A stretch of 64,000 bases of DNA from Flavisolibacter ginsengisoli DSM 18119 (GTDB lineage Bacteria > Bacteroidota > Bacteroidia > Chitinophagales > Chitinophagaceae): positions 62,001-126,000 of the forward strand of contig NZ_FQUU01000010.1 in assembly GCF_900129295.1 (NCBI RefSeq), given 5' to 3'. Made by a program: the position numbers and the translations under genes. Below the pieces are notes generated by a model, which did not search any database, had not been told where the DNA came from, and saw nothing but the letters and a program-made list of their open reading frames with translations. Below are positions 1 through 64,000 of this stretch, in pieces. Each line of letters starts with the position of its first letter. Within the stretch, counting starts at the first letter, position 1.

Positions 1-164
1 CCTCGTCTTGTCAACAATGACTGGGTAAAATACTAAAAAAATTAGCACTTCCTATCAATACTGGACTATTTTTTTATCCACCTGGTATCTTAGGTCATTT
101 CGGGGTGATACTTAAAGAATATAAGAAAGTTGCAGGGCCAATGTAAAAACCAAGCAATTGATGG

Positions 165-251
165 GATGTCCCGAAGATATCCCGAGGATATCCCGAGGAT
201 AAGCCGACGATAAGCCGACTCTAATAGGGTCGGGATATCCTCGGGATATCT
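165..251. repeat. 11-bp tandem repeat array with 22-bp inverted partner
   Basis: Five consecutive 11-bp units lie at 165-219: one degenerate unit, two copies of GATATCCCGAG and two copies of GATAAGCCGAC. The segment 175-196 is a perfect 22-bp inverted match to 230-251, so the whole can fold into a 22-bp stem with a 33-nt loop. The second unit type is partly mirrored by GGCTTAT just after 251. The 11-bp period is close to one helical turn. No spacers separate the units, so this is not a CRISPR. Function is unknown; a dispersed intergenic repeat or a protein-binding array are both possible. Confidence 0.75.
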
Positions 252-258
252 ATGGCTT

Positions 259-429
259 ATGCATGGGTTAACAATGGAAGATGATGCAACCTGGTATAGG
301 TTGACTATAGAATCCTTGGAAGAAAAGCAGAGCTATGGAACACGGATTTTGGGGATAATTTCATTGCTTAACCGGCAATTGCTCCCGGGTCAAACGGCTA
401 GTGTCGAGCTGGGAAATTTTGAGATATAA
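259..429 (+). CDS. Short open frame, possible gene remnant
   Basis: An ATG-started frame of 56 codons (internal ATG at 274) begins just after the inverted repeat. The product is hydrophilic and rich in Glu and Leu, with no signal peptide or membrane segment. The frame is open upstream to 214, so it may be the tail of a decayed gene. I do not recognise a family. No ribosome-binding or -7 motif supports it, and it may simply be noise. Confidence 0.2.
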   Translation: MHGLTMEDDATWYRLTIESLEEKQSYGTRILGIISLLNRQLLPGQTASVELGNFEI

Positions 430-887
430 ACCTTAACCCTGCTTTTGTTTAGTCATAGGCTTGAAACTGTAGGTCTTAAATATGAATATCTTATGTAAGG
501 TTATTGGTATTCAGAACAAAAACCATTTTTCCTTCAAATAGCAATTAGATAAGTTTTAACCAATTTATCTATCATACCTGCGTTATAGTGAAGAGATAAA
601 GCTATTTCGTGTATTTGCGCAATCATTTCCATAATGGCAATTATCATGTTTTTAGCTCTATTTCTTTCGTAACTTTAAAAGAACGAAAAGGCCATAGTTA
701 TAGCAGGGCTTTAATTGCTTGATTGGAATTTCTCCAGCTTGTGGACAATGACCCACACAATGATACTCAAGGATCCTATCCTTAATAAACCACAGCAGCT
801 AACTGCAGGCACTAATTTCTGTGAACGGAATATGTTTTAAGCCAGGCATTCCTACAATTTGATTTCTTGATATAAAAACGATACGTT

Positions 888-1091
888 ATGACATCATCAA
901 TTAAGTGGATCGTATTATGCCTGATGTTTGCGGTTATTTCAATATGGTTATATACAGCCATTGATAGTAACTGGTCTCAGGAGAATCACGCGAGCATCTG
1001 GTTGACAATTTGCTTTTTCCTTTCCGCAGTAGCTACAATTTTATGTGGCTTCAGTGCTATAGAAAATAACGATGAACTGGCAAGGAAATAA
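888..1091 (+). CDS. Small two-helix membrane protein, hypothetical
   Basis: A 67-residue protein. Two hydrophobic segments (about residues 7-25 and 36-56) are joined by a short polar loop with Asp, Ser and Glu, and the C-terminus is charged. This is the layout of a small inner-membrane hairpin protein. No family is recognised. It stands alone: the next gene (RDD protein) is on the opposite strand and ends at 1239. No clear promoter or terminator is visible. The hydrophobic pattern argues for a real gene, but the short length and missing context keep confidence low. Confidence 0.4.
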   Translation: MTSSIKWIVLCLMFAVISIWLYTAIDSNWSQENHASIWLTICFFLSAVATILCGFSAIENNDELARK

Positions 1092-1238
1092 GCAAGCCAG
1101 GTATTCCATGTATTTTGTGTCGATACACCCTGGGAGGAAATGAATCTATACTTTTCACTGGCCTAAAAGGTAACGGTGAGGCCGGGGTGTAATATTTTAT
1201 TGCAGTATTGGCAATAAACTTCTTAAAAGCTGGTTATT

Positions 1239-2033
1239 TTAATGTGACACCAGGTAATTATAATCCTTCAGCAATACCTCGAGGAAGTCGAAAGGAGAGA
1301 GTGGGGTTTCGATTTTTAAATGGGTCTTTATCTTATTGCTGGCCATTTCTGCCAGGTTGTAATCATGCCGCTTCTTGGCTGAATCCAGTATCCCCTTCAA
1401 TGCATTGATATCCCTGTCGCTGAGCTGCATGACCTGTGGGAAGGAAGGTACATAGGTATTTTCCACTTCAAGGAAAACAGTGTCTGAAATAGATCCTTTT
1501 TTGGTAACACTGATCACGAGTGTATGGGCCAGCAGGTCGCCCAATCTCTGGCCTTTGGCTGAATTGACCAGGATGATATCTATGAACAAAAGCACCATGG
1601 GAATGCCTATCTTCCAGAGGTAATCGAAATCGCCTTCCTTTGCTGCCACAGGTGCAAATAGCATTACCACTACCACCATGTAATCTGATGTACGAATGAG
1701 CCAACGGATGACATATTGCCCTATGGCAGGCTGACCACCATTCTCATTGACCACCTTCAGGCGCATGATCCTTTTTCCAATGCTTTGGCCATTCATGGTG
1801 ATCTCGCAAACCAGGTGATAGAAAAGATATGGCACTATGAGTAACATGATCATTGCCCAAAGCATATTTTCTGATCCCCTTCCGGCAAACCAGATAAGCA
1901 CCCGTGCAGCTACTACCAGGTACATTACTAATACTATAGAATCAAGCAACCAGGCCAGCAACCGCTTGTAAAAAGGTGCTGCTTCAAATTCAAGGTCAAT
2001 ATTAAAATTGGTTAAAACCCGGATGGTTGACAT
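1239..2033 (-). CDS. RDD family membrane protein
   Basis: A 264-residue inner-membrane protein. The RDD domain covers about residues 15-185, with the hallmark Arg and Asp at the start of the first helix (KRLLAWLLDSIVL) and the loop signature GQSIGKRIMRLKVV. About four membrane helices are visible; the last 70 residues are soluble and charged. RDD proteins are widespread and poorly characterised; some members are linked to ion transport. The gene is divergent from the SpoIIM-MoxR operon, with 91 bp between the starts. RDD genes commonly sit beside SpoIIM/MoxR/DUF58 genes in Bacteroidota, so a shared role in envelope biology is plausible but unproven. Confidence 0.88.
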   Translation of the reverse strand: MSTIRVLTNFNIDLEFEAAPFYKRLLAWLLDSIVLVMYLVVAARVLIWFAGRGSENMLWAMIMLLIVPYLFYHLVCEITMNGQSIGKRIMRLKVVNENGGQPAIGQYVIRWLIRTSDYMVVVVMLFAPVAAKEGDFDYLWKIGIPMVLLFIDIILVNSAKGQRLGDLLAHTLVISVTKKGSISDTVFLEVENTYVPSFPQVMQLSDRDINALKGILDSAKKRHDYNLAEMASNKIKTHLKIETPLSPFDFLEVLLKDYNYLVSH

Positions 2034-2124
2034 GCTATCTGTTATTCTAATTACAAAAGTTTAAACTTAGTTTTTCTGAACTAACTATCGTAAAAATAGT
2101 ATTTTACGACTTCAAATTACCCTA

Positions 2125-3090
2125 TTGCGCGAAGGCCTGTTCATAAAAAAAAATAAAGACCGCTGGGAGAGAGTTCAGCAGGAATCGGCCCAGGGCGCCG
2201 ATGAAATGGCTACTGATTTTGTGAAGCTGGTAGATGACCTGGCCTATGCTAAAACCTTTTATCCCACCAGCCGGGTCACCCGGTATATTAATTCCCTGGC
2301 TGCCCGTATTTACCTGAAGATCTACCAGAACCGAAGGGAAGAGTCAAACAGGCTACTGAAATTCTGGAGGTATGATGTACCTCTTACAGTGAAAAAGCAC
2401 CATACCATTATCCTTATTGCCTTTATCATTTTTGCACTTTTCTTTTCTGTTGGCTTTTTTTCAGCCTCTCATGAACCTGGATTTGTACGAGAGGTTTTGG
2501 GCGATAATTATGTGAATATGACGGAGGATAATATAGAAAAAGGCAATCCTTTCGGTGTATACCAGGATCCTAATTCTTTTGTCATGTTCATGCGCATCAT
2601 GGTGAACAATATCCTTGTTTCCTTCATTTATTTCTTCAGGGGTATTGTGCTTGGGATACCCAGCCTGGTTTCCCTGGGCAAGGAATCTATACGACTGGGT
2701 GCATTTGAACATATGTTTTATGTAAAAGGACTGGCAGGCAAGGCTGTTACTACGGTGCTGATTCATGGTATGCTGGAACTCACAGCCATTATTATTGCCT
2801 GCGCAGCTGGAGTGGTAATGGGTACCAGCTTTTTATTTCCCGGAACGCGGCGTCGGGTAGATGCTTTCCGCGAGGGTACGAAGGACGGTATCAAAATGAT
2901 CATTGGATTGGTACCTGTCTTTGTATTAGCTGCATTATTCGAAGGCTTTGTTACGCGGTATTATAAAATGCCATTGCCTTTGAACCTGGCCCTGTTGTTT
3001 TCTTCCGTGGTTTTTATTGTCTGGTATTTTATCATCTACCCTGCACGTTTATCTGCCAGTACTCAAGAACCGAAGGAGGTGCATGCATAA
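2125..3090 (+). CDS. SpoIIM (stage II sporulation protein M)-like membrane protein
   Basis: A 321-residue protein with a TTG start. The N-terminal MREGLFIKKNKDRW matches the usual start of this family in Bacteroidota, which supports the TTG. Residues 1-90 are soluble and helical; from about residue 95 on there are five or so membrane helices in the DUF95/SpoIIM pattern. Bacteroidota do not sporulate, so the name reflects homology only; the family is thought to act in the membrane next to MoxR ATPases. It is the first gene of a five-gene operon and its stop overlaps the next start by 8 bp. Confidence 0.85.
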   Translation: MREGLFIKKNKDRWERVQQESAQGADEMATDFVKLVDDLAYAKTFYPTSRVTRYINSLAARIYLKIYQNRREESNRLLKFWRYDVPLTVKKHHTIILIAFIIFALFFSVGFFSASHEPGFVREVLGDNYVNMTEDNIEKGNPFGVYQDPNSFVMFMRIMVNNILVSFIYFFRGIVLGIPSLVSLGKESIRLGAFEHMFYVKGLAGKAVTTVLIHGMLELTAIIIACAAGVVMGTSFLFPGTRRRVDAFREGTKDGIKMIIGLVPVFVLAALFEGFVTRYYKMPLPLNLALLFSSVVFIVWYFIIYPARLSASTQEPKEVHA

Positions 3091-3880
3091 TAATTGTTTT
3101 AAAAAATATTATCTCCGTATATCAGCAGTTACACTGGCCTGCATAATCCACATGGCTGCATGGTCACAGGATAGCTCAGGATACCCGGATAGCCTGCCCG
3201 CTGTCTCGGAGGTTGAGGATACTGTTATAACGCAGGTAACCAGTGAGGAAGGTAATACTGAATTGTTTGATACCATAAAGGAGCCCTTACAGGTGGTGGT
3301 AAGGAAAGTTCCTGATACAGTAGTATCACAATTAAAGAAGGATGAAAACTACTGGTACGTCAATACGGCCCCGGAGCGTGAAAAGAAAAAAGCCCCTGTT
3401 AAGGATCCATACTGGTACCGGAGCGCATGGTTCACTCAATTACTCTGGTTCCTGGTATTGGGAAGCTTTTTGGCGATCATGATCTGGTTCCTGGCTTCCA
3501 GTAATATATCCCTGTTTCGTAAAAAGAACGTGGCCATCAAGGATGTTGAAGAAATGGAACCCGGTGAAAATATTTTCACGCTTGATTATGGAAAGGAGCT
3601 ACATAAAGCCCTTGCAGCAAATGATTTTCGACTGGCCATCAGGTTATGGTATTTGAGTACGTTGCGCGACCTGTCCGAAAAGGAATTTATCACATACAAG
3701 ACAGGCAAAACAAATAGTGATTATGTAGCCCAGTTATACAACACGCCTTTGTATAAAAAGTTTTCTACCCTTACCAGGGTATTTGAATATACATGGTATG
3801 GTGAACTGGCATTGAACCATGAGCGCTATGCTCTTTTGCAAAAAGATTTTGAAAGTTTTAAAGCGCAACTGGCCCAATGA
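3083..3880 (+). CDS. DUF4129 domain-containing membrane protein
   Basis: A 265-residue protein. I chose the ATG at 3083 over the longer in-frame start at 3017. It has a strong AAGGAGG at 3073-3079 just upstream and leaves a normal signal peptide (about residues 1-28, ending AAWSQ). A low-complexity periplasmic part follows, then a single membrane helix around residues 118-140. The cytoplasmic DUF4129 domain is at the C-terminus, with RLAIRLWYLSTLRDL and FEYTWYGE. The gene overlaps the SpoIIM-like gene by 8 bp and the DUF4350 gene by 4 bp, indicating translational coupling. Its molecular role is not known. Confidence 0.85.
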   Translation: MHNNCFKKYYLRISAVTLACIIHMAAWSQDSSGYPDSLPAVSEVEDTVITQVTSEEGNTELFDTIKEPLQVVVRKVPDTVVSQLKKDENYWYVNTAPEREKKKAPVKDPYWYRSAWFTQLLWFLVLGSFLAIMIWFLASSNISLFRKKNVAIKDVEEMEPGENIFTLDYGKELHKALAANDFRLAIRLWYLSTLRDLSEKEFITYKTGKTNSDYVAQLYNTPLYKKFSTLTRVFEYTWYGELALNHERYALLQKDFESFKAQLAQ

Positions 3881-5088
3881 GAAAGTACACCTTCCATATC
3901 ATTGCCGGCCTGGTAGCCATTGCATTCCTTCTCATCCTGGTCTTTTCAACAAAGAGTAAGAAAATGGATGAAAGGGTCACTTTAAAGCAATCGGATAAGA
4001 TACCCTATGGTACTGCCGCTGCCAAAGAACTTTTGCCTGCTATTTTTCCCAATGCCACCATCTATTACAATAAGTTGTACCCGGCTTATTGGGATTCTCT
4101 TGACATGGAGCAGGGCAACCAGGCTGTGATCATCATGGCTGATCAATTCAATGCTGATGAAGATGAGATCAGCAGAATTATATCCTTTGTGAAAAAAGGT
4201 AATTATGTTTTCCTGGTAGCCAAGTCTTTCTCTTACGAAGCAGTGCAGGCTTTTCATATCTCCTATAATGAGAATACTATAGACCAGTTGATCAACCGTG
4301 AAAATGACAGTCTTCGTTTGCGGTTGGAAAAACCGGTTTTCGCCTCAGACAGGGTTTATTTATATCCAGGAAAAAAGTATGAAAGCTCAATATATGCTTT
4401 GGATACTTTGCGATCAAGGGTATTGGGCAGGGGAGAAAATGGCAGGCCTGATTTCATACAAATGCAGTCAGGGAAGGGAAGTATTTTCATTCATGTTGCG
4501 CCATTGGCATTCAGCAATTATTTCCTGCTTCATAAGGATAACGTTGGCTATTACCAGTCTGCGCTATCCGTTATTCCTTCTTCGGTCAATAAAGTTTTAT
4601 GGAATGAATATTACCTGGTGAAGCCTAAAGGAACTAAGGATAAGGAACCAAACTGGTTAGGCGTATTGATGAAATATCCTGCCTTCAAATGGGCATTATT
4701 GACAGGTATATTAACACTGTTGATCTTTGTGCTGTTGGGTATGCGCCGTATGCAAAGAATGATACCGGCATCTGTGAGGCCTCATAATGATTCACTGGAT
4801 TTTATTAAAACAATGGGGCGCCTTTATTTCGACAAAAAGGACCATAAGAACCTGGCAAAAAAAATGGCCAGCTATTTTCTTGACCATGTTCGTTCTAATT
4901 ATAAAGTATCAACCTATACTTTAGATGAGGAATTTGCCCGGAACCTGCACTATAAAACAGGATATCCCGAGCAGGAGATTGCACAACTGGTGAGATTTAT
5001 CAATGACCTGGATGGGTTGCCGGCAATATCTGATAGCCAGTTGACCCATTTTCATAAACAACTGGAATTATTTTATCAAAATACCTGA
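3877..5088 (+). CDS. DUF4350 domain-containing membrane protein
   Basis: A 403-residue protein with an N-terminal membrane anchor (about residues 7-24), an extracytoplasmic alpha/beta domain of the DUF4350 type (about 40-250) and a second membrane helix around 270-290 followed by a cytoplasmic tail. In this cluster DUF4350 proteins sit between DUF4129 and MoxR. The start overlaps the previous gene by 4 bp (ATGA) and the stop is 1 bp from the moxR start. No catalytic motif is recognised. The family resembles GldG-like or ThuA-like folds, but I would not assign an activity. Confidence 0.82.
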   Translation: MRKYTFHIIAGLVAIAFLLILVFSTKSKKMDERVTLKQSDKIPYGTAAAKELLPAIFPNATIYYNKLYPAYWDSLDMEQGNQAVIIMADQFNADEDEISRIISFVKKGNYVFLVAKSFSYEAVQAFHISYNENTIDQLINRENDSLRLRLEKPVFASDRVYLYPGKKYESSIYALDTLRSRVLGRGENGRPDFIQMQSGKGSIFIHVAPLAFSNYFLLHKDNVGYYQSALSVIPSSVNKVLWNEYYLVKPKGTKDKEPNWLGVLMKYPAFKWALLTGILTLLIFVLLGMRRMQRMIPASVRPHNDSLDFIKTMGRLYFDKKDHKNLAKKMASYFLDHVRSNYKVSTYTLDEEFARNLHYKTGYPEQEIAQLVRFINDLDGLPAISDSQLTHFHKQLELFYQNT

Positions 5089-5089
5089 A

Positions 5090-6067
5090 ATGGAAGAACC
5101 GATTTTTGAAATACGAACCGACCTTTCTGAATTGAATGATGCTGTTAATGCCGTGCGGCAACAGATCAAAAAGATCATTGTGGGCCAGGATGATATGGTG
5201 CGCCTGATCATCACCGCGCTGCTTGCGGATGGACACGTGCTGATAGAAGGTGTACCCGGTGTGGCAAAGACACTGACTGCCAAACTGGTGGCCAAATGCC
5301 TGGCTGTGCAATTTTCGCGTATACAATTCACGCCTGACCTGATGCCATCTGATGTTTTGGGAACGCCTGTATTCAACCCAACGAATGGAACATTTGAATT
5401 TAAAAAAGGTCCTTTGTTCAGTAATATCGTCCTGATAGACGAGATCAACAGGGCACCTGCAAAAACACAGGCGGCCTTGTTTGAGGTGATGGAAGAAAAG
5501 CAGATCACGGTGGATGGAAGAACCTACCCCATGGCAGTGCCATTTATGGTGCTGGCCACCCAGAACCCTATTGAACAGGAAGGCACTTACCGTTTGCCGG
5601 AGGCTCAGCTTGACAGGTTTTTATTCAAGGTGTTGGTGCCATACCCAAGTGAATCAGAGGAAATGGAAATACTGACACAGTTTCACCAGATGGGCAATAC
5701 CAATGTATTGTCCACCATTGAGCCGGTGTTGAAAGCAGAACAACTGGTATCGCTCCGGAAGCAGGTGAAGAATATTGTTATAGAAGAAAAATTGCTGCAG
5801 TTCATTGCCAAACTGGTGCACCAGACAAGGAACCATAAATCCATTTACCTGGGTGGATCGCCCCGTGCTTCCCTGGCGATCATGAATGCATCAAAGGCCT
5901 ATGCCGCCATTAATGGTCGCGACTTTGTAACACCGGAAGATATACTGGAAGTAGTTCCTCCTGTGTTGCGTCACCGGATCATTCTGTCACCTGATAAGGA
6001 AATGGAAGGTGTATCGGAAGATGCAGTACTTCGCCAGATCATTCAAACCATGGAGATTCCCAGGTAA
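5090..6067 (+). CDS. MoxR family AAA+ ATPase
   Basis: A 325-residue AAA+ ATPase. Visible motifs are Walker A GVPGVAKT (residues 54-61), Walker B IVLIDEIN (113-120), sensor 1 in LATQNP (about 157-162), the arginine-finger segment LPEAQLDRF, and a C-terminal lid with GGSPRAS. MoxR ATPases act as chaperones that help assemble or mature partner proteins, often ones with von Willebrand-like domains. Here the partner is likely the DUF58 protein encoded immediately downstream (1-bp overlap). The gene is fourth in an operon of five. Confidence 0.95.
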   Translation: MEEPIFEIRTDLSELNDAVNAVRQQIKKIIVGQDDMVRLIITALLADGHVLIEGVPGVAKTLTAKLVAKCLAVQFSRIQFTPDLMPSDVLGTPVFNPTNGTFEFKKGPLFSNIVLIDEINRAPAKTQAALFEVMEEKQITVDGRTYPMAVPFMVLATQNPIEQEGTYRLPEAQLDRFLFKVLVPYPSESEEMEILTQFHQMGNTNVLSTIEPVLKAEQLVSLRKQVKNIVIEEKLLQFIAKLVHQTRNHKSIYLGGSPRASLAIMNASKAYAAINGRDFVTPEDILEVVPPVLRHRIILSPDKEMEGVSEDAVLRQIIQTMEIPR

Positions 6068-7419
6068 TGCTGCAAAGAATTTTCGCCATATGGGATTCGA
6101 CCTCATTTTACCTCAGTAAATTGGTTTATTACTGTGGCTTTGGCATTGCTGTGATTTTTGCTTTAAGTTATTTTGCAACTCCATTCTTCAATATCGCATT
6201 ATTGCTATTAATATGCCTGTTGATAAGCATATGCATTGACGCCTTCATTCTGTACCGTAAAAAGGATGGGCTGGAAGTAGAGCGGATTACAGGAGAACGT
6301 ATGAGCAATGGGGATGAGAATAAAGTGGTGATCGATTTAAACAACCAGTATGAATTCAAAGCGCATTGCCTGCTGATTGATGAATTGCCCTTCCAGTTCC
6401 AGGAACGCAAATGGAAAAGGGTAGTGGAAATAGAACGTGGGGCAACAGCCCATTTGCAATATGTGTTGAAACCAAATGAACGAGGTGAATACCATTTCGG
6501 GAATATCAATGCTTACGTGAAAGGTCCCCTGCAACTGGTACGCAGGCGTTTTATCTTTCGCCATGAAATAACAGTAAAAGTCTATCCTTCCTATATCCAG
6601 ATGCGCCGTTTCGGATTGATGGCTGTGGCACATCACCTGCAACAGACCGGCGTGAAGCGCATGAGGAAGCTGGGACACAGTATGGAGTTTGAGCAGATCA
6701 AGGAATATGTGCGGGGCGATGATTACCGCACTATCAACTGGAAGGCCACGGCACGCAAGGGTGACCTTATGGTCAACAATTTCACAGATGAAAGGAGCCA
6801 GCAGATCTATTGTGTCATCAATAAAGGAAGGGTGATGAAGATGCCCTTTGAGGGTATGACCTTACTGGATTACGCCATTAATGCATCCCTGGTCATTTCC
6901 AATGTGGCGTTGCACAAACAGGACAAGGCAGGCCTGATCACTTTTTCACAAACGCTTGATGCCTTTCTACAGGCAGATAAAAAACCTACCCAGATCAACC
7001 ATATACTTGAAGTGTTGTACAGGCAGGAGACCAATTTCCTGGAGCCGGATTTTGAACAATTGTTTTCCATTGTTCGCAACCGCATCAATCACAGGAGCCT
7101 GCTCATTCTCTTCACCAATTTTGAATCTATCGAAAGCCTGCAAAGAGAGCTTCCCTTCTTAAAATTGCTGGCGCACTATCATTTGCTGATGGTGGTATTC
7201 TTTGAGAATACTGAACTGAAGGAACTGACAGAGCAAAAGGCTACTACTATTGAGGATATCTATATCAAGACCATTGCTGATAAATACCGCCATGAAAAAA
7301 AACTTATTGCCAAAGAACTGCAAGCCCATGGCATCATTGCTGTATTAAGCACGCCACAAATGCTCTCTATCAATACCATGAACAAGTATCTGGAGTTGAA
7401 GAACCGCCAAAGCATATAA
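6067..7419 (+). CDS. DUF58 domain-containing protein
   Basis: A 450-residue protein. Two N-terminal membrane helices (about residues 13-58) precede a soluble region carrying the DUF58 signature RGDDYRTINWKATAR (about 217-231), followed by a von Willebrand A-like fold. DUF58 proteins are almost always paired with MoxR ATPases, as here, and are presumed clients. The start codon overlaps the moxR stop. The gene ends the operon; a hairpin with 8-bp arms follows at 7423-7441. No conventional metal-binding DxSxS is obvious, so metal binding is uncertain. Confidence 0.9.
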   Translation: MLQRIFAIWDSTSFYLSKLVYYCGFGIAVIFALSYFATPFFNIALLLLICLLISICIDAFILYRKKDGLEVERITGERMSNGDENKVVIDLNNQYEFKAHCLLIDELPFQFQERKWKRVVEIERGATAHLQYVLKPNERGEYHFGNINAYVKGPLQLVRRRFIFRHEITVKVYPSYIQMRRFGLMAVAHHLQQTGVKRMRKLGHSMEFEQIKEYVRGDDYRTINWKATARKGDLMVNNFTDERSQQIYCVINKGRVMKMPFEGMTLLDYAINASLVISNVALHKQDKAGLITFSQTLDAFLQADKKPTQINHILEVLYRQETNFLEPDFEQLFSIVRNRINHRSLLILFTNFESIESLQRELPFLKLLAHYHLLMVVFFENTELKELTEQKATTIEDIYIKTIADKYRHEKKLIAKELQAHGIIAVLSTPQMLSINTMNKYLELKNRQSI

Positions 7420-7422
7420 GGT

Positions 7423-7441
7423 AAATTGCCGGCGGCAATTT
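7423..7441 (+). terminator. Hairpin after the MoxR-DUF58 operon
   Basis: AAATTGCC (7423-7430) pairs perfectly with GGCAATTT (7434-7441) around a 3-nt loop, starting 3 nt after the DUF58 stop. The downstream tract is T-rich but broken by G (two copies of TTTATGG, then TTTTTTG near 7457), so it may be a weak terminator or one end of an intergenic repeat. Confidence 0.45.
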
Positions 7442-7658
7442 GTTTATGGTTTATGGTTTTTTGTTTCTGGTTCGTTAGATTGGAGGGAACTATGAAAAGA
7501 AATATACTTTAATTGAGGGGGGCGATTTGCCTAATAAGCAAATGAAATAAGCGAGCGATGAAAATATAAGGTAACACTGTTAATCTCAATAAGAAGCCTT
7601 ACCTGTAGTAAAATAAAATAATTCATTAGAGATATGCCACACTTAATACAGAATTAAA

Positions 7659-8033
7659 ATGCTTAATGAAATAATTGATTTTTATAAAAATAAATTTCCA
7701 TTAAAGATTATTGTCATTAATTGGGATGAATATATTTTAAATATTTGCGGTGAAGGGTGGACCTTTAACACGACATCTTGCTGGCGAATTATCAATCAAA
7801 GAGGGCTTTACGGGAGTGATGATAAAGAAGTGGAGACCTATATTAAAAATCTGGAAGGAAATTTCATTTTAAAAATTGAACATCTTAGTAATTTGAAAAT
7901 TGATTTATCTTTTGTATTATCAGATAAGACAATTCTCCAGGTTTTTTGTAGCTCATATTTTGAGCCTTGGGTTTTTCGCATTGATAATCATAAAACATTT
8001 GTTGCGTATTATGATCCTCTATCAGACATGTAA
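7659..8033 (+). CDS. Hypothetical protein, immunity-protein-like, AT-rich
   Basis: A 124-residue protein with no signal peptide or membrane helix. It is rich in Lys, Ile, Asn and aromatic residues, with conserved-looking GEGWTFNT and EPWVFRI patches in a beta-rich layout. This resembles small single-domain proteins of the DUF6188/immunity type, though I cannot confirm that. Its base composition is clearly more AT-rich than the MoxR operon and truB on either side, and the preceding 240 bp is low-complexity, which suggests an acquired gene. No toxin or partner gene is next to it. Confidence 0.55.
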   Translation: MLNEIIDFYKNKFPLKIIVINWDEYILNICGEGWTFNTTSCWRIINQRGLYGSDDKEVETYIKNLEGNFILKIEHLSNLKIDLSFVLSDKTILQVFCSSYFEPWVFRIDNHKTFVAYYDPLSDM

Positions 8034-8135
8034 TGATATTTGCTGGTATGTTTCTCTTTCCCGATGAGTTAACACATCAGTGGCCAAGCATAAACAAAAG
8101 ATGTTTAATCACAAATGTGAATGCCTTAGAAGGCC

Positions 8136-8171
8136 CTCCTTATCAACTTTTCAACTTGTTAACCTGTCAAC
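8136..8171. repeat. Dispersed intergenic repeat, copy 1
   Basis: A 36-bp segment beginning CTCCTTATCAACTTTTCAAC matches 12347-12382 at 33 of 36 positions. It is built from short TCAAC/TTAAC steps. Both copies lie in intergenic DNA about 70-100 bp from a gene boundary. This looks like a genome-wide dispersed repeat, not a coding remnant. Confidence 0.6.
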
Positions 8172-8226
8172 TCACGCATTTTCCATATAAATACCCAAAC
8201 CTTAAACTTTTATTCCTTCCCCTCCC

Positions 8227-8234
8227 TACATTTG
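8227..8234 (+). promoter_or_regulatory. -7 promoter box of truB
   Basis: TACATTTG is a perfect match to the Bacteroidota -7 consensus TAnnTTTG and ends 6 nt before the truB ATG at 8241. No good -33 TTG is present about 19 nt upstream. The box overlaps the alternative TTG start at 8232, which argues against that start. Confidence 0.5.
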
Positions 8235-8240
8235 CCGGCC

Positions 8241-8927
8241 ATGCAAGCAATTCCAAATGTTTACGAAGAGGGGAGGGTGCTACTGATCAATAAGCCATTA
8301 CGGTGGACCTCCTTTGATGCAGTGCGAAAGGTGCGCAACCTGACCAGGACAAAAAAAGTGGGTCATGCAGGCACACTGGATCCCCTGGCTACAGGATTGT
8401 TGATTATCTGCACGGGAAAGTTTACCAAGAAGATCAATGAGTACATGGCACAGGAAAAGGAATATACCGGTACCATTACACTGGGCGCCACTACGCCCAC
8501 TTACGACCTGGAAAGTGAACCCCAGGACTTCAAACCAATTGATTCAATTACCCCTGAACAGATCAATGCTGCCACAGCGGCTTTTACAGGCCTGATCCAA
8601 CAGGTGCCACCCATTCACTCCGCCATTAAGAAAGAAGGGAAAAGAGTGTATGAACTGGCTAGGCAGGGAGTGGATGTAAAACTGGAAGCCCGGCCTGTAA
8701 CTATTTCGGTTTTTGAGATCACGGCCATAGAAATGCCGGTTGTGCATTTCAGGGTGGTCTGTTCTACTGGTACCTATATCAGGAGCCTGGCCAATGATTT
8801 TGGAGCAAGCCTGGATTGTGGGGGTTATTTGAGCAGCTTATGCAGGACAAGAATTGGTGCCTTTTCATTAAGTGAGGCACTGTCCATGGAAGCATTTGAA
8901 AAACAGCTAAGGGATCAGAAGGGATAA
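8241..8927 (+). CDS. truB: tRNA pseudouridine(55) synthase TruB
   Basis: A 228-residue enzyme that isomerises uridine-55 in the T-loop of tRNAs. The family motif GHAGTLDPLATG, with the catalytic Asp, is at about residues 40-51; RVYELARQG and the RSLANDFG region (GTYIRSL) are also present. I start at the ATG at 8241 because the in-frame TTG at 8232 falls inside a promoter -7 box. The length is normal for the shorter TruB form without an extended C-terminal PUA domain. The 3' end overlaps the convergent TamL gene by 13 bp. Confidence 0.95.
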   Translation: MQAIPNVYEEGRVLLINKPLRWTSFDAVRKVRNLTRTKKVGHAGTLDPLATGLLIICTGKFTKKINEYMAQEKEYTGTITLGATTPTYDLESEPQDFKPIDSITPEQINAATAAFTGLIQQVPPIHSAIKKEGKRVYELARQGVDVKLEARPVTISVFEITAIEMPVVHFRVVCSTGTYIRSLANDFGASLDCGGYLSSLCRTRIGAFSLSEALSMEAFEKQLRDQKG

Positions 8928-11275
8928 TCAATTCCCAACTGGAACTGCCCGTTCAACAATTGCCAGTTATAGAACCATTTGTTTTGTTCAGCAGGATTGC
9001 TGGCATCAGGTGTTGGGTTCTTTACTTTATATGCATATTCAAAGCGCAGCTTCAGGAAGCCAAAATCTACCCGTAAACCGGTTCCCGCGCCAATGGCAAT
9101 ATCTTTCCAGAGTTTATTCAACCTGAATTCTCCATCGGGAAAATCAGGATTCTTTCTCAGGAACCATACGTTTCCTATATCAGTGAAAAACGCGCCATTC
9201 AAAATAACACCGCTGATATTGGCGAGGTAGAACCTGTATTCTGCATTGGCCTCCAATCGCATATCTCCAAAGCGGTCAGGATTGTTGAAACGGGTAAAAG
9301 ACTTTATAGAGGATCCGGGTCCTAATCTTCTAACGCCCCATGCCCTCATACTGTTGGGACCACCCACAAAGTATTGCCTGAAAAAGGGCAGGAAGAGGTT
9401 TAAAGAGTCTAAAGATGATGTAGGTATTCCATAGCCCAATCCACCAAATATGCGCCAGGCAAAAGCTGACCTGCGAATACGATGCGTTTGCCTGAATTCT
9501 GCATCCAGCTTGACAAACCGGTATAGGTTTGTATCCAGGAATTTGGATGGTATGAGGCTGGCTGCAAATCCTGATATTTCTCCACCTACTGTCAGCAGGT
9601 TGGTGACATTCTTACTGCCACCCGCCCGGTTATAGTTGGCAATTGTGGAAAGCACCAGGCCTTTATTGAAAATATAACGGTAAGATTTATTAGAATCTAT
9701 TAACTGCAGCAAACCTGCCTGCCTGTTAAGAAAGTAATATTCAATATTGGGGAAGCGAATGCCTAACAATTTATTGCCCCATGTTTTTTCATAGCCCCAT
9801 GAGGTATTGACAGATTGTACTGTATAATACTTATACCTGTCAGTATAGGAAAGATTAACACCCAGGATAGTTCTTACATTTTCATTGCTTCCTTTGAAAA
9901 GGGGAAGTTCATGAGGTACTTTACGTGGGAATTGGATCGTATTGCTTAAGGAATATTGCTGCGTTTGTATGGTAGTTTGATTGGTAGCCGATTTACCATT
10001 CAGCTCGATGCCATAACGCAAATTGGTAACCGCCAGGTTGGCTGCCCGGGCAAAGTTCCTGTTTTGAAGGCCAAAGTTTATACCCAATCCCAACAAATTG
10101 CCCGGTTCCGGGAAGGTGGTCAGGTTGCGGCTTCCTTCAAGGTTAGCACTGAACTGGTATTTGCGGGAAGGTGTAAGCTTGATATCAAAGTCCACTGTAT
10201 CCTGTCCAATACGAGGGTAAGGCGTAATGGTGACTAACCTCCACGCTGTGAGGGCATTAAATTTATTTTGTGTTTTAAGGTAATTGCTTTGTTTATATAA
10301 ATCTCCCTGGTGCAGGTAGATATAGTCTACAAGCTTGCGGTTCTTGAATAGGGCCGGATAGGAAATGAACTGGTATTTGCCAATATTTTCAATGGTAGGA
10401 TAGTAAAGCGCCGTATCCGCACTAAGATCAGGGAATACCCTCACTTTGCCTATAAAATACCGGATAAACCGCGCAGAATCGGGACTGGTGCGTAAGCGAA
10501 ATTCAACATCTGCCGTAGGGTTCAACCGCCGCTGCCTCAGTTTCTCTAGTTGCTGCGCTTGTTCTATTGGATCAAGGGTAGGACGTAATAGGGCAAGTCC
10601 TACTGTATCCCATAGTACGAGCATTTCATCACTTGTATAACGGAGAAATCCATTGTCCCTGTAGATATCTGAAAGGCGGTTGATCTCCTGCGATAGCACG
10701 GGCGTAGAAAAAGGATCGCCTTTTTTTATGAACGTTTGCCCCATAGACTCATTAGTGAGTTTTTGCAGGGTATCCCTGGCAGGGCTATGGATAATACTTT
10801 GGTCTGAAGTATCGATCAATAAGTTATATGATATGGAATCGAGCTTGAATAGTTTTGCAGAAACAACATTGAAGTTGATGGTAGTGCGGTATTGGTTGCC
10901 AATGGTATCTATCTCAGTGCTATAATTAATAGAATCCCGGTAATAACCCAAGGAAGTCAAAAAGCCTTTCATGAAAACAATGGACTTTACGGCATTGCTG
11001 CTATCATAGACCGGTGGCGATTTCAAAACCTGGGCTACCAGGAACTTTTTTACCCAGCGAACACGCATACTGTCGTGTAATTGCTGGTCAAGACCTTCAG
11101 TCAACACTTTTTTTTCGGTGGTGCTAAAGTTATCTTGCAGGTTAATATTGGTCTTGTACACAAAAGGAGTATTTACAGGATAATCCTTAATGGTGCACGA
11201 AAAGAAAAAAACAGATAATGCGGCTGCCAGGAAAAGGTAATATCGTATGTAAGGTTTTGCCGCGGAAACAAACAT
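8915..11275 (-). CDS. TamL-like BamA/TamA family outer membrane lipoprotein
   Basis: A 786-residue protein. The N-terminal signal ends in a lipobox-like FFFSC with the candidate lipidated Cys at residue 27, so it is probably a lipoprotein. A POTRA-containing region (about 35-400) precedes a C-terminal beta-barrel of the surface-antigen/Omp85 type, which ends in an aromatic residue (DYPF) as outer membrane proteins do. Lipidated TamA homologues (TamL) are typical of Bacteroidota and work with TamB in outer membrane or envelope biogenesis. No tamB gene is in the window. The gene converges on truB and is divergent from the RNA methyltransferase gene (17 bp between starts). Confidence 0.88.
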   Translation of the reverse strand: MFVSAAKPYIRYYLFLAAALSVFFFSCTIKDYPVNTPFVYKTNINLQDNFSTTEKKVLTEGLDQQLHDSMRVRWVKKFLVAQVLKSPPVYDSSNAVKSIVFMKGFLTSLGYYRDSINYSTEIDTIGNQYRTTINFNVVSAKLFKLDSISYNLLIDTSDQSIIHSPARDTLQKLTNESMGQTFIKKGDPFSTPVLSQEINRLSDIYRDNGFLRYTSDEMLVLWDTVGLALLRPTLDPIEQAQQLEKLRQRRLNPTADVEFRLRTSPDSARFIRYFIGKVRVFPDLSADTALYYPTIENIGKYQFISYPALFKNRKLVDYIYLHQGDLYKQSNYLKTQNKFNALTAWRLVTITPYPRIGQDTVDFDIKLTPSRKYQFSANLEGSRNLTTFPEPGNLLGLGINFGLQNRNFARAANLAVTNLRYGIELNGKSATNQTTIQTQQYSLSNTIQFPRKVPHELPLFKGSNENVRTILGVNLSYTDRYKYYTVQSVNTSWGYEKTWGNKLLGIRFPNIEYYFLNRQAGLLQLIDSNKSYRYIFNKGLVLSTIANYNRAGGSKNVTNLLTVGGEISGFAASLIPSKFLDTNLYRFVKLDAEFRQTHRIRRSAFAWRIFGGLGYGIPTSSLDSLNLFLPFFRQYFVGGPNSMRAWGVRRLGPGSSIKSFTRFNNPDRFGDMRLEANAEYRFYLANISGVILNGAFFTDIGNVWFLRKNPDFPDGEFRLNKLWKDIAIGAGTGLRVDFGFLKLRFEYAYKVKNPTPDASNPAEQNKWFYNWQLLNGQFQLGIDYPF

Positions 11276-11292
11276 AAAGTAAAGCCAGTCTA

Positions 11293-12027
11293 ATGCTTAG
11301 TAAAAAAGAAATCAAAGATATTCAAAGTTTGGGCCTAAAAAAACACAGGGAAGAAACCGGCCTGTTTATAGCAGAAGGACCAAAAGTGGTGAATGAACTG
11401 GCCCAGGCACTTCCAGGTGAACTGCAAATGATCTATGGTTTGAAAGACTGGATCGAAGAAGCAGGTCATTTATTCGATAAGCACAAGCTCACGGAGATCT
11501 CGGAATCTGAATTGGAAAGAATGTCGCACCTGCAAACTGCACACCGGGTATTGGCCGTATTCAGACAGCTGCCAGCTAAAGAACCATTGGCAAAAGGTTT
11601 TACACTGTACCTGGACACCATACAGGATCCGGGCAATTTTGGAACTATCATCAGGATAGCAGATTGGTTTGGTATCAGCGATGTAGTATGCAGTACTGGT
11701 TGTGCAGATCTTTATAATCCAAAAGTGGTTCAATCTACCATGGCCAGCATTGCCAGGGTGAATGTCTATTATGATGAAGAAGGCCTCTGGCTCACCAGGC
11801 ATAAGGATGTTCCTGTATTTGCTGCCGCACTAGAGGGCAAATCCGTTTATAGTTGCAATAACGTATCCAGGGGCATACTATTGATAGGCAATGAATCAAA
11901 AGGCATCCGCAAGGAATGGTTGTCAATGGCTACAGAAAAGATCACCATACCCAGGATAGGGGAAGCTGAGTCATTGAATGCAGCAGTGGCCACCGGGATC
12001 ATTTTATCGCATATGATGAAGAACTAA
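11293..12027 (+). CDS. SPOUT family (TrmH/SpoU) RNA methyltransferase
   Basis: A 244-residue enzyme expected to methylate a ribose 2'-OH in rRNA or tRNA using SAM. An N-terminal substrate-binding part (about 1-90) precedes the trefoil-knot SPOUT domain. That domain carries the three family motifs: DPGNFGTIIRIADWFG (about 114-129), LIGNESKGI (about 196-204) and IPRIGEAESLNAAVA (about 218-232). The exact target cannot be read from the sequence; RlmB or TsnR-like enzymes are closest in layout. The start is 17 bp from the divergent TamL start, so their promoters must overlap. Confidence 0.9.
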   Translation: MLSKKEIKDIQSLGLKKHREETGLFIAEGPKVVNELAQALPGELQMIYGLKDWIEEAGHLFDKHKLTEISESELERMSHLQTAHRVLAVFRQLPAKEPLAKGFTLYLDTIQDPGNFGTIIRIADWFGISDVVCSTGCADLYNPKVVQSTMASIARVNVYYDEEGLWLTRHKDVPVFAAALEGKSVYSCNNVSRGILLIGNESKGIRKEWLSMATEKITIPRIGEAESLNAAVATGIILSHMMKN

Positions 12028-12390
12028 GATTAGAGAACTAAGATTATTAAGATTAATGAGGATTATTGAGGAGAATATCGAACAGATGAACAAAGAATAT
12101 CGAATGATGAAGGTTTTCGCCGGATAGGGTTTTATTTGATTCAGTCTTTTCTTAGGATGTAGGATGAATAATAATCAATAAGCAATGCTCAATTTTCAAT
12201 GTTCAAGTAACAGAAAGAACTAGGATTTTATTGGAGTAAAAGGATTTTTGAGGTAGATGGAAGTCTTGGTTATTACACCTATTTCTATTCGATTTTAGGG
12301 ATCGCAATAATTATTTGGTGTATGTCCTTATTTTTTACTTATATCTCTCCTTATCAACTTTTCAACCTGTTAACTTGTTAACCAGCGTAC
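12028..12390. repeat. Low-complexity intergenic region with repeats
   Basis: No gene is visible. The first 50 bp consist of imperfect AAGATTA/GAGGATTATTGAG repeats. GAATATCGAA then occurs twice, 22 bp apart (12073-12082 and 12095-12104). The right end holds copy 2 of the TCAAC/TTAAC repeat (12347-12382). Such patchwork spacer DNA is typical of dispersed intergenic elements in Bacteroidota; no terminal inverted repeats or transposase are present. Confidence 0.6.
12347..12382. repeat. Dispersed intergenic repeat, copy 2
   Basis: This 36-bp segment matches 8136-8171 with three mismatches, all pyrimidine-pyrimidine changes. It lies 9 bp downstream of the permease gene stop (minus strand ends at 12391). 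Confidence 0.6.
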
Positions 12391-13626
12391 TCAATTAAAC
12401 CTTATCGCCTTGATCGGTTGCACGCTTCTTACAATGAAGGAAGGAATGAACAGTACCATCAGTGAAACAAAAAGAGTTCCTGCGCCTACAGCAACCACCT
12501 GCCACCAAATGATCTTTACCGAGGCACGGTCCATATAGTAAGCGTCTTCAGGAAGGCGGACAAAGCCTGTAGATTGTTGTAGCCATAGCAGTGTTAATGC
12601 CAATATGGTCCCTCCAATGATGCCCATAAGGGTAATGATGACAGAATGATGGAGGAATATTTTTTGAACCGTCCAGTTGGTAGCTCCCAGGGATTTTAAT
12701 ATACCAATCATGCGCAGCCGCTCCAGCACCAATATGATCAGGCAGGTAATAAGATTGATCACAGCAATCACGATCATGATGGAAATAAGCACCGTACTAT
12801 TAGTATTGATAACCTGAAGCCAGTCGAAGATATTAGGATAGATCTCTTTCACTGTTTTGGTTTCCCAGGTCTGGGGTATCTCATCGTTGTTATATATGGC
12901 ATTACTTACCTGGTCCATCTGCTTATAGTCCTTCAAAAAGATCTCGTACCCACCAATTTGATCATCCGACCATCCATTCAACCTCCGAATGAGCTTTATA
13001 TCTCCAATGGCAAATGTTTTATCATATTCTTCAATACTGGTTTTATAGATACCAACAATTGTTAGTTTGTCAGGCCGTAAACTTCCATCAGGACGAACAA
13101 AATAGATCAGGATACGGTCATTTAATTTCAAATGCAATTGGTTGGCCGTATAGGTTGAAACTACGATCTCCCTTGAGTAAGTACTATCATTAAACTGTAT
13201 CCATCGACCCTGTTTTAAAAAGGATGCCAGGTGCTGAAAATTATAAGTTGAATCCAGGCCTTTCAGCAGGACACCTTCCATTTCTGCATTCGTTTTCAAA
13301 ATAGCATACTTTGTCGCAAAGGGATGCACTGTTGCCACCTGGGGCATATTCTTTACAATGCGCAACAGGCTGTCATTGGATTCAATAGGTTCTTCTTCTG
13401 CTATGCTTGCCTTCATAGGCTGCCGGTAACCAATGCGCACATGACCCCAAAAGCTGAAGACCTTTTGACTGACCGTATCCTGGAAACCATTGACAAAAGA
13501 CAAGGTAACGATCATGACCGCCACACTTATAATGGTTGCAGCCACAGAAAGCCTTATAATGAACCGGGAAAATGATTTTTGTTGGTTAAAGGCGATGCGC
13601 TGGGCTATAAATGAGGCTACATTCAC
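12391..13626 (-). CDS. LolC/LolE-like ABC transporter permease (FtsX/MacB fold)
   Basis: A 411-residue inner-membrane permease. An N-terminal helix (about residues 22-48) is followed by a large periplasmic domain (50-270, MacB-PCD type) and three C-terminal helices (about 280-305, 330-355, 375-400), with the conserved ILKSLGAT coupling segment after the second helix. This is the architecture of lipoprotein-releasing LolC/E permeases, which hand outer-membrane lipoproteins to a carrier. The cognate ATPase (LolD-like) is not adjacent, so the substrate is inferred from fold alone. The gene is divergent from the T9SS plug gene (174 bp apart). Confidence 0.88.
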   Translation of the reverse strand: MNVASFIAQRIAFNQQKSFSRFIIRLSVAATIISVAVMIVTLSFVNGFQDTVSQKVFSFWGHVRIGYRQPMKASIAEEEPIESNDSLLRIVKNMPQVATVHPFATKYAILKTNAEMEGVLLKGLDSTYNFQHLASFLKQGRWIQFNDSTYSREIVVSTYTANQLHLKLNDRILIYFVRPDGSLRPDKLTIVGIYKTSIEEYDKTFAIGDIKLIRRLNGWSDDQIGGYEIFLKDYKQMDQVSNAIYNNDEIPQTWETKTVKEIYPNIFDWLQVINTNSTVLISIMIVIAVINLITCLIILVLERLRMIGILKSLGATNWTVQKIFLHHSVIITLMGIIGGTILALTLLWLQQSTGFVRLPEDAYYMDRASVKIIWWQVVAVGAGTLFVSLMVLFIPSFIVRSVQPIKAIRFN

Positions 13627-13800
13627 AATGAAAAGTTATTAAAGAAAAGAGTTTCAGGCACCTGTAAACATAAAGCATCCTTTCGGTCAGCGTTTTCGTC
13701 TTTAGCTGCGTGTAGTTCCTACTGGAATAAATAGTCACTACGGCTTTTTTCCGGGCCAAAAATAGAGCCTCGTTTTTTAAAAAGCTTATTTTTAAAATTA

Positions 13801-15084
13801 ATGAAAAGAAGATCACTGTTGCTATGGCTCATATTTATCGTTGCAGCCGAGTGCGCCACGGCACAAACAGCTAATGAAATTTATGGATCTACTATAAGAT
13901 CTGCCAAATTATACCGCTTGGGCGACCAGACATCCTTCCCTGTGATCGATATCAATGGCAATGATGCCCTGCAAATGGAGTTTGATGACCTGGATAACAG
14001 GGTTAAAAACTATTATTACACCTTTCAGTTGTGCAATGCAGACTGGACCCCTAGCATCCTGCATCCGTTTGAATACATCAAGGGATTTCAGAATGTGCGC
14101 ATAACTACCTACCGGAATTCTTCTATAGCCATGACAAGGTATGTAAACTACCAGGCACAGGTTCCTGACAGGAATTGTTATCCTTCAAAATCAGGGAACT
14201 ATTTATTAAAAGTGTTCCTTGATAGTGACACTTCAAAGCTTGCTTTTACTAAAAGATTTGTTGTAGTGAATAACCAGGCTACTGTTGGCGCACAGGTGCA
14301 GCAGCCCTATAATGCCCAATATTTTAAGAGCTTCCAGAAGCTTTCCATTGCAGTAAAAACAGATCCCCGCATTCAATTATTTAGTCCATCCGATCTGAAA
14401 GTAGTGGTATTGCAAAATAATAACTGGCAGACTTCACTTTACATCGATCGTCCTACTATAACCAGGGGTAATTATTATGAGTATAGTGATGAGAGCATTA
14501 CAGCTATGCCTTCCGCCCGGGAGTTTCGTTGGCTGGATCTGCGTAGCCTCAGGTTGTTAAGCGACAGGGTGCAGCGTATGGACGTTATAAATGATTCTAC
14601 ACATATTTATGTAAAACCAGATCCCTCGCGTACAGGAATGCCTTACATATATTATAGGGATCTGAATGGGAGCTATACGATCGAGACTATGGAAAGCATC
14701 AACCCGTTCTGGCAGGGTGATTATGCCTTTGTGCATTTTAGTTATTTTCCACCGGACAACCGGCCTTATGAAGGAAGGGATGTGTACCTGTTTGGTGAGT
14801 TGACCAACTATGGAACTGACGCTACAGCAAAAATGGAGTTTAATAAAGAAAAGGGCGCTTATGAAAGAATATTATTTCTAAAACAAGGATATTATAACTA
14901 TGCGTACATGACGAAACCCTTTAAAGGTCAGGGATATCCCGATTTTAGCCAGACAGAAGGTGATTACTGGGGTACTGAAAATGCCTATACAGTATTAGTG
15001 TATTACAGGCCATTTGGCGCGAGAGCTGATGAATTGATAGGATATACAACGCTTAATTCAACATTCCAGAGACAAGGGTTTTAG
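13801..15084 (+). CDS. Type IX secretion system plug protein (DUF5103)
   Basis: A 427-residue secreted protein with a signal peptide (about residues 1-21, cleavage after CATA). The body matches the DUF5103 / T9SS plug family: an N-terminal beta-rich domain with FDDLDNRVKNYYYTFQLCNADW and a C-terminal domain with VYLFGELTNYG. In the Flavobacterium SprA translocon structure a protein of this family closes the periplasmic side of the pore when PorV is absent. Other T9SS elements (PorP/SprF protein, type B cargo) occur at 57.5-62.8 kb. No other secretion genes are adjacent here. Confidence 0.85.
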   Translation: MKRRSLLLWLIFIVAAECATAQTANEIYGSTIRSAKLYRLGDQTSFPVIDINGNDALQMEFDDLDNRVKNYYYTFQLCNADWTPSILHPFEYIKGFQNVRITTYRNSSIAMTRYVNYQAQVPDRNCYPSKSGNYLLKVFLDSDTSKLAFTKRFVVVNNQATVGAQVQQPYNAQYFKSFQKLSIAVKTDPRIQLFSPSDLKVVVLQNNNWQTSLYIDRPTITRGNYYEYSDESITAMPSAREFRWLDLRSLRLLSDRVQRMDVINDSTHIYVKPDPSRTGMPYIYYRDLNGSYTIETMESINPFWQGDYAFVHFSYFPPDNRPYEGRDVYLFGELTNYGTDATAKMEFNKEKGAYERILFLKQGYYNYAYMTKPFKGQGYPDFSQTEGDYWGTENAYTVLVYYRPFGARADELIGYTTLNSTFQRQGF

Positions 15085-15193
15085 GGAAGTAATATTTAAG
15101 ATTTAATATTTAATATTTCAGTTGCTCATGCAAATGAATTCCGCTACCGCTTAAAAAAATTATTAAATATTAATGCTGGCATCTTAAATCATT

Positions 15194-15201
15194 TATATTT
15201 G
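15194..15201 (+). promoter_or_regulatory. -7 promoter box of the SRP RNA gene
   Basis: TATATTTG matches TAnnTTTG perfectly and ends 4 nt before the predicted 5' end of the SRP RNA (15206), which is fixed by its terminal stem. This provides an internal calibration: the transcript starts about 5 nt after the box. Confidence 0.6.
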
Positions 15202-15205
15202 CAGC

Positions 15206-15300
15206 GGCAGGTCTTATACGGCCAGCTCCTGCTGAACTCCCCCAGGACCGGAAGGTAGCAAGGGTAGGCGGTTGTAGCGGTGCGATGTAAGTAGCCTGCC
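15206..15300 (+). ncRNA. ffs: Small bacterial SRP RNA (4.5S-type)
   Basis: About 95 nt. The terminal stem pairs GGCAGG (15206-15211) with CCTGCC (15295-15300). The conserved apical helix 8 is recognisable from CCAGGACCGGAAGGTAGCA (15242-15260), with its GGAA tetraloop and the asymmetric internal loop bound by Ffh. A T-run (15302-15307) directly follows and acts as terminator. The RNA scaffolds the signal recognition particle that targets membrane and secreted proteins co-translationally. It lies between the T9SS plug gene and a four-helix-bundle gene. Confidence 0.93.
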
Positions 15301-15310
15301 ATTTTTTATT

Positions 15311-15334
15311 GACAATTGTTTATTTTCAATTGTC
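15311..15334. repeat. Inverted repeat flanking the four-helix-bundle gene
   Basis: GACAATTG (15311-15318) and CAATTGTC (15327-15334) are perfect inverted copies 8 nt apart. Similar AATTG...CAATT sequence recurs at 15685-15702, at the 3' end of the gene, so the gene is bracketed by related short inverted repeats. Confidence 0.55.
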
Positions 15335-15338
15335 AATT

Positions 15339-15704
15339 ATGAATAGCATAGAACTTCAAAACCGCCTTAAAACATTTGCTTTGCGCCTAATACCTCTCTG
15401 CGAAGCACTTCCTAAAAAGAAAATTTCAGCAATTATAGAAAGTCAGATTTTACGATCTGGTTTTTCTGCAGCAGCCAATTACAGATCAGCCTGTAATGCC
15501 CAATCAAAAAAGTCATTTATTGCCAAACTAAGTATTGCATTGGAAGAAATAGATGAATCAGTTTTTTGGTTGGAAATAATAAGAGATGTTAACTTGCTGC
15601 CGCAATCAAAACTTGACCTGATTATTGTGGAAGGAGTTGAACTAACAAAAATATTAGGAGCCTCACGAAGATCAGCGAGACAAAAATTGACAACTAACAA
15701 TTAA
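15339..15704 (+). CDS. Four-helix-bundle protein (23S rRNA IVP family)
   Basis: A 121-residue, all-helical, highly charged protein. The pattern [34 protein letters not shown] and [22 protein letters not shown] is the signature of the IVP-like four-helix-bundle family. Members were first found inside 23S rRNA intervening sequences and in diversity-generating elements (Avd). I use the ATG at 15339; the longer frame from 15309 would start inside the flanking repeat. In Bacteroidota these genes occur as scattered single cassettes. It sits between ffs and transaldolase and is bracketed by short inverted repeats. Its function is unknown. Confidence 0.85.
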
Positions 15705-15717
15705 AAAATTATCAATA

Positions 15718-16368
15718 ATGAAGTTTTTCATTGATACAGCCAACCTCAGCCAGATAAAAGAAGCAAATGAATTAGGCATTTTAGATGGTGTTACTACCAA
15801 CCCTTCATTGATGGCCAAGGAAGGCATAAGAGGCCAGGAAGCTATTAACCAGCACTACAAGACCATTTGCGAAATGGTGGATGGAGATATAAGTGCGGAA
15901 GTGATCGCCACGGATTTTAATGGTATTGTAGAAGAGGGAAAGAAGCTTGCTGCTATTCATCCAAATATAGTGGTGAAGGTGCCGATGATCAAAGATGGCG
16001 TGAAGGCTATTAAATGGTTTTCAGATAATGGCATTCGTACCAATTGTACACTGATCTTTTCAGCCGGACAGGCCATTCTTGCTGCCAAGGCTGGTGCTGC
16101 TTATGTTTCTCCATTTATTGGCCGCATAGATGATACTGGCTGGGATGGTATGATCCTGATTGAACAGATCGCCAATATTTTTGCGATCCAGGGATATAAA
16201 ACTGAAATTTTAGCCGCATCTATTAGAAGCTCTAATCACATTGTAAAAGCTGCAGAGTTAGGTGCAGATGTGATCACCTCACCATTGGAATCAATCCTTG
16301 GTTTATTAAAACATCCATTAACCGATATTGGATTGGCTAAGTTTTTAGAAGATGCGAAGAAAATGTAA
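15718..16368 (+). CDS. Transaldolase / fructose-6-phosphate aldolase family (small form)
   Basis: A 216-residue TIM-barrel enzyme. The family start [18 protein letters not shown] (about 26-33), the Schiff-base Lys in VVKVPM (about 85-90), [10 protein letters not shown] and SPFIGRIDD are all present. Small-form transaldolases transfer dihydroxyacetone units between sugar phosphates in the non-oxidative pentose phosphate pathway; some members are fructose-6-phosphate aldolases, and sequence by eye does not separate them. The gene begins 13 bp after the four-helix-bundle gene. An AATAATGAA context at its start resembles the context at the start of that gene. Confidence 0.92.
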
Positions 16369-16380
16369 GTAAAGGGATCT

Positions 16381-16776
16381 TTATCCTTTCTTTTTGTTCT
16401 GCATTTCTTCAAAGATCTCATCTTTTGTTTTCAGGGGCTCAGTGAAGCCCCTTTTTCTGATATAAATTGTGGTTTGCTTACAGACTTTAGGATTACTCCT
16501 TAAAATGGCTTTTATGATGACTGTCTCAGCTTTATAACTACTATCAATAAATAAATCATTTCCTTTAAAAAAACCGGTATTGCTTTCAAGTCTTACCTGT
16601 GTGGAATCCAATGGTATCCAGGTGCCATCAGCTAACTTTCCATCTATATTGATATAATTATAAAAGCCCTTTTTAAGGCTGTCTGTATATAAATTAAAAT
16701 AAATGCTGTCTACTTTTTGGGCATGAGAACTGGCATTCATTGATAAGGAAAAAAGGACCAGGAATGTGTTTCTCAT
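16381..16776 (-). CDS. Hypothetical secreted protein
   Basis: A 131-residue protein with an N-terminal signal peptide (about 1-19, ending SSHAQ). It is followed by a beta-rich region including YNYINIDGKLADGTWIPLDSTQV and a lysine-rich tail. No catalytic motif or known family is recognised. It converges on the transaldolase gene (12 bp apart) and reads away from the his leader. Probably a periplasmic or surface protein restricted to this lineage. Confidence 0.7.
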   Translation of the reverse strand: MRNTFLVLFSLSMNASSHAQKVDSIYFNLYTDSLKKGFYNYINIDGKLADGTWIPLDSTQVRLESNTGFFKGNDLFIDSSYKAETVIIKAILRSNPKVCKQTTIYIRKRGFTEPLKTKDEIFEEMQNKKKG

Positions 16777-16960
16777 GCTTAAAGGTTAATATACAAAGTT
16801 CCATCAATAGACGAAAAGATCATATAAAGGGTTGTTGTCTTAACAGAAAATATGGTCAAAGAGGTCTTAATACTTCGTTAAGGGTAATATTACGGCTTAC
16901 CATTATTCAAGGAAGTTTGTTTGACTCGCGTATTGAAACCTGGAATTTTATGAATCTTTT

Positions 16961-16991
16961 TTTGCCCAATAACAATTGAGACTTATTTTTG
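16961..16991 (+). promoter_or_regulatory. Promoter of the his leader and hisGDCB
   Basis: A -33 box TTTG (16961-16964) and a -7 box TATTTTTG (16984-16991, perfect TAnnTTTG) are separated by 19 bp, the classic Bacteroidota sigma-ABfr layout. The start codon of the leader peptide (16999) is only 7 nt past the box. Using the SRP RNA gene as calibration, the mRNA would begin about 3 nt before the start codon. Confidence 0.7.
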
Positions 16992-16998
16992 CGCCTCA

Positions 16999-17049
16999 GT
17001 GAAAAAAATATTGGTACATATCCATCATCATGTTCTTGCCCTTGGGTGA
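16999..17049 (+). CDS. hisL: Histidine operon leader peptide
   Basis: A GTG-started reading frame encodes MKKILVHIHHHVLALG. It has four His codons out of five consecutive codons (17017-17031) and a TGA stop at 17047-17049. It is followed by a terminator hairpin just before hisG. This is the arrangement of ribosome-mediated transcription attenuation known from enteric his operons. The stop codon lies inside GGTGAGCC (17045-17052), the sequence that can pair with the 5' arm of the terminator. A ribosome finishing the peptide would therefore cover the antiterminator arm, while one stalled on His codons would leave it free. Confidence 0.85.
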   Translation: MKKILVHIHHHVLALG

Positions 17050-17077
17050 GCCCGTTGATGTATGTATTACAAATAAC

Positions 17078-17108
17078 AAAGGCTTACCGTGAGGTGAGCC
17101 TTTTTGTT
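17078..17108 (+). terminator. his attenuator terminator with alternative antiterminator
   Basis: AAAGGCTTACC (17078-17088) pairs with GGTGAGCCTTT (17093-17103) around a GTGA loop, followed by T-rich TTTTTGTTTT. The 3' arm GGTGAGCC (17093-17100) has an identical copy at 17045-17052 in the leader. That upstream copy can pair with GGCTTACC (17081-17088) to form an antiterminator, so the two structures exclude each other. hisG starts 45-50 nt downstream. Confidence 0.85.
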
Positions 17109-17152
17109 TTACTGCTTTTGAAGAAGCTTTAGTTATTCGTAAAAATTGAAAG

Positions 17153-18007
17153 ATGGTCTTAAAAATTGCGATTCAGAAATCAGGTCGTTTGCATGACGAT
17201 AGTATACAGTTATTAAAAGATTGCGGTATAGCGGTTAAGAATGGTCATAACCAGTTAAAAACTGTTGCCGATAACTTTCCGCTGGAAGCCTATTTTTTAA
17301 GGGATGATGATATTCCGCAGTATGTAGAAGATAATGTTGCCCATATCGGTATTGTCGGAGAAAATGTTCTTTTTGAAAAGAACAAATCTGTGGACGTAGT
17401 GGAGCAACTGGGATTTGGAAAGTGCAGGTTATCTATTGCGGTGCAAAAAAACGATCAGTATAGTGATTCCTCATATTTGCAGGGAAAGAAAATTGCCACC
17501 AGCTACCCTGAGTTGACAAGGCAATTTTTAAATGTCAATAATATACAGGCTGAGATACATGAGATCAGTGGATCTGTTGAACTGGCCCCAAGTATTGGCC
17601 TGGCAGATGCTGTTTGTGACCTGGTGAGCAGCGGATCTACCTTGTTCATGAATGGATTGAAGGAGGTCCAGACCATATTGAAAAGCCAGGCAGTGCTGGT
17701 AAGGTCTAAAGAATTGGAAAGCGGACAACAGGCTTTGCTGGACCAGCTTTTGTTTCGAATCAGGGCGGTAAAGAAAGCTAAGAACAATAAATATGTATTG
17801 CTGAATGCGCCGAATGATTCACTGGAAAAGATCATTTCATTACTTCCGGGAATGAAAAGTCCAACTGTACTCCCTTTGGCGGAGAGTGGCTGGAGTTCAG
17901 TGCATAGTGTATTAAATGAAGATGAATTTTGGGAAAAGATAGAAGCTTTAAAAAATGCGGGAGCCCAGGGTATCCTTGTTATACCTATAGAAAAAATGAT
18001 CATTTAA
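17153..18007 (+). CDS. hisG: ATP phosphoribosyltransferase HisG (long form)
   Basis: First enzyme of histidine biosynthesis: couples ATP and PRPP to phosphoribosyl-ATP. The 284-residue length and a C-terminal ACT-like regulatory domain (about residues 205-284) mark the long, self-sufficient form that is feedback-inhibited by histidine and needs no HisZ. The N-terminal LKIAIQKSGRLHDDS, GIVGENVL and the PRPP-binding DLVSSGST (about 159-166) are visible. It is the first structural gene after the his attenuator; hisD follows 11 bp later. Confidence 0.96.
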   Translation: MVLKIAIQKSGRLHDDSIQLLKDCGIAVKNGHNQLKTVADNFPLEAYFLRDDDIPQYVEDNVAHIGIVGENVLFEKNKSVDVVEQLGFGKCRLSIAVQKNDQYSDSSYLQGKKIATSYPELTRQFLNVNNIQAEIHEISGSVELAPSIGLADAVCDLVSSGSTLFMNGLKEVQTILKSQAVLVRSKELESGQQALLDQLLFRIRAVKKAKNNKYVLLNAPNDSLEKIISLLPGMKSPTVLPLAESGWSSVHSVLNEDEFWEKIEALKNAGAQGILVIPIEKMII

Positions 18008-18018
18008 AGCAATGAATT

Positions 18019-19299
18019 ATGCGGGTAATTAATAAGCCATCAAAAAATCAATGGAAGCAATTGCTGGAAAGGCCATATGTTGATAATTCAACGGTGCTGA
18101 ATTCAGTAAAAGAAATATTAAAAAGCGTTGAGAAGGGTAGGGATGGAACGCTAAAAGAGCTTACTAAAAAGTTTGAAAGAGCATTACTAACTGAATTAAA
18201 AGTAAGTGAGGAAGAATTGGCAAATGCGGAGAAAATGGTCCCTGGTGAACTCAAAACGGCTATTCAGCAGGCAAAAGAAAATATCAGCAGGTTTCACCAG
18301 GCCCAGGTAAGGCAGGAGGAAAGGATAGAAACAATGCCCGGAGTAGAATGCTGGAGGAAATCAATTGGAATAGAAAAGGTAGGGCTATATATCCCAGGGG
18401 GTACAGCACCCTTGTTTTCTACTGTGCTGATGTTGGCTATTCCGGCAGTAATAGCAGGTTGTAAGGAGATCATTTTATGTACACCTTGTAATGAAGAAGG
18501 GGATGTGCACCCTGCAATTTTATATACGGCAAAGTTGGTTGGTGTAAACAAGATTTTTAAAATTGGTGGAGCGCAGGCAATTGCTGCAATGGCTTATGGC
18601 ACAGAAAGCGTTCCAGCAGTGTATAAAATTTTTGGCCCGGGTAATCAATATGTGACAGCTGCCAAACAACTGGTGCAAATGCAGGGAATTGCTATTGATA
18701 TGCCTGCAGGGCCAAGTGAAGTTTGTGTATGGGCAGACGAAACCGCCAATCCTTCCTTTGTGGCAGCCGATCTGTTATCCCAGGCAGAGCATGGACCTGA
18801 TAGCCAGGTGCTGCTGGTGAGTACACAGGCTGAAGTTATTGATAAAGTCATAGAAGAAGTGAACAGGCAGGTGCAGATGTTGCCCCGCAAAGACACCGCT
18901 TTAAAAGCCCTGGAAAACAGTAAAGCAATTATTTTAGAAAACTCAGACACTGCTATGGACATGATCAATACCTATGCCCCAGAACATTTGATCTTGTGTT
19001 GCTGTGATGCAGACCAAGTAGCAGAAAGGATCACTAATGCAGGATCAGTATTCATAGGTCATTATTCACCGGAGAGCGTAGGGGATTATGCCAGCGGTAC
19101 CAATCATACACTCCCCACAAATGGCTTTGCGAATGCCTACAGCGGGGTCAGTGTTGACAGCTTTGTAAAAAAGATCACTTACCAGAAATTATCCAAAGAA
19201 GGGCTGGCAAGTATTTCAAATACCGTGGTGCAAATGGCAGAAGCTGAAGGATTGGAAGCACATGCACAGGCAGTCCGGGTGAGAATGCAACAGAATTAG
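18019..19299 (+). CDS. hisD: Histidinol dehydrogenase HisD
   Basis: A 426-residue NAD-dependent zinc enzyme that oxidises L-histidinol to L-histidine, the last two steps of the pathway. Family signatures include GLYIPGGTAPLFSTVLMLAIPA, GPGNQYVTAAK, DMPAGPSEV (about 226-234), the Zn-ligand region LLSQAEHGPDSQ (about 247-258) and APEHL. Normal length. Second gene of hisGDCB; 11 bp after hisG and 58 bp before hisC. Confidence 0.97.
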   Translation: MRVINKPSKNQWKQLLERPYVDNSTVLNSVKEILKSVEKGRDGTLKELTKKFERALLTELKVSEEELANAEKMVPGELKTAIQQAKENISRFHQAQVRQEERIETMPGVECWRKSIGIEKVGLYIPGGTAPLFSTVLMLAIPAVIAGCKEIILCTPCNEEGDVHPAILYTAKLVGVNKIFKIGGAQAIAAMAYGTESVPAVYKIFGPGNQYVTAAKQLVQMQGIAIDMPAGPSEVCVWADETANPSFVAADLLSQAEHGPDSQVLLVSTQAEVIDKVIEEVNRQVQMLPRKDTALKALENSKAIILENSDTAMDMINTYAPEHLILCCCDADQVAERITNAGSVFIGHYSPESVGDYASGTNHTLPTNGFANAYSGVSVDSFVKKITYQKLSKEGLASISNTVVQMAEAEGLEAHAQAVRVRMQQN

Positions 19300-19357
19300 A
19301 TATATAAGAAGCTTGCTATTAAAAATAAATGACCATTATTAAAGCCCAATAACAACA

Positions 19358-20413
19358 ATGAACTTTGATCTTAATAAACTGGTTAGGCAAAATATCAGGG
19401 ATCTGAAACCTTATTCATCTGCCCGCAGCGAATATAGTGGCACAGCCAATGTGTTCCTTGATGCCAACGAGAATAGTTATGGTTCGCCATTAACTAAATG
19501 GTACAATCGTTATCCCGATCCATTGCAGTGGGAATTAAAAAAGAAAATAGCTGCCATTAAAAATGTTCCTGCTGAAAACATGCTTCTAGGTAATGGCAGT
19601 GATGAATGTATTGACCTGTTGATACGGGCATTCTGCGAGCCTCAAAAAGATAACCTCATCATTTGTCCTCCTACCTATGGCATGTATGAAGTTTACGGCA
19701 ATATCAATAATGTGGAGGTGCGTGAAGTGCCTTTATTGCCCGGCTTTCAGCTCAACCTGGAGGCCATTGAGGCTGCGATCGATGAAAATACCAAGTTGAT
19801 CTTTATTTGTTCTCCCAATAACCCTACTGGTAATAGTATGGAAAGGGAAGACATTGAAATAGTCCTTAATAATTTTGAAGGGATAGTAGTGATTGATGAA
19901 GCCTATATCAATTACAGCAGGCGCCGGTCCTTTGTTGCTGAATTAAAAGAATATCCAAACCTTGTGGTTATGCAAACTTTTTCAAAGGCATGGGGGCTGG
20001 CAGCCCTTCGTTTGGGAATTAATTTCGCATCGGATGAAATCGTTAGCATCCTCAATAAGATCAAACCTCCCTACAACATCAACCAGGCAACCCAGGAACT
20101 GGCTTTAAAGGCACTGGATAACCTGGAGGATGTCAACACCATGATCAGGGATACGGTGAAGGAACGAGAGGAATTGGTTAAGGAACTGGTGCAGTTACCT
20201 ATGGTACAGAAAGTGTACCCTTCTGATGCCAATTTTGTTTTGGCAAAAATGGATCAGGCTACCCAGGTATATAATTATTTAAAAGAGAAAGGCATTATTG
20301 TGCGCAACAGGAGCAATGTTGTCCTGTGTGAAGATTGCTTACGTATCACAGTTGGTACGCCAGAACAGCACAAGCAGTTACTTAAAACATTAAAGGAATA
20401 TAAAACTATTTAA
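19358..20413 (+). CDS. hisC: Histidinol-phosphate aminotransferase HisC
   Basis: A 351-residue PLP-dependent class II aminotransferase converting imidazole acetol phosphate to histidinol phosphate. Motifs: LDANEN near the N-terminus, GNGSDE (about 79-84), [18 protein letters not shown], and the PLP lysine in [14 protein letters not shown] (about 207-220). A 58-bp gap separates it from hisD, without a terminator. Its stop is 1 bp from the hisB start. Confidence 0.96.
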
Positions 20414-20414
20414 G

Positions 20415-21581
20415 ATGGAAAGCGGACATTCATCAGGCAGGGGGAAACGGGTATTATTTGTTGACCGTGACGGAACAATGATCCAGGAAGTTCCGCCATT
20501 TTACCAGATCGATTCATTTGATAAAGTATCATTTTATCCCTATGTATTTAAATACCTGGGAAAGATAGCAGAAGAACTGGATTATGAACTGGTGCTTGTT
20601 TCTAACCAGGATGGACTGGGAACAGATAAATTTCCCGAAGAACAATTCTGGCCACCGCATAACCTTGTCATGAGTTCATTTGCCAATGAAGGGATCATCT
20701 TTTCTGAAGAATTGATAGATCGTAGCATGCCTGCGGAAAATTTACCTACCCGCAAACCTGGTATAGGAATGTTTACCAAATACCTGGATAATCCGGAATA
20801 CGATATCGCTAATTCATATGTTATTGGTGATCGCATTACGGATGTACAACTAGCCAAGAATCTTCATTGTAAAGCCATCTGGATAAGAAATAATCCAGAC
20901 CTGGGTGGTGCTGAAGTAAAAGATAGCCTGGATGAATTAGAGAAAGTGGTCGCTTTGTCCACGAAAGACTGGAAAGATATTTATGAATTTTTAAAGCTGG
21001 GCAGAAGGGTATTCCATCATCATCGCAAAACTGCTGAAACATCTGTCGAAATATTGCTGAACCTTGATGGCTCTGGCAAATCAAATATCCATACCGGGTT
21101 AGGTTTTTTCGATCATATGCTTGACCAGATAGCCCGTCATGGCATGCTTGACCTTGACATACAGGTAAATGGAGATTTGGACATAGATGAACACCACACA
21201 ATGGAAGATACCGGGATAGCGCTTGGTGAAGCTTTTATTAAGGCCCTGGGGGATAAAAGAGGCATTGAAAGATATGGGTTTGCTTTACCTATGGATGAGG
21301 TGGAGGCCAAAGTATTAATTGATTTTGGGGGACGTAACTGGATTGTTTGGAATACAGATTTCAGCAGGGAAAAAGTAGGGGATGTGCCCACTGAAATGTT
21401 CTTTCATTTCTTCAAATCCTTTTCCGATGCAGCGCGGTGTAATTTAAATATCGCATGTAAAGGGGAAAATGAGCATCATAAAATTGAGGCTATATTCAAA
21501 GCTTTCGCAAAAGCAATCAAAATGGCAGTTAAAAGAGATCCACTGAAACACTACCTGCCTTCAACCAAAGGAGTACTATAA
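20415..21581 (+). CDS. hisB: Bifunctional histidinol-phosphatase / imidazoleglycerol-phosphate dehydratase HisB
   Basis: A 388-residue fusion. The N-terminal HAD-type phosphatase (about 1-180) has the nucleophile motif VDRDGT (residues 16-21) and [13 protein letters not shown]; it removes phosphate from histidinol phosphate. The C-terminal dehydratase (about 195-388) has the metal-binding motifs [15 protein letters not shown] and [14 protein letters not shown] plus a second copy of the histidine motif near [14 protein letters not shown]. The fused form is known from Enterobacteria and Bacteroidota. Last gene of the first his cluster; the remaining his genes are at 32.1-34.8 kb, beyond the trp operon. 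Confidence 0.96.
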
Positions 21582-21669
21582 GACATTGATATTCGTTGCA
21601 TTCAATATTAAATAGAAACATCCTGTTTATACATGTTTTTATTTGGCACAATTGTTATTTCTTTTTTAA

Positions 21670-22080
21670 ATGGGGAATAAATTGTGTGTTATGAAAGTAA
21701 TTCTAAGTGTTTTGGGGTTTGTACTTCTTACCAGTTTTTCAGGCAAAAAAGTTGATGTTCTTGATGGCATCTGGACGGGCGTTTACCGCGCAGATAATGT
21801 AAGTGAACGTGTGCTGGTTAGATTTGATGATCAAAATGGTGTAGAGTTGTACAATGGTGAGGTAGAGGATAGCAATAAATTTACCGGTACCTATGAACTG
21901 GTAGGTGATACCCTTCTGAAATTTTCCTACCAGACACCGGATGGCAAGAATTTTAGTATGCACGGTACCGTTAATAAGAAAAGGAACTATGTGGATGGGA
22001 CCTGGGAAGCCAGTGATAAATTAACGGGAAGCTTTTACCTGAAAAAAGAGAAGATAGAGGAAATGTTTGTTCAGCCTTAA
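21670..22080 (+). CDS. Small secreted beta-rich protein, hypothetical
   Basis: A protein of 136 residues from 21670, or 129 from the internal ATG at 21691, which gives a cleaner signal peptide (MKVILSVLGFVLLTSFSG). The mature part alternates beta strands with IWTGVYRADN, YELVGDTLLKFSYQTPDGK and DGTWEASDKLTGSFYLKK, in the style of small lipocalin- or DUF-type periplasmic proteins. No family is firmly recognised. The 3' end overlaps the convergent amidohydrolase gene by 4 bp. Confidence 0.7.
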   Translation: MGNKLCVMKVILSVLGFVLLTSFSGKKVDVLDGIWTGVYRADNVSERVLVRFDDQNGVELYNGEVEDSNKFTGTYELVGDTLLKFSYQTPDGKNFSMHGTVNKKRNYVDGTWEASDKLTGSFYLKKEKIEEMFVQP

Positions 22081-23342
22081 GGATTGACATAGAACTTACC
22101 TTCTTTCATTACTAATATAAGGTTGCGAACATCCGATATGGCTTTCGAAGGATCACCTTTTACAGCAATGATATCGGCAAGTAAACCTTTTTTTATACGG
22201 CCTGTTTTTTCTCCGTATCCAAATACATCTGCATTGACAGAAGTGGAAGAGCGTAATACGTCTAATGGCTTCATGCCATACTCAACCATTAATTCCATTT
22301 CCCTGGCATTATCACCATGAGGGAAAACTCCAACATCTCCACCCATGCAAATGATAACGCCATTTTTAAGTGCTGATTGAAAGCTTTTCTTTTTAGCAGT
22401 GATACGTGCAGGCTCAGGGTCAATATTTTTCTTCCAGCCAGCATATTGTAATATGGCTTCCCCTGCAGCCAATGTTGGGCAAAGTGCCACATGTTTTTCT
22501 TTCATTAACCGGAATATTTCCTCATCACCGTCATCGCCGTGTTCAATAGTGCTGACGCCTCCCAGGATTGCCCTGCGCATGCCTTCCTTAGTGGATGCAT
22601 GTGCAACAGTTTGTCTTCCGCTGCTATTGGCAATGGAGGTAGCTGCCGATATCTCTTCCACACTAAAGGTAGGTGCGGCCTGCCCATCACGTCCCCATCT
22701 GTAATCAGCATATATCTTTATGAGGTCAGCCCCTTTTGATATCTGGTTCCTGGCTTCATTACTCATTTCTTCAATATTGCCTACTTCTGCTGCCCCTTGT
22801 GGAAGGTCAAGGTCTGGGTTAGCGTAATTTGGACCATAAGCACCCCTGGCTACAATGGCTTTTGTGGCAATGATCATATGCGGTCCGGGAACTATCTTTT
22901 TCTCTATCGCTTTTTTTAAACCGGCATCATCATAAGCTGCTCCTTCGGTGCCTAAGTCTCGAACAGTAGTAAAGCCAGCCAGTAAAGTAGCCCTTGCATG
23001 TTCTACGGCCCTGGCAGTACGTTCTGCCCTGCTTTCCTTTAAGACCTGGTCATTCCAGTTTACTTCATTATAGGGATGCAGAAAGAGATGGGAGTGTCCT
23101 TCAATCAATCCTGGCAAAAGCGTGGTACCTGCTAAATTGATTACCCTTGTGTTGGCAGGTAATTTAAAGGCCATGGGTCCACATGCTTCTATTTTATTGC
23201 TTTTAACCAATACGATCCAGTCACTATGCATCTGCTCGCCGTCAAAAACACGGTCTGGTTTCAACAGGTAAAAGCTGTCTGTTTGTGCAAATGAAAAAGT
23301 GAAGCTTAAAAGAAACGAGAGAAGTAATGCCATTTTCATCAT
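22077..23342 (-). CDS. Secreted metal-dependent amidohydrolase
   Basis: A 421-residue protein with a signal peptide (about 1-19, ending FSFAQ), placing it in the periplasm or outside. It belongs to the imidazolonepropionase/prolidase-like branch of the amidohydrolase superfamily. Metal-binding motifs visible are GHSHLF (about 81-86), the HAST and EHGDD histidines in the middle and GGDVGVFPHG near residue 330. Substrates in this branch include Xaa-Pro and other dipeptides; the substrate here cannot be told from sequence. It is flanked by small secreted proteins and is not part of the his or trp operons. Confidence 0.88.
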   Translation of the reverse strand: MMKMALLLSFLLSFTFSFAQTDSFYLLKPDRVFDGEQMHSDWIVLVKSNKIEACGPMAFKLPANTRVINLAGTTLLPGLIEGHSHLFLHPYNEVNWNDQVLKESRAERTARAVEHARATLLAGFTTVRDLGTEGAAYDDAGLKKAIEKKIVPGPHMIIATKAIVARGAYGPNYANPDLDLPQGAAEVGNIEEMSNEARNQISKGADLIKIYADYRWGRDGQAAPTFSVEEISAATSIANSSGRQTVAHASTKEGMRRAILGGVSTIEHGDDGDEEIFRLMKEKHVALCPTLAAGEAILQYAGWKKNIDPEPARITAKKKSFQSALKNGVIICMGGDVGVFPHGDNAREMELMVEYGMKPLDVLRSSTSVNADVFGYGEKTGRIKKGLLADIIAVKGDPSKAISDVRNLILVMKEGKFYVNP

Positions 23343-23415
23343 CGAAAGATAAGCATACTATAAACACGTTTCCAGGGCTGACGTTCATGAAAAAGAAATG
23401 GAAGCAAGTTGATGA

Positions 23416-23847
23416 TTATTTAACCCTGGTCCATGTATCGGTCTTTCCTAATAGGGAAAAGCCAATGTAACCCCGGACACTGAGTGTCCTCTGATCTTTC
23501 AATCGCATATAAGCGCTGTATTCCTTGCCATCAGAAGGATTATAGATACGGCCATCCGTCCATTCACCATCATCATATTTAAAGTCTTTCAACATGACAA
23601 GTCCGATAAGCGGATGACTGCGTTTATCGGGGTCAGCGTTTTTATGATCTACCTTTGGTTTTCCTGTCGCATCCAGCGCATCCTTTAACCAGATGATCTT
23701 TCCATAAAAACGACTGTTCTGTTTGTAAATCTGTATATGGCCTTTTCCTGTACCATTCTTCCATATTCCTACAATAGCATCTGCATTATCTTTTGTTGTA
23801 AAAGAATGCAGACCTAATAAGGGAAGTAAAAATAACAGTGCCTTCAT
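23416..23847 (-). CDS. DUF2147 domain-containing secreted protein
   Basis: A 143-residue protein with a short signal peptide (about 1-18). The mature part fits DUF2147: VGIWKNGTGKGHIQIYKQNSRFYGKIIWLKD at the start, then DPDKRSHPLIGLVMLKDF and a C-terminal LSVRGYIGFSLLGKTDTWTR. The family forms a small beta-barrel; its function is unknown, and members are often secreted. It reads in the same direction as the amidohydrolase 73 bp away, so the two may share a transcript. Confidence 0.85.
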   Translation of the reverse strand: MKALLFLLPLLGLHSFTTKDNADAIVGIWKNGTGKGHIQIYKQNSRFYGKIIWLKDALDATGKPKVDHKNADPDKRSHPLIGLVMLKDFKYDDGEWTDGRIYNPSDGKEYSAYMRLKDQRTLSVRGYIGFSLLGKTDTWTRVK

Positions 23848-23998
23848 AAGTTATAATTTGATGAGTTCATAAATAAAAAGGCTCATCACCTTTATATCCT
23901 AAGATTGTTCCAGTTTAAACTTACTGCTTAGTTTTAACAGGGAAAAGAAAAAGGATGCAAAAATTAAAGGAAAGGATGCATATAAAATATATAAAACT

Positions 23999-24295
23999 CT
24001 AATCCTCAACCTCTGCGTATACATCCCTGTATTCTTTTTTCATTTCAAATACAGCCCTTGCAAAAGAGCATATTGGATGAATTTTCAGATGCCGGGATCG
24101 GGCAAATTCAACAGCTTTATAGATCAATTGGTCACCTACATCCTTCCCCCGTAAGGCCTTATCAACTTCTGTATGTTCAATAATTATTGATCCGGGGTCT
24201 TTTTGGTCATAGGTCAATGCAGCCACTGTGTCTTCATGGCCATCCTGAATAAAAAATATACCTCCTGACCCGTTTTGTTTGTGTTGTATCAGCAT
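23999..24295 (-). CDS. Small GNAT-like N-acetyltransferase (YjdJ type)
   Basis: A 98-residue protein with the compact acetyl-CoA-binding core of the Acetyltransf_CG/YjdJ group. Visible features are IIIEHTEVDKALRGKDVGDQLIYKAVEFARSRHLKIHPICSFA: a beta-bulge-helix unit and a conserved Cys. Substrates of this small group are mostly unknown. It is transcribed away from the trp leader, and its start lies 67 bp from the leader peptide, so its promoter region abuts the trp promoter. Confidence 0.85.
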   Translation of the reverse strand: MLIQHKQNGSGGIFFIQDGHEDTVAALTYDQKDPGSIIIEHTEVDKALRGKDVGDQLIYKAVEFARSRHLKIHPICSFARAVFEMKKEYRDVYAEVED

Positions 24296-24321
24296 AGGTT
24301 TCTGTTAAAGCTTAAATTATT

Positions 24322-24353
24322 TTTGTCCAAATGCCGTGCCCTTTGCATATTTG
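24322..24353 (+). promoter_or_regulatory. Putative promoter of the trp leader
   Basis: TTTG (24322-24325) and CATATTTG (24346-24353, one mismatch to TAnnTTTG) are 20 bp apart. The leader ATG is 8 nt after the second box, nearly the same spacing as at the his leader. A perfect TATTTTTG also exists at 24318-24325, overlapping the proposed -33 element; if that is the true -7 box, the 5' UTR would be about 32 nt. Confidence 0.5.
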
Positions 24354-24361
24354 CATACGAA

Positions 24362-24421
24362 ATGGTACAGTTAATTAACAAACAGTGGTGGTGGCATACA
24401 AACTCAAATGGGGTTCTGTAA
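24362..24421 (+). CDS. trpL: Tryptophan operon leader peptide
   Basis: The ATG-started frame encodes MVQLINKQWWWHTNSNGVL, with three consecutive Trp codons at 24386-24394 and a TAA stop at 24419-24421. A terminator follows at 24453-24474 and trpE at 24511. The last codons (GGG GTT CTG, 24410-24418) are complementary to CAGAGCCCC (24450-24458), which contains the 5' arm of the terminator. Stalling at the Trp codons would leave this segment free to form the antiterminator; completed translation would cover it. This is a compact analogue of the enteric trpL attenuator. Confidence 0.88.
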   Translation: MVQLINKQWWWHTNSNGVL

Positions 24422-24452
24422 GCTATTGCCATAGTTTATTCATCATATTCAG

Positions 24453-24474
24453 AGCCCCTATCAGGGGCTTTTTT
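24453..24474 (+). terminator. trp attenuator terminator
   Basis: AGCCCCT (24453-24459) pairs with AGGGGCT (24463-24469) around a 3-nt loop, followed by TTTTTT. CAGAGCCCC (24450-24458) can instead pair over 9 bp, with one G-U, with GGGGTTCTG (24410-24418) at the end of the leader reading frame. The two structures are mutually exclusive. Confidence 0.87.
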
Positions 24475-24510
24475 ATTGCCTGTCCCTTTCAATAAGCATT
24501 ATAAAGAAGA

Positions 24511-25974
24511 ATGAGTATGCAAACAGAAGCTAATACAGTACATGAATCCAGGATCAGGGGTAAGAAAATAAAGATCACCACAACCATTACCAGGAAACTG
24601 GCCGATGTGTATACACCTGTGGGCATCTACCTGCGTCTCCGGGATAGGTTCAGGGATACGGTCTTGTTGGAAAGTACAGACAGTCATGTGGCGGAGAACA
24701 GCTATTCCTTTATAGGCATCAATGCTATTGCGGGCATAGAGATCAGGGATAAGGATTATGTGGCCTTTAAATTCCCGGGACAGAATCCTGAAAAACTGGG
24801 CTTAAAAAAGTCAGATGATTTGAAAGAGATCCTCTGGGAGTTCATGAACCATTTTGAAACAGAAAGCGATGATCCTAAAACAGCCTGTTTGGCTCAAGGA
24901 GTATTTGGATATTTTAATTTTGAAGCAGCAGGTTTTTTTGAACATATAGATTTTAAACAGGGAGACCCTGTAAACAAGATCCCCCTGGCCCGGTATAGGT
25001 TGTACCAATATGTCATTGCCATCAATCACTTCAAGGATGAACTGATGCTGTTGGAAAATAAAGTGGATGGCCTTGAAAGTGAAGCGGATGTGGTGCAATC
25101 TCTTATTAATAGCAAAGATGTACCTACCTATCCTTTTTCATCTGTTGAAGCTGAAACATCCAATATAGAAGATGAGGCATACCGGCAGATGGTGTCAAAA
25201 GGAATCAAAAGCTGCCTTAGGGGTGATGTTTTCCAGATCGTTTTAAGCCGTCGATTCCAACAATCCTTTAAGGGAGATGAATTCAATGTATACAGGGCTT
25301 TACGGCATATCAATCCTTCCCCTTATCTATTCTTTTTTGATTATGGGGATTACAAATTATTGGGTTCCTCGCCCGAATCGCAATTGGTCATCAAAAACGG
25401 GAAAGCAATAGTTCATCCTATAGCTGGTACCTTTCGCAGGTCAGGGGATGATATAGTTGATCAGCAGCGGGCAGATGAACTGTTGGCAGATGCCAAAGAA
25501 AATGCCGAGCATGTGATGTTGGTTGACCTGGCAAGAAATGATCTCAGTACGGTTTGCACTAATGTTAAAGTCGAGCATTTCAGGGAAGTACAATATTATT
25601 CTCATGTCATACACCTGGTCAGTGAGGTTACAGGTTCTGTTTCCCACGGTGTCAATCCTTTTGAGGTTTTGTTCAAAACTTTCCCCGCAGGTACATTAAG
25701 CGGAGCTCCAAAGTACAAAGCAATGCAATTGATCAATGAATATGAAACTACGCCCAGAAGCTTTTATGGTGGTGCCATTGGCTATGTAGGTTTTGATGGA
25801 ACCTGCAACCATGCCATTATGATCCGCACCATGCTCAGTAAGGAAAATACTTTGATATACCAGGCAGGTGCAGGCGTAGTTGCTGCGAGTGATCCTGAAA
25901 GTGAATTACAGGAGGTCAATAATAAATTAGGTGCATTAAAAAAGGCTATTACCATGGCCAATACTATTAATTAA
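24511..25974 (+). CDS. trpE: Anthranilate synthase component I TrpE
   Basis: A 487-residue chorismate-using enzyme making anthranilate with TrpG. The C-terminal chorismate-binding domain shows FQIVLSRRF (about 240), the SPESQL segment, IAGTFRRSGDD, DLARNDLSTV, FPAGTLSGAPKYKAM (about 393-407) and YYGG-like FYGGAIGYVGFDG. The N-terminal ESTDSHVAENSYSFIG carries the Trp feedback region. The start may be at 24511 or 24517 (second Met). First structural gene after the trp attenuator; trpG follows after 5 bp. Confidence 0.96.
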   Translation: MSMQTEANTVHESRIRGKKIKITTTITRKLADVYTPVGIYLRLRDRFRDTVLLESTDSHVAENSYSFIGINAIAGIEIRDKDYVAFKFPGQNPEKLGLKKSDDLKEILWEFMNHFETESDDPKTACLAQGVFGYFNFEAAGFFEHIDFKQGDPVNKIPLARYRLYQYVIAINHFKDELMLLENKVDGLESEADVVQSLINSKDVPTYPFSSVEAETSNIEDEAYRQMVSKGIKSCLRGDVFQIVLSRRFQQSFKGDEFNVYRALRHINPSPYLFFFDYGDYKLLGSSPESQLVIKNGKAIVHPIAGTFRRSGDDIVDQQRADELLADAKENAEHVMLVDLARNDLSTVCTNVKVEHFREVQYYSHVIHLVSEVTGSVSHGVNPFEVLFKTFPAGTLSGAPKYKAMQLINEYETTPRSFYGGAIGYVGFDGTCNHAIMIRTMLSKENTLIYQAGAGVVAASDPESELQEVNNKLGALKKAITMANTIN

Positions 25975-25979
25975 AGCAT

Positions 25980-26558
25980 ATGAAGATCCTGGTCTTTGAT
26001 AATTACGATTCGTTTACCTACAACCTGGTTCATTTGGTAAAGAAAATAGTTACCGATAAAGTAGAGGTATTTCGCAATGATGAAATCGCTTTGGAGAAAG
26101 TGCAGGAGTATGATAAGATCATATTGTCTCCAGGCCCTGGTATACCTTCTGAAGCCGGCCTGTTACTGCCTTTAATAAAAGAATATGCAAAAACCAAATC
26201 CATCCTTGGCGTATGCCTCGGTCACCAGGCCATTGCAGAGGCTTTTGGAGGCACCCTTATTAACCTGTTAACTGTATTTCATGGTGTGGCTACACCCATC
26301 CGGATCACTAATAAACATTCGCAGGTATTGAATGGTTTGCCACAAAACATTAAGGTAGGCAGATACCATAGCTGGATAGTAAGTGATACATCTTTTCCGA
26401 AAGAACTGGAAGTGACGGCTATTGATGAGAATGGTTATATAATGGGTTTACAGCATAAGACCTATGATGTGCAGGGTGTGCAATTCCATCCGGAAAGCGT
26501 ACTGACACCTGAAGGAGAAACGATAATGAGAAACTGGCTGGTGGGTGCACCTAAATAG
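25980..26558 (+). CDS. trpG: Anthranilate synthase component II (glutamine amidotransferase) TrpG
   Basis: A 192-residue class I glutamine amidotransferase supplying ammonia to TrpE. The catalytic Cys is in GVCLGHQAIAEAFGG (about 77-91) and the His-Glu pair in VQFHPESVLTPEG (about 167-179); the N-terminal FDNYDSFTYNLV is typical. In some bacteria this subunit also serves PabB; no pabB is in the window. It lies 5 bp after trpE and 39 bp before trpD. Confidence 0.96.
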   Translation: MKILVFDNYDSFTYNLVHLVKKIVTDKVEVFRNDEIALEKVQEYDKIILSPGPGIPSEAGLLLPLIKEYAKTKSILGVCLGHQAIAEAFGGTLINLLTVFHGVATPIRITNKHSQVLNGLPQNIKVGRYHSWIVSDTSFPKELEVTAIDENGYIMGLQHKTYDVQGVQFHPESVLTPEGETIMRNWLVGAPK

Positions 26559-26597
26559 TTTACAGGTAGAATGTGATTACTGATAAAGCGAATTTCA

Positions 26598-27590
26598 ATG
26601 AAAAAGATCTTACAACGATTATTTGAACATAAGACCCTTACCAGGGATGAAGCAAAAGAAGTGATGCTGCAAATAGCAAAAGGAAGTTATAACGACACAG
26701 AACTTACTGCGTTTATAACTGTTTACCTCATGCGCAGTATTACCATTGCCGAACTCCAGGGGTTCAGGGATGGGCTGCTTGAACTAGCTGTACCCGTGGA
26801 CATGGAAGGACAGAAAGTGATGGATATAGTTGGAACGGGCGGCGATGGAAAGAATACATTTAATATATCCACGCTTGCCTGTTTTGTGGTGGCGGGTGCC
26901 GGGAAAAAAGTAGCTAAACATGGGAACTATGGGGCTACTTCTGTAAGTGGAGCATCGAATGTTATGGAAACGCTGGGCTATAAATTCAAAAACAATAATG
27001 CTCAGCTGAAGAAGGAAATGGATGCTGCTAACTTTACATTTCTTCACGCTCCACTGTTTCACCCTGCATTGAAGGCAGTAGCTTCCATACGAAAGAATAT
27101 AGGGTTTCGCACCTTTTTTAATATGCTTGGCCCAATGGTGAATCCTGCTAATCCTGCCTACCAGTTGGTTGGTGTATATAACCGTGAAATGGCTAGGATT
27201 TATAACTACCTGTTGCAGGAAACTGGCAACCCTTTTACCATTATCCATAGCCTGGATGGGTATGATGAGATCTCTCTGACCAATGACACTAAGGTGATTA
27301 CCAATAAGGGTGAAAAAGTATATTCACCAGAGGAATTGGGTAGACGCACTGTATCTCCCCTTGATATTTATGGAGGATCTACTGTTGATGAGGCAGCCAA
27401 AATATTTTCCCGTGTTTTGAAAGGTGAAGGAAGCTGGGCTCAAAACGCAGTTGTACTGGCCAATGCTGCCATGGCTCTGGAATGTACGGGTGATTTCAAA
27501 GATTATAATGAAGCCTATGATACGGCTGTAGATAGTCTTGAAAGCGGGAAAGCCTTCAAGTCTTTTCAAACTTTAATTTCAATGCAGTAA
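26598..27590 (+). CDS. trpD: Anthranilate phosphoribosyltransferase TrpD
   Basis: A 330-residue enzyme that joins anthranilate to PRPP. Family motifs GTGGDGKNTFNIST (about 80-93), KHGNYGATSVSGASNVMETLG (about 107-127), FLHAPLFHPA and RTFFNMLGPMVNP are all present. It is a stand-alone TrpD, not fused to TrpG. The last base of its stop codon is the first base of the trpC start codon. Confidence 0.96.
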   Translation: MKKILQRLFEHKTLTRDEAKEVMLQIAKGSYNDTELTAFITVYLMRSITIAELQGFRDGLLELAVPVDMEGQKVMDIVGTGGDGKNTFNISTLACFVVAGAGKKVAKHGNYGATSVSGASNVMETLGYKFKNNNAQLKKEMDAANFTFLHAPLFHPALKAVASIRKNIGFRTFFNMLGPMVNPANPAYQLVGVYNREMARIYNYLLQETGNPFTIIHSLDGYDEISLTNDTKVITNKGEKVYSPEELGRRTVSPLDIYGGSTVDEAAKIFSRVLKGEGSWAQNAVVLANAAMALECTGDFKDYNEAYDTAVDSLESGKAFKSFQTLISMQ

Positions 27591-28366
27591 TGAATATCCT
27601 GGAAAAGATCATAGCCCGGAAGTCAAAGGAAGTAGCAGCAAAAAAAAATGATGTGCCTGAACAGGAATTGGAGAAAGGGCGTTATTTTTCAAGGCAGACT
27701 TTATCACTTCGTAAGAGACTGCTTGATGATAAGCATACAGGCATCATTGCTGAATATAAAAGAAGGTCGCCTTCCAAAGGCATTATCAACGACAGGGATA
27801 GTGTAGAAGCAGTGACAATGGCGTATACGGCATATGGCGCTTCGGGAATTTCAATATTAACGGACCTTGAATTCTTTGGAGGATCTTTGGATGATCTCAT
27901 CAGCGCAAGGGATAATGGTATTCCCCTTTTGCGCAAGGACTTTATGATTGATGAATATCAAATTACAGAAGCCAAAGCGTATGGGGCGGATGTCATTCTT
28001 TTGATAGCTGCTTGTTTATCACCTTTACGGGTTAAACAATTAGCTCAAAAAGCAAAGGAATTGGGACTGGAGGTATTATTGGAGTTACATGATGAAAGCG
28101 AATTAGATCATATTTGTGAACTTGTTGATCTTGTTGGTGTAAATAACCGGAACCTAAAAACATTTGAGGTAGACCTGGAGCATTCTACCAGGTTGGCAGA
28201 AAAGATCGGGAGTGATTTTGTAAAGGTGGCCGAAAGTGGTATCAATGATGTGAATAATATAAGGTATTTAAAAGCTCATGGTTTCCAGGGATTTTTGATT
28301 GGAGAGTATTTTATGAAGCAGAAAAGCCCGATGGAAGCATTCAAGAATTTTAGTTACAGCCTATAA
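27590..28366 (+). CDS. trpC: Indole-3-glycerol-phosphate synthase TrpC
   Basis: A 258-residue TIM barrel closing the indole ring. Motifs: IAEYKRRSPSKG (about 52-63), SILTDLEFFGGSLDDL, LLRKDFMIDEYQ (about 112-123), DVILLIAACLS, LLELHDE, VGVNNRNLKTFEVDL and the phosphate-binding VAESGIND. It starts within the trpD stop (TAATG), suggesting coupled translation. It is separate from TrpF, unlike the enteric fusion, and 95 bp lies before trpF. Confidence 0.96.
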   Translation: MNILEKIIARKSKEVAAKKNDVPEQELEKGRYFSRQTLSLRKRLLDDKHTGIIAEYKRRSPSKGIINDRDSVEAVTMAYTAYGASGISILTDLEFFGGSLDDLISARDNGIPLLRKDFMIDEYQITEAKAYGADVILLIAACLSPLRVKQLAQKAKELGLEVLLELHDESELDHICELVDLVGVNNRNLKTFEVDLEHSTRLAEKIGSDFVKVAESGINDVNNIRYLKAHGFQGFLIGEYFMKQKSPMEAFKNFSYSL

Positions 28367-28370
28367 ATTC

Positions 28371-28472
28371 ATGTATTCATATTTCAACGATAGCAAGCAG
28401 TTTTCAAAGTACATGGTATCGATTGCCTTAGCTGATTTTTTAAACCGGTTAAAAGCAGGACATGAAAATTAA
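28371..28472 (+). CDS. Short open frame between trpC and trpF
   Basis: An ATG-started frame of 33 codons fills the only sizeable gap in the early trp operon and overlaps the trpF start by 11 bp. The product is polar with no recognisable motif (begins MYSYFNDSKQ). It could keep ribosomes moving into trpF (translational coupling) or be a remnant. There is no independent evidence that it is expressed. Confidence 0.25.
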   Translation: MYSYFNDSKQFSKYMVSIALADFLNRLKAGHEN

Positions 28473-29130
28473 AGTATGCGGTATGACCACCATGGACCAG
28501 TTACACCAGCTGGAGGATATTGGGATAGATTTCGCAGGGTTTATTTTTTATCCTAAAAGTCCCAGGTTCGCAGGCAAACAGGGATTAACCGGAACAGATG
28601 TAAAATCAGCAAAACTTAAATTGTACAAGGTGGGTGTTTTTGTAGATGCTTCGTATGATGAAGTTATGCGCAAGGTTGATGAGTTTGGGCTTGATATGGT
28701 TCAACTTCATGGAAGGGAAACACCTTTCGAATGTTCAAAGATCGCCGACTACATTGATGTTATAAAGGCGTTCAGGTTCATGGAGAATGATCATGTGGAA
28801 TGGATGATCAAGGATTACTATAGTGAAGCTGATATGTTTCTGTTTGATACCGGTGTTCCTGTATCCAAAGATGAGGCCGGAAATACAATGCTGTATGGTG
28901 GCACTGGCAGAAAATTTAACTGGAACCGGTTAAAAGGTCTTTCCATACGAAAACCGTTTTTCCTGAGTGGTGGAATTGAACCAGGGGATGCGCAATTGGT
29001 TAAGGATTTTATGCAGGAGCCAGTAGCGAAAGATCTTTTTGTAGTGGATATTAACAGTCGCTTTGAATTGGCACCGGGCATCAAAGACATGGAAAAAGTA
29101 AAGCAATTTAAAAACGAACTGAATTCATGA
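28462..29130 (+). CDS. trpF: Phosphoribosylanthranilate isomerase TrpF
   Basis: A 222-residue TIM barrel performing the Amadori rearrangement of phosphoribosylanthranilate. The catalytic Cys is in KIKVCGMT (residues 2-9), with FYPKSPRF (about 30-37), VQLHGRE, the catalytic Asp region FLFDTG and the phosphate-binding LSGGIEPGDA (about 174-183). It overlaps the cupin gene by 4 bp (ATGA). Confidence 0.95.
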   Translation: MKIKVCGMTTMDQLHQLEDIGIDFAGFIFYPKSPRFAGKQGLTGTDVKSAKLKLYKVGVFVDASYDEVMRKVDEFGLDMVQLHGRETPFECSKIADYIDVIKAFRFMENDHVEWMIKDYYSEADMFLFDTGVPVSKDEAGNTMLYGGTGRKFNWNRLKGLSIRKPFFLSGGIEPGDAQLVKDFMQEPVAKDLFVVDINSRFELAPGIKDMEKVKQFKNELNS

Positions 29131-29492
29131 ATATGGAAAAAGTAAACCTGTTGGAGAAGTTTTCCTTGTTTAAGGAGCAATGGAGCCCAAAGATCGTAGG
29201 AGAATTAAATGGACAGCATATAAAGCTTGTGAAATCCGAAGGAGCTTTCGTTTGGCACAAGCATGAAAATGAAGATGAATTGTTTTTAATAGTGAAGGGA
29301 AAATTAAATATGGAGTTCAGGGATAAAACAATCGTATTGGAGGAAGGTGAATTCCTAATTGTCTCCAGGGGAGTTGAACACAGGCCCGTGGCTGTTGAGG
29401 AAGTATGGATGCTATTATTTGAACCTGTGGCTACACTGAATACAGGTAATGTTGTTGATGAAAAAACAAAACATGCATTGGATAGGATTTAA
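29127..29492 (+). CDS. Cupin domain protein inside the trp operon
   Basis: A 121-residue single-domain cupin. The metal-binding motif GAFVWHKHENEDELFLIVKG (about 35-54) contains the HxHxxxxE pattern; the second motif has VSRGVEHRPVA. It overlaps trpF by 4 bp (ATGA; an alternative start is 29133), and trpB begins 33 bp downstream, so it is co-transcribed and probably co-translated. A cupin is not a standard Trp enzyme. It could be a metal-dependent enzyme of an indole or anthranilate side reaction, or a small-molecule sensor. Either is a guess from context. Confidence 0.88.
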   Translation: MNMEKVNLLEKFSLFKEQWSPKIVGELNGQHIKLVKSEGAFVWHKHENEDELFLIVKGKLNMEFRDKTIVLEEGEFLIVSRGVEHRPVAVEEVWMLLFEPVATLNTGNVVDEKTKHALDRI

Positions 29493-29525
29493 ACTCTTTA
29501 TTACCCGGCTAGAAAAACTTTAATA

Positions 29526-30722
29526 ATGAACGAAACTCAATCATATATATCACCGAGTCCGCAAGGATACTATGGTCGTTTTGGCGGCGCTTATATTCCT
29601 GAAATGTTGCACAGGAATGTGGAAGAATTAAAAACGCGCTACCTGGAGATCATGCACGAGGCCGAATTTCAACGGGAATACCAGCAATTGCTGCAGGATT
29701 ATGTGGGCAGGCCAACACCTTTGTACTTTGCAGGACTCTTAAGCCGTAAATACAATACAAACCTGTTTTTGAAGAGGGAAGATCTTTGTCATACCGGAGC
29801 GCATAAGATCAATAACACTGTAGGACAGATACTGCTGGCATTACGCCTTGGCAAGAAACGTATCATTGCTGAAACAGGGGCAGGGCAGCATGGTGTGGCA
29901 ACAGCTACGGTATGCGCTTTAAAAGGAGTGGAGTGCATTGTTTATATGGGGGAAAAGGATATTGAACGACAAGCACCGAATGTTGCCAGAATGAAAATGC
30001 TGGGAGCTAAAGTGATACCTGCAGTCAGTGGCAGCAAAACTCTAAAGGATGCTACAAACGAAGCTATCAGGGACTGGATCAACAATCCTTCAGATACGCA
30101 TTATATTATTGGAAGTGTGGTAGGTCCTCATCCATATCCCGACATGGTGGCACGCTTTCAAAGTATCATTTCGAAAGAAACTCGCTGGCAGTTAAAAGAA
30201 AAAACGGGTACTGAATTACCGACCCATGTAGTAGCCTGTGTAGGTGGTGGATCTAATGCAGCAGGAGCGTTCTATCATTTCCTTGATGAACCCTCTGTAA
30301 AGATCATTGCGGTGGAAGCTGCAGGCTATGGTATTGATTCTGGAATGAGTGCCGCCACGACACGCCTGGGGAAAGAAGGTGTGTTGCATGGTAGCCGGAG
30401 CCTGGTCATGCAAACTGAAGATGGCCAGGTAACAGAACCTCATAGCATCTCTGCTGGCCTGGACTACCCTGGAATAGGGCCCATGCACGCCCACCTTTTT
30501 GAAAGCGGCCGTGGACAGTTTCTTTCTGCAACAGATGAAGAAGCATTAAAAGCTTCTTTTGAAGTAGCCAAACTGGAAGGCATCATACCTGCACTGGAAA
30601 CAGGCCATGCTTTTGCAGCTTTGGATCAATTGTCATTGACAATGGAAGACAGGGTAGTGCTTTGCCTGAGCGGCAGGGGGGATAAAGACCTGGCTACTTA
30701 TATGAAAGTGATGGATGCGTAA
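29526..30722 (+). CDS. trpB: Tryptophan synthase beta chain TrpB
   Basis: A 398-residue PLP enzyme joining indole and serine. The start of the mature fold GYYGRFGGAYIPEML, the PLP lysine in LCHTGAHKINNTVGQ (about 86-100), the AETGAGQHGVATATVCA loop, the phosphate loop CVGGGSNAAG and the C-terminal LSGRGDKDL are all present. The length is that of the TrpB1 type that pairs with TrpA. TrpA is encoded 467 bp downstream, with a DUF695 gene in between. Confidence 0.97.
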   Translation: MNETQSYISPSPQGYYGRFGGAYIPEMLHRNVEELKTRYLEIMHEAEFQREYQQLLQDYVGRPTPLYFAGLLSRKYNTNLFLKREDLCHTGAHKINNTVGQILLALRLGKKRIIAETGAGQHGVATATVCALKGVECIVYMGEKDIERQAPNVARMKMLGAKVIPAVSGSKTLKDATNEAIRDWINNPSDTHYIIGSVVGPHPYPDMVARFQSIISKETRWQLKEKTGTELPTHVVACVGGGSNAAGAFYHFLDEPSVKIIAVEAAGYGIDSGMSAATTRLGKEGVLHGSRSLVMQTEDGQVTEPHSISAGLDYPGIGPMHAHLFESGRGQFLSATDEEALKASFEVAKLEGIIPALETGHAFAALDQLSLTMEDRVVLCLSGRGDKDLATYMKVMDA

Positions 30723-30770
30723 AACGGTTAAATCAGTAGAAATAACAGTGATCAATAAATAGATAAGAAA

Positions 30771-31193
30771 ATGAAAAGTAATAATGCAACGTATAGTGGT
30801 TTTGAGTTTGAGGTAGATGGATATCCTGCGCTTGCCATCATTAACAGTGATCTCAAAAACCTGGAGAATAAATCTCAATACCCTTATTCTGTATTTATCG
30901 AGTTGGTACCGGACAGCTTTAATGAGAATGGTCACCCGGAAGACGAAGAGTATGATTATTTAAATGATGTAGAGAAAAAGATCATTGAATACCTGGAAGG
31001 TCAGACCCAGACAGTACATGTGGGCCATACAACGCTTTATCGTACCAGGGAAATTATATTTTATACAAAGGACAGGGATGCAGTATCTAACTTCCTGGAA
31101 AGCTTCCTGGAAACAATCGAAAGGGAAAGCAGCTTTGATATTGAAGAGGACAGCAGCTGGGAAAATGTTTCAGCTTTTTACGAACTACTATGA
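30771..31193 (+). CDS. DUF695-like protein between trpB and trpA
   Basis: A 140-residue acidic soluble protein. The opening GFEFEVDGYPALAIINSDLKNLE and YPYSVFIELVPDSF look like the DUF695 family; the second half carries DYLNDVEKKIIEYLEG and TLYRTREIIFYTKDRDAV. The function of DUF695 proteins is not known. The stop overlaps the trpA start by 4 bp (ATGA), which makes it an integral operon member placed between two subunits of one enzyme complex. A role in TrpAB assembly or regulation is possible but unsupported. Confidence 0.7.
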   Translation: MKSNNATYSGFEFEVDGYPALAIINSDLKNLENKSQYPYSVFIELVPDSFNENGHPEDEEYDYLNDVEKKIIEYLEGQTQTVHVGHTTLYRTREIIFYTKDRDAVSNFLESFLETIERESSFDIEEDSSWENVSAFYELL

Positions 31194-31960
31194 GCAGATT
31201 AAATAATTTATTTCAACAAAAGAACAAGAGGATCTTAAATGTTTATTGCACTGCAGGATATCCTACCCTGCAAAGCACCATAAATGTTATGCGTTCTTTA
31301 CAGGAAAATGGTGCCGACCTGATAGAATTGGGAATGCCTTACAGTGATCCTTTAGCCGACGGCCCGGTGATACAGGCCAGCAGTTCAAAGGCCTTGCAAA
31401 ATGGCATGACGATTCCAACTCTTTTCGCGCAATTAAAAGACTTCAGGAAGGATATTACTGTCCCGGTGATTTTGATGGGTTATTTAAATCCGTTGTTGCA
31501 GTATGGTTTCGAAAAATTCTGCGCCAAAGCCGCTGAAGTTGGAATAGACGGGATCATCATTCCGGATATTCCCATGTATGAATTTGAACAGGAGTACAGG
31601 GCTATTATTGAAAAGTATGGATTGGATTTCATTTTTTTGGTCACTCCTGAAACATCAGAGGAAAGGATCATAAAACTTGATCAATTAAGCAGTGGATTTT
31701 TATATGCCGTTTCTTCTTCATCTATTACCGGATCTGATAAAGATTTTTCTCCTGTAGAAACCTACCTGCACAAGCTACAGTCATTGAAGCTAAAAAATCC
31801 GGTGCTGGTGGGGTTTGGAATAAAGGATAAGGCAACATTTGAAACAGCCTGCAAATATGCCAATGGTGCAATTATCGGAAGTGCATATATAAAGGCGCTG
31901 GAATCAGATGATAATGTGGAAATGGCTACCAGGGAATTTTTAAATGGAATATTAAATTGA
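31190..31960 (+). CDS. trpA: Tryptophan synthase alpha chain TrpA
   Basis: A 256-residue TIM barrel cleaving indole-3-glycerol phosphate to indole, which is channelled to TrpB. The catalytic Glu and Asp sit in LIELGMPYSDPLADGPVIQ (about 44-62); the YCTAGYP region, MGYLNPLLQYG, PDIP and VGFGIKD are also typical. Its TGA stop (31958-31960) touches the antisense tRNA-Gly: the last base of the stop is the tRNA discriminator base. Confidence 0.96.
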   Translation: MSRLNNLFQQKNKRILNVYCTAGYPTLQSTINVMRSLQENGADLIELGMPYSDPLADGPVIQASSSKALQNGMTIPTLFAQLKDFRKDITVPVILMGYLNPLLQYGFEKFCAKAAEVGIDGIIIPDIPMYEFEQEYRAIIEKYGLDFIFLVTPETSEERIIKLDQLSSGFLYAVSSSSITGSDKDFSPVETYLHKLQSLKLKNPVLVGFGIKDKATFETACKYANGAIIGSAYIKALESDDNVEMATREFLNGILN

Positions 31961-32032
31961 GCGGAAGACGGGACTCGAACCCGCTACCTACAGCTTGGGA
32001 AGCTGTCGCTCTACCAGGTGAGCTACTTCCGC
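31960..32032 (-). tRNA. tRNA-Gly (anticodon CCC)
   Basis: 73 nt on the minus strand. The acceptor stem GCGGAAG/CTTCCGC, D-arm AGCTC..GAGC, anticodon stem ACAGC/GCTGT with loop TTCCCAA (anticodon CCC, reading GGG), and T-arm GCGGG-TTCGAGT-CCCGT are all complete; the discriminator is T and CCA is not encoded. It lies antisense in the 95-bp gap between trpA and hisH. Its 3' end abuts the trpA stop and its 5' end is 23 nt from the hisH ATG, so its promoter must lie within the hisH start region. Confidence 0.93.
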
Positions 32033-32055
32033 TTTGATAACGCAAGAAAGTTACA

Positions 32056-32643
32056 ATGAATCTCGCAATAATAAAATACAACGCCGGAAATATTCAATCA
32101 GTATTAAATGCGCTGGATCGTTTGGGATACAACGCCATTGTTACTGATGAAAGAGATAAAATACTGGGTGCTGATAAAGTGATCTTTCCCGGTGTAGGAG
32201 AAGCCAGCAGCGCCATGAAAAGTTTGCAGGACAATGGTCTTGATTCTATCATCAAAGAATTGAAACAGCCCGTATTGGGCATTTGTGTGGGCATGCAATT
32301 GCTTTGTCAGCATTCAGAAGAAAATGATATAGACTGCCTGGGAATAGTTCCGGTGAAGGTCAGGAAATTCCAGGCACTGGAAGGTTTAAAGGTTCCCCAG
32401 GTAGGGTGGAACAACATTTATAATCTTAAGTCAGCATTGTTTAAAGATGTAGACAACAATAGTTTTGTTTATAATGTACACAGTTATTATGCTGAGGATA
32501 GCGCTTATACTATTGCCAGCTGCGATTATGGCATAACCTATGCTGCGGCCGTACAGAAAGATAACTTTTACGGTGTGCAGTTTCATACTGAGAAAAGCGC
32601 CAGAACCGGTGATAAGATCATACAAAACTTTTTGAATTTATAA
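32056..32643 (+). CDS. hisH: Imidazole glycerol phosphate synthase, glutaminase subunit HisH
   Basis: A 195-residue class I glutamine amidotransferase that feeds ammonia to HisF. The catalytic Cys is in LGICVGMQLL (about 74-83) and the His-Glu pair in GVQFHTEKS (about 174-182); the N-terminal YNAGNIQSV and FPGVGEA are family marks. It opens the second his cluster, with no His leader peptide or terminator before it, only the antisense tRNA-Gly. The last base of its TAA is the first base of the hisA ATG. Confidence 0.96.
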   Translation: MNLAIIKYNAGNIQSVLNALDRLGYNAIVTDERDKILGADKVIFPGVGEASSAMKSLQDNGLDSIIKELKQPVLGICVGMQLLCQHSEENDIDCLGIVPVKVRKFQALEGLKVPQVGWNNIYNLKSALFKDVDNNSFVYNVHSYYAEDSAYTIASCDYGITYAAAVQKDNFYGVQFHTEKSARTGDKIIQNFLNL

Positions 32644-33362
32644 TGGAGATCATACCTGCTATAGATATAATAGATGGCAAATGCGTTAGGCTCACGCATG
32701 GCGATTTCAACCAGAAAAAGATCTATAATGAGAACCCCCTGGAAGTGGCAAAAGAATTTGAAGATGCCGGTATACGGCGGCTGCATCTTGTTGACCTGGA
32801 TGGTGCAAAAGCAGGGGTAGTAAAAAACTGGAAAGTGCTTGAATCCATTGCAGGCAAAACCTCGCTGGTAATTGATTTTGGGGGAGGTGTAAAAACAGAG
32901 AAAGATGTTCGGATAGTGCTTGATTCAGGTGCTGTTTTTGTGACAGTAGGCAGTATAGCGGTAAAGGATGAACCATTGTTTTCTTCCTGGCTGAGTGCCA
33001 TAGGAGCTGAAAAGTTTCTGCTGGGTGCAGATGTAAAGGATGAAAAAATCACGGTAAGCGGGTGGCTGGAACAAACAGATATTTGGATCTATGATTTTAT
33101 AGAAAGCTACCAGGCCAAAGGCATCACACGAATTTTTTGTACCGATGTTTCTAAAGACGGTGCAATGGAAGGCCCTTCACTGGTTTTATATAAAAACATA
33201 GTAGAGAGGTTTCCTAAACTTCATTTTATAGCCAGTGGAGGTGTCAGTAATATGGATGATGTGTATGCCCTGGAAGAAACGGAGTGCAGTGGGGTTATAA
33301 TTGGCAAGGCAATCTACGAAGGGAAAATATTATTAAAGGATCTTGTGAAACTGAAACAATAA
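32643..33362 (+). CDS. hisA: ProFAR isomerase HisA
   Basis: A 239-residue TIM barrel isomerising 5'-ProFAR. The first catalytic Asp is in [20 protein letters not shown] (about 3-22), the half-barrel repeat shows [13 protein letters not shown] and [11 protein letters not shown], and the second catalytic Asp is in [12 protein letters not shown] (about 168-179). It overlaps hisH by 1 bp and is followed by hisF after 2 bp. Confidence 0.96.
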
Positions 33363-33364
33363 AT

Positions 33365-34123
33365 ATGCTAACCAGGAGGATCATACCCTGCCTTGATATA
33401 AAAGATGGCAGAACTGTTAAGGGTACCAATTTCGTGAACCTGAGAGATGCCGGTGACCCGGTTGAACTTGCGGCTAATTACGCCCTTCAGGGTGCAGATG
33501 AACTGGTATTCCTGGATATTACGGCAACTGTGGAAAAGAGAAAAACGCTGGCAGAATTGGTAAAACGCATTGCTCATACTATCAATATCCCTTTCACAGT
33601 AGGGGGTGGCATTAAAACGGTGGAAGATGTGCAGGTACTACTGCAATCAGGAGCAGATAAAATTTCTATCAATACGGCAGCTTTTCATAACCCGGGCATT
33701 ATTTCGGGTATTGCAAATATGGCGGGCAGCCAGTGTGTGGTGCTGGCCATTGACACCAGGAAAGAGGATGATGGCGAGTGGTACGTGTACCTGAACGGGG
33801 GAAGGACCAAAACTGATATGCTTTGTTATGACTGGGCAAGTAAAGCGGTCGACCTTGGTGCGGGAGAGATCCTGCTCACATCCATGAATCATGATGGGAC
33901 CAAACAGGGATTTGCCCTGGATATTACCAAAAGACTTTCGGAAAGCTTACCTGTGCCGGTCATCGCGTCTGGTGGTGGTGGTACTATGGAACATTTTGCC
34001 GATGTATTTATCAAGGCTAAAGCAGATGCCGCTCTTGCAGCCAGTGTTTTTCATTTCAAGGAAATAGAGATACCAGATCTGAAGGAATACCTTAGGGAAC
34101 AAAACATTCCTGTGAGAATATAG
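33365..34123 (+). CDS. hisF: Imidazole glycerol phosphate synthase, cyclase subunit HisF
   Basis: A 252-residue TIM barrel forming imidazole glycerol phosphate and AICAR. I start at the ATG at 33365 ([20 protein letters not shown]), 2 bp after hisA; the frame is open further upstream inside hisA but the extra residues are not part of the family. Catalytic Asp residues are in CLDIKDG and in [12 protein letters not shown] (about 173-184); the phosphate loops [11 protein letters not shown] and [11 protein letters not shown] are intact. A 95-bp gap follows before hisIE. Confidence 0.96.
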
Positions 34124-34182
34124 ATCAATTGATTCCAGGATCAGCTGATATCCTTTCCCCGGATATTGTTCCTTTTACCCAA

Positions 34183-34213
34183 TTGCAGATGCTTTAATAA
34201 TAAAATACCTTCG
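34183..34213 (+). promoter_or_regulatory. Possible internal promoter before hisIE
   Basis: TTG (34183-34185) and TACCTTCG (34206-34213, one mismatch to TAnnTTTG) are separated by 20 bp, and the hisIE ATG is 5 nt after the box. It would allow hisIE to be expressed apart from the trp/hisHAF transcript. Confidence 0.35.
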
Positions 34214-34218
34214 CAATA

Positions 34219-34818
34219 ATGAAAGTCGATTTTAAGAAATATGTTGATGGGTTGGCACCTGCCATCGTCCAGGACTATACTACCCAAAAAGTATTGATGC
34301 TTGGGTTTATGAATGAGGAATCATTGAAGAAGACAGAGGAAACAGGACTGGTAACTTTTTACAGCCGTTCCAAAAAAAGACTATGGACAAAAGGAGAGGA
34401 AAGTGGTAACCAATTGCAATTACGGCAAATTCTTCTTGATTGTGATAAAGATACCCTGTTGATAAAGGCAGATCCTAAAGGACCTGTTTGCCATACGGGG
34501 GCTGATACCTGCTGGAGTGAAAAGAATCATAAGGAAGACTTTTTGAATTACCTGGAGCATATTATTGAATTAAGAAGAACGGGTGTTGATGAAAAATCAT
34601 ATGTAAGGCAATTGTTTAACAAAGGAATTAATAAAATAGCCCAGAAAGTAGGGGAAGAAGCAGTGGAACTGATCATTGAATCAAAAGACGTTAACCAAGC
34701 GTTATTTTTAAATGAGGCCGCTGATTTGTTATTTCATTATTTGATATTATTGCAAGCGAAGGACTGTTCTTTAGCTGACGTTGTGAAGGTTTTAGAACAA
34801 AGACACCAATCAAAATAA
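34219..34818 (+). CDS. hisIE: Bifunctional phosphoribosyl-AMP cyclohydrolase / phosphoribosyl-ATP pyrophosphatase HisIE
   Basis: A 199-residue fusion catalysing steps two and three of the pathway. The HisI part (about 1-105) has FYSRSKKRLWTKGEESGN, the metal motif DCDKDTLL and the Cys motif CHTGADTCW; the HisE part (about 110-199) has the helical QKVGEEAVELIIE and NEAADLLFHYLILL. It completes the pathway: together, the two clusters encode HisG, D, C, B, H, A, F and IE. It is 95 bp from hisF with a possible own promoter. Confidence 0.96.
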   Translation: MKVDFKKYVDGLAPAIVQDYTTQKVLMLGFMNEESLKKTEETGLVTFYSRSKKRLWTKGEESGNQLQLRQILLDCDKDTLLIKADPKGPVCHTGADTCWSEKNHKEDFLNYLEHIIELRRTGVDEKSYVRQLFNKGINKIAQKVGEEAVELIIESKDVNQALFLNEAADLLFHYLILLQAKDCSLADVVKVLEQRHQSK

Positions 34819-34820
34819 AC

Positions 34821-35900
34821 ATGAAAAATATACTAATTGCACTTCTTCTCTTACCTGCTTTTGTGTTTGCACAAACAAAAGGGTTTACCATAAAAGGAAA
34901 AGTGAGCGGGATCGCTGATGGTGAGGTAAAGCTGACCTCCACGCAGGATGCGCACCAGGTGCTGGCTACGGGCCAGGCTAAAGGTGGAGAATTTACCCTG
35001 CAGGGAACTGTTCCTGAACCAAGCTTACTTTGGCTGGTAATGGGTGCTGAACAGCCTATTTATATTTATGTGGAAAACACAGAGATAAAGGTAACAGGTA
35101 CCAAACAAGACATTAAGAAGATCAAAATAGAAGGTTCGTCTTCTCAAAAGGACTTTGATGAGTTTCAATCAACTTTTAATCCACTTATTGGTGAGTTAAA
35201 CGGTTTTGCTGCACAATTGCAACAGGCAGGAGAGAGCAAAAAGGAAAAGTTAATGGTGCAATATGATTCAGTTGTATCTCAGATCAATAAGGAAGTAGGA
35301 AATTATGTTGCCAACAAAAAGAGTTCCTATGTAGCACCTTTTGTATTGTTTGTAACAGCACAATTAAATCCTAATCCCACCCAGCTGGAGCAGTATTATA
35401 ATTCTTTGGATGCGCCTATTCGAATATCTAATATTGGTAAAAGCTTATCGGAATTTATTGCTTACAGCAAGGTAGGTTCTATTGGAACACCTGCACTTGA
35501 GTTTACCCAAAATGACACAGCAGGAAATGCTGTTTCACTTTCCTCATTCAAAGGAAAATATGTGCTGGTAGATTTCTGGGCCAGCTGGTGCCGCCCCTGC
35601 CGTGCAGAAAACCCGAATGTGGTGAAAGTGTACAACAAATTTAAGAATAAGAATTTTACAGTCCTGGGAGTATCACTGGACCAGGAAAAGGCAGCTTGGG
35701 TAAAAGCGATTGAAAAGGATAAACTAACCTGGACACATGTAAGCGATCTTCAACAATGGAATAATGCGGTGGCCCAATTGTACCGGGTGCAAAGCATACC
35801 GCAGAATTTTCTCATCGATCCTAAGGGAAATATAGTAGCCAAAGACCTTCGGGGTGAAGATCTTGAAAAAAAGCTTTGCGAACTACTGGGATGTAATTGA
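34821..35900 (+). CDS. TlpA-like thiol-disulfide oxidoreductase with DUF4369 domain
   Basis: A 359-residue periplasmic protein. A signal peptide (about 1-18, ending FVFAQ) precedes a DUF4369 beta-domain (about 20-110), a helical linker and a C-terminal thioredoxin/AhpC-TSA domain with active-site WASWCRPCRAE (about 252-262). Such proteins reduce disulfides in the periplasm, for instance in cytochrome c maturation or stress defence, and are multiplied in Bacteroidota. It starts only 2 bp after hisIE and so may ride on the same transcript; a strong terminator follows at 35927-35961. Confidence 0.9.
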   Translation: MKNILIALLLLPAFVFAQTKGFTIKGKVSGIADGEVKLTSTQDAHQVLATGQAKGGEFTLQGTVPEPSLLWLVMGAEQPIYIYVENTEIKVTGTKQDIKKIKIEGSSSQKDFDEFQSTFNPLIGELNGFAAQLQQAGESKKEKLMVQYDSVVSQINKEVGNYVANKKSSYVAPFVLFVTAQLNPNPTQLEQYYNSLDAPIRISNIGKSLSEFIAYSKVGSIGTPALEFTQNDTAGNAVSLSSFKGKYVLVDFWASWCRPCRAENPNVVKVYNKFKNKNFTVLGVSLDQEKAAWVKAIEKDKLTWTHVSDLQQWNNAVAQLYRVQSIPQNFLIDPKGNIVAKDLRGEDLEKKLCELLGCN

Positions 35901-35926
35901 TCGCCATACCTGACAAAAAATACTAT

Positions 35927-35961
35927 AACCGCCACTTTCTGTTGATCGTGGCGGTTTTTTT
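35927..35961 (+). terminator. Terminator after the hisIE-TlpA gene block
   Basis: AACCGCCAC (35927-35935) pairs perfectly with GTGGCGGTT (35948-35956) and is followed by a run of T. It closes the long trp-his transcription unit, or its last part. Confidence 0.85.
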
Positions 35962-36006
35962 ATCTGGTAAGGGTTTTATACAATCCTACTTGAACGGGTA
36001 AAATGG

Positions 36007-37116
36007 TCAGTTAATATCCTGTCCTTTCTTTAATTTTTCAATGGCATCAGATAGAAATTTCCTGTTGGCATCATTAGGTGCCATAGGTTGGGCCAGGGCA
36101 GCATATTTTAATGCATTTTTATAATCACCGTTTGCGGCATATCCTCTTGTTAATCCCATTAAAGTAGTGAACTGACCGGGATTCTTTTTGTAGTTCAACT
36201 GGAATACTTCCAGTGCTTCCCTGGTTTTCTTTTCAGCCAGTAAGGACCGTGCATATTGATGTATTTCCTGCATGTTGGCCAATGGCAATGCAGATTTCAT
36301 CAATGCCTGTGCTTCCGCTGTTCTACCCAGTTTCTCCAGGATCTGGGCTTTTGTGGCCTTGGGCTGAAAAAGAGCGTTACCTCCAAAAGTTGGTCCTGAT
36401 GCAGAATCAGACCAAAGTAATGCCTGTTCCAGGTTGACATTATGCTGCAGGCACCATTGTGCTGCCTGGTCCCAGGCCAGCCAGAAAAATCCTCTTTCGC
36501 TTCGAAGCTCGTTTCTAAATGAATTTAACTGGTCCTCTATATAATTAGTGGAAACTTTAAATGGTATCATCATATTTTCCCATTCCAATGCCACGGTTGC
36601 TGAATTTTCTGTCTGGTCCATAAATTCATATTTCAACCATTCTACTTTTTCATTCAGCTTTACTGGTTTTACTTTGACCTGTAACACATCTTCTTTAGGA
36701 TCGTAATAATAACTACCCCAGGAAGTGGCGTTTTTTGATAAGATCAAGGTGCTTTCATTGGGATCATAAGCTATAAAGAATCCATAACGGCCAGCCTTGA
36801 TGGGTTGACCTTCAATGGTTACGTCATTGGAAAATTCAATGGTAGTGTTCTCATTGGCACCTGCACGCCAGGGAGAAGATTTGCTGGACCCAAATCCGGG
36901 ATCTATATATCCTATTGGTATAAGCTGACCCCATATTTTGCCTTCCCGCCCCTTCACGCCCGGGCGGTCATAATGAATGGTAATATCTGTAAGACCTACT
37001 CTTTCTCCAACAACTGCCTTTTTATTGCCACCGCTAGGCAAACTTGTTAATGTGATTTGTGCCATAGAAACAAGGTACAAACCCATAAATAAGGATAATG
37101 AAAGGATCTTTCTCAT
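36007..37116 (-). CDS. DUF2911 protein with C-terminal TPR repeats
   Basis: A 369-residue secreted protein from the ATG at 37116 (MRKILSLSLFMGLYLVSMAQ, a clean signal peptide); a longer frame to 37182 would put extra residues before the signal. The DUF2911 region (about 25-190) contains VGLTDITIHYDRPGVKGREGKIWGQLIPIG and GRYGFFIAYDPN. The C-terminal third is made of helical TPR-like repeats (AEALMKSA, YARSLLAEKKTREALEVFQLNYKKNP). Function unknown; common in Bacteroidota with an envelope location. Confidence 0.86.
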   Translation of the reverse strand: MRKILSLSLFMGLYLVSMAQITLTSLPSGGNKKAVVGERVGLTDITIHYDRPGVKGREGKIWGQLIPIGYIDPGFGSSKSSPWRAGANENTTIEFSNDVTIEGQPIKAGRYGFFIAYDPNESTLILSKNATSWGSYYYDPKEDVLQVKVKPVKLNEKVEWLKYEFMDQTENSATVALEWENMMIPFKVSTNYIEDQLNSFRNELRSERGFFWLAWDQAAQWCLQHNVNLEQALLWSDSASGPTFGGNALFQPKATKAQILEKLGRTAEAQALMKSALPLANMQEIHQYARSLLAEKKTREALEVFQLNYKKNPGQFTTLMGLTRGYAANGDYKNALKYAALAQPMAPNDANRKFLSDAIEKLKKGQDIN

Positions 37117-37291
37117 AGCAAAGTTTTTCTTAAATCTAATTCGCATTATGACCATGCTGCTCATTAATATGACGGAAGACAATCATGGAAAAGGAATGGT
37201 AATGTGTATGGATAAATGGCTTTGTAAGACTTTGTAATATATGCTTCTTTAAAAGTTCAAAAGAATAGAGCTATTATTTTCAATCGCCTGA

Positions 37292-39178
37292 TTAATTACT
37301 TACGATTAACACCGGGATGTTTAACTGGTGACGTACTGCATCAATGGTTTCTCCATATAACCAGTCTTTCATTCCTTTATGTCCATGGGCCCCAATGATC
37401 AGCATATCGGCGTTTGCTTCTTTTACCAGCCTTGGAATTTCCTTATTCCTGTTTTTAAATCCCAGCTTGCTTTCTGCTATCAGCCCTTTGCTTGTTACGA
37501 AGGCAACATACCGATCCAGTTTTTCCTGGTCATGACGGGTTTCATAATCATCTGCCTGCTCTCCCCATATACGTGCAGGTGCACTTTCAACTATATGAAT
37601 GAAAATGATATGAGATATACTGCTTGCCTGGCCCAGGGCAGAGGCCAGCAATAATTCATCCTTATCACTAAAGTCCAGAGCTACAGCAATCCTTTTATAC
37701 ACCGGCACATCCTTATCTAATAGTATGGAAGGCGTTTTTTTATGTAACTCAAGAGATACATCCTTAGGCCGACGTTTGAGCATAGGAAATATAATGATCA
37801 GCACTAATAAGGCAACAAACAATATCCCAAATAATATTATGACCATTTTCCAAAAAGTATTATCACTGGTGGTAAAATAAGTTGAAGCTTGCTCTATCAC
37901 CATCCGCAGGTTTAAATAGACCAAAACAGCTGTTATGAGCCAGGCCAGACCTTGCACCAGTGGCTTTATAGTAAAGATTCCCATTTCTTTCTTATCACTT
38001 ACAAAATGGATCAGTGGAATAATGGCAAAGCCAAGTTGCATGCTTAATATGACCTGGCTTAGTACCAGCAGGCTGTCTATATTTGATTCGCCATTGATAA
38101 GAATCACGATTACAGCAGGAATAATTGCTATCAACCGGGTAAGCAGCCGGCGCATCCATGGGTTGATGCGTATGTGAAGGTACCCTTCCATAACAATCTG
38201 GCCTGCCAGGGTACCGGTAACTGTGGAACTTTGGCCAGCAGCTATCAAGGCTACAGCAAAAAGAATGGGTGCCAAATGAGACCCAAGCATTTTATTCAAT
38301 AACAAATGTGCTGTTTTGATTTCAGCAACATCTGTCAGTCCATTATAAAAAAATACAGATGCTGCCAGAACCAGGATTGCAGCGTTCACAAAGAAGGCAA
38401 GATTTAAGGCAATGGCACTGTCAACGAAATTTAGCTTCAAGGCCCGCCTGATTCCTTGTTCATCTCTTTTGAACTTACGGGTCTGTACAAGTGCAGAATG
38501 AAGGTATAAGTTATGAGGCATAACTGTGGCACCAATAATTCCAATTGCAATGTACAAAGCGGCATTATTTGGTATAACAGGAATGAAACCTTTAGCCACT
38601 TCGCCAAGGTCCGGTTGGGCCATAATTATTTGAATCAAAAAAGAAATTCCAATGATGGCTACCAGGCCAATAATAAAGGCTTCCATTTTACGCATACCTA
38701 ACCGCTGTAATATAAGCAGCAGGAAAGTATCAAATACTGTGATCAATACAGCCCAGAGCAAGGGAATACCAGTTAGAAGTTGTATACCTATAGCCATGCC
38801 TAACACTTCTGCCAGGTCAGTTGCTGCTATTGCTATCTCTGCCAGGCCATATAGACAATAATTCAATGATTTAGGATAAGTTTCGCGGTTGGCTTGCGCC
38901 AGGTCCCTTCCTCGTACAATTCCAAGTCGGGCTGCCAGGCTTTGCAACAGCAAAGCCATTAGATTACTCATTAGCAAAACCCATATCAGCTTATAGCCAA
39001 ATTGACTGCCCCCGGCAAGGTCAGTTGCCCAGTTGCCCGGATCCATGTAACCAACACTGACCAGGTAAGCAGGACCAAAAAATGAAAACATACGTTTCCA
39101 TACAGGCATGGAAGCAACAGTTGTATCTACACTCTGATGAACCTCGCTTAAAGATTCATGACTAAAGGTCTTGCTCAT
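37292..39178 (-). CDS. mntH: Nramp-family Mn2+/metal transporter fused to a UspA domain (MntH-like)
   Basis: A 628-residue protein. The transporter part (about 30-465, eleven helices) has the metal-binding DPGN in helix 1 (residues 46-49) and MPHNLYLHSALVQ in helix 6. After a cytoplasmic linker, residues 490-628 form a universal stress protein domain with the nucleotide-binding GAHGHKGMKDWLYG motif. Nramp proteins import Mn2+ or Fe2+ with protons. The USP tail may add nucleotide- or stress-responsive control; that is inference. The start lies inside the mntR gene (17-bp overlap), making a two-gene operon under the operator at 39831-39854. Confidence 0.92.
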   Translation of the reverse strand: MSKTFSHESLSEVHQSVDTTVASMPVWKRMFSFFGPAYLVSVGYMDPGNWATDLAGGSQFGYKLIWVLLMSNLMALLLQSLAARLGIVRGRDLAQANRETYPKSLNYCLYGLAEIAIAATDLAEVLGMAIGIQLLTGIPLLWAVLITVFDTFLLLILQRLGMRKMEAFIIGLVAIIGISFLIQIIMAQPDLGEVAKGFIPVIPNNAALYIAIGIIGATVMPHNLYLHSALVQTRKFKRDEQGIRRALKLNFVDSAIALNLAFFVNAAILVLAASVFFYNGLTDVAEIKTAHLLLNKMLGSHLAPILFAVALIAAGQSSTVTGTLAGQIVMEGYLHIRINPWMRRLLTRLIAIIPAVIVILINGESNIDSLLVLSQVILSMQLGFAIIPLIHFVSDKKEMGIFTIKPLVQGLAWLITAVLVYLNLRMVIEQASTYFTTSDNTFWKMVIILFGILFVALLVLIIIFPMLKRRPKDVSLELHKKTPSILLDKDVPVYKRIAVALDFSDKDELLLASALGQASSISHIIFIHIVESAPARIWGEQADDYETRHDQEKLDRYVAFVTSKGLIAESKLGFKNRNKEIPRLVKEANADMLIIGAHGHKGMKDWLYGETIDAVRHQLNIPVLIVSN

Positions 39179-39827
39179 ATGTTACAAAAATGTTTTGGGC
39201 GAGTTGTTCACTAATGGTTATGGTACTGTTCTTCATTTTTATTTCAAGTGAATGATCAAAGTCAAAGAACTTTTTGATCTCCAGCTTAGTTCCTATACCT
39301 ATTTGTTTGTGATGCAGTAATTCCAGCATTTCTGATGATTGATTAGTTACCTGGCAAACTTCAGCAGGCCGAAGAGCAGGTAATTGGTGAAGTGGTATTT
39401 TGCGGATATTTCTAACCCTTCCTTTGCTGTCAGGAATAGGATCTCCGTGAGGATCGTATGAGGGAAAGCCCAGAAAGGCATCAAGTCTATCCACCAGTTT
39501 TTTATTGCCAACATGTTCCAGTTCTTCTGCTAGGAGATGCACTTCTTCCCAGCCAAAATTCAGTTTATTGCAAAGGAAATATTCCCATAATCGATGCCTT
39601 CTTATTATTCCTAATGCAATTTTTTTTCCTTCTGCACTTAGCGTGAATCCATAGTAAGGCTTATAATTAAGTAATTTTTTGGCATCCAGCTTTTTCATCA
39701 TATCTGTAACAGAAGCTGGTTTGGTCTGTAATTTTTCAGCCAGGGTATTGGTTGAAACAGTGCCTTCTGTTTCCTGTAAAAGAAAGATGGTCTTTAAATA
39801 ATTTTCCTCGCTAATTGTATAATTCAA
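39162..39827 (-). CDS. mntR: DtxR-family metal-dependent regulator (MntR-like)
   Basis: A 221-residue repressor with a TTG start (MNYTISEENYLKTIF follows the family start closely). The N-terminal winged helix (about 1-70: TLAEKLQTKPASVTDMMKKL) binds DNA. The dimerisation and metal-binding domain (about 71-140) has GIIRRHRLWEYFL and LAEELEHVGNKKLVDRLDAFLG. A C-terminal FeoA/SH3-like part ends the protein. It overlaps mntH by 17 bp; the regulated transporter and the palindrome at its own promoter point to metal-dependent autoregulation. A perfect -7 box TAGCTTTG lies at 39852-39859 on the minus strand. Confidence 0.92.
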   Translation of the reverse strand: MNYTISEENYLKTIFLLQETEGTVSTNTLAEKLQTKPASVTDMMKKLDAKKLLNYKPYYGFTLSAEGKKIALGIIRRHRLWEYFLCNKLNFGWEEVHLLAEELEHVGNKKLVDRLDAFLGFPSYDPHGDPIPDSKGRVRNIRKIPLHQLPALRPAEVCQVTNQSSEMLELLHHKQIGIGTKLEIKKFFDFDHSLEIKMKNSTITISEQLAQNIFVTYEQDL

Positions 39828-39830
39828 GGG

Positions 39831-39854
39831 TTGTCTAATTTAAAATTTAGACAA
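39831..39854 (-). promoter_or_regulatory. Palindromic operator of the mntR-mntH operon
   Basis: TTGTCTAA (39831-39838) and TTAGACAA (39847-39854) are perfect 8-bp inverted arms around an AT-only 8-bp core. On the minus strand the site overlaps the end of the -7 box TAGCTTTG (39852-39859) and covers the expected transcription start. A repressor bound here would block initiation. Placement and symmetry fit an autoregulatory DtxR/MntR-type site. Confidence 0.65.
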
Positions 39855-39928
39855 AGCTAAAAAAATGCTTCCATATAGTATAAAGGAATAATGCAGGTAT
39901 TTCTGTTATTTTACATCAAATACTACCT

Positions 39929-40897
39929 ATGTATAAGCTTGGCTATATTTTCTGTTTTCTGGTTTTATTGGCATGTCATTCTAAAAAAGCAAAAACAGGA
40001 ACAGGCGAAACAGGATTTACCTATGAATCTTTTTCGGATTTGTTTCCAGCAGTTAAGTTGCCTTACCAAATTACAGACACGAGTCTGCTGAAATCAAAAG
40101 ATACTACCCAGATAAGGTCTACTGAATTTGCCGGGTTTATTGCGGATTCTGTTAAAAACCAAATATTTACAAAGGGTGCGAAGCTTAAATATTATGCATT
40201 GGCTAAAATTGAAGTACCTAAAGCTGAAACTTATTATATAGTAAAGGTTATTAGTGGTTCAAAGAAAGCAGCACTTTTGATCAGCTTTGATGGAAAAGGT
40301 AAATATGCAACCAGTTTTCCGTTCTTAATACCAGATGATGATGCTACCACTTCCCAGGCCAGTTCAATAGATAAATCTTTTACCATTTCCAAAAATGTAG
40401 TTCAAAAAAAGGATGGTGAATTAAAGGGCGAAGGAAAAAATGTGTATGTATATAGTGCTGACACAAGGCAGTTTATTTTGATAATGACAGATCTTTTGGA
40501 TGAAAGCAAACGTGACCTGATCAATCCAATTGATACCATGCCAAAAACAAGGAAGTTTGCCGGGGATTATATACAAGGTAAAAGAAGTCTTGTTTCTATT
40601 AGAAATGGTCGTACGCCTAACCAGGCATTGGCGTTCATACATGTTGAAAAAAATGAAGGCGAATGTACAGGTGAATTAAAAGGTGAGATTTTATTTACTT
40701 CTTCTAATACTGCCATTTTTAGGCAAGGTGGAGATCCTTGTATATTACAATTTAACTTTACCACTTCTTCAGTAACATTAAAAGAAGAAGAAGGTTGTGG
40801 AAACCATAGAGGATTGGATTGTACACTCAATGGAATTTTCACCAAAAAGAAAGAGGTTAAATCAAAATCGAATACTAAAAAAACAACAAAAAAATAA
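39929..40897 (+). CDS. Hypothetical lipoprotein
   Basis: A 322-residue protein with a lipoprotein signal: FCFLVLLAC places the modified Cys at residue 16. The mature part is beta-rich and Ser/Thr/Lys-rich, with no catalytic signature seen, and ends in a lysine-rich tail (KKKEVKSKSNTKKTTKK). It is divergent from mntR (101 bp apart). Probably an outer-membrane-anchored protein of this lineage. Confidence 0.7.
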   Translation: MYKLGYIFCFLVLLACHSKKAKTGTGETGFTYESFSDLFPAVKLPYQITDTSLLKSKDTTQIRSTEFAGFIADSVKNQIFTKGAKLKYYALAKIEVPKAETYYIVKVISGSKKAALLISFDGKGKYATSFPFLIPDDDATTSQASSIDKSFTISKNVVQKKDGELKGEGKNVYVYSADTRQFILIMTDLLDESKRDLINPIDTMPKTRKFAGDYIQGKRSLVSIRNGRTPNQALAFIHVEKNEGECTGELKGEILFTSSNTAIFRQGGDPCILQFNFTTSSVTLKEEEGCGNHRGLDCTLNGIFTKKKEVKSKSNTKKTTKK

Positions 40898-40966
40898 GGC
40901 AGTATTGTGTAATTCATACACATTATCTGTAATTTCATTACTTTGCCCAGCTATAAACAACAACAA

Positions 40967-42673
40967 ATGGATTTCAGATCATTTAAAGTTCCTTATCCGG
41001 TTGATGACCGCTATTCGAAAAGAGTGGCTTATTTCTCAATGGAATTCGCTATTCACCAGCCTTTAAAAATATACAGTGGGGGACTTGGCTTTTTATCAGG
41101 TTCACATTTACGTAGTGCTTATGAACTACGCCAAAACCTTATTGCTGTAGGTATTTTATGGAAATATGGCTATTATGACCAGGCACGCAACCAGGACCAA
41201 ACGCTCCAGGTAACCTGGATGGAAAAACAATACAGTTTCCTGGAAGATACGGGGATAAAATTCGAGGTAACTATTCATGAACACCCGGTTTGGGTTAAAG
41301 TGATGTACCTGCCACCAAATACTTTTAATTCCGCACCGTTGTTTTTAATGACAACAGATATACCGGAAAATGATTACATATCACAAACTATTACGCACCG
41401 CTTATATGATGCCAATGTAGCCACTAAAGTGGCCCAATTCATCCTATTGGGTGTCGGTGGTGCCAAATTGCTTGATGAAATTGGATTTAATCCTGAAGTA
41501 TACCATCTCAATGAAGCACATGGTCTTTCTGCTGCCTTTTACTTATACCAGAAATTTGGAAGGAAGAAGGAAGAAGTGAAAAAAAGGCTTGTATTTACCA
41601 CCCATACTCCTGAGGAAGCGGGTAATGAAAAACATGATATCTACTTATGTCATAAAATGAGTTACTTCTGTGGTCTTACTGTAGATGAAGTGAAGGAACT
41701 TACCGGAATGCCAGATGACCAGTTTAACCATTCGCTTGCTGCCCTGCGTTTTGCACGGATTGCAAATGGTGTGTCGCAATTACATGGAGTGGTATCAAGG
41801 CATATGTGGGAGAAGTACGAAAATATCTGTCCCATTATAGCCATAACCAATGCACAGAATTGGCGGTATTGGTCTGATAAGCTTTTATACCGCTCTGGCG
41901 AGGAAGGCCACGACCTGATATTTGATGATCGTAAAAAATGGATGAAGAAAAGAGCTTTTGAGATCGTTGCTGACCAGACAGGTAAGATATTCAATCCAAA
42001 TGTTTTTACCATTGTATGGGCCAGACGATTTGCAGGATATAAAAGAGCTGGTTTGATCTCTACTGATAAAGAGCGTTTTGAAGCATTATTAAGCAATACA
42101 AAATACCCTGTGCAGATCATCTGGGCGGGTAAACCTTATCCTGTTGATTATCCCGCCATTTCTGAATTCAACCACCTGGTTCATTTAAGTAAGAGTTATA
42201 AAAATGTGGCGGTGCTGATAGGCTATGAGTTGGGATTGTCTAAAAGACTAAAACAGGCTGCTGATTGCTGGCTGAATAATCCAAGGGTTCCCCGCGAAGC
42301 TTCCGGAACCAGCGGTATGACTGCTGCAATGAATGGGGCCGTCAACTTTTCAACCAATGATGGTTGGATCCCTGAATTTGTTCATCATGGAAACAATGGA
42401 TTTGTCGTTCCACCGGTAGACTATACAGGGATGACAGTGCAGGACCAGGATCAATATGATCTTGACCAACTGTACGAGATATTAAATAAAGAAATGCTTC
42501 CACTTTATTATGACAACCATAATACCTGGAGACAAATAGTTAAGAATGGGATGCGCGATGTGCAAATTCAATTTGACAGCAACCGCATGGCTGAAGAATA
42601 TTATGACCTGTTGTATAAAAAGGAATATGTAGCTGCCCGTAAAGGAGTAGTGGCAGATGACATGGCCCATTAA
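40967..42673 (+). CDS. GT35-like alpha-glucan phosphorylase homologue lacking the PLP lysine
   Basis: A 568-residue protein; I use the ATG at 40967 (MDFRSFKVPYPVDDRY). The fold is that of the short alpha-glucan phosphorylases: VAYFSMEFAIH and YSGGLGFLSGSHL near the N-terminus, HLNEAHGLSAAF, THTPEEAGNEKHD, and ARRFAGYKRAGL in the C-terminal half. In phosphorylases the PLP lysine follows GTGNM or GTSGM; here the segment reads GTSGMTAAMNG and the lysine is Thr452 (codon ACT at 42320-42322). Without PLP, classical phosphorolysis should not work. It could instead be a glycosyltransferase or a regulatory homologue. Glycogen-related context: a GH13 gene lies two genes away. Confidence 0.85.
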   Translation: MDFRSFKVPYPVDDRYSKRVAYFSMEFAIHQPLKIYSGGLGFLSGSHLRSAYELRQNLIAVGILWKYGYYDQARNQDQTLQVTWMEKQYSFLEDTGIKFEVTIHEHPVWVKVMYLPPNTFNSAPLFLMTTDIPENDYISQTITHRLYDANVATKVAQFILLGVGGAKLLDEIGFNPEVYHLNEAHGLSAAFYLYQKFGRKKEEVKKRLVFTTHTPEEAGNEKHDIYLCHKMSYFCGLTVDEVKELTGMPDDQFNHSLAALRFARIANGVSQLHGVVSRHMWEKYENICPIIAITNAQNWRYWSDKLLYRSGEEGHDLIFDDRKKWMKKRAFEIVADQTGKIFNPNVFTIVWARRFAGYKRAGLISTDKERFEALLSNTKYPVQIIWAGKPYPVDYPAISEFNHLVHLSKSYKNVAVLIGYELGLSKRLKQAADCWLNNPRVPREASGTSGMTAAMNGAVNFSTNDGWIPEFVHHGNNGFVVPPVDYTGMTVQDQDQYDLDQLYEILNKEMLPLYYDNHNTWRQIVKNGMRDVQIQFDSNRMAEEYYDLLYKKEYVAARKGVVADDMAH

Positions 42674-42694
42674 TAGGGAAGGATAAGCCTCAGG

Positions 42695-43930
42695 CTATTC
42701 CTGGTTGTTCAATATATCAACAAGGTCTTCAATTGATCTGCTGGCTGGGTAAAACCCGGCCAGTTTTTTTATAACCCCTTCCACCAATGCATCCGGGCAG
42801 GAAGCACCGCTGGTAACAAGTATATTTACCGGTTCTTTACCAGGCAAATAATTTTCGGTCACCAGTTCCATGGTGGTGTGAAAATTAAAATGTTTGATAG
42901 CATCCCTGGAGAGGATCTTTTCTTCGTTATTGATATAGTAAGTAGGCAATTTTTCTTCACACAATTCTACAAGATGTGAAGTGTTGGAAGAATTGTAACC
43001 CCCCACAACCACCGCCAGGTCGGCTTCGGTTTGCAACATGCCGGTTACCGATGTCTGGTTATCATTGGTAGCATAACACAGTGTATCCCTGGTATCTGCA
43101 AAGCGTTCTTTAATATTATTCTCATCAAGGCCATAATGAGACATCATAATTTCTTTCAGGTAGTCAGCAATGGCCTGCGTATCACTGGCTAGCATCGTAG
43201 TCTGGTTTACCACGCCTATTCGCTGAAGATCTTTTTCCAGGTTAAAACCTGCGGAGACCTGGTGTTTAAAATCTGTATAAAATTGCTCTGAAGGAAGTTC
43301 TCCTGTAATATATTTCCCCAATTCAATGGCCTGGTCCATATCCTTCACTACAATGGATGGTGCATTGGAGGCGGCATGTGAAAAGGTAGCCCTTGTTTCT
43401 TCATGAGTGGGTTTGCCATGAATAATTATGGTGTAATTGCTCCTTGCTATTACCTCGCTCCGGTTCCATACTTTTTCAACAAAGGGACAGGTGGTATTGT
43501 ATTTTTCTATGGGAATCCCCAGGTCTCTAAGCTGCTTTTCAATTTTGAGCGTGGTGCCAAATGCGGGTATCAATACTATGTCTTCCGCCGTCAGTGAATC
43601 GAAAGGTATTAATTGTTTGCCCGAGTTATCCTGGAGGAATTGTACGCCGCTGGCTTCCAGGTCTGCATTCACCTGCGGATTGTGGATCATTTCACTTAAC
43701 AGGTAAATGCGTTTGCCGGGGTTTTCTTCAATGGTCCTGAAAGCAATATCAATAGCATTCTCCACGCCATAACAAAAACCAAAATGACGGGCCAGGAAAA
43801 TCCTTACAGGCCCAAAATCCAGCAGTGTGGGAGAGAAGTCTTTTTTCATCCTGTCTTTTTCCTTGCGCTTTTTTTTAACGGCGGAAATAAGTGGACTGCG
43901 ATAAACAAGGGGAACATCAAAACTTTTCAT
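42695..43930 (-). CDS. ispH: 4-Hydroxy-3-methylbut-2-enyl diphosphate reductase IspH
   Basis: A 411-residue [4Fe-4S] enzyme of the MEP isoprenoid pathway, producing IPP and DMAPP. Iron-sulfur cysteines are in GFCYGVENAID (about 66-76), TTCPFVEKVW (about 155-164) and SGASCPDALVEG near the C-terminus. I start at 43930, because a perfect -7 box TAATTTTG lies at 43937-43944 on the minus strand, 6 nt upstream; the longer frame to 44020 would span this promoter. The basic N-terminal extension of about 50 residues is longer than in E. coli IspH. Confidence 0.95.
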   Translation of the reverse strand: MKSFDVPLVYRSPLISAVKKKRKEKDRMKKDFSPTLLDFGPVRIFLARHFGFCYGVENAIDIAFRTIEENPGKRIYLLSEMIHNPQVNADLEASGVQFLQDNSGKQLIPFDSLTAEDIVLIPAFGTTLKIEKQLRDLGIPIEKYNTTCPFVEKVWNRSEVIARSNYTIIIHGKPTHEETRATFSHAASNAPSIVVKDMDQAIELGKYITGELPSEQFYTDFKHQVSAGFNLEKDLQRIGVVNQTTMLASDTQAIADYLKEIMMSHYGLDENNIKERFADTRDTLCYATNDNQTSVTGMLQTEADLAVVVGGYNSSNTSHLVELCEEKLPTYYINNEEKILSRDAIKHFNFHTTMELVTENYLPGKEPVNILVTSGASCPDALVEGVIKKLAGFYPASRSIEDLVDILNNQE

Positions 43931-43936
43931 CGTATG

Positions 43937-43944
43937 CAAAATTA
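43937..43944 (-). promoter_or_regulatory. -7 promoter box of ispH
   Basis: Read on the minus strand, TAATTTTG is a perfect TAnnTTTG match, 6 nt before the ispH ATG. It decides between the two possible starts of ispH and implies a 5' UTR of nearly zero. Confidence 0.55.
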
Positions 43945-44068
43945 AGGCTAAGGGTAAAAGAGGGCCTTTATATAATTGGAATTGCTCATTTTTTAACAGG
44001 GAAATAGACAAAATATTCAAACATTTTCACCTTTATTGTCAGCCGCCTTAACTTCACCATTTTACACA

Positions 44069-45340
44069 ATGAAAACTTCGAACAAAGAATGGATCTGCTC
44101 AACTAATGTGTATGAGGTAAACCTGAGGCAATACTCTGAAAGTGGCAGTTTTTGGGCCTTTGCTGAACATTTGCCAAGGCTTAAAGATATGGGTGTGGAG
44201 ACGCTTTGGTTCATGCCCATTACTCCTATTTCTGTATTGAATAGAAAAGGAACTATGGGTAGTTATTATGCCTGTTCTGATTACACTTCCGTTAATCCGG
44301 AATTTGGAAATTTTGAGGATTTCAGGTCATTAGTAAAGAAGGCGCAGGAAATGGGTTTCCGCATCATAATGGACTGGGTTGCCAATCATACAGGCTTGGA
44401 CCATGTGTGGACAAGGCTTCATCCAGATTGGTATAAGAGGGATGAAATGACAGGGGATTTTAAACGTGCATCGGGGATGGATGATATCATAGAACTTGAC
44501 TACACCAACAAGGACATGAGAAAAGCTATGATTGAGGCCATGAATTTTTGGGTCACTGAATGTGATATAGATGGATTTCGGTGTGACCTGGCTTTTTGGG
44601 TGCAGCTGGATTTTTGGGTAGAAGCAAAAGCTGTATTGGATACAATAAAACCTTTATTCTGGCTGGCAGAATCCGATCCTCTTGATCACCCGGAATACAT
44701 GCAGGTTTTTGATGCAGCATATACATGGACCTGGATGCATCGTACCGAAGAATTTTATAAAAGATCCTTCTCTTTATACGAGCTCCTGCAGGTGTTGGAT
44801 CGTTACCAGCAGGCCCCCGGCATTAATGCCTGGTTTACATCCAACCATGATGAGAACACCTGGAATGGTACTGAATACGATAAATATGGAGATGCGGCGA
44901 AAATGCTGGCTGTATTTAGTTGTACCTGGCAGGGAATTCCACTGATCTATAGTGGGCAGGAACTGCCTAACCATAAAAGGTTACTATTCTTTGAAAAGGA
45001 TGTTATTGAATGGAATGAACAACCGGCATTACATTCTTTTTACAAGGCATTGTTGCATTTGCAACGCTTCAATCCTGCGTTGAGGTGTGACAGTAAATTA
45101 TCCAGGGTGCATAGCTCGGGAGATGAAAAGGTACTTTCTTACCTGCGCATAAAGGATACAGAAGAAGTGTTGGTATTTTTAAATTTTTCAGCGAACCATG
45201 TCAGGCTTGAATTGCTTGATAACCGGATAACAGGAAATTTTAAAGAGCTCTTTACAAGGGAGCCAGTTGATTTTGCTAAAAAGAGAGTTATAGTCTTACC
45301 TGCCTGGGGCTTCCTGGTTTATATCAAAACAAATGAATAA
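44069..45340 (+). CDS. GH13 alpha-amylase family glycosidase
   Basis: A 423-residue enzyme from the ATG at 44069 (MKTSNKEWICSTNVYEVNLRQY). The four GH13 regions are visible: MDWVANHTG (region I), DGFRCDLAFWV with the nucleophile Asp (about 172), WLAESDP with the acid/base Glu (about 200) and SNHDENTW (about 260). There is no signal peptide, so it acts on intracellular alpha-glucans (glycogen or maltodextrins). A GT35-like gene and ispH lie next to it; ispH reads away on the other strand. Confidence 0.92.
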   Translation: MKTSNKEWICSTNVYEVNLRQYSESGSFWAFAEHLPRLKDMGVETLWFMPITPISVLNRKGTMGSYYACSDYTSVNPEFGNFEDFRSLVKKAQEMGFRIIMDWVANHTGLDHVWTRLHPDWYKRDEMTGDFKRASGMDDIIELDYTNKDMRKAMIEAMNFWVTECDIDGFRCDLAFWVQLDFWVEAKAVLDTIKPLFWLAESDPLDHPEYMQVFDAAYTWTWMHRTEEFYKRSFSLYELLQVLDRYQQAPGINAWFTSNHDENTWNGTEYDKYGDAAKMLAVFSCTWQGIPLIYSGQELPNHKRLLFFEKDVIEWNEQPALHSFYKALLHLQRFNPALRCDSKLSRVHSSGDEKVLSYLRIKDTEEVLVFLNFSANHVRLELLDNRITGNFKELFTREPVDFAKKRVIVLPAWGFLVYIKTNE

Positions 45341-45405
45341 AGCTTTTGTGATATAATTTATACACGGGTATTAGATCCTTATTTTACGTTCACTTAGTAT
45401 TACCA

Positions 45406-45434
45406 TTTGCAAAAAGAAGAATCACTTATCTTCG
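45406..45434 (+). promoter_or_regulatory. Putative prfB promoter
   Basis: TTTG (45406-45409) and TATCTTCG (45427-45434, one mismatch to TAnnTTTG) are 17 bp apart; the prfB ATG is 8 nt after the box. The TATCTTCG variant recurs before pyrE (55277-55284). Confidence 0.45.
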
Positions 45435-45442
45435 CACCCGCT

Positions 45443-46535
45443 ATGACACAAGAACAATTGAAAGTTATGAGGGACCGTGTAGTTGTCCTGAGGAGGTTTC
45501 TTTGACGTCGATAACCGAAGAGACAAAATAAACCAGGATAAGCAACTTTCCCTGGCACCAGGGTTTTGGGATGATAATGCCCGTGCTACGTCTATTTTAA
45601 AAGAAATTAAGCTCAATGAATATTGGATTAACCTTTACGAGCAGGTAGATGCTGCAGTAGAGGATTTTGCCATTCTTTTTGAGTTTTGGAAAGAAGGCGA
45701 AGGGTCTGAAGAAGAAGTAAAAGCTGCTTTTGATAAGGCCAAAAACGCTATTGAGGATACTGAATTTAAAAGTACCCTTAATCAGCCTGAAGATGAATTA
45801 CCAGCAGTTTTACAGATTAATTCAGGGGCCGGTGGCACAGAAAGCCAGGACTGGGCGGAAATGCTTTCCCGTATGTACCGCATGTATGGTGAACGTCAGG
45901 GCTGGAAAGTAACCATTCTTGACTGGGTGGATGGTGATGGCGCTGGTATAAAGACCTGTACCCTGCAATTTGATGGTGAATTTGCTTATGGCTTTTTAAA
46001 GGCAGAAAGTGGCGTACATCGCCTAGTCAGAATTTCACCCTTTGACAGTAATGCCAGAAGGCATACCTCGTTTGCTTCAGTCTTTGTTTATCCCCTTGTA
46101 GATGACACCATAAATATCGAGGTTAAGGATAGTGAAGTAAAAATGGAAACCGCTCGAAGCGGAGGTGCAGGAGGGCAGAACGTGAACAAGGTCGAGACCA
46201 AGGTGATGTTAACCCACCTTCCTACAGGCATTGTGGTTGTATGCCAGACAGAACGCTCACAATTGGGAAATAGGGAAAAGGCCATGCAAATGCTTAAAAG
46301 CCGATTGTATGAAGAAGAGCTGCGCCGTCGGGAAGCTGCTAAAGATGTTACCAATGCCAGCAAGAAAAAGATAGAGTGGGGCAGCCAGATAAGAAGTTAT
46401 GTTTTTCATCCTTATAAGATGATCAAAGATCATCGTACTGATTATGAAGTAGGTAATGTGGGTCCTGTGATGGATGGAGAGCTTGATGGATTTATAAAGG
46501 CGTACCTGATGAGTGAAAAGGAAGCGGAATCGTAA
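45443..46535 (+). CDS. prfB: Peptide chain release factor 2 with programmed +1 frameshift
   Basis: RF2 releases peptides at UGA and UAA. Twenty codons from the ATG at 45443 end in CTT followed by in-frame TGA and C (45500-45506). Moving +1 at this point gives DVDNRRDK and the rest of RF2, 363 residues in total. AGGAGG (45491-45496) sits 3 nt before the CTT, the same distance as in E. coli, where it stimulates the shift. The downstream part has [17 protein letters not shown] (recognition region) and [10 protein letters not shown] (GGQ catalytic loop). Low RF2 favours shifting, so the protein controls its own level. It is not a pseudogene. Confidence 0.95.
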
Positions 46536-46635
46536 ATACTTTTAAGTAAGTGATCCGATGGTTTCCTGACATTTTAAAATTGCCTGTCATTGTATATAAA
46601 AATATTTTGAAACAAATAATACTTCAATTAACAAT

Positions 46636-48279
46636 ATGAGCTTAGGATATTTTTCGTACCCGATGCCTGTAAATGAGCCAGTCTATTCTTATGCACCTGG
46701 AAGTGCGGAAAGAGAAGCGTTGAAAAAAACTCTGGCCGAACTGAAAGGAAGCCAGGCAGACATTCCTATGTATATAGGGGGTAAAGAAGTAAGAACCGGG
46801 AAAACTATTGCCATACACCCACCACATGAAACTTCGCACCTGTTAGGTCATTTTCATGCAGGTGATGCAAGCCATGTTCAACAGGCAATAGCTTCCGCTC
46901 TTGAAGCCCGTGAGGCGTGGAATAATACCAGTTGGGAGAATAGAGCCAATATTTTCCTTCGTGCAGCTGATCTTATTTCAACCAAGTATCGTTACCTCAT
47001 GAATGGTACTACCATGCTTGGTCAAAGTAAGAATGCCTTCCAGGCAGAAATAGATAGCGCCTGTGAATTAATTGATTTCCTTAGGTTCAATGTTCATTTT
47101 CTGAGTGAGATATACAAACAGCAACCAATCAGCGCCCCAGGTATGCATAACCGCATGGAGTACAGGCCACTTGAAGGATTTGTGCTTGCTGTAACTCCTT
47201 TCAACTTTACTGCTATTTCAGGAAACCTACCTACCAGCGCAGCTATGTGTGGGAATGTGGTAGTTTGGAAGCCAGCCAACACCCAGGTATATTCTGCCCA
47301 AATGATCATGAAGGTGTTAAAGGAAGCCGGACTGCCGGATGGTGTTATCAACCTTATTTATGTTGATGGCCCAACCATTGGTAAAGAATGCTTTGCTCAT
47401 AAGGATTTTGCCGGTGTTCATTTTACAGGGTCTACGGGTGTATTTAACCAGATGTGGAAGACAATTGGTGAAAATGTTGCTAATTATAAAAGCTATCCCC
47501 GGATAGTTGGTGAAACAGGTGGAAAGGATTTTGTCCTTGCACATAAATCAGCAGATCCACAGGTAGTGGCCACTGCTTTATTAAGGGGTGCGTTTGAATA
47601 CCAGGGCCAAAAATGCTCTGCCGCTTCAAGGGCTTATATACCCTCCAACATTGCTGACGAGGTTAGGAAGTTATTGATAGATGGTGTGAACAGTTTTAAG
47701 GTTGGCCCTGTAGACGATTTCAGCAATTTTGTAAATGCGGTTATTGACGAGAAGAGTTTTGATAAGATCGCATCTTATATTAATGAAGTAAAGAATACTA
47801 CAACAGCCTCTATACTAGTTGGTGGTAAGTTTGATAAGTCAAAAGGATATTTTATTTACCCCACTATTATTGAAGCGCAGGATCCAAAATACATCACCAT
47901 GTGCGAGGAGATCTTTGGACCAGTGCTTACCATACATGTTTATGATGCCGAAAAATTTGAAGAAACTTTGCATCTTGTAGACACCACATCTCCTTATGCA
48001 TTGACGGGATCAATCATTTCACAAGACAGGTATGCGGTTGATCTTGCCACCAACGTATTAAGAAATGCAGCGGGTAACTTTTATATTAATGATAAGCCTA
48101 CAGGTGCCGTAGTTGGCCAGCAACCATTTGGTGGTGCAAGGGCAAGTGGCACCAATGATAAGGCGGGCTCGTTACTCAATCTTTACCGTTGGTTAAGTGC
48201 CCGGACTATTAAAGAAACATTTGTACCGGCTACAGATTACCGTTATGCATTCCTGAAGGGTGAGAGCGAAGGCATTTAA
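46636..48279 (+). CDS. pruA: L-glutamate gamma-semialdehyde dehydrogenase (PruA)
   Basis: A 547-residue NAD-dependent aldehyde dehydrogenase, the last step of proline (and ornithine) breakdown to glutamate. The N-terminal MPVNEPVYSYAPGS and GGKEVRTG, GETGGKDFVLAH with the general-base Glu (about 293), the catalytic Cys in YQGQKCSAASRAY (about 327-339), and the C-terminal GGARASGTNDKAG are characteristic of the stand-alone PruA form, without a PutA fusion. No proline dehydrogenase gene is in the window. A strong terminator follows at 48305-48333. Confidence 0.95.
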   Translation: MSLGYFSYPMPVNEPVYSYAPGSAEREALKKTLAELKGSQADIPMYIGGKEVRTGKTIAIHPPHETSHLLGHFHAGDASHVQQAIASALEAREAWNNTSWENRANIFLRAADLISTKYRYLMNGTTMLGQSKNAFQAEIDSACELIDFLRFNVHFLSEIYKQQPISAPGMHNRMEYRPLEGFVLAVTPFNFTAISGNLPTSAAMCGNVVVWKPANTQVYSAQMIMKVLKEAGLPDGVINLIYVDGPTIGKECFAHKDFAGVHFTGSTGVFNQMWKTIGENVANYKSYPRIVGETGGKDFVLAHKSADPQVVATALLRGAFEYQGQKCSAASRAYIPSNIADEVRKLLIDGVNSFKVGPVDDFSNFVNAVIDEKSFDKIASYINEVKNTTTASILVGGKFDKSKGYFIYPTIIEAQDPKYITMCEEIFGPVLTIHVYDAEKFEETLHLVDTTSPYALTGSIISQDRYAVDLATNVLRNAAGNFYINDKPTGAVVGQQPFGGARASGTNDKAGSLLNLYRWLSARTIKETFVPATDYRYAFLKGESEGI

Positions 48280-48304
48280 TTGCAATAATTAATAATCTTT
48301 TATA

Positions 48305-48333
48305 AATAAGCCACGGTTGTGGCTTATTTTTTT
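48305..48333 (+). terminator. Terminator after pruA
   Basis: AATAAGCCAC (48305-48314) pairs with GTGGCTTATT (48319-48328) around a GGTT loop, followed by a T-run. Confidence 0.85.
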
Positions 48334-48557
48334 TGTTGCAAACTATCTACATTAAAAAAAATTCATGCATCATTTATAACATCCAATACAAAGCGGAGCG
48401 TATTTATACTTTTAAAAGTCAGGTTTTTTACGGAGTAACAACAAGCGTATTTAACCTCGTTAACTAAAAAAGGAGTTGCATAAATTTTGATTTGTACAAT
48501 TAATTTTATTGTTTTGCCATCGAAATTTAAACTATACAAAAACTCAAAAATGACTTT

Positions 48558-49100
48558 ATGAGAAAATTAATTTTAGTATTTGCCTCTGTTATTGCGTTAA
48601 GTTCTGCACATGCACAAACTGGTAAAAACCAGGTAGGTGTTGCCCTTGAAGTTGGTTTACCAATGGGTGATTTTGGTGATGCTTTTAAAACTGGCTTTGG
48701 TGGATCTCTTAAGTATTTACATGGTGTTGGTTCTGCCGGACAAGTTAGTTTAACATCTGGTTACACAACTTTCAGTGCTAAAGATGTTCCATCTGATTAT
48801 AGCGTAAAAGCTTCAATCATTCCTATTTTAGTAGGTTACCGTCACAACTTTAGTGGTGCTTATGTAGAGCCACAAGTAGGTTACGGTATCTATGGTTCTA
48901 AAGTTAAAGGTGGTGGATTTGATGAAAGTAGTTCTGATGGTGCTTTCACATGGGCTATTGGTTTAGGTTATGCAATGGAGCAAGGTCTTGACATTGGTGC
49001 CCGTTATCAAAGTGCTTCTAAAGATGGTTCTACTACCTCATTAGTAGGATTGCACATTGGTTACAATTTTTCATTAGGAGGCGCTTCTTCTTCTAAATAA
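48558..49100 (+). CDS. Outer membrane beta-barrel protein, paralogue 1
   Basis: A 180-residue protein with a signal peptide (about 1-19, ending SSAHAQ). The mature part is a small beta-barrel of about eight strands, with repeated Gly-rich turns (GKNQVGVALEVGLPMGDF, GYGIYGSKVKGGGFDE) and an ending typical of outer membrane strands (LHIGYNFSLGG). It is very similar throughout to the next gene (49419-49964), so the pair is a tandem duplication. It has its own 270-bp upstream region and its own terminator. Confidence 0.85.
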   Translation: MRKLILVFASVIALSSAHAQTGKNQVGVALEVGLPMGDFGDAFKTGFGGSLKYLHGVGSAGQVSLTSGYTTFSAKDVPSDYSVKASIIPILVGYRHNFSGAYVEPQVGYGIYGSKVKGGGFDESSSDGAFTWAIGLGYAMEQGLDIGARYQSASKDGSTTSLVGLHIGYNFSLGGASSSK

Positions 49101-49418
49101 GATCACTAATATCTTTATTGAGGGGCTGATATTTATCAGCCCCTTTTTTATTTATGTTATATTCTTCCTTGTGGTAACTATCGGGTATTGTTCGCCGGTA
49201 ACATCCTTTGTTAAAAGATAGTTACCCAGGGAAGCGAAGTTGTTGGATTCCAGTTTTTTCTATAATTATAATGGTTCATACTTGTCTCAATTGTTGAGCT
49301 GTACAATTTAAAATAATTGTAGAAGGCATAGAATGGTATATCCTCATCAGGAAATATATGTTTTTATCGGACTAACTTTGAAATCGATAATTGAATTTCA
49401 AACCAAAAAAAGATTTTT
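49101..49418. other. Spacer between the duplicated barrel genes
   Basis: 318 bp. It holds the terminator of barrel gene 1 and then about 270 bp of AT-rich sequence with no gene; presumably the promoter of barrel gene 2 lies in the right part. Confidence 0.5.
49122..49149 (+). terminator. Terminator after barrel gene 1
   Basis: GGGGCTGAT (49122-49130) pairs with ATCAGCCCC (49135-49143), ATTT loop, then six T. Confidence 0.88.
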
Positions 49419-49964
49419 ATGAGAAAGGTAATTTTAGTACTAGCCTCTTTTTTTGTGCTTAGTGCCATAAAAGCACAATCTGGAAAAAATCAAATAGGTA
49501 TTGCTTTCGAAGTTGGTTTACCAATGGGAGACTTCAAAGATGCTGTTAAAACAGGATTTGGAGGATCTCTTAAATATTTACATGGTGTAGGTACGGCCGG
49601 TCAAGTTTCATTAACTTCTGGGTATACCATATATAATGCAAAGGATGTCCCAAGCGGGTACACTGTTAGATCATCAATTATTCCTATTTTATTGGGTTAC
49701 CGACAAAACTTCAGTGGTGTTTACGTAGAACCACAGGCAGGTTACGGTATTTATGGTTCTAAATTTAAAGGTGGTGGTGTTGATGAAAGCAATTCAGATG
49801 GAGCTTTCACCTGGGCTATAGGGGTAGGGTATGCTATGGAGCAAGGCCTTGATATTGGTGCAAGGTATCAGAGCGCTTCAAAAAACAGTGCTACCACTTC
49901 TTTAATTGGTCTTCATCTTGGTTATAATTTTTCTTTGGGAGGAACTACTACTTCTTCTAAATAA
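49419..49964 (+). CDS. Outer membrane beta-barrel protein, paralogue 2
   Basis: A 181-residue close paralogue of the preceding barrel gene, alignable over its full length without gaps except at the C-terminus. It has a signal peptide (about 1-19, ending AIKAQ). Differences from paralogue 1 are mostly single substitutions scattered through strands and loops (for example DAFKTGFGG versus DAVKTGFGG). Independent promoter and terminator regions suggest the two copies can be expressed differently. Function beyond outer-membrane barrel is unknown. Confidence 0.85.
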   Translation: MRKVILVLASFFVLSAIKAQSGKNQIGIAFEVGLPMGDFKDAVKTGFGGSLKYLHGVGTAGQVSLTSGYTIYNAKDVPSGYTVRSSIIPILLGYRQNFSGVYVEPQAGYGIYGSKFKGGGVDESNSDGAFTWAIGVGYAMEQGLDIGARYQSASKNSATTSLIGLHLGYNFSLGGTTTSSK

Positions 49965-49983
49965 GAACATCACTACAACATTA

Positions 49984-50007
49984 AAAGGGCTGAATTTTCA
50001 GCCCTTT
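49984..50007 (+). terminator. Terminator after barrel gene 2
   Basis: AAAGGGCTGA (49984-49993) pairs with TCAGCCCTTT (49998-50007) around an ATTT loop; it resembles the first barrel terminator in sequence, as expected after duplication. Confidence 0.82.
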
Positions 50008-50175
50008 ATTATAAATGCATATTACCAAGCAGGCTTTTGAAAAGATCAGAAAATCATACTTTATTTGGAACAGGGTCGCTATTATTAAACTACAGCATCA
50101 TTACTAATTAAGAGAATTCATATTATATTTAAGGCTGAAATTGCAGCCCTTTTTTATTACCAATAACTACTGTTT

Positions 50176-50877
50176 ATGAAAAGATATTTATTGATATTTG
50201 GAACAATTTTTTTATCATCTCTAATCCAAGCCCAGGTATCTTACGAGGTACATGCAGGTGCCATCCTTGCCAATGTAGATGAACGTTATGATAGCCAGGA
50301 AGGCTTTAATGGCAAATACAGGTTATCTGAACGAATTGGTGTAGGCGCCATGATACCCATTACCCAAAGTTTAAGTTTCAGGCCCGAATTGAATTTTGTA
50401 AGTAAGGGTGTAAAGATCAATGAATCTTATTCACTTTCTATGGGGGGCTCTAACTATAGTGTATCCGCCAAAGGAGCCATGAAGCTTTCTTACCTGGAAC
50501 TACCACTTAACTTTGTTTACTTGCAACCTTCTCAAAAAGGTGCTTCATTTTTTATTGGTGCAGGTCCTTCTGTTAGCCTCGGACTTTCTGGCAAGGCTAC
50601 TGCGCATATAATAGAAATTTCAGATGGTGACAGGGTGGAAACAGACCAAACTGCAAATGTGAAATTCGATGGCAAGGAAAATCCGAATGATGACAACCAG
50701 CATTATAAAGCGGTTGAATTTGGAATCAATTTTCTTACAGGTTTCCAGTTGAATAACAAAATGTACATAGCCGGAAATTTCAACCAGGGACTTACCAACA
50801 TTAATGTGGATAAGGCAGATAACGGTAAAACACATACTATGTATTTCGGCCTCACACTGGGGTATTTTTTTAAATAA
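50176..50877 (+). CDS. Porin-family outer membrane beta-barrel protein (PorT-like)
   Basis: A 233-residue protein with a signal peptide (about 1-19, ending LIQAQ). The strand pattern includes RIGVGAMIPITQSLSFRPELNFVSKGVKI, SYLELPLNFVYL and the final TMYFGLTLGYFFK with terminal aromatic residues. It fits the PorT / outer membrane barrel (OMP_b-brl_2) group. Distinct from the two genes before it, it is the third of five barrels in a row. Terminator at 50899-50928. Confidence 0.83.
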   Translation: MKRYLLIFGTIFLSSLIQAQVSYEVHAGAILANVDERYDSQEGFNGKYRLSERIGVGAMIPITQSLSFRPELNFVSKGVKINESYSLSMGGSNYSVSAKGAMKLSYLELPLNFVYLQPSQKGASFFIGAGPSVSLGLSGKATAHIIEISDGDRVETDQTANVKFDGKENPNDDNQHYKAVEFGINFLTGFQLNNKMYIAGNFNQGLTNINVDKADNGKTHTMYFGLTLGYFFK

Positions 50878-50898
50878 TGTCAGTGTAACTGATAATTT

Positions 50899-50928
50899 GG
50901 CCGTAAATCACTTTACGGCCTTTTTTTT
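50899..50928 (+). terminator. Terminator after barrel gene 3
   Basis: GGCCGTAAA (50899-50907) pairs with TTTACGGCC (50912-50920), TCAC loop, then eight T. Confidence 0.9.
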
Positions 50929-50956
50929 GCAATGAGCCCGGTATAAATATTAATCT

Positions 50957-51556
50957 ATGAAAAAGATCAGTTTAGTAGTTTTGATTTTAGCCACGGGCGC
51001 AACAGTTTTTGCGCAGTCACCTAAGTTTGGATTAAAGGCAGGATTAAACATTTCCAAATTATCCAATGTTCCAGGATTGAACTGGAATAACCGTCTTGGC
51101 CTGAATGCAGGCGCCTTAGCACATATACATATAACACCCCAGTTGGCTTTGCAACCAGAAGTTGTATATTCCGGGCAAGGTGCTAAATACACTATTAATG
51201 GGGAAGAACATACACTGGGATTGGATTACATAAATATCCCGCTTCAGTTGCAATATATGTTTGATAATGGATTCCGTTTACAAACAGGTCCACAATTGGG
51301 ATTCCTGGTCAATACAAAAGATAAAGTGAATGGTACGGATAGCCAGTATTTTACTTCTGAAGATTTTAAGAGCACAGATGTTGCGTGGACATTTGGCCTG
51401 GGATATTTAACTTACTCAGGATTAGGTATAGATGGCCGCTATAACCTTGGGTTGTCAAATATCAATAAAGCTGGTGGCAATACTTTAAAAAATAATGTTT
51501 TCCAGGTGGGATTATTCTACATGCTCGATAATAGTCACAAAGCACAATCAAGATAA
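50957..51556 (+). CDS. Outer membrane beta-barrel protein (PorT-like), barrel gene 4
   Basis: A 199-residue protein with a signal peptide (about 1-20, ending TVFAQ). Conserved features: FGLKAGLNISKLSN, QLALQPEVVYSGQGAKY, DYINIPLQLQYMF, RLQTGPQLGFLVN and DGRYNLGLSN. These are the usual landmarks of the PorT family. It shares its first codons (MKKIS) and the upstream sequence TAAATATTAA with barrel gene 5, which marks a second duplication. Role: likely small outer-membrane barrel of unknown cargo. Confidence 0.85.
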   Translation: MKKISLVVLILATGATVFAQSPKFGLKAGLNISKLSNVPGLNWNNRLGLNAGALAHIHITPQLALQPEVVYSGQGAKYTINGEEHTLGLDYINIPLQLQYMFDNGFRLQTGPQLGFLVNTKDKVNGTDSQYFTSEDFKSTDVAWTFGLGYLTYSGLGIDGRYNLGLSNINKAGGNTLKNNVFQVGLFYMLDNSHKAQSR

Positions 51557-51581
51557 TTTACCATTCAAAAAAAATTACCGG

Positions 51582-51607
51582 AGGTCGCAAATTGCGGCCT
51601 TCTTTTT
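51582..51607 (+). terminator. Terminator after barrel gene 4
   Basis: AGGTCGC (51582-51588) pairs with GCGGCCT (51594-51600), with one G-U, AAATT loop; TCTTTTT follows. Confidence 0.75.
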
Positions 51608-51637
51608 GCTTAAAGAGGACAACCTAAATATTAACTT

Positions 51638-52330
51638 ATGAAAAAGATCAGTTTTTTTGCCTTAGCTCTAACTGCAACCGTTTTTGTGAATGCACAAAGC
51701 AAACAGCCAACCTTAAGAACAGAAATGGAAGTCACTCCCCGTCTTGGTATCAAAGGTGGCGTAAACCTGGCTAAAATGAATCATGAAGGATATTCAAGCG
51801 CATCTGAGTTTGAATCCAAATCAAAAACTTCCTACAATGGTGGTTTATTCATAAACATCCCGGTAGGAACTAATTTCAGGTTTCAACCAGAGGTAGTATA
51901 CAGCAGCCAGGGTGGAAAGAATACCCAGGTAATTCAGACCCCAACCGGAAACATCACGTCTAAGTACGAGATGGACCTGAATTACATAAATGTTCCCCTG
52001 ATGTTGCAGTTGCAAAGCACAACCGGTGTGTTTTTGGAATTAGGCCCACAGTTTGGTTATTTGATCAATGCAAAAAATAAAAGCATTAGCTCTGGAGCTG
52101 GTACAAGCAACAGCGAAATGGATATCAAAGATCAATTGAATAAACTGGATATTGGTGCTTCAGGAGGAATTGGATATCTGTCCCGTATTGGTTTAGGTAT
52201 CAATGCACGCTACAATTATGGATTTACCAATGTTCTGGATGAGAACAATGCTAATTATGTAAGTGGCCAGAAATTAAAGAACAGGGTTTACCAGGTTGGA
52301 TTATTCTTCCAGTTTGGTGCTGCTAAATAA
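51638..52330 (+). CDS. Outer membrane beta-barrel protein (PorT-like), barrel gene 5
   Basis: A 230-residue protein with a signal peptide (about 1-19, ending VNAQ). Landmarks parallel barrel gene 4: RLGIKGGVNLAKMN, FRFQPEVVYSSQGGKN, DLNYINVPLMLQLQ, LELGPQFGYLINAKN and INARYNYGFTNV. Loops are longer than in gene 4, so the duplication is old in the coding part, although the sequence around the start is still nearly identical. Terminator at 52353-52382. Confidence 0.85.
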   Translation: MKKISFFALALTATVFVNAQSKQPTLRTEMEVTPRLGIKGGVNLAKMNHEGYSSASEFESKSKTSYNGGLFINIPVGTNFRFQPEVVYSSQGGKNTQVIQTPTGNITSKYEMDLNYINVPLMLQLQSTTGVFLELGPQFGYLINAKNKSISSGAGTSNSEMDIKDQLNKLDIGASGGIGYLSRIGLGINARYNYGFTNVLDENNANYVSGQKLKNRVYQVGLFFQFGAAK

Positions 52331-52352
52331 TTATTTCATTAATAATTAAAAA

Positions 52353-52382
52353 GAAAGCCGGGATTATTTCCGGCTTTTTTTT
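52353..52382 (+). terminator. Terminator after barrel gene 5
   Basis: AAAGCCGG (52353-52360) pairs with CCGGCTTT (52369-52376), 8-nt loop, followed by further T. It closes the barrel array before pyrR. Confidence 0.85.
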
Positions 52383-52486
52383 ATACACTTCATATTCTTC
52401 AATGTAAATTAGTATTTCTCAGTGTACACATATCTAAAGGCACTTCTACTGATCTTAATTCCTATTTTTATAAAAATATTGCTCCC

Positions 52487-53011
52487 TTGAAGTCATTATT
52501 AAACGCACAGCATATTCAATTGACCATAAAGCGTTTGGCAAACCAGATCCTTGAAAACCATATCGATCCCGCGCAAACTGTCCTTATAGGCATTCAACCC
52601 CGGGGTATTTTTTTGTCCGATCGTATAGCCAGGGAGATCAGTGCAGAAAAAGGCGATGCTGTATTCCCTTATGGTAAACTGGATATAACTTTTTACCGTG
52701 ATGATTTAAGAAATGAACTGCATGTTCCCAATAAAACAGATATTTTGTTTTCGATCGAAGGCAAAAAAGTGATCCTGATAGATGATGTGCTATATACAGG
52801 GAGAACCATAAGGGCTGCCCTCGACGCATTGATGGATTTTGGCCGTCCGCAAAAAGTGGAATTAATGGTATTAATAGACCGAAGGTATAGCCGTGAACTT
52901 CCCATTCAACCTGACTATACCGGGAAATCTATTGATTCCATTGTTACCCAAAAAGTGAAGGTTCTGTGGAAGGAAAGAGATGGAAATGATGAAGTGGTGT
53001 TGATGGATTGA
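52487..53011 (+). CDS. pyrR: PyrR: pyrimidine operon regulator / uracil phosphoribosyltransferase
   Basis: A 174-residue type I PRTase with a TTG start (no in-frame ATG nearby). The PRPP-binding motif VILIDDVLYTGRTIRAALD (about 95-113), QPRGIFLSDRIA, the flexible-loop region DITFYRDDL and the C-terminal VELMVLIDRRYSRELPI are typical of PyrR. In Firmicutes it binds pyr mRNA to cause attenuation; many homologues in other phyla may only salvage uracil. pyrB follows after 108 bp with its own promoter-like box, and I see no PyrR-binding hairpin. Confidence 0.9.
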   Translation: MKSLLNAQHIQLTIKRLANQILENHIDPAQTVLIGIQPRGIFLSDRIAREISAEKGDAVFPYGKLDITFYRDDLRNELHVPNKTDILFSIEGKKVILIDDVLYTGRTIRAALDALMDFGRPQKVELMVLIDRRYSRELPIQPDYTGKSIDSIVTQKVKVLWKERDGNDEVVLMD

Positions 53012-53104
53012 TTTCCTTACTCATTACCATGGGAATATTTATAGAAAATTATGAATCGTTACCTGTCGTAAACCTGATTCTGTTCTCAAAAACTGTAAAT
53101 GCTT

Positions 53105-53112
53105 TATATTTG
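53105..53112 (+). promoter_or_regulatory. -7 promoter box of pyrB
   Basis: TATATTTG, a perfect TAnnTTTG, ends 7 nt before the pyrB ATG at 53120. No clear -33 TTG is found at the right distance. Confidence 0.5.
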
Positions 53113-53119
53113 ATTTTTA

Positions 53120-54052
53120 ATGGCGCTTTCTACCCGACATCTTCTAGGAATAAAAGATCTCACCCCGGCAGATATTTCCTTATTACTCGATACGGCAAAA
53201 CAGTTTAAAGAAGTTTTACAAAGACCTATAAAAAAGGTTCCTTCCTTACGTGATGTGACCATTGTGAACCTTTTTTATGAGAATTCCACCCGGACAAGGA
53301 TCTCATTTGAACTGGCCGAAAAGAGATTGTCTGCCGATACAATAAACTTCAGTGCTTCCGGATCTTCTGTTTCTAAAGGCGAGACCTTGCTCGACACTGT
53401 GAATAACATCCTTTCTATGAAAGTAGATATGGTGGTTATGAGACATAGCGCCAGCGGAGCTCCCCATTTTTTAGCCAAACATATTCCCGCATCCATTATT
53501 AATGCCGGCGACGGTATTAATGAGCATCCTACACAGGCATTACTGGATGCTTTTTCCATTATTGAAAAATTTGGCACTTTAAATGGCACCAGGGTGGCCA
53601 TTATTGGAGATATCATGCACAGCCGTGTTGCCCAAAGTAACATTTACCTGTTAACGAAAATGGGGGCTGAGGTAGTGGTTTGCGGACCACCTACATTGAT
53701 TCCCAAATATATTGACCAGGCATTTAATGTGCGTGTGGAATACAACCTCACGAAAGCCCTTGAATGGTGTGATGTGGCCAATGTGTTGCGTATACAACTG
53801 GAAAGGCAAAACCAGGTGCTGTTTTCTTCATTAAGGGAATATAGCCTGGTGTATGGTATCAATAAAAGAATACTTGACAGCCTTGAGAAAAAAATTACCA
53901 TCATGCATCCTGGCCCTATTAACAGGGGAGTGGAATTGGATAGTGATGTAGCAGACAGCGATCAATCTATCATATTGCAACAGGTAGAAAATGGTGTTGC
54001 AGTTCGTATGGCGGTATTGTACCTGTTGGCTGGTGATCGGAATTCATCTTAA
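53120..54052 (+). CDS. pyrB: Aspartate carbamoyltransferase catalytic subunit PyrB
   Basis: A 310-residue enzyme committing carbamoyl phosphate and aspartate to pyrimidine synthesis. The carbamoyl-phosphate motif FYENSTRTRISFE (about 52-64), the SSVSKGET loop, GDGINEHPTQALLDAFSI (about 133-150), IGDIMHSRVAQSN and HPGPINRGVEL are all present. No regulatory subunit gene (pyrI) is adjacent. A pyrR gene precedes it and pyrE lies 1.2 kb downstream. Confidence 0.96.
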   Translation: MALSTRHLLGIKDLTPADISLLLDTAKQFKEVLQRPIKKVPSLRDVTIVNLFYENSTRTRISFELAEKRLSADTINFSASGSSVSKGETLLDTVNNILSMKVDMVVMRHSASGAPHFLAKHIPASIINAGDGINEHPTQALLDAFSIIEKFGTLNGTRVAIIGDIMHSRVAQSNIYLLTKMGAEVVVCGPPTLIPKYIDQAFNVRVEYNLTKALEWCDVANVLRIQLERQNQVLFSSLREYSLVYGINKRILDSLEKKITIMHPGPINRGVELDSDVADSDQSIILQQVENGVAVRMAVLYLLAGDRNSS

Positions 54053-54072
54053 CTTGCTCCTAATTTTATTAC

Positions 54073-54564
54073 ATGCGTATAGCTTTATTTCCCGGTACAT
54101 TTGACCCTGTTACATTTGGCCATTTAGATATCATAGAACGGTCAATTCCACTATTTGACAAACTATACATTGGCATTGGGATCAATTCTAATAAAAAACC
54201 TATGTTTTCTGCCGAGCAGCGGGTGCATTGGTTAGAAGAGATATTTAAAAATGAGCCTAAGATCGAATCAGTTATCTATGAAGGACTAACTGTGGATTGT
54301 TGCAGGAGGATACAGGCTAATTATATTTTACGTGGCATTCGCTATGTCAATGATTTCGAGTACGAAAAGGCCATCGCAGATATGAACCGGAGCCTTGATG
54401 AAAATATAGAAACGGTATTCCTTACCTGCCTGCCAAAATATACATCGGTAGCCTCAACCTTAGTAAGGGATGTTCTACGATATGGTGGCGATGTTTCTCA
54501 ATTTGTTCCGGATGTAGTTTTAAAAACCATTCGCCAATCTGATCCTAAAATACTTTTTGCCTAA
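54073..54564 (+). CDS. coaD: Phosphopantetheine adenylyltransferase CoaD
   Basis: A 163-residue enzyme that adenylates 4'-phosphopantetheine in coenzyme A synthesis. The nucleotidyltransferase start LFPGTFDPVTFGHLDIIERS contains the T/HxGH motif, and LRGIRYVNDFEYE plus PKYTSVASTLVRDV (ISSTxxR-like motif) are characteristic. Located 20 bp after pyrB, so possibly co-transcribed. Its 3' end overlaps the convergent Nudix gene by 4 bp. Confidence 0.95.
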   Translation: MRIALFPGTFDPVTFGHLDIIERSIPLFDKLYIGIGINSNKKPMFSAEQRVHWLEEIFKNEPKIESVIYEGLTVDCCRRIQANYILRGIRYVNDFEYEKAIADMNRSLDENIETVFLTCLPKYTSVASTLVRDVLRYGGDVSQFVPDVVLKTIRQSDPKILFA

Positions 54565-55199
54565 GCGTGGTCCAATAGTTTCACTCCGGCATGAATAACA
54601 TCCCTGATGGACGCATGAGTATTGGACAAATAATGGTCTAATGCTGTTAATGGTGCCCATTCACACTTTTCAATATCTTCCTCGGTTTGCGGTTTAAACT
54701 CTTTTTGTTTTGAGCTTTTGATAAGATACCAGTGCGATTCCTTGATGATGTGTTCACCAAACTGGTGGTAGGTATGGTAGGTCACCGTAAGGGCTCTGTC
54801 CATTTCTATTTTTTCTAATCCTGTCTCTTCTATTACCTCCCGCAAAGCGCATGTTTCAAGATCTTCACCCTCATCCAGCTTCCCTTTAGGAAGGTCCCAT
54901 TTCCCTCTTCTGAAGATCATCAGTACCTCATGGTCTTTTGTATAAACAAATCCTCCGGCAGCCTTAATAAGGTGCAGTTTCTTTTTGAATGTATTCAAAA
55001 CAGCGTCCACGTCATGGTGCAGGAAAACCCCTCTCCTGATTTGCGGTTGTTCCATTTCATGGATCATTGCCTTTACGGTGTGCTGGTTAAATTCATCAAT
55101 AAAAACGGTCTCTTCATGGTGCAAGAATTCTTCTACTTCAGGAGTGATCTCATTAACCAGGTAGAGCGGTTTATTATTAAAATAAATGATCTGCTGCAT
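54561..55199 (-). CDS. Nudix hydrolase
   Basis: A 212-residue protein. An N-terminal segment of about 65 residues precedes the Nudix domain, with the Nudix box GKLDEGEDLETCALREVIEETGL (about 121-143) following KWDLPK. The enzyme would hydrolyse a nucleoside diphosphate linked to another group; the substrate cannot be told. Divergent from pyrE (89 bp between starts). Confidence 0.88.
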   Translation of the reverse strand: MQQIIYFNNKPLYLVNEITPEVEEFLHHEETVFIDEFNQHTVKAMIHEMEQPQIRRGVFLHHDVDAVLNTFKKKLHLIKAAGGFVYTKDHEVLMIFRRGKWDLPKGKLDEGEDLETCALREVIEETGLEKIEMDRALTVTYHTYHQFGEHIIKESHWYLIKSSKQKEFKPQTEEDIEKCEWAPLTALDHYLSNTHASIRDVIHAGVKLLDHA

Positions 55200-55288
55200 A
55201 AGCTAAGTTAAGCAGGAAGAGAGTTACAAATAAATTGACACCAGGAATTTTGAGCTAGGGGCTAACTCCATTTTTTTATCTTCGCCGG

Positions 55289-55924
55289 ATGACAGATTCT
55301 ATCGTAACAGCTGAGAAACTATTACAGGCAGACGCAGTTCGGCTTAATCCTAAGACCCCATTTACCTGGGCTAGTGGTTGGAAAAGTCCAATCTATTGCG
55401 ATAACAGGAAGGTTTTATCGCTTCCCTATATCAGGGAGTATATCAAAAGTGAGCTATGTAATGTGGTATTTGAAAAGTTTGCAGAGGCAGAAGCCATAGC
55501 TGGTGTGGCCACGGCTGGTATAGCCTGGGGTGCAATGGTAGCAGACCAGTTGAAGCTGCCTTTTATATATGTTAGGCCGAAGCCAAAAGAACATGGTTTG
55601 GGCAACCAGATTGAGGGACAATATAACCCCGGCCAGAAGATAGTAGTGGTGGAAGACCTGGTTTCTACGGGTAAAAGCAGCCTGCAGGTCGTTGATGTGC
55701 TCAGGCAGAATGAAGTGGAAGTAATAGGCATGGTTTCCATATTTAACTACAGGTTTCCGCAGGCTGCTGAAGCTTTTGAACAGGCAGCCGTACCCATAAT
55801 TTCATTGACAGATTATCCCAACCTTATAGCATTAGCACTTAAAAAGGCTTTGATAGAGCCCTCTGAAGAAGAGATTTTGTTAAAATGGAGGTCAGACCCT
55901 GCAAACTGGAAAGGAGTTTCCTAA
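55289..55924 (+). CDS. pyrE: Orotate phosphoribosyltransferase PyrE
   Basis: A 211-residue enzyme making OMP from orotate and PRPP. The PRPP motif KIVVVEDLVSTGKSSLQV (about 116-133), FTWASGWKSPIYCDNR (about 25-40) and the flexible-loop segment RPKPKEHGLGNQIEG are present. A -7 box variant TATCTTCG (55277-55284) ends 4 nt before the ATG. It is separate from pyrR-pyrB and followed by an HMA protein gene after 22 bp. Confidence 0.95.
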   Translation: MTDSIVTAEKLLQADAVRLNPKTPFTWASGWKSPIYCDNRKVLSLPYIREYIKSELCNVVFEKFAEAEAIAGVATAGIAWGAMVADQLKLPFIYVRPKPKEHGLGNQIEGQYNPGQKIVVVEDLVSTGKSSLQVVDVLRQNEVEVIGMVSIFNYRFPQAAEAFEQAAVPIISLTDYPNLIALALKKALIEPSEEEILLKWRSDPANWKGVS

Positions 55925-55946
55925 ATTGGTATTCAAATAATTATTT

Positions 55947-56309
55947 ATGAAGAAACTGCTGGTTATGGCTTTTGCCGGAATGATCCTTTCCGTTGGGGCA
56001 TCTGCCCAAACAAAGGCTGCGCAAACAGTCAAACTGAGTACCCCCACCGTTCAATGTGAAATGTGCAAGAAAAAGATCGAAGAATATTTAAAAAGGTATG
56101 ATGGGGTTACCTCGGTTAATGTCAATTATAAAAGAAAAGAAACAACCATCAAGTACCTGACTGACCGCACCAACGAAGAGGTTTTGAAAGCTGCCATTGC
56201 TAACGCCGGCTATGATGCCAACGAGGTAAAGGCCAATCCTGAATCTTATAAGGCGCTCCCCAGGTGCTGTAAAAAGCCTGAAGATGGTGGGGGAATGCCC
56301 AAACACTAA
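55947..56309 (+). CDS. Secreted heavy-metal-associated (HMA) domain protein
   Basis: A 120-residue protein with a signal peptide (about 1-20, ending GASAQ). A single HMA ferredoxin-like domain follows, with the metal-binding CxxC in VQCEMCKKKIEEYL (about 35-48) and GYDANEV near its end. A second Cys pair and a His lie in the tail (LPRCCKKPEDGGGMPKH). This suits periplasmic Cu+ or Zn2+ binding. No copper ATPase or efflux gene is adjacent. A terminator follows at 56331-56355. Confidence 0.85.
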   Translation: MKKLLVMAFAGMILSVGASAQTKAAQTVKLSTPTVQCEMCKKKIEEYLKRYDGVTSVNVNYKRKETTIKYLTDRTNEEVLKAAIANAGYDANEVKANPESYKALPRCCKKPEDGGGMPKH

Positions 56310-56330
56310 GCCCTTCTTTAAAACGATTTT

Positions 56331-56355
56331 AAGTCCCTTTTTAAGGGACTTTTTT
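56331..56355 (+). terminator. Terminator after the HMA gene, overlapping the LEA-type gene
   Basis: AAGTCCCTT (56331-56339) pairs with AAGGGACTT (56343-56351), followed by a T-run. The 3' arm and T-run are also the last codons and stop of the convergent LEA-type gene (its C-terminal KKVP). On the minus strand there is no T-run after the hairpin, so it should work for the plus strand only. Confidence 0.85.
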
Positions 56356-56817
56356 ATTTAACTGTATTTCATCAAGCCTGTGTAATCCCTGGTAATGAAT
56401 GGGCCTGCTAACGTAAATTCCGGCCTTTCCCACCTTCACATTTCCATCAGCTTTTAGTAAGATATCCTTTTGAGATAAAGATTCCAGGTTCAGTTCCATT
56501 GCTTTTCGAAGTGGGATAGTGCCTGAAAAAGGTATTGTAAAATCAGATTGTTTATTGACCTGTATTGCTGTGTCCTGAGTAAAAGTGCCCATAAATGTGC
56601 TATCCAGGTAAATATTTGCCTCTGCCTCCTTGACAGTTACGCCAAAATCATTGGGGTTAAAATAAGTAACATTAAAGCCAACCCTGGCTTCCTGCAAACT
56701 TAAATTCCTAAGACCAAACTCATCTATTTTCCTGAATTCAGGGTCTTTTACCTCTTTGCAACTTATCATACTCCCAGCCAAAAGAAGGAGGGAAGGTATA
56801 AGAATTCTCAATTTCAT
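56341..56817 (-). CDS. LEA type 2 family lipoprotein
   Basis: A 158-residue protein from the ATG at 56817 (MKLRILIPSLLLLAGSMISC); the lipobox SMISC places the modified Cys at about residue 20, which favours this start over the longer frame to 56841. The mature part is a single immunoglobulin-like LEA2/WHy domain: FGLRNLSLQEARVGFNVTYFNPNDFGVTVKEAEANIYLD and KQSDFTIPFSGTIPL. LEA2 lipoproteins are common in Bacteroidota; their role is unclear. Confidence 0.85.
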   Translation of the reverse strand: MKLRILIPSLLLLAGSMISCKEVKDPEFRKIDEFGLRNLSLQEARVGFNVTYFNPNDFGVTVKEAEANIYLDSTFMGTFTQDTAIQVNKQSDFTIPFSGTIPLRKAMELNLESLSQKDILLKADGNVKVGKAGIYVSRPIHYQGLHRLDEIQLNKKVP

Positions 56818-56841
56818 ATTTCTTAATAGGGCAAATATCAT

Positions 56842-57477
56842 GCTGAGTAAATATACTAAAATGTTGATAAAGTAAGTACTAAAATGCTTAGTATTTTTGA
56901 AAAATAAATGCTTCTTGGAAATGCCATTAGAATTAGTATATTATATTCTCCTAAATATATAAAATACAGTTTATTATAATTGTTATTTAATAAATAATTT
57001 TGATGTTATAAAGTGAAAATTATTGTACAATTCATATAATTATGAATCAACTCAACAATAAAAAATTTTAAGTGATAATTAATTGATTTTTAACCATAAT
57101 TGAACTTATACTTAAGTATAACTTCAAATAAGTGATTGCATAGATTATTTAGTATAAATAACCAAAATCCACATTGATTTTAAAAGATGAAATCTTCAGT
57201 TTTAGCCCCTCAATTTGAAATTTGGGAACATTATCATCTGAAAGATTCGGGTGGTAGGGAAAGCCTTTACAGTTAGTTTTAAAGGCATCAGGAAATTTCC
57301 TGGCTTTCGATAGATGCCGGGAATTTTAAATCTCTTATCAACAAAATTTATCATTTATGTGGTATGACACATTAGCAGGTAAGTAAAATATTAGCCTCCA
57401 CTTTGTGTATGGTCAGTGGAATCCACAAACCCTTTATGTAATTTGCATACAACCACATTATTCCCGATGGCTAACTG
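56842..57477. other. Long AT-rich intergenic region before the surface protein gene
   Basis: About 640 bp with no gene, RNA or strong hairpin that I can recognise. The left half is extremely AT-rich; the right half contains CAGGAAATTTCCTG (57290-57303), a short palindrome, and the likely promoter of the 1441-residue cargo gene, though no TAnnTTTG box stands out. Such a long upstream region suggests complex regulation. Confidence 0.4.
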
Positions 57478-60400
57478 ATGAGATATAAATTATTTACCTC
57501 ATTTATTTTCATATTATTATTTCCACTTATTTCCTGGACACAGGATTTTTCTAATAAGGGCAGGGAGTTCTGGTTGTCCTATTCTTACCATGTCGGAATG
57601 GTCGAAGGGGGAAATCCAACCATGACTATTTATCTCACTTCTGAGGTGCTTACCAGGTTTACTGTAGATGTTTTCGGAGGATCAGTGATTCAATCCGGAG
57701 TTATCCAGCCAGGAGCAGTGGTCAGTGTAACCATCCCAAATCTTTATTTTATAAATGATGAAGGATTGTTTACCAATAGGGCTATCCGTGTCCTTGGGGA
57801 TCAACCCCTTGTCGTTTATTCTTATATAACCAGGAGTGCTGCCAGTGGTGCTACGCTTTGTCTTCCGGTAAATGTTCTTGGTAAGGAATATTATTCTGTC
57901 AATTTCACACAGGAATCCAACGAGCTCAACTCGAATTCCTATTTTACCATTATTGCGGTGGAAGACAACACTACGGTGGAAATTACTCCTTCAGCAGATA
58001 CCAAAAACGGTTGGAAAGCCAACAACACGTACTCAGTCAATTTAAATAAAGGTCAGATCTACCAGGTTTTGGGATATACCCCCGATGCCAGTGGCGTAGA
58101 CCTTACAGGATCCAGGATCAGGTCCATAGCCAGCGGAACAGGTGGATGTAAACGTATTGCTGTTTTTTCGGGTAGTGGAAAGATACATATTCCCCCAACC
58201 GGTTGTGCCATTAGCAGTTCAGATAACCTTTACCAGCAGTTATATCCCACAGGAACATGGGGTAAAAAGTACCTTACAGTTCCCAGTAAGAATAATCCTT
58301 ATAACTATTACAGGGTTATCAAAAATGATCCGTCAGCCTCAGTTTATGTAAATGGGGTACTTGTTCCTTCTACATCATTTATTAATAATTCTTACTACCA
58401 ATTTTTTAATAACCGCCCCAACGAGATCATATCGGATAAGCCCATTTCAGTAGCTCAATATTTCACTACACAAGGTTGTGACGGAAATAGCAATACTGTC
58501 CCTAACGACCCGGACATGATCATCTTAAACCCGGTAGAGCAAAATATTAATAATGTTACGCTTGTCAATTCAAATCTTTTTGCTCCACCCACCAATCAGT
58601 ATCCCCATCAACACCATATACATGTGATCATGAAGAATGGAGGCAGCGGCATTTCTTCTTTCCAGATAGATGGAGCCAGTGTTTCTCCATCATTATGGAC
58701 AGTTCATCCATCGGATCCGGGTTATTCTTACCTGTATCTAAGTAATGTAAGCCAGGGATACCATCGTATTTCTTCAGATTCAGGCTTCAATGCCTTAGCC
58801 TACGGCTATGCCAATGCAGAAAGTTATGGTTATTCTGCCGGTGCCAATGTAAAAGACCTTTACCAGTTTGTCTCTGTCAGGAATGTATATGGGACTGTAA
58901 ATTTTCCCGGAACCTGTAAGAATTCACCTTTTTACCTGGCAATGACCTTTCCCTACCAGCCAACCCAGATCAAATGGGTTTTTAATGGCCTGTTACCTGA
59001 CATTACCATTACTGCGCCGATGTATGATTCAACATGGAATATTAATGGAAAGCAGTTATTCCGTTACCAATTGCCGGCAGCATTCAACCTTCCGGGAACT
59101 GGTACATTTCCCATAAAGGTATTGGCCCAAAATCCAACGCCGGACGGCTGCAGCGGGGAACAGGAGATCAATTATGATATCCAGGTGTATGACCGGCCTT
59201 CGGCTTCTTTTAGTTTTAGCACCAATGGTTGTTTATCCGACAGCGTTCGGTTTACAGATGTTTCTAACGGCAATGGCCGGCCGGTGGTCAAATGGCTTTG
59301 GGATTTTAATGACGGGAATATATCTGGCATTCGTAACCCTGCACATTTGTATACATCTCCGGGTTCTTATAATGTCAACTATTCCATCATTACAGATATC
59401 GGTTGCATTTCTGATACCGCCAGTAATAAAATAATCCTGTCCAATCCGCCACTGGCAAAGTTTGGTATTGAAAGCCCGTATTGTATTGGACAACCCATAC
59501 GTTTCATTGACTCTTCTTCAAGTAGTTCATCCGCCATTGTTAAATGGTATTGGAATTTCGGAGATGGAAGTCCGGAAATGGTTACCTCTTCCAATGCAGC
59601 TCAATTACATAGTTTCTCGAAAGGAGGAACTTATACTATCTCACTAAAAGTAGAAATGGCAGGTGGCTGTCAGAGTACTGTATTTACAAGAGCAATATCC
59701 GTTACACCCAGGCCGGTTGCCTCATTCGATTTTGGTAATGCCTGCCTTCCATCCGGCACCATGCAATTCACTAATAATTCAGCTATCAGTGATGGCTCAC
59801 AGGCAGCGCTTAGCTATGCATGGAATTTTGGAGATGGAGCAAAGGCCACCCAACCATCACCGGCTCATTCCTATGCTTCTGTCGGTCCCTTTGCAGTTGA
59901 ATTGAAAGTGATTTCCAATACAGGATGCAGGGATAGCATTACCAAATCAGTCAACACCATTTATGCCCAGCCTAAAGCGATCTTTTCCCTTCCTGCTGCA
60001 ATCTGCCTGGGTGATTCTGTTAATCCACAGGAGGCATCTATAGCTTCAGGAAGCTCTGTTTTAAAGTGGAATTGGGACTTTGGTGATGGATCGGTTTCTA
60101 CACAGCAAAAGCCTGTGCATGTATACACTGTTGCCGGAACCTATAAGGTTTCACTGGTGATCACTTCGGCTGTTGGCTGCAACTCCGATACGGCTATAAA
60201 AAGTATTACTGTGAATCCTTTACCCACTGCTGCCTATAACATTATATCACCTGCCTGTGTGGGCAAAAATGTGAGCTTTGCTGATGCTTCAAAGGCCAAC
60301 GCAGGTTTTATAACAGATTGGAAATGGGATCTTGGAGATGGAACAATACTCAATAAAAATACAAATGAAACGATCACCCACACCTTTAGTGTTGAGAAAA

Positions 60401-61803
60401 AATACCAGGTAAGTCTGCAGGTAAAAACAGATAGGGGATGTACTGCTTCGGTGTATACCCGGGAGATCACTGTGCACCCATTACCGCTGGCCGCATTCAC
60501 CATGCCCGGTAACTGCCTGGCCGATCCATATTCCCAATTCAGGGACAGCAGTTCCATAACTGATGGTTCACAAAGTGGATTCAGCTATTCATGGAACTTT
60601 GGTGATCCCAATGCCAATTCCGCCAACCCGAATACATCTGTTGTAAAAAATCCGCAACATAAATATACTGGTGTAGGTTCTTATGATGTTTCCCTTACTG
60701 TGACATCTGGTGATGGATGCACCGCTTCTACTAAACAAGCGTTTTTTATCAATGGCTCCCTGCCTAAGGCCACCATTACAATTAATAATGGCACTGAGGC
60801 CTGTAGCAATAAGACAGTAACTATAACCAATAATTCAGGTGTGGATGTAGGAAGGGTAATTAAGCTTACCATTCAATGGGATCATGCTAACGCTCCGGCT
60901 ATAGCAGATACTATTGCCTATCCCTCTGCAGGAGCGAAATTAACTCATACATACACAGAATTTTTTAGCCCGGCTTCAAAACCGGTTGAGATAAGAGTAG
61001 TAGCCTGGTCAGGTGAAAATTGCAGTAATGTATATGCTCAAACCATCCTGTTGAAGGCTACACCTCAATTAGGTTTTGACTCCATACCCTCTGTTTGTGC
61101 CAATGTTAAACCCTTTATTATTTCGGAAGCACAGGTATTAAATGGGGTACAGGGTTCAGGCACATTTTCTGGAAAAGGAATTACGCCTGCAGGTTTGTTT
61201 GACCCTTCCCTGGCAGGTGTGGGAGATCATATTATAAGCTATACCTTTTCAGCTGACAATGGTTGTGAAAATCATGTAGAGCAGTCTGTTAAGGTATCGT
61301 CGCTACCCATTATCAATGCAGGGCCCGACCGGGTGCTATTGGAAGGAGGCAGCGTTGTACTGTTGGGGACTGGGTCTGGCAATAACATCAGTTACGCCTG
61401 GTCGCCGGTGCAGGGATTGAATGATCCTTCACTTGCGCAACCAACAACTACTACGGCCATGGATATGGAATATACCCTGGTAGGTACTTCAGCAGATCTC
61501 TGCAGTGATTCAGACAGAGTATTGGTACAGGTACTTAAAAAACCATCCATACCCAATACTTTTTCACCCAATGGTGATGGAATACATGACAGGTGGGAGA
61601 TCAGGTACCTGGAAAGTTACCCAGGGGCTACCGTGGAAATTTTTAACCGGTATGGACAACCGGTATTTAAAACTATTGGTTACAACAAACCATGGGATGG
61701 CACATTTAAAGGAAGTCCCTTACCGGCAGGTACCTATTATTATATTATTGAACCAAAGAATGGCAGGCAACCCATGTCGGGATTTGTAGATATTATACGT
61801 TAG
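57478..61803 (+). CDS. Giant secreted protein: IgGFc-like N-terminus, six PKD repeats, type B T9SS C-terminal domain
   Basis: A 1441-residue protein with a signal peptide (about 1-21). An N-terminal IgGFc-binding-like region (about 22-340) starts with NKGREFWLSYSYHVGM. PKD domains follow; six variants of the WxFGDG motif lie near residues 605, 690, 780, 863, 947 and 1037. The C-terminus (about 1355-1441: IPNTFSPNGDGIHD, VEIFNRYGQPVF, WDGTFKGSPLPAGTYYY) is the gliding-motility-associated (CHU_C, type B) sorting domain, so the type IX system should export it. It is followed after 4 bp by a PorP/SprF gene. Probable adhesin or matrix-binding surface protein. Confidence 0.92.
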   Translation: MRYKLFTSFIFILLFPLISWTQDFSNKGREFWLSYSYHVGMVEGGNPTMTIYLTSEVLTRFTVDVFGGSVIQSGVIQPGAVVSVTIPNLYFINDEGLFTNRAIRVLGDQPLVVYSYITRSAASGATLCLPVNVLGKEYYSVNFTQESNELNSNSYFTIIAVEDNTTVEITPSADTKNGWKANNTYSVNLNKGQIYQVLGYTPDASGVDLTGSRIRSIASGTGGCKRIAVFSGSGKIHIPPTGCAISSSDNLYQQLYPTGTWGKKYLTVPSKNNPYNYYRVIKNDPSASVYVNGVLVPSTSFINNSYYQFFNNRPNEIISDKPISVAQYFTTQGCDGNSNTVPNDPDMIILNPVEQNINNVTLVNSNLFAPPTNQYPHQHHIHVIMKNGGSGISSFQIDGASVSPSLWTVHPSDPGYSYLYLSNVSQGYHRISSDSGFNALAYGYANAESYGYSAGANVKDLYQFVSVRNVYGTVNFPGTCKNSPFYLAMTFPYQPTQIKWVFNGLLPDITITAPMYDSTWNINGKQLFRYQLPAAFNLPGTGTFPIKVLAQNPTPDGCSGEQEINYDIQVYDRPSASFSFSTNGCLSDSVRFTDVSNGNGRPVVKWLWDFNDGNISGIRNPAHLYTSPGSYNVNYSIITDIGCISDTASNKIILSNPPLAKFGIESPYCIGQPIRFIDSSSSSSSAIVKWYWNFGDGSPEMVTSSNAAQLHSFSKGGTYTISLKVEMAGGCQSTVFTRAISVTPRPVASFDFGNACLPSGTMQFTNNSAISDGSQAALSYAWNFGDGAKATQPSPAHSYASVGPFAVELKVISNTGCRDSITKSVNTIYAQPKAIFSLPAAICLGDSVNPQEASIASGSSVLKWNWDFGDGSVSTQQKPVHVYTVAGTYKVSLVITSAVGCNSDTAIKSITVNPLPTAAYNIISPACVGKNVSFADASKANAGFITDWKWDLGDGTILNKNTNETITHTFSVEKKYQVSLQVKTDRGCTASVYTREITVHPLPLAAFTMPGNCLADPYSQFRDSSSITDGSQSGFSYSWNFGDPNANSANPNTSVVKNPQHKYTGVGSYDVSLTVTSGDGCTASTKQAFFINGSLPKATITINNGTEACSNKTVTITNNSGVDVGRVIKLTIQWDHANAPAIADTIAYPSAGAKLTHTYTEFFSPASKPVEIRVVAWSGENCSNVYAQTILLKATPQLGFDSIPSVCANVKPFIISEAQVLNGVQGSGTFSGKGITPAGLFDPSLAGVGDHIISYTFSADNGCENHVEQSVKVSSLPIINAGPDRVLLEGGSVVLLGTGSGNNISYAWSPVQGLNDPSLAQPTTTTAMDMEYTLVGTSADLCSDSDRVLVQVLKKPSIPNTFSPNGDGIHDRWEIRYLESYPGATVEIFNRYGQPVFKTIGYNKPWDGTFKGSPLPAGTYYYIIEPKNGRQPMSGFVDIIR

Positions 61804-61807
61804 CAAT

Positions 61808-62824
61808 ATGAACCGATCACTGTTGATATTATCCTTACTCATCACCGGCTCCCTGCATGGTGTAGCCCAACAGCGACCGCATTATACGCAGTATATCCTG
61901 AACAATTATATTCTGAATCCTGCTTTATCTGGTATTGAGAATTATACCGATGTAAAGATCAGTGGGAGGGACCAGTGGGTGGGATTGGATGGCGCACCAC
62001 GGACTATGTATCTTACTGTACATATGCCTATTGGTAAAAAGGATTATAAAACATCTGCTACTTCGTATAATATTCCCGGCGAAAACCCCAGGGGTACCAA
62101 TTATTGGTCTAATTATACCGCTTCCGAGCCGCACCATGGTATCGGCTTTTCTGTTATGAATGATAAAACAGGGTTGTATAATCGTTTTTCTGCTAATGTT
62201 TCTTATGCCTACCACCTGGGCTTATCCGCGCGAACCAATATAGCCGCAGGCTTTGCTGCAGGTATTCAAAGTATCAACCGTGATGGCACCAAATCAACTT
62301 TCAATAACAATGATCCTACCGATCCGGCGCAGGGTAATACTTCTGACATTTACCGGGTCAGGCCAGACCTTTCTGCCGGCATCTGGATATATGCTGCAGA
62401 TTATTTTGTTGGTCTTAGTGCCCAGCAGGTGATCCCGCAAAAAGTTTCTTTTACCGATGACACTTTGGGTTTTAAGATAGTTCCCCATTTGTTTGCCACA
62501 GGCGGGCTCAGGTTCCTGCTCAGCGAAGACGTCAATGCCATTCCCTCAGTAATGGTAAAATATGTATCTCCTTTAGACCCTCAATTTGATGTTAACCTGA
62601 AGTTGCAGTACCAGGATCTTTTTTGGGTAGGAGGGAGCTATAGATTTAAAGATGGGTACGCGGCCATGTTGGGATTGAACGTTGCGAATTCATTCAATAT
62701 TGGTTATGCCTACGATTTTACCCGTACTGCACTCAACACGGTAAGCAGGGGCACCCACGAGATCATCATAGGTTTTTTGATCGGTAACCGGTATGGTGAT
62801 ACTTGCCCCAGGAATGTCTGGTAA
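61808..62824 (+). CDS. Type IX secretion membrane protein, PorP/SprF family
   Basis: A 338-residue outer-membrane protein with a signal peptide (about 1-21, ending VAQQ). The family opening RPHYTQYILNNYILNPALSGIENYTDVKISGRDQW and GIGFSVMNDKTGLYNRFSANVSYAYHL are diagnostic, followed by barrel strands. SprF-like proteins are needed for secretion or surface attachment of type B C-terminal-domain cargo such as SprB. Here the gene starts 4 bp after such a cargo gene, so the two form a dedicated pair. Confidence 0.92.
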   Translation: MNRSLLILSLLITGSLHGVAQQRPHYTQYILNNYILNPALSGIENYTDVKISGRDQWVGLDGAPRTMYLTVHMPIGKKDYKTSATSYNIPGENPRGTNYWSNYTASEPHHGIGFSVMNDKTGLYNRFSANVSYAYHLGLSARTNIAAGFAAGIQSINRDGTKSTFNNNDPTDPAQGNTSDIYRVRPDLSAGIWIYAADYFVGLSAQQVIPQKVSFTDDTLGFKIVPHLFATGGLRFLLSEDVNAIPSVMVKYVSPLDPQFDVNLKLQYQDLFWVGGSYRFKDGYAAMLGLNVANSFNIGYAYDFTRTALNTVSRGTHEIIIGFLIGNRYGDTCPRNVW

Positions 62825-62870
62825 ATGTTTTGAGAGGAACGTGTACCTGGTATTTATAAACTGATGCTAA

Positions 62871-63998
62871 TTACAGGCGGATCACCTTTTTATCAGACTT
62901 CAAAGCTTTGATCTTTTCCAGTTTTACCTTAAGGCTGATTTTAGCGTCTCTTATTGCTGACAGGCTCACATCAGGTATCGGGCTGCAGGTAGTAAGCTGT
63001 GCATGGGACATTTCTGATTCCACCTTTTCCAGTTGAGAGAGCACCTGGTCACAATTGGTTTGCATGCTATCCAGTTCGATTTCTGTTAAGGCGTTGGACA
63101 AATTGGTATTGATCCTTGACCAGTCAATTTTTTCGTATTGTGCCTTTAAGTTCTGCTCAATATGCTGCCAGTTGATCTTTTCCAGTTCTTTATTGTACTG
63201 CTGTTGTGCCATGGCCTTTTCTTTCATTGTCATGGCATCTGCAATCTGTGTTTCAACCTCTTTCCATTGCAGGGTTTTCATTACCTTTTTTGTAGCAGCA
63301 ACCGTCGAAGCCACCTGTTGTTTTTGTTCCTGTGTAAGGGAAGCATCTACATCATCCTGGGCCACCTGGATATAGTTGGATGCCTGTGGATCCACAGAAT
63401 GTTCTTCAGGTACTACAGTCTCCCTTTGTTTAGGGTAAAGGCTCTTTTCATTAGCTGGTGAACTTATGGCAACGGTAGCCTTTGAAGACATAACAGGAAC
63501 AGGTGATATGGATTCAGCTGCTGATGCAGTTTCCTCGGCTGAACTGAATAAAGCAAAAGGATTGGCCATGGTATTATAGGCAAACGCATAGTTACCTTGT
63601 CTTTTCTTTTCCTTAATGATCAGTACGGAGTTCAATGCTATAATACAGAACAGGGCTGCCAGTACACCGGCCAGTTGACTGAACTGAAATCTTTTTTTCT
63701 TTTCCATACCTACTATTTTTTCAATCCTGTTCAATAATGAATTCTTGCCTGTAGCACCTATGGCTAAAATATGCGGGGATGCAGTGGCAGCTTTTTCAAG
63801 TGTAAGTAGCGCCGCTGCATAACTTACTTTGTCATACCCGAATTGTAACACCAGTTCATCGCAGCATGATTCCCTTTCTGCTTCAATGTTCTTCATGAAT
63901 TGTTTAACAAAAGGATTGAAATACAAGATGGTATGGATAATGCTGATAACCAGGTTTACCAGGTAATCGTAGCGTTTTATATGAGAGAGCTCATGGAG
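62871..63998 (-). CDS. M56 family (BlaR1-type) metallopeptidase, N-terminal part outside window
   Basis: The frame is open to the right edge. The segment nearest the edge contains HELSH (HExxH-like zinc motif) followed by membrane helix NLVISIIHTILYF, FNPFV and the conserved ERESCCDELVLQ. A further helix lies near VLAALFCIIALNSVLII, then a long charged coiled-coil-like C-terminal part rich in Gln, Lys and Glu. M56 peptidases cleave a partner BlaI/MecI-type repressor in response to a signal. The partner gene would be expected upstream of the missing N-terminus, outside the window. The TTG at 63926 is not the start, since coding sequence continues above it. Confidence 0.88.
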   Translation of the reverse strand, partial: LHELSHIKRYDYLVNLVISIIHTILYFNPFVKQFMKNIEAERESCCDELVLQFGYDKVSYAAALLTLEKAATASPHILAIGATGKNSLLNRIEKIVGMEKKKRFQFSQLAGVLAALFCIIALNSVLIIKEKKRQGNYAFAYNTMANPFALFSSAEETASAAESISPVPVMSSKATVAISSPANEKSLYPKQRETVVPEEHSVDPQASNYIQVAQDDVDASLTQEQKQQVASTVAATKKVMKTLQWKEVETQIADAMTMKEKAMAQQQYNKELEKINWQHIEQNLKAQYEKIDWSRINTNLSNALTEIELDSMQTNCDQVLSQLEKVESEMSHAQLTTCSPIPDVSLSAIRDAKISLKVKLEKIKALKSDKKVIRL

Positions 63999-64000
63999 TA

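Follow-up and report, generated by a model that had tools for sequence, protein, structure and literature searches.

What controls the entry of RNA polymerase into the trp operon of the window, i.e., the whole stretch of 64,000 nucleotides of Flavisolibacter ginsengisoli DSM 18119 analysed here? An earlier note had placed a WWW leader, a 9-bp antiterminator and a terminator upstream of trpE, with the antiterminator arm inside the last leader codons, and all of these elements were confirmed (Table 1). The pairing of GGGGTTCTG with CAGAGCCCC was exact, comprising 9 bp including one G-U (RNAduplex, −17.4 kcal/mol) and sharing bases with the terminator. Tandem Trp codons in a short ORF preceded the cognate operon, in which trpE is followed by trpG, D, C, F, B and A (the names trpE and trpF are best NCBIfam matches with scores below the curated cut-offs), and an intrinsic terminator was located between the leader and trpE. 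Furthermore, the pairing of segments 2 and 3 (2:3) was mutually exclusive with the terminator (3:4), a point for which the swap control described below was weak, and a protective hairpin (1:2) began at or after the control codons. The leader thus very probably attenuates transcription of the trp operon in the classical ribosome-mediated way, operating through 1:2, 2:3 and 3:4.

Table 1. Coordinates of the trp and his leader features in the window.
Feature	Position	Strand	Basis or remark
trp −33 element TTTG	24322..24325	+	sequence; 20 nt before −7 box
trp −7 box CATATTTG	24346..24353	+	sequence; first base deviates from Bacteroidota consensus TAnnTTTG
Predicted transcription start (inferred)	24358..24359	+	published box-to-start spacing; 3–4 nt before leader ATG
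trp leader ORF MVQLINKQWWWHTNSNGVL (then stop)	24362..24421	+	19 codons, ATG 24362 to TAA 24421, upstream of trpE
Outward extension of 1:2 5′ arm, spanning Trp codons	24385–24395	+	fold
Trp codons 9–11 (WWW) of leader ORF	24386–24394	+	sequence
Segment 1, TACAAACTC, directly 3′ of Trp codons; 5′ arm of 1:2	24397..24405	+	fold; RNAalifold consensus (58 leaders)
Segment 2, GGGGTTCTGTA; partner is segment 1 or segment 3	24410..24420	+	fold, pairing, synonymous-codon control
Antiterminator 5′ arm GGGGTTCTG	24410–24418	+	pairs with CAGAGCCCC
GCTATTGCCAT, partner of Trp-codon stretch in extended 1:2 hairpin	24422..24432	+	fold
Segment 3, CAGAGCCCC, antiterminator 3′ arm; its AGAGCCCC is part of terminator 5′ arm	24450..24458	+	
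Intrinsic terminator (3:4) and U tract	24451..24474	+	hairpin AGAGCCCCT-ATC-AGGGGCTTT at 24451–24471, then T's
trpE (anthranilate synthase component I)	24511..25974	+	first gene of trpEGDCF-(cupin)-B-(DUF695)-A
his −7 box TATTTTTG	16984..16991	+	by eye; 7 nt before GTG
his leader ORF VKKILVHIHHHVLALG (then stop)	16999..17049	+	GTG 16999 to TGA 17049
his 1:2 hairpin, CTTGCC / GGTGAG	17035..17050	+	fold
his segment 3 GGCTTACC (2:3 with GGTGAGCC 17045–17052) and terminator GGCTTACC / GGTGAGCC	17081..17103	+	

The RNA from 24362 to 24485 folded better than 200 of 200 dinucleotide shuffles (z −4.03). Its fold consisted of the terminator and a hairpin in which TACAAACTC paired with GGGTT.TGTA, i.e., the antiterminator arm, and the outer stem included the Trp codons. 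When ribosome masks were forced onto this leader, 1:2 and 3:4 formed without a ribosome, a mask at the Trp stall gave 2:3 (−19.6 kcal/mol), which persisted when segment 4 was included, and masking at the stop codon gave 3:4. Without a ribosome and without segment 4, segment 2 was held in 1:2 and was unpaired with segment 3; therefore, the predicted default without translation is termination. These mask states, together with the cognate operon, support in model form the response to tryptophan proposed earlier.

Sequence and comparison provide the ORF, its three predicted helices that exclude one another, the promoter motif and their conservation; we infer when each helix forms, which stretches the ribosome covers and how the leader responds to tryptophan as follows. 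With ample Trp-tRNA, the ribosome would reach the stop codon and cover segment 2, whereupon 3:4 would form and RNA polymerase would stop upstream of trpE. With scarce Trp-tRNA, it would stall at Trp 9–11 and cover segment 1; 2:3 would then form ahead of segment 4 synthesis, and transcription would go on. In the absence of translation, segment 2 would be held by 1:2, and termination would be the default.

A TrpE-type match was found in 143 of 146 genomes of the family (paralogues counted), which we take to be Chitinophagaceae from its named relatives. The same layout had been suggested as something to look for before other Bacteroidota trp operons, and a Trp-codon leader before trpE was indeed found both within the family and beyond it. 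After removal of a paralogue (L002) and the split trpE of one genome (G127), 106 trpE loci of the family were examined, that of the window among them. A WW-containing leader was present at 103 of these, and a U-tailed hairpin lay downstream of the leader in 103/103, although these loci are related and the counts are therefore not independent. Two of the other three loci (L077 and L086) had a single-Trp leader by eye, and no leader was recognised at the third (L101). Among 79 named loci, which overlap with the family set (79 of 80; L303 was dropped because it had no upstream DNA), 72 carried a WW or W.W leader, and six of the other seven (all except L273) had a GWH-type single-Trp leader with a terminator, as judged by eye. 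The single-Trp leaders (L077, L086, L292, L293, L296 and L298–L300) were mostly of the GWH type and kept the terminator and the G-rich leader end (by eye); they constitute a natural test of the number of control codons needed. An ordinary terminator of upstream transcription next to a chance ORF is a rival reading, in favour of which terminator-like sites across 16500–36000 occurred at approximately the shuffle level (19 found, 17.5 expected). However, the his and trp terminators ranked first and second or second and first among those sites, and the recurrence of the Trp leader ORF at 103/106 loci, each of the 103 with a U-tailed hairpin, leaves this explanation a negligible probability.

The codon choice of the leaders also bears on the attenuator. 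In a synonymous-codon control, the codons 3′ of the Trp run were reshuffled in the 103 leaders using the codon usage of 11 window genes. The mean 2:3 energy was −12.87 kcal/mol for the real leaders versus −8.59 kcal/mol for the synonymous shuffle, with the real leader beating the shuffle mean in 86/103; the corresponding values for 1:2 were −6.46 versus −3.03 kcal/mol and 98/103. At single loci, p < 0.05 was reached in 36/103 (2:3) and 45/103 (1:2). By analogy with peTrpL of Sinorhizobium, which is reported in the available part of PMC7298713 to act in trans, the leader peptide could itself be functional and its conservation could reflect that function, consistent with the conserved C-terminal WWWHTNS.RGL. 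This is very unlikely to be the explanation, given that the codons chosen 3′ of the Trp run strengthen the pairings more than the encoded amino acids demand and that outside the family the peptide ends differ whereas the leader and terminator are kept.

The attenuator helices differed in the kind of comparative support they received. When leader ends were combined with the terminators of other genomes, the 2:3 energy was −11.4 kcal/mol against −12.87 kcal/mol with their own, and their own terminator was better than the swapped mean in 77/103. Foreign terminators thus paired almost as well, meaning that co-variation of 2:3 is weak, and this predicted helix is supported less by covariation than by conserved complementarity. 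Because anchored counts of 2:3 pairs mixed two registers, they were not taken as evidence of covariation. An RNAalifold consensus of 58 leaders recovered 1:2 and 3:4 unaided, although removal of 18 of the 76 equal-length leaders (near-duplicates and odd types) biased it to canonical leaders. In this consensus, 10 of 22 pairs had at least one double-sided change, eight of them in 3:4 (clear) and two in 1:2 (small). A model built from family leaders (R1) and searched in 98 family genomes gave matches in 72 at E ≤ 0.001, of which 58 genomes had a strong one (E ≤ 2.7e-7), one each. The remaining matches were weak (1.2e-5 to 9.5e-4); two of them (G053 and G045) sit at trpE, and the others we read as chance. 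With R1, no second strong match per genome that would indicate an additional trp-type attenuator elsewhere was found in the 98 family genomes.

Mask tests were extended to the 84 of 103 leaders with a G-containing C-terminus of the window's type (19/103 were left out). Before segment 4, an antiterminator of at least 5 bp formed in 26/84 without a ribosome and in 81/84 with a Trp stall. With a ribosome at the stop codon, the outcome depended on the masking of RNA upstream of the ribosome: the antiterminator formed in 7/84 when the mask extended over the whole RNA as far as the edge of the ribosome, whereas with a ribosome-sized mask only (edge +12), segment 3 was paired somehow in 60/84, mostly with the freed Trp codons. 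Once segment 4 was present, 84/84 terminated without a ribosome and 84/84 at the stop codon. With segment 4 and a Trp stall, the minimum-energy fold terminated in 78/84, antiterminated in five and did neither in one. Therefore, antitermination in most relatives must be under kinetic control, with timing as the deciding factor.

The his leader of the window had been put forward as a second case of one compact, one-step attenuator type. It is real and has the same layout as the trp leader, and a leader was present at 67 of 70 hisG loci (70 of 112 matches examined, 30 listed and 40 hand-picked); in the three misses, L132 and L149 had no leader, and L148 ended at the contig end. In the synonymous control, real his leaders beat the shuffle mean in 59/67 for 2:3 and 57/67 for 1:2. 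Under masks, the antiterminator formed in 67/67 his leaders at the His stall, 59/67 at codon 3 and 23/67 without a ribosome. For the trp leaders, a mask at codon 3 gave the antiterminator in 38/84 and one at the codon after Trp in 81/84 (edge +12); as a codon-3 stall also yields the antiterminator in both groups, the mask test alone is unspecific for the control codons. The one-step reading holds that 2:3 competes with 3:4 only, without 1:2, so that the outcome depends on the ribosome alone and transcription continues through an untranslated leader. It draws on a 2:3 pairing that is real and strong and on the free RNA without segment 4 that forms 2:3 in 26/84 trp and 23/67 his leaders, including the his leader of the window. 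Yet 1:2 was present in the window fold and in the consensus of 58 leaders, and it was stronger than the synonymous-shuffle mean in 98/103 trp and 57/67 his leaders, making this reading improbable. Since the trp and his leaders both carry the protective 1:2 hairpin, the parallel between them stands, but a distinct compact one-step design is unsupported. In the window his leader, where 2:3 does arise in free RNA lacking segment 4, the modelled default without translation is less clear than in the trp leader. For this his leader, no Rfam family exceeded its cut-off, and His_leader did not match even at E ≤ 10.

The classical attenuator appears to be preceded by a promoter placed unusually close to the leader start. 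The Bacteroidota −7 consensus is TAnnTTTG at positions −12 to −5 (available text of PMC6847099 and PMC9723704), and a spacing of 4–5 nt from the −7 box to the transcription start (PMC6847099, same text) would put the start of the window leader at C (24358) or G (24359). In 86 of the 103 trp leaders, a −7 box of the form [TC]AnnTT[TC]G ended 4–10 nt upstream of the leader start (51 at 7 nt). Of 1204 other ATGs, 11 had a box at 3–12 nt; this background tests one ATG each whereas leaders could use any in-frame ATG or GTG, which is a mild bias favouring the leaders. TTG or TTTG occurred 17–21 nt upstream of the box in 83/86 boxed leaders versus 14/86 in an offset control window, and a purine was found at the first of the predicted +1 positions in 66/86, the window being an exception with its C. 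Together with the published 4–5 nt, these distances predict a 5′ UTR of ca. 0–6 nt (3 or 4 in the window). In this genome the box ended 7–8 nt upstream of the trp, his and phe leader starts, and 49 of the 67 his leaders had a box within 4–10 nt. Many leaders in another family of the class (f5) had 16–20 nt between box and start; thus, the near-leaderless trait is not phylum-wide.

Such a 5′ UTR of 0–6 nt, if correctly predicted, would separate these leaders from typical Bacteroidota mRNAs. According to the accessible parts of the respective reports, a 5′ UTR of < 10 nt accounts for ca. 3.7% in B. thetaiotaomicron (PMC7366714) and leaderless transcripts for 5.5% in F. psychrophilum (PMC9723704), and 87% of F. 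johnsoniae transcripts have a 5′ UTR of > 10 nt (PMC6847099). Attenuation implies ribosomes close enough behind RNA polymerase, in a phylum that is said, in the portion of PMC6847099 consulted, to be without Shine–Dalgarno sequences. A shared group design, in which the leader peptide is made from a nearly leaderless mRNA and early Shine–Dalgarno-independent loading would couple the ribosome tightly to RNA polymerase, is a tentative reading that we regard as possible rather than probable. If true, the leaders would be direct reporters of transcription–translation coupling in Bacteroidota. To our knowledge, such coupling has been little studied in this phylum.

The window did not reach the cut-offs of the two Rfam models for Trp leaders, scoring 25.3 bits against RF00513 Trp_leader (cut-off 41; model positions 1–100 of 100 aligned) and 20.1 bits against RF01692 Bacteroid-trp (cut-off 49). 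RF01692 was above its cut-off in 5/149 class genomes, and none of six matching genomes belonged to the window's family (strict filters). A search of 14 other loci at E ≤ 0.1 gave matches only upstream of trpE in a class relative (L192; RF01692, 76.2 bits) and at L017 (RF00513, below cut-off). The E. coli-type trp leader of RF00513 served as the layout for comparison. It shares three features upstream of trpE with the window, namely Trp codons in tandem, the 1:2 hairpin and a terminator with a U tract, whereas in the window segment 2 lies inside the last ORF codons and the predicted 5′ UTR is ca. 4 nt. RF01692, listed in the part of PMC2864571 available, is likewise a Bacteroidota Trp leader peptide RNA ('Bacteroidete tryptophan peptide leader RNA' in the Rfam text); however, its model begins 20 nt before the AUG, whereas the window leader is predicted to be near-leaderless. 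In F. psychrophilum, transcriptome clues for leader-peptide attenuation before amino-acid operons and structured conserved 5′ elements of pheA and hisG are described in the accessible text of PMC9723704; this species belongs to another family, and the likeness to the window leaders is by description, not by sequence. In C. glutamicum, the leader-peptide mRNA of the ilvBNC attenuator is leaderless and has antiantiterminator, antiterminator and terminator hairpins, but this attenuator concerns branched-chain amino acids in Actinobacteria (PMC11857589, in the part available). With Bacteroidota Trp leaders, the F. psychrophilum clues and a leaderless attenuator already on record and both cut-offs missed, the window leader, judged by its sequence, belongs to an uncatalogued branch of a known attenuator type. 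None of the literature matches listed dealt with a trp leader of Chitinophagaceae. Bacteroidetes predictions may be contained in Lopatovskaya et al. 2010 (Mol Biol 44:128). The present analysis therefore corrects the mechanism first proposed and describes a family-wide trp (and his) attenuator branch missed by the Rfam models.

The named relatives with a leader included Flavihumibacter, Niastella, Terrimonas, Sediminibacterium and Chitinophaga, and more distantly Epilithonimonas and Kaistella. A WW leader preceded trpE at 24 of the 26 loci L188–L213, two of the 26 being family members already counted; by eye, L197 and L210 had ..WLW.. instead of WWW upstream of trpE. At order, class and phylum level, a WW leader was found at 19 of 20 loci hand-picked from a ranking (L214–L233), and a wider upstream stretch at L230 contained only an unconvincing WW frame. 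Outside the family, the peptide ends varied, and the leader and terminator persisted.

Of the genes covered by a simple motif scan of the same genome, pheA alone had a convincing leader; none convincing was found before ilvD, three aspartokinase genes or two HMGL-like genes. A phe leader, MTITKAYGCYFSFFYFSRSRDCFC, and a terminator precede pheA (L320, contig C35, upstream of 181612–182142, − strand), with a candidate 2:3 pairing of AGCCGGGACT.. and ..GATCCCGGCC (−18.0 kcal/mol) and a box, TATATTTG, 7 nt before the ATG by eye. In the trp operon of the window, a cupin-domain gene (29127–29492) and a DUF695 gene (30771–31193) are inserted around trpB, and a tRNA-Gly (ccc) on the − strand (31959–32032) overlaps the final bases of trpA. 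A divergent gene for a small GNAT acetyltransferase (PF14542; 24000–24298) adjoins the trp promoter. Elsewhere, one trpE match (L030, genome G009) contained one in-frame TGA, and the window also encodes a small SRP RNA at 15198–15305 (Rfam RF04183, 93.6 bits).
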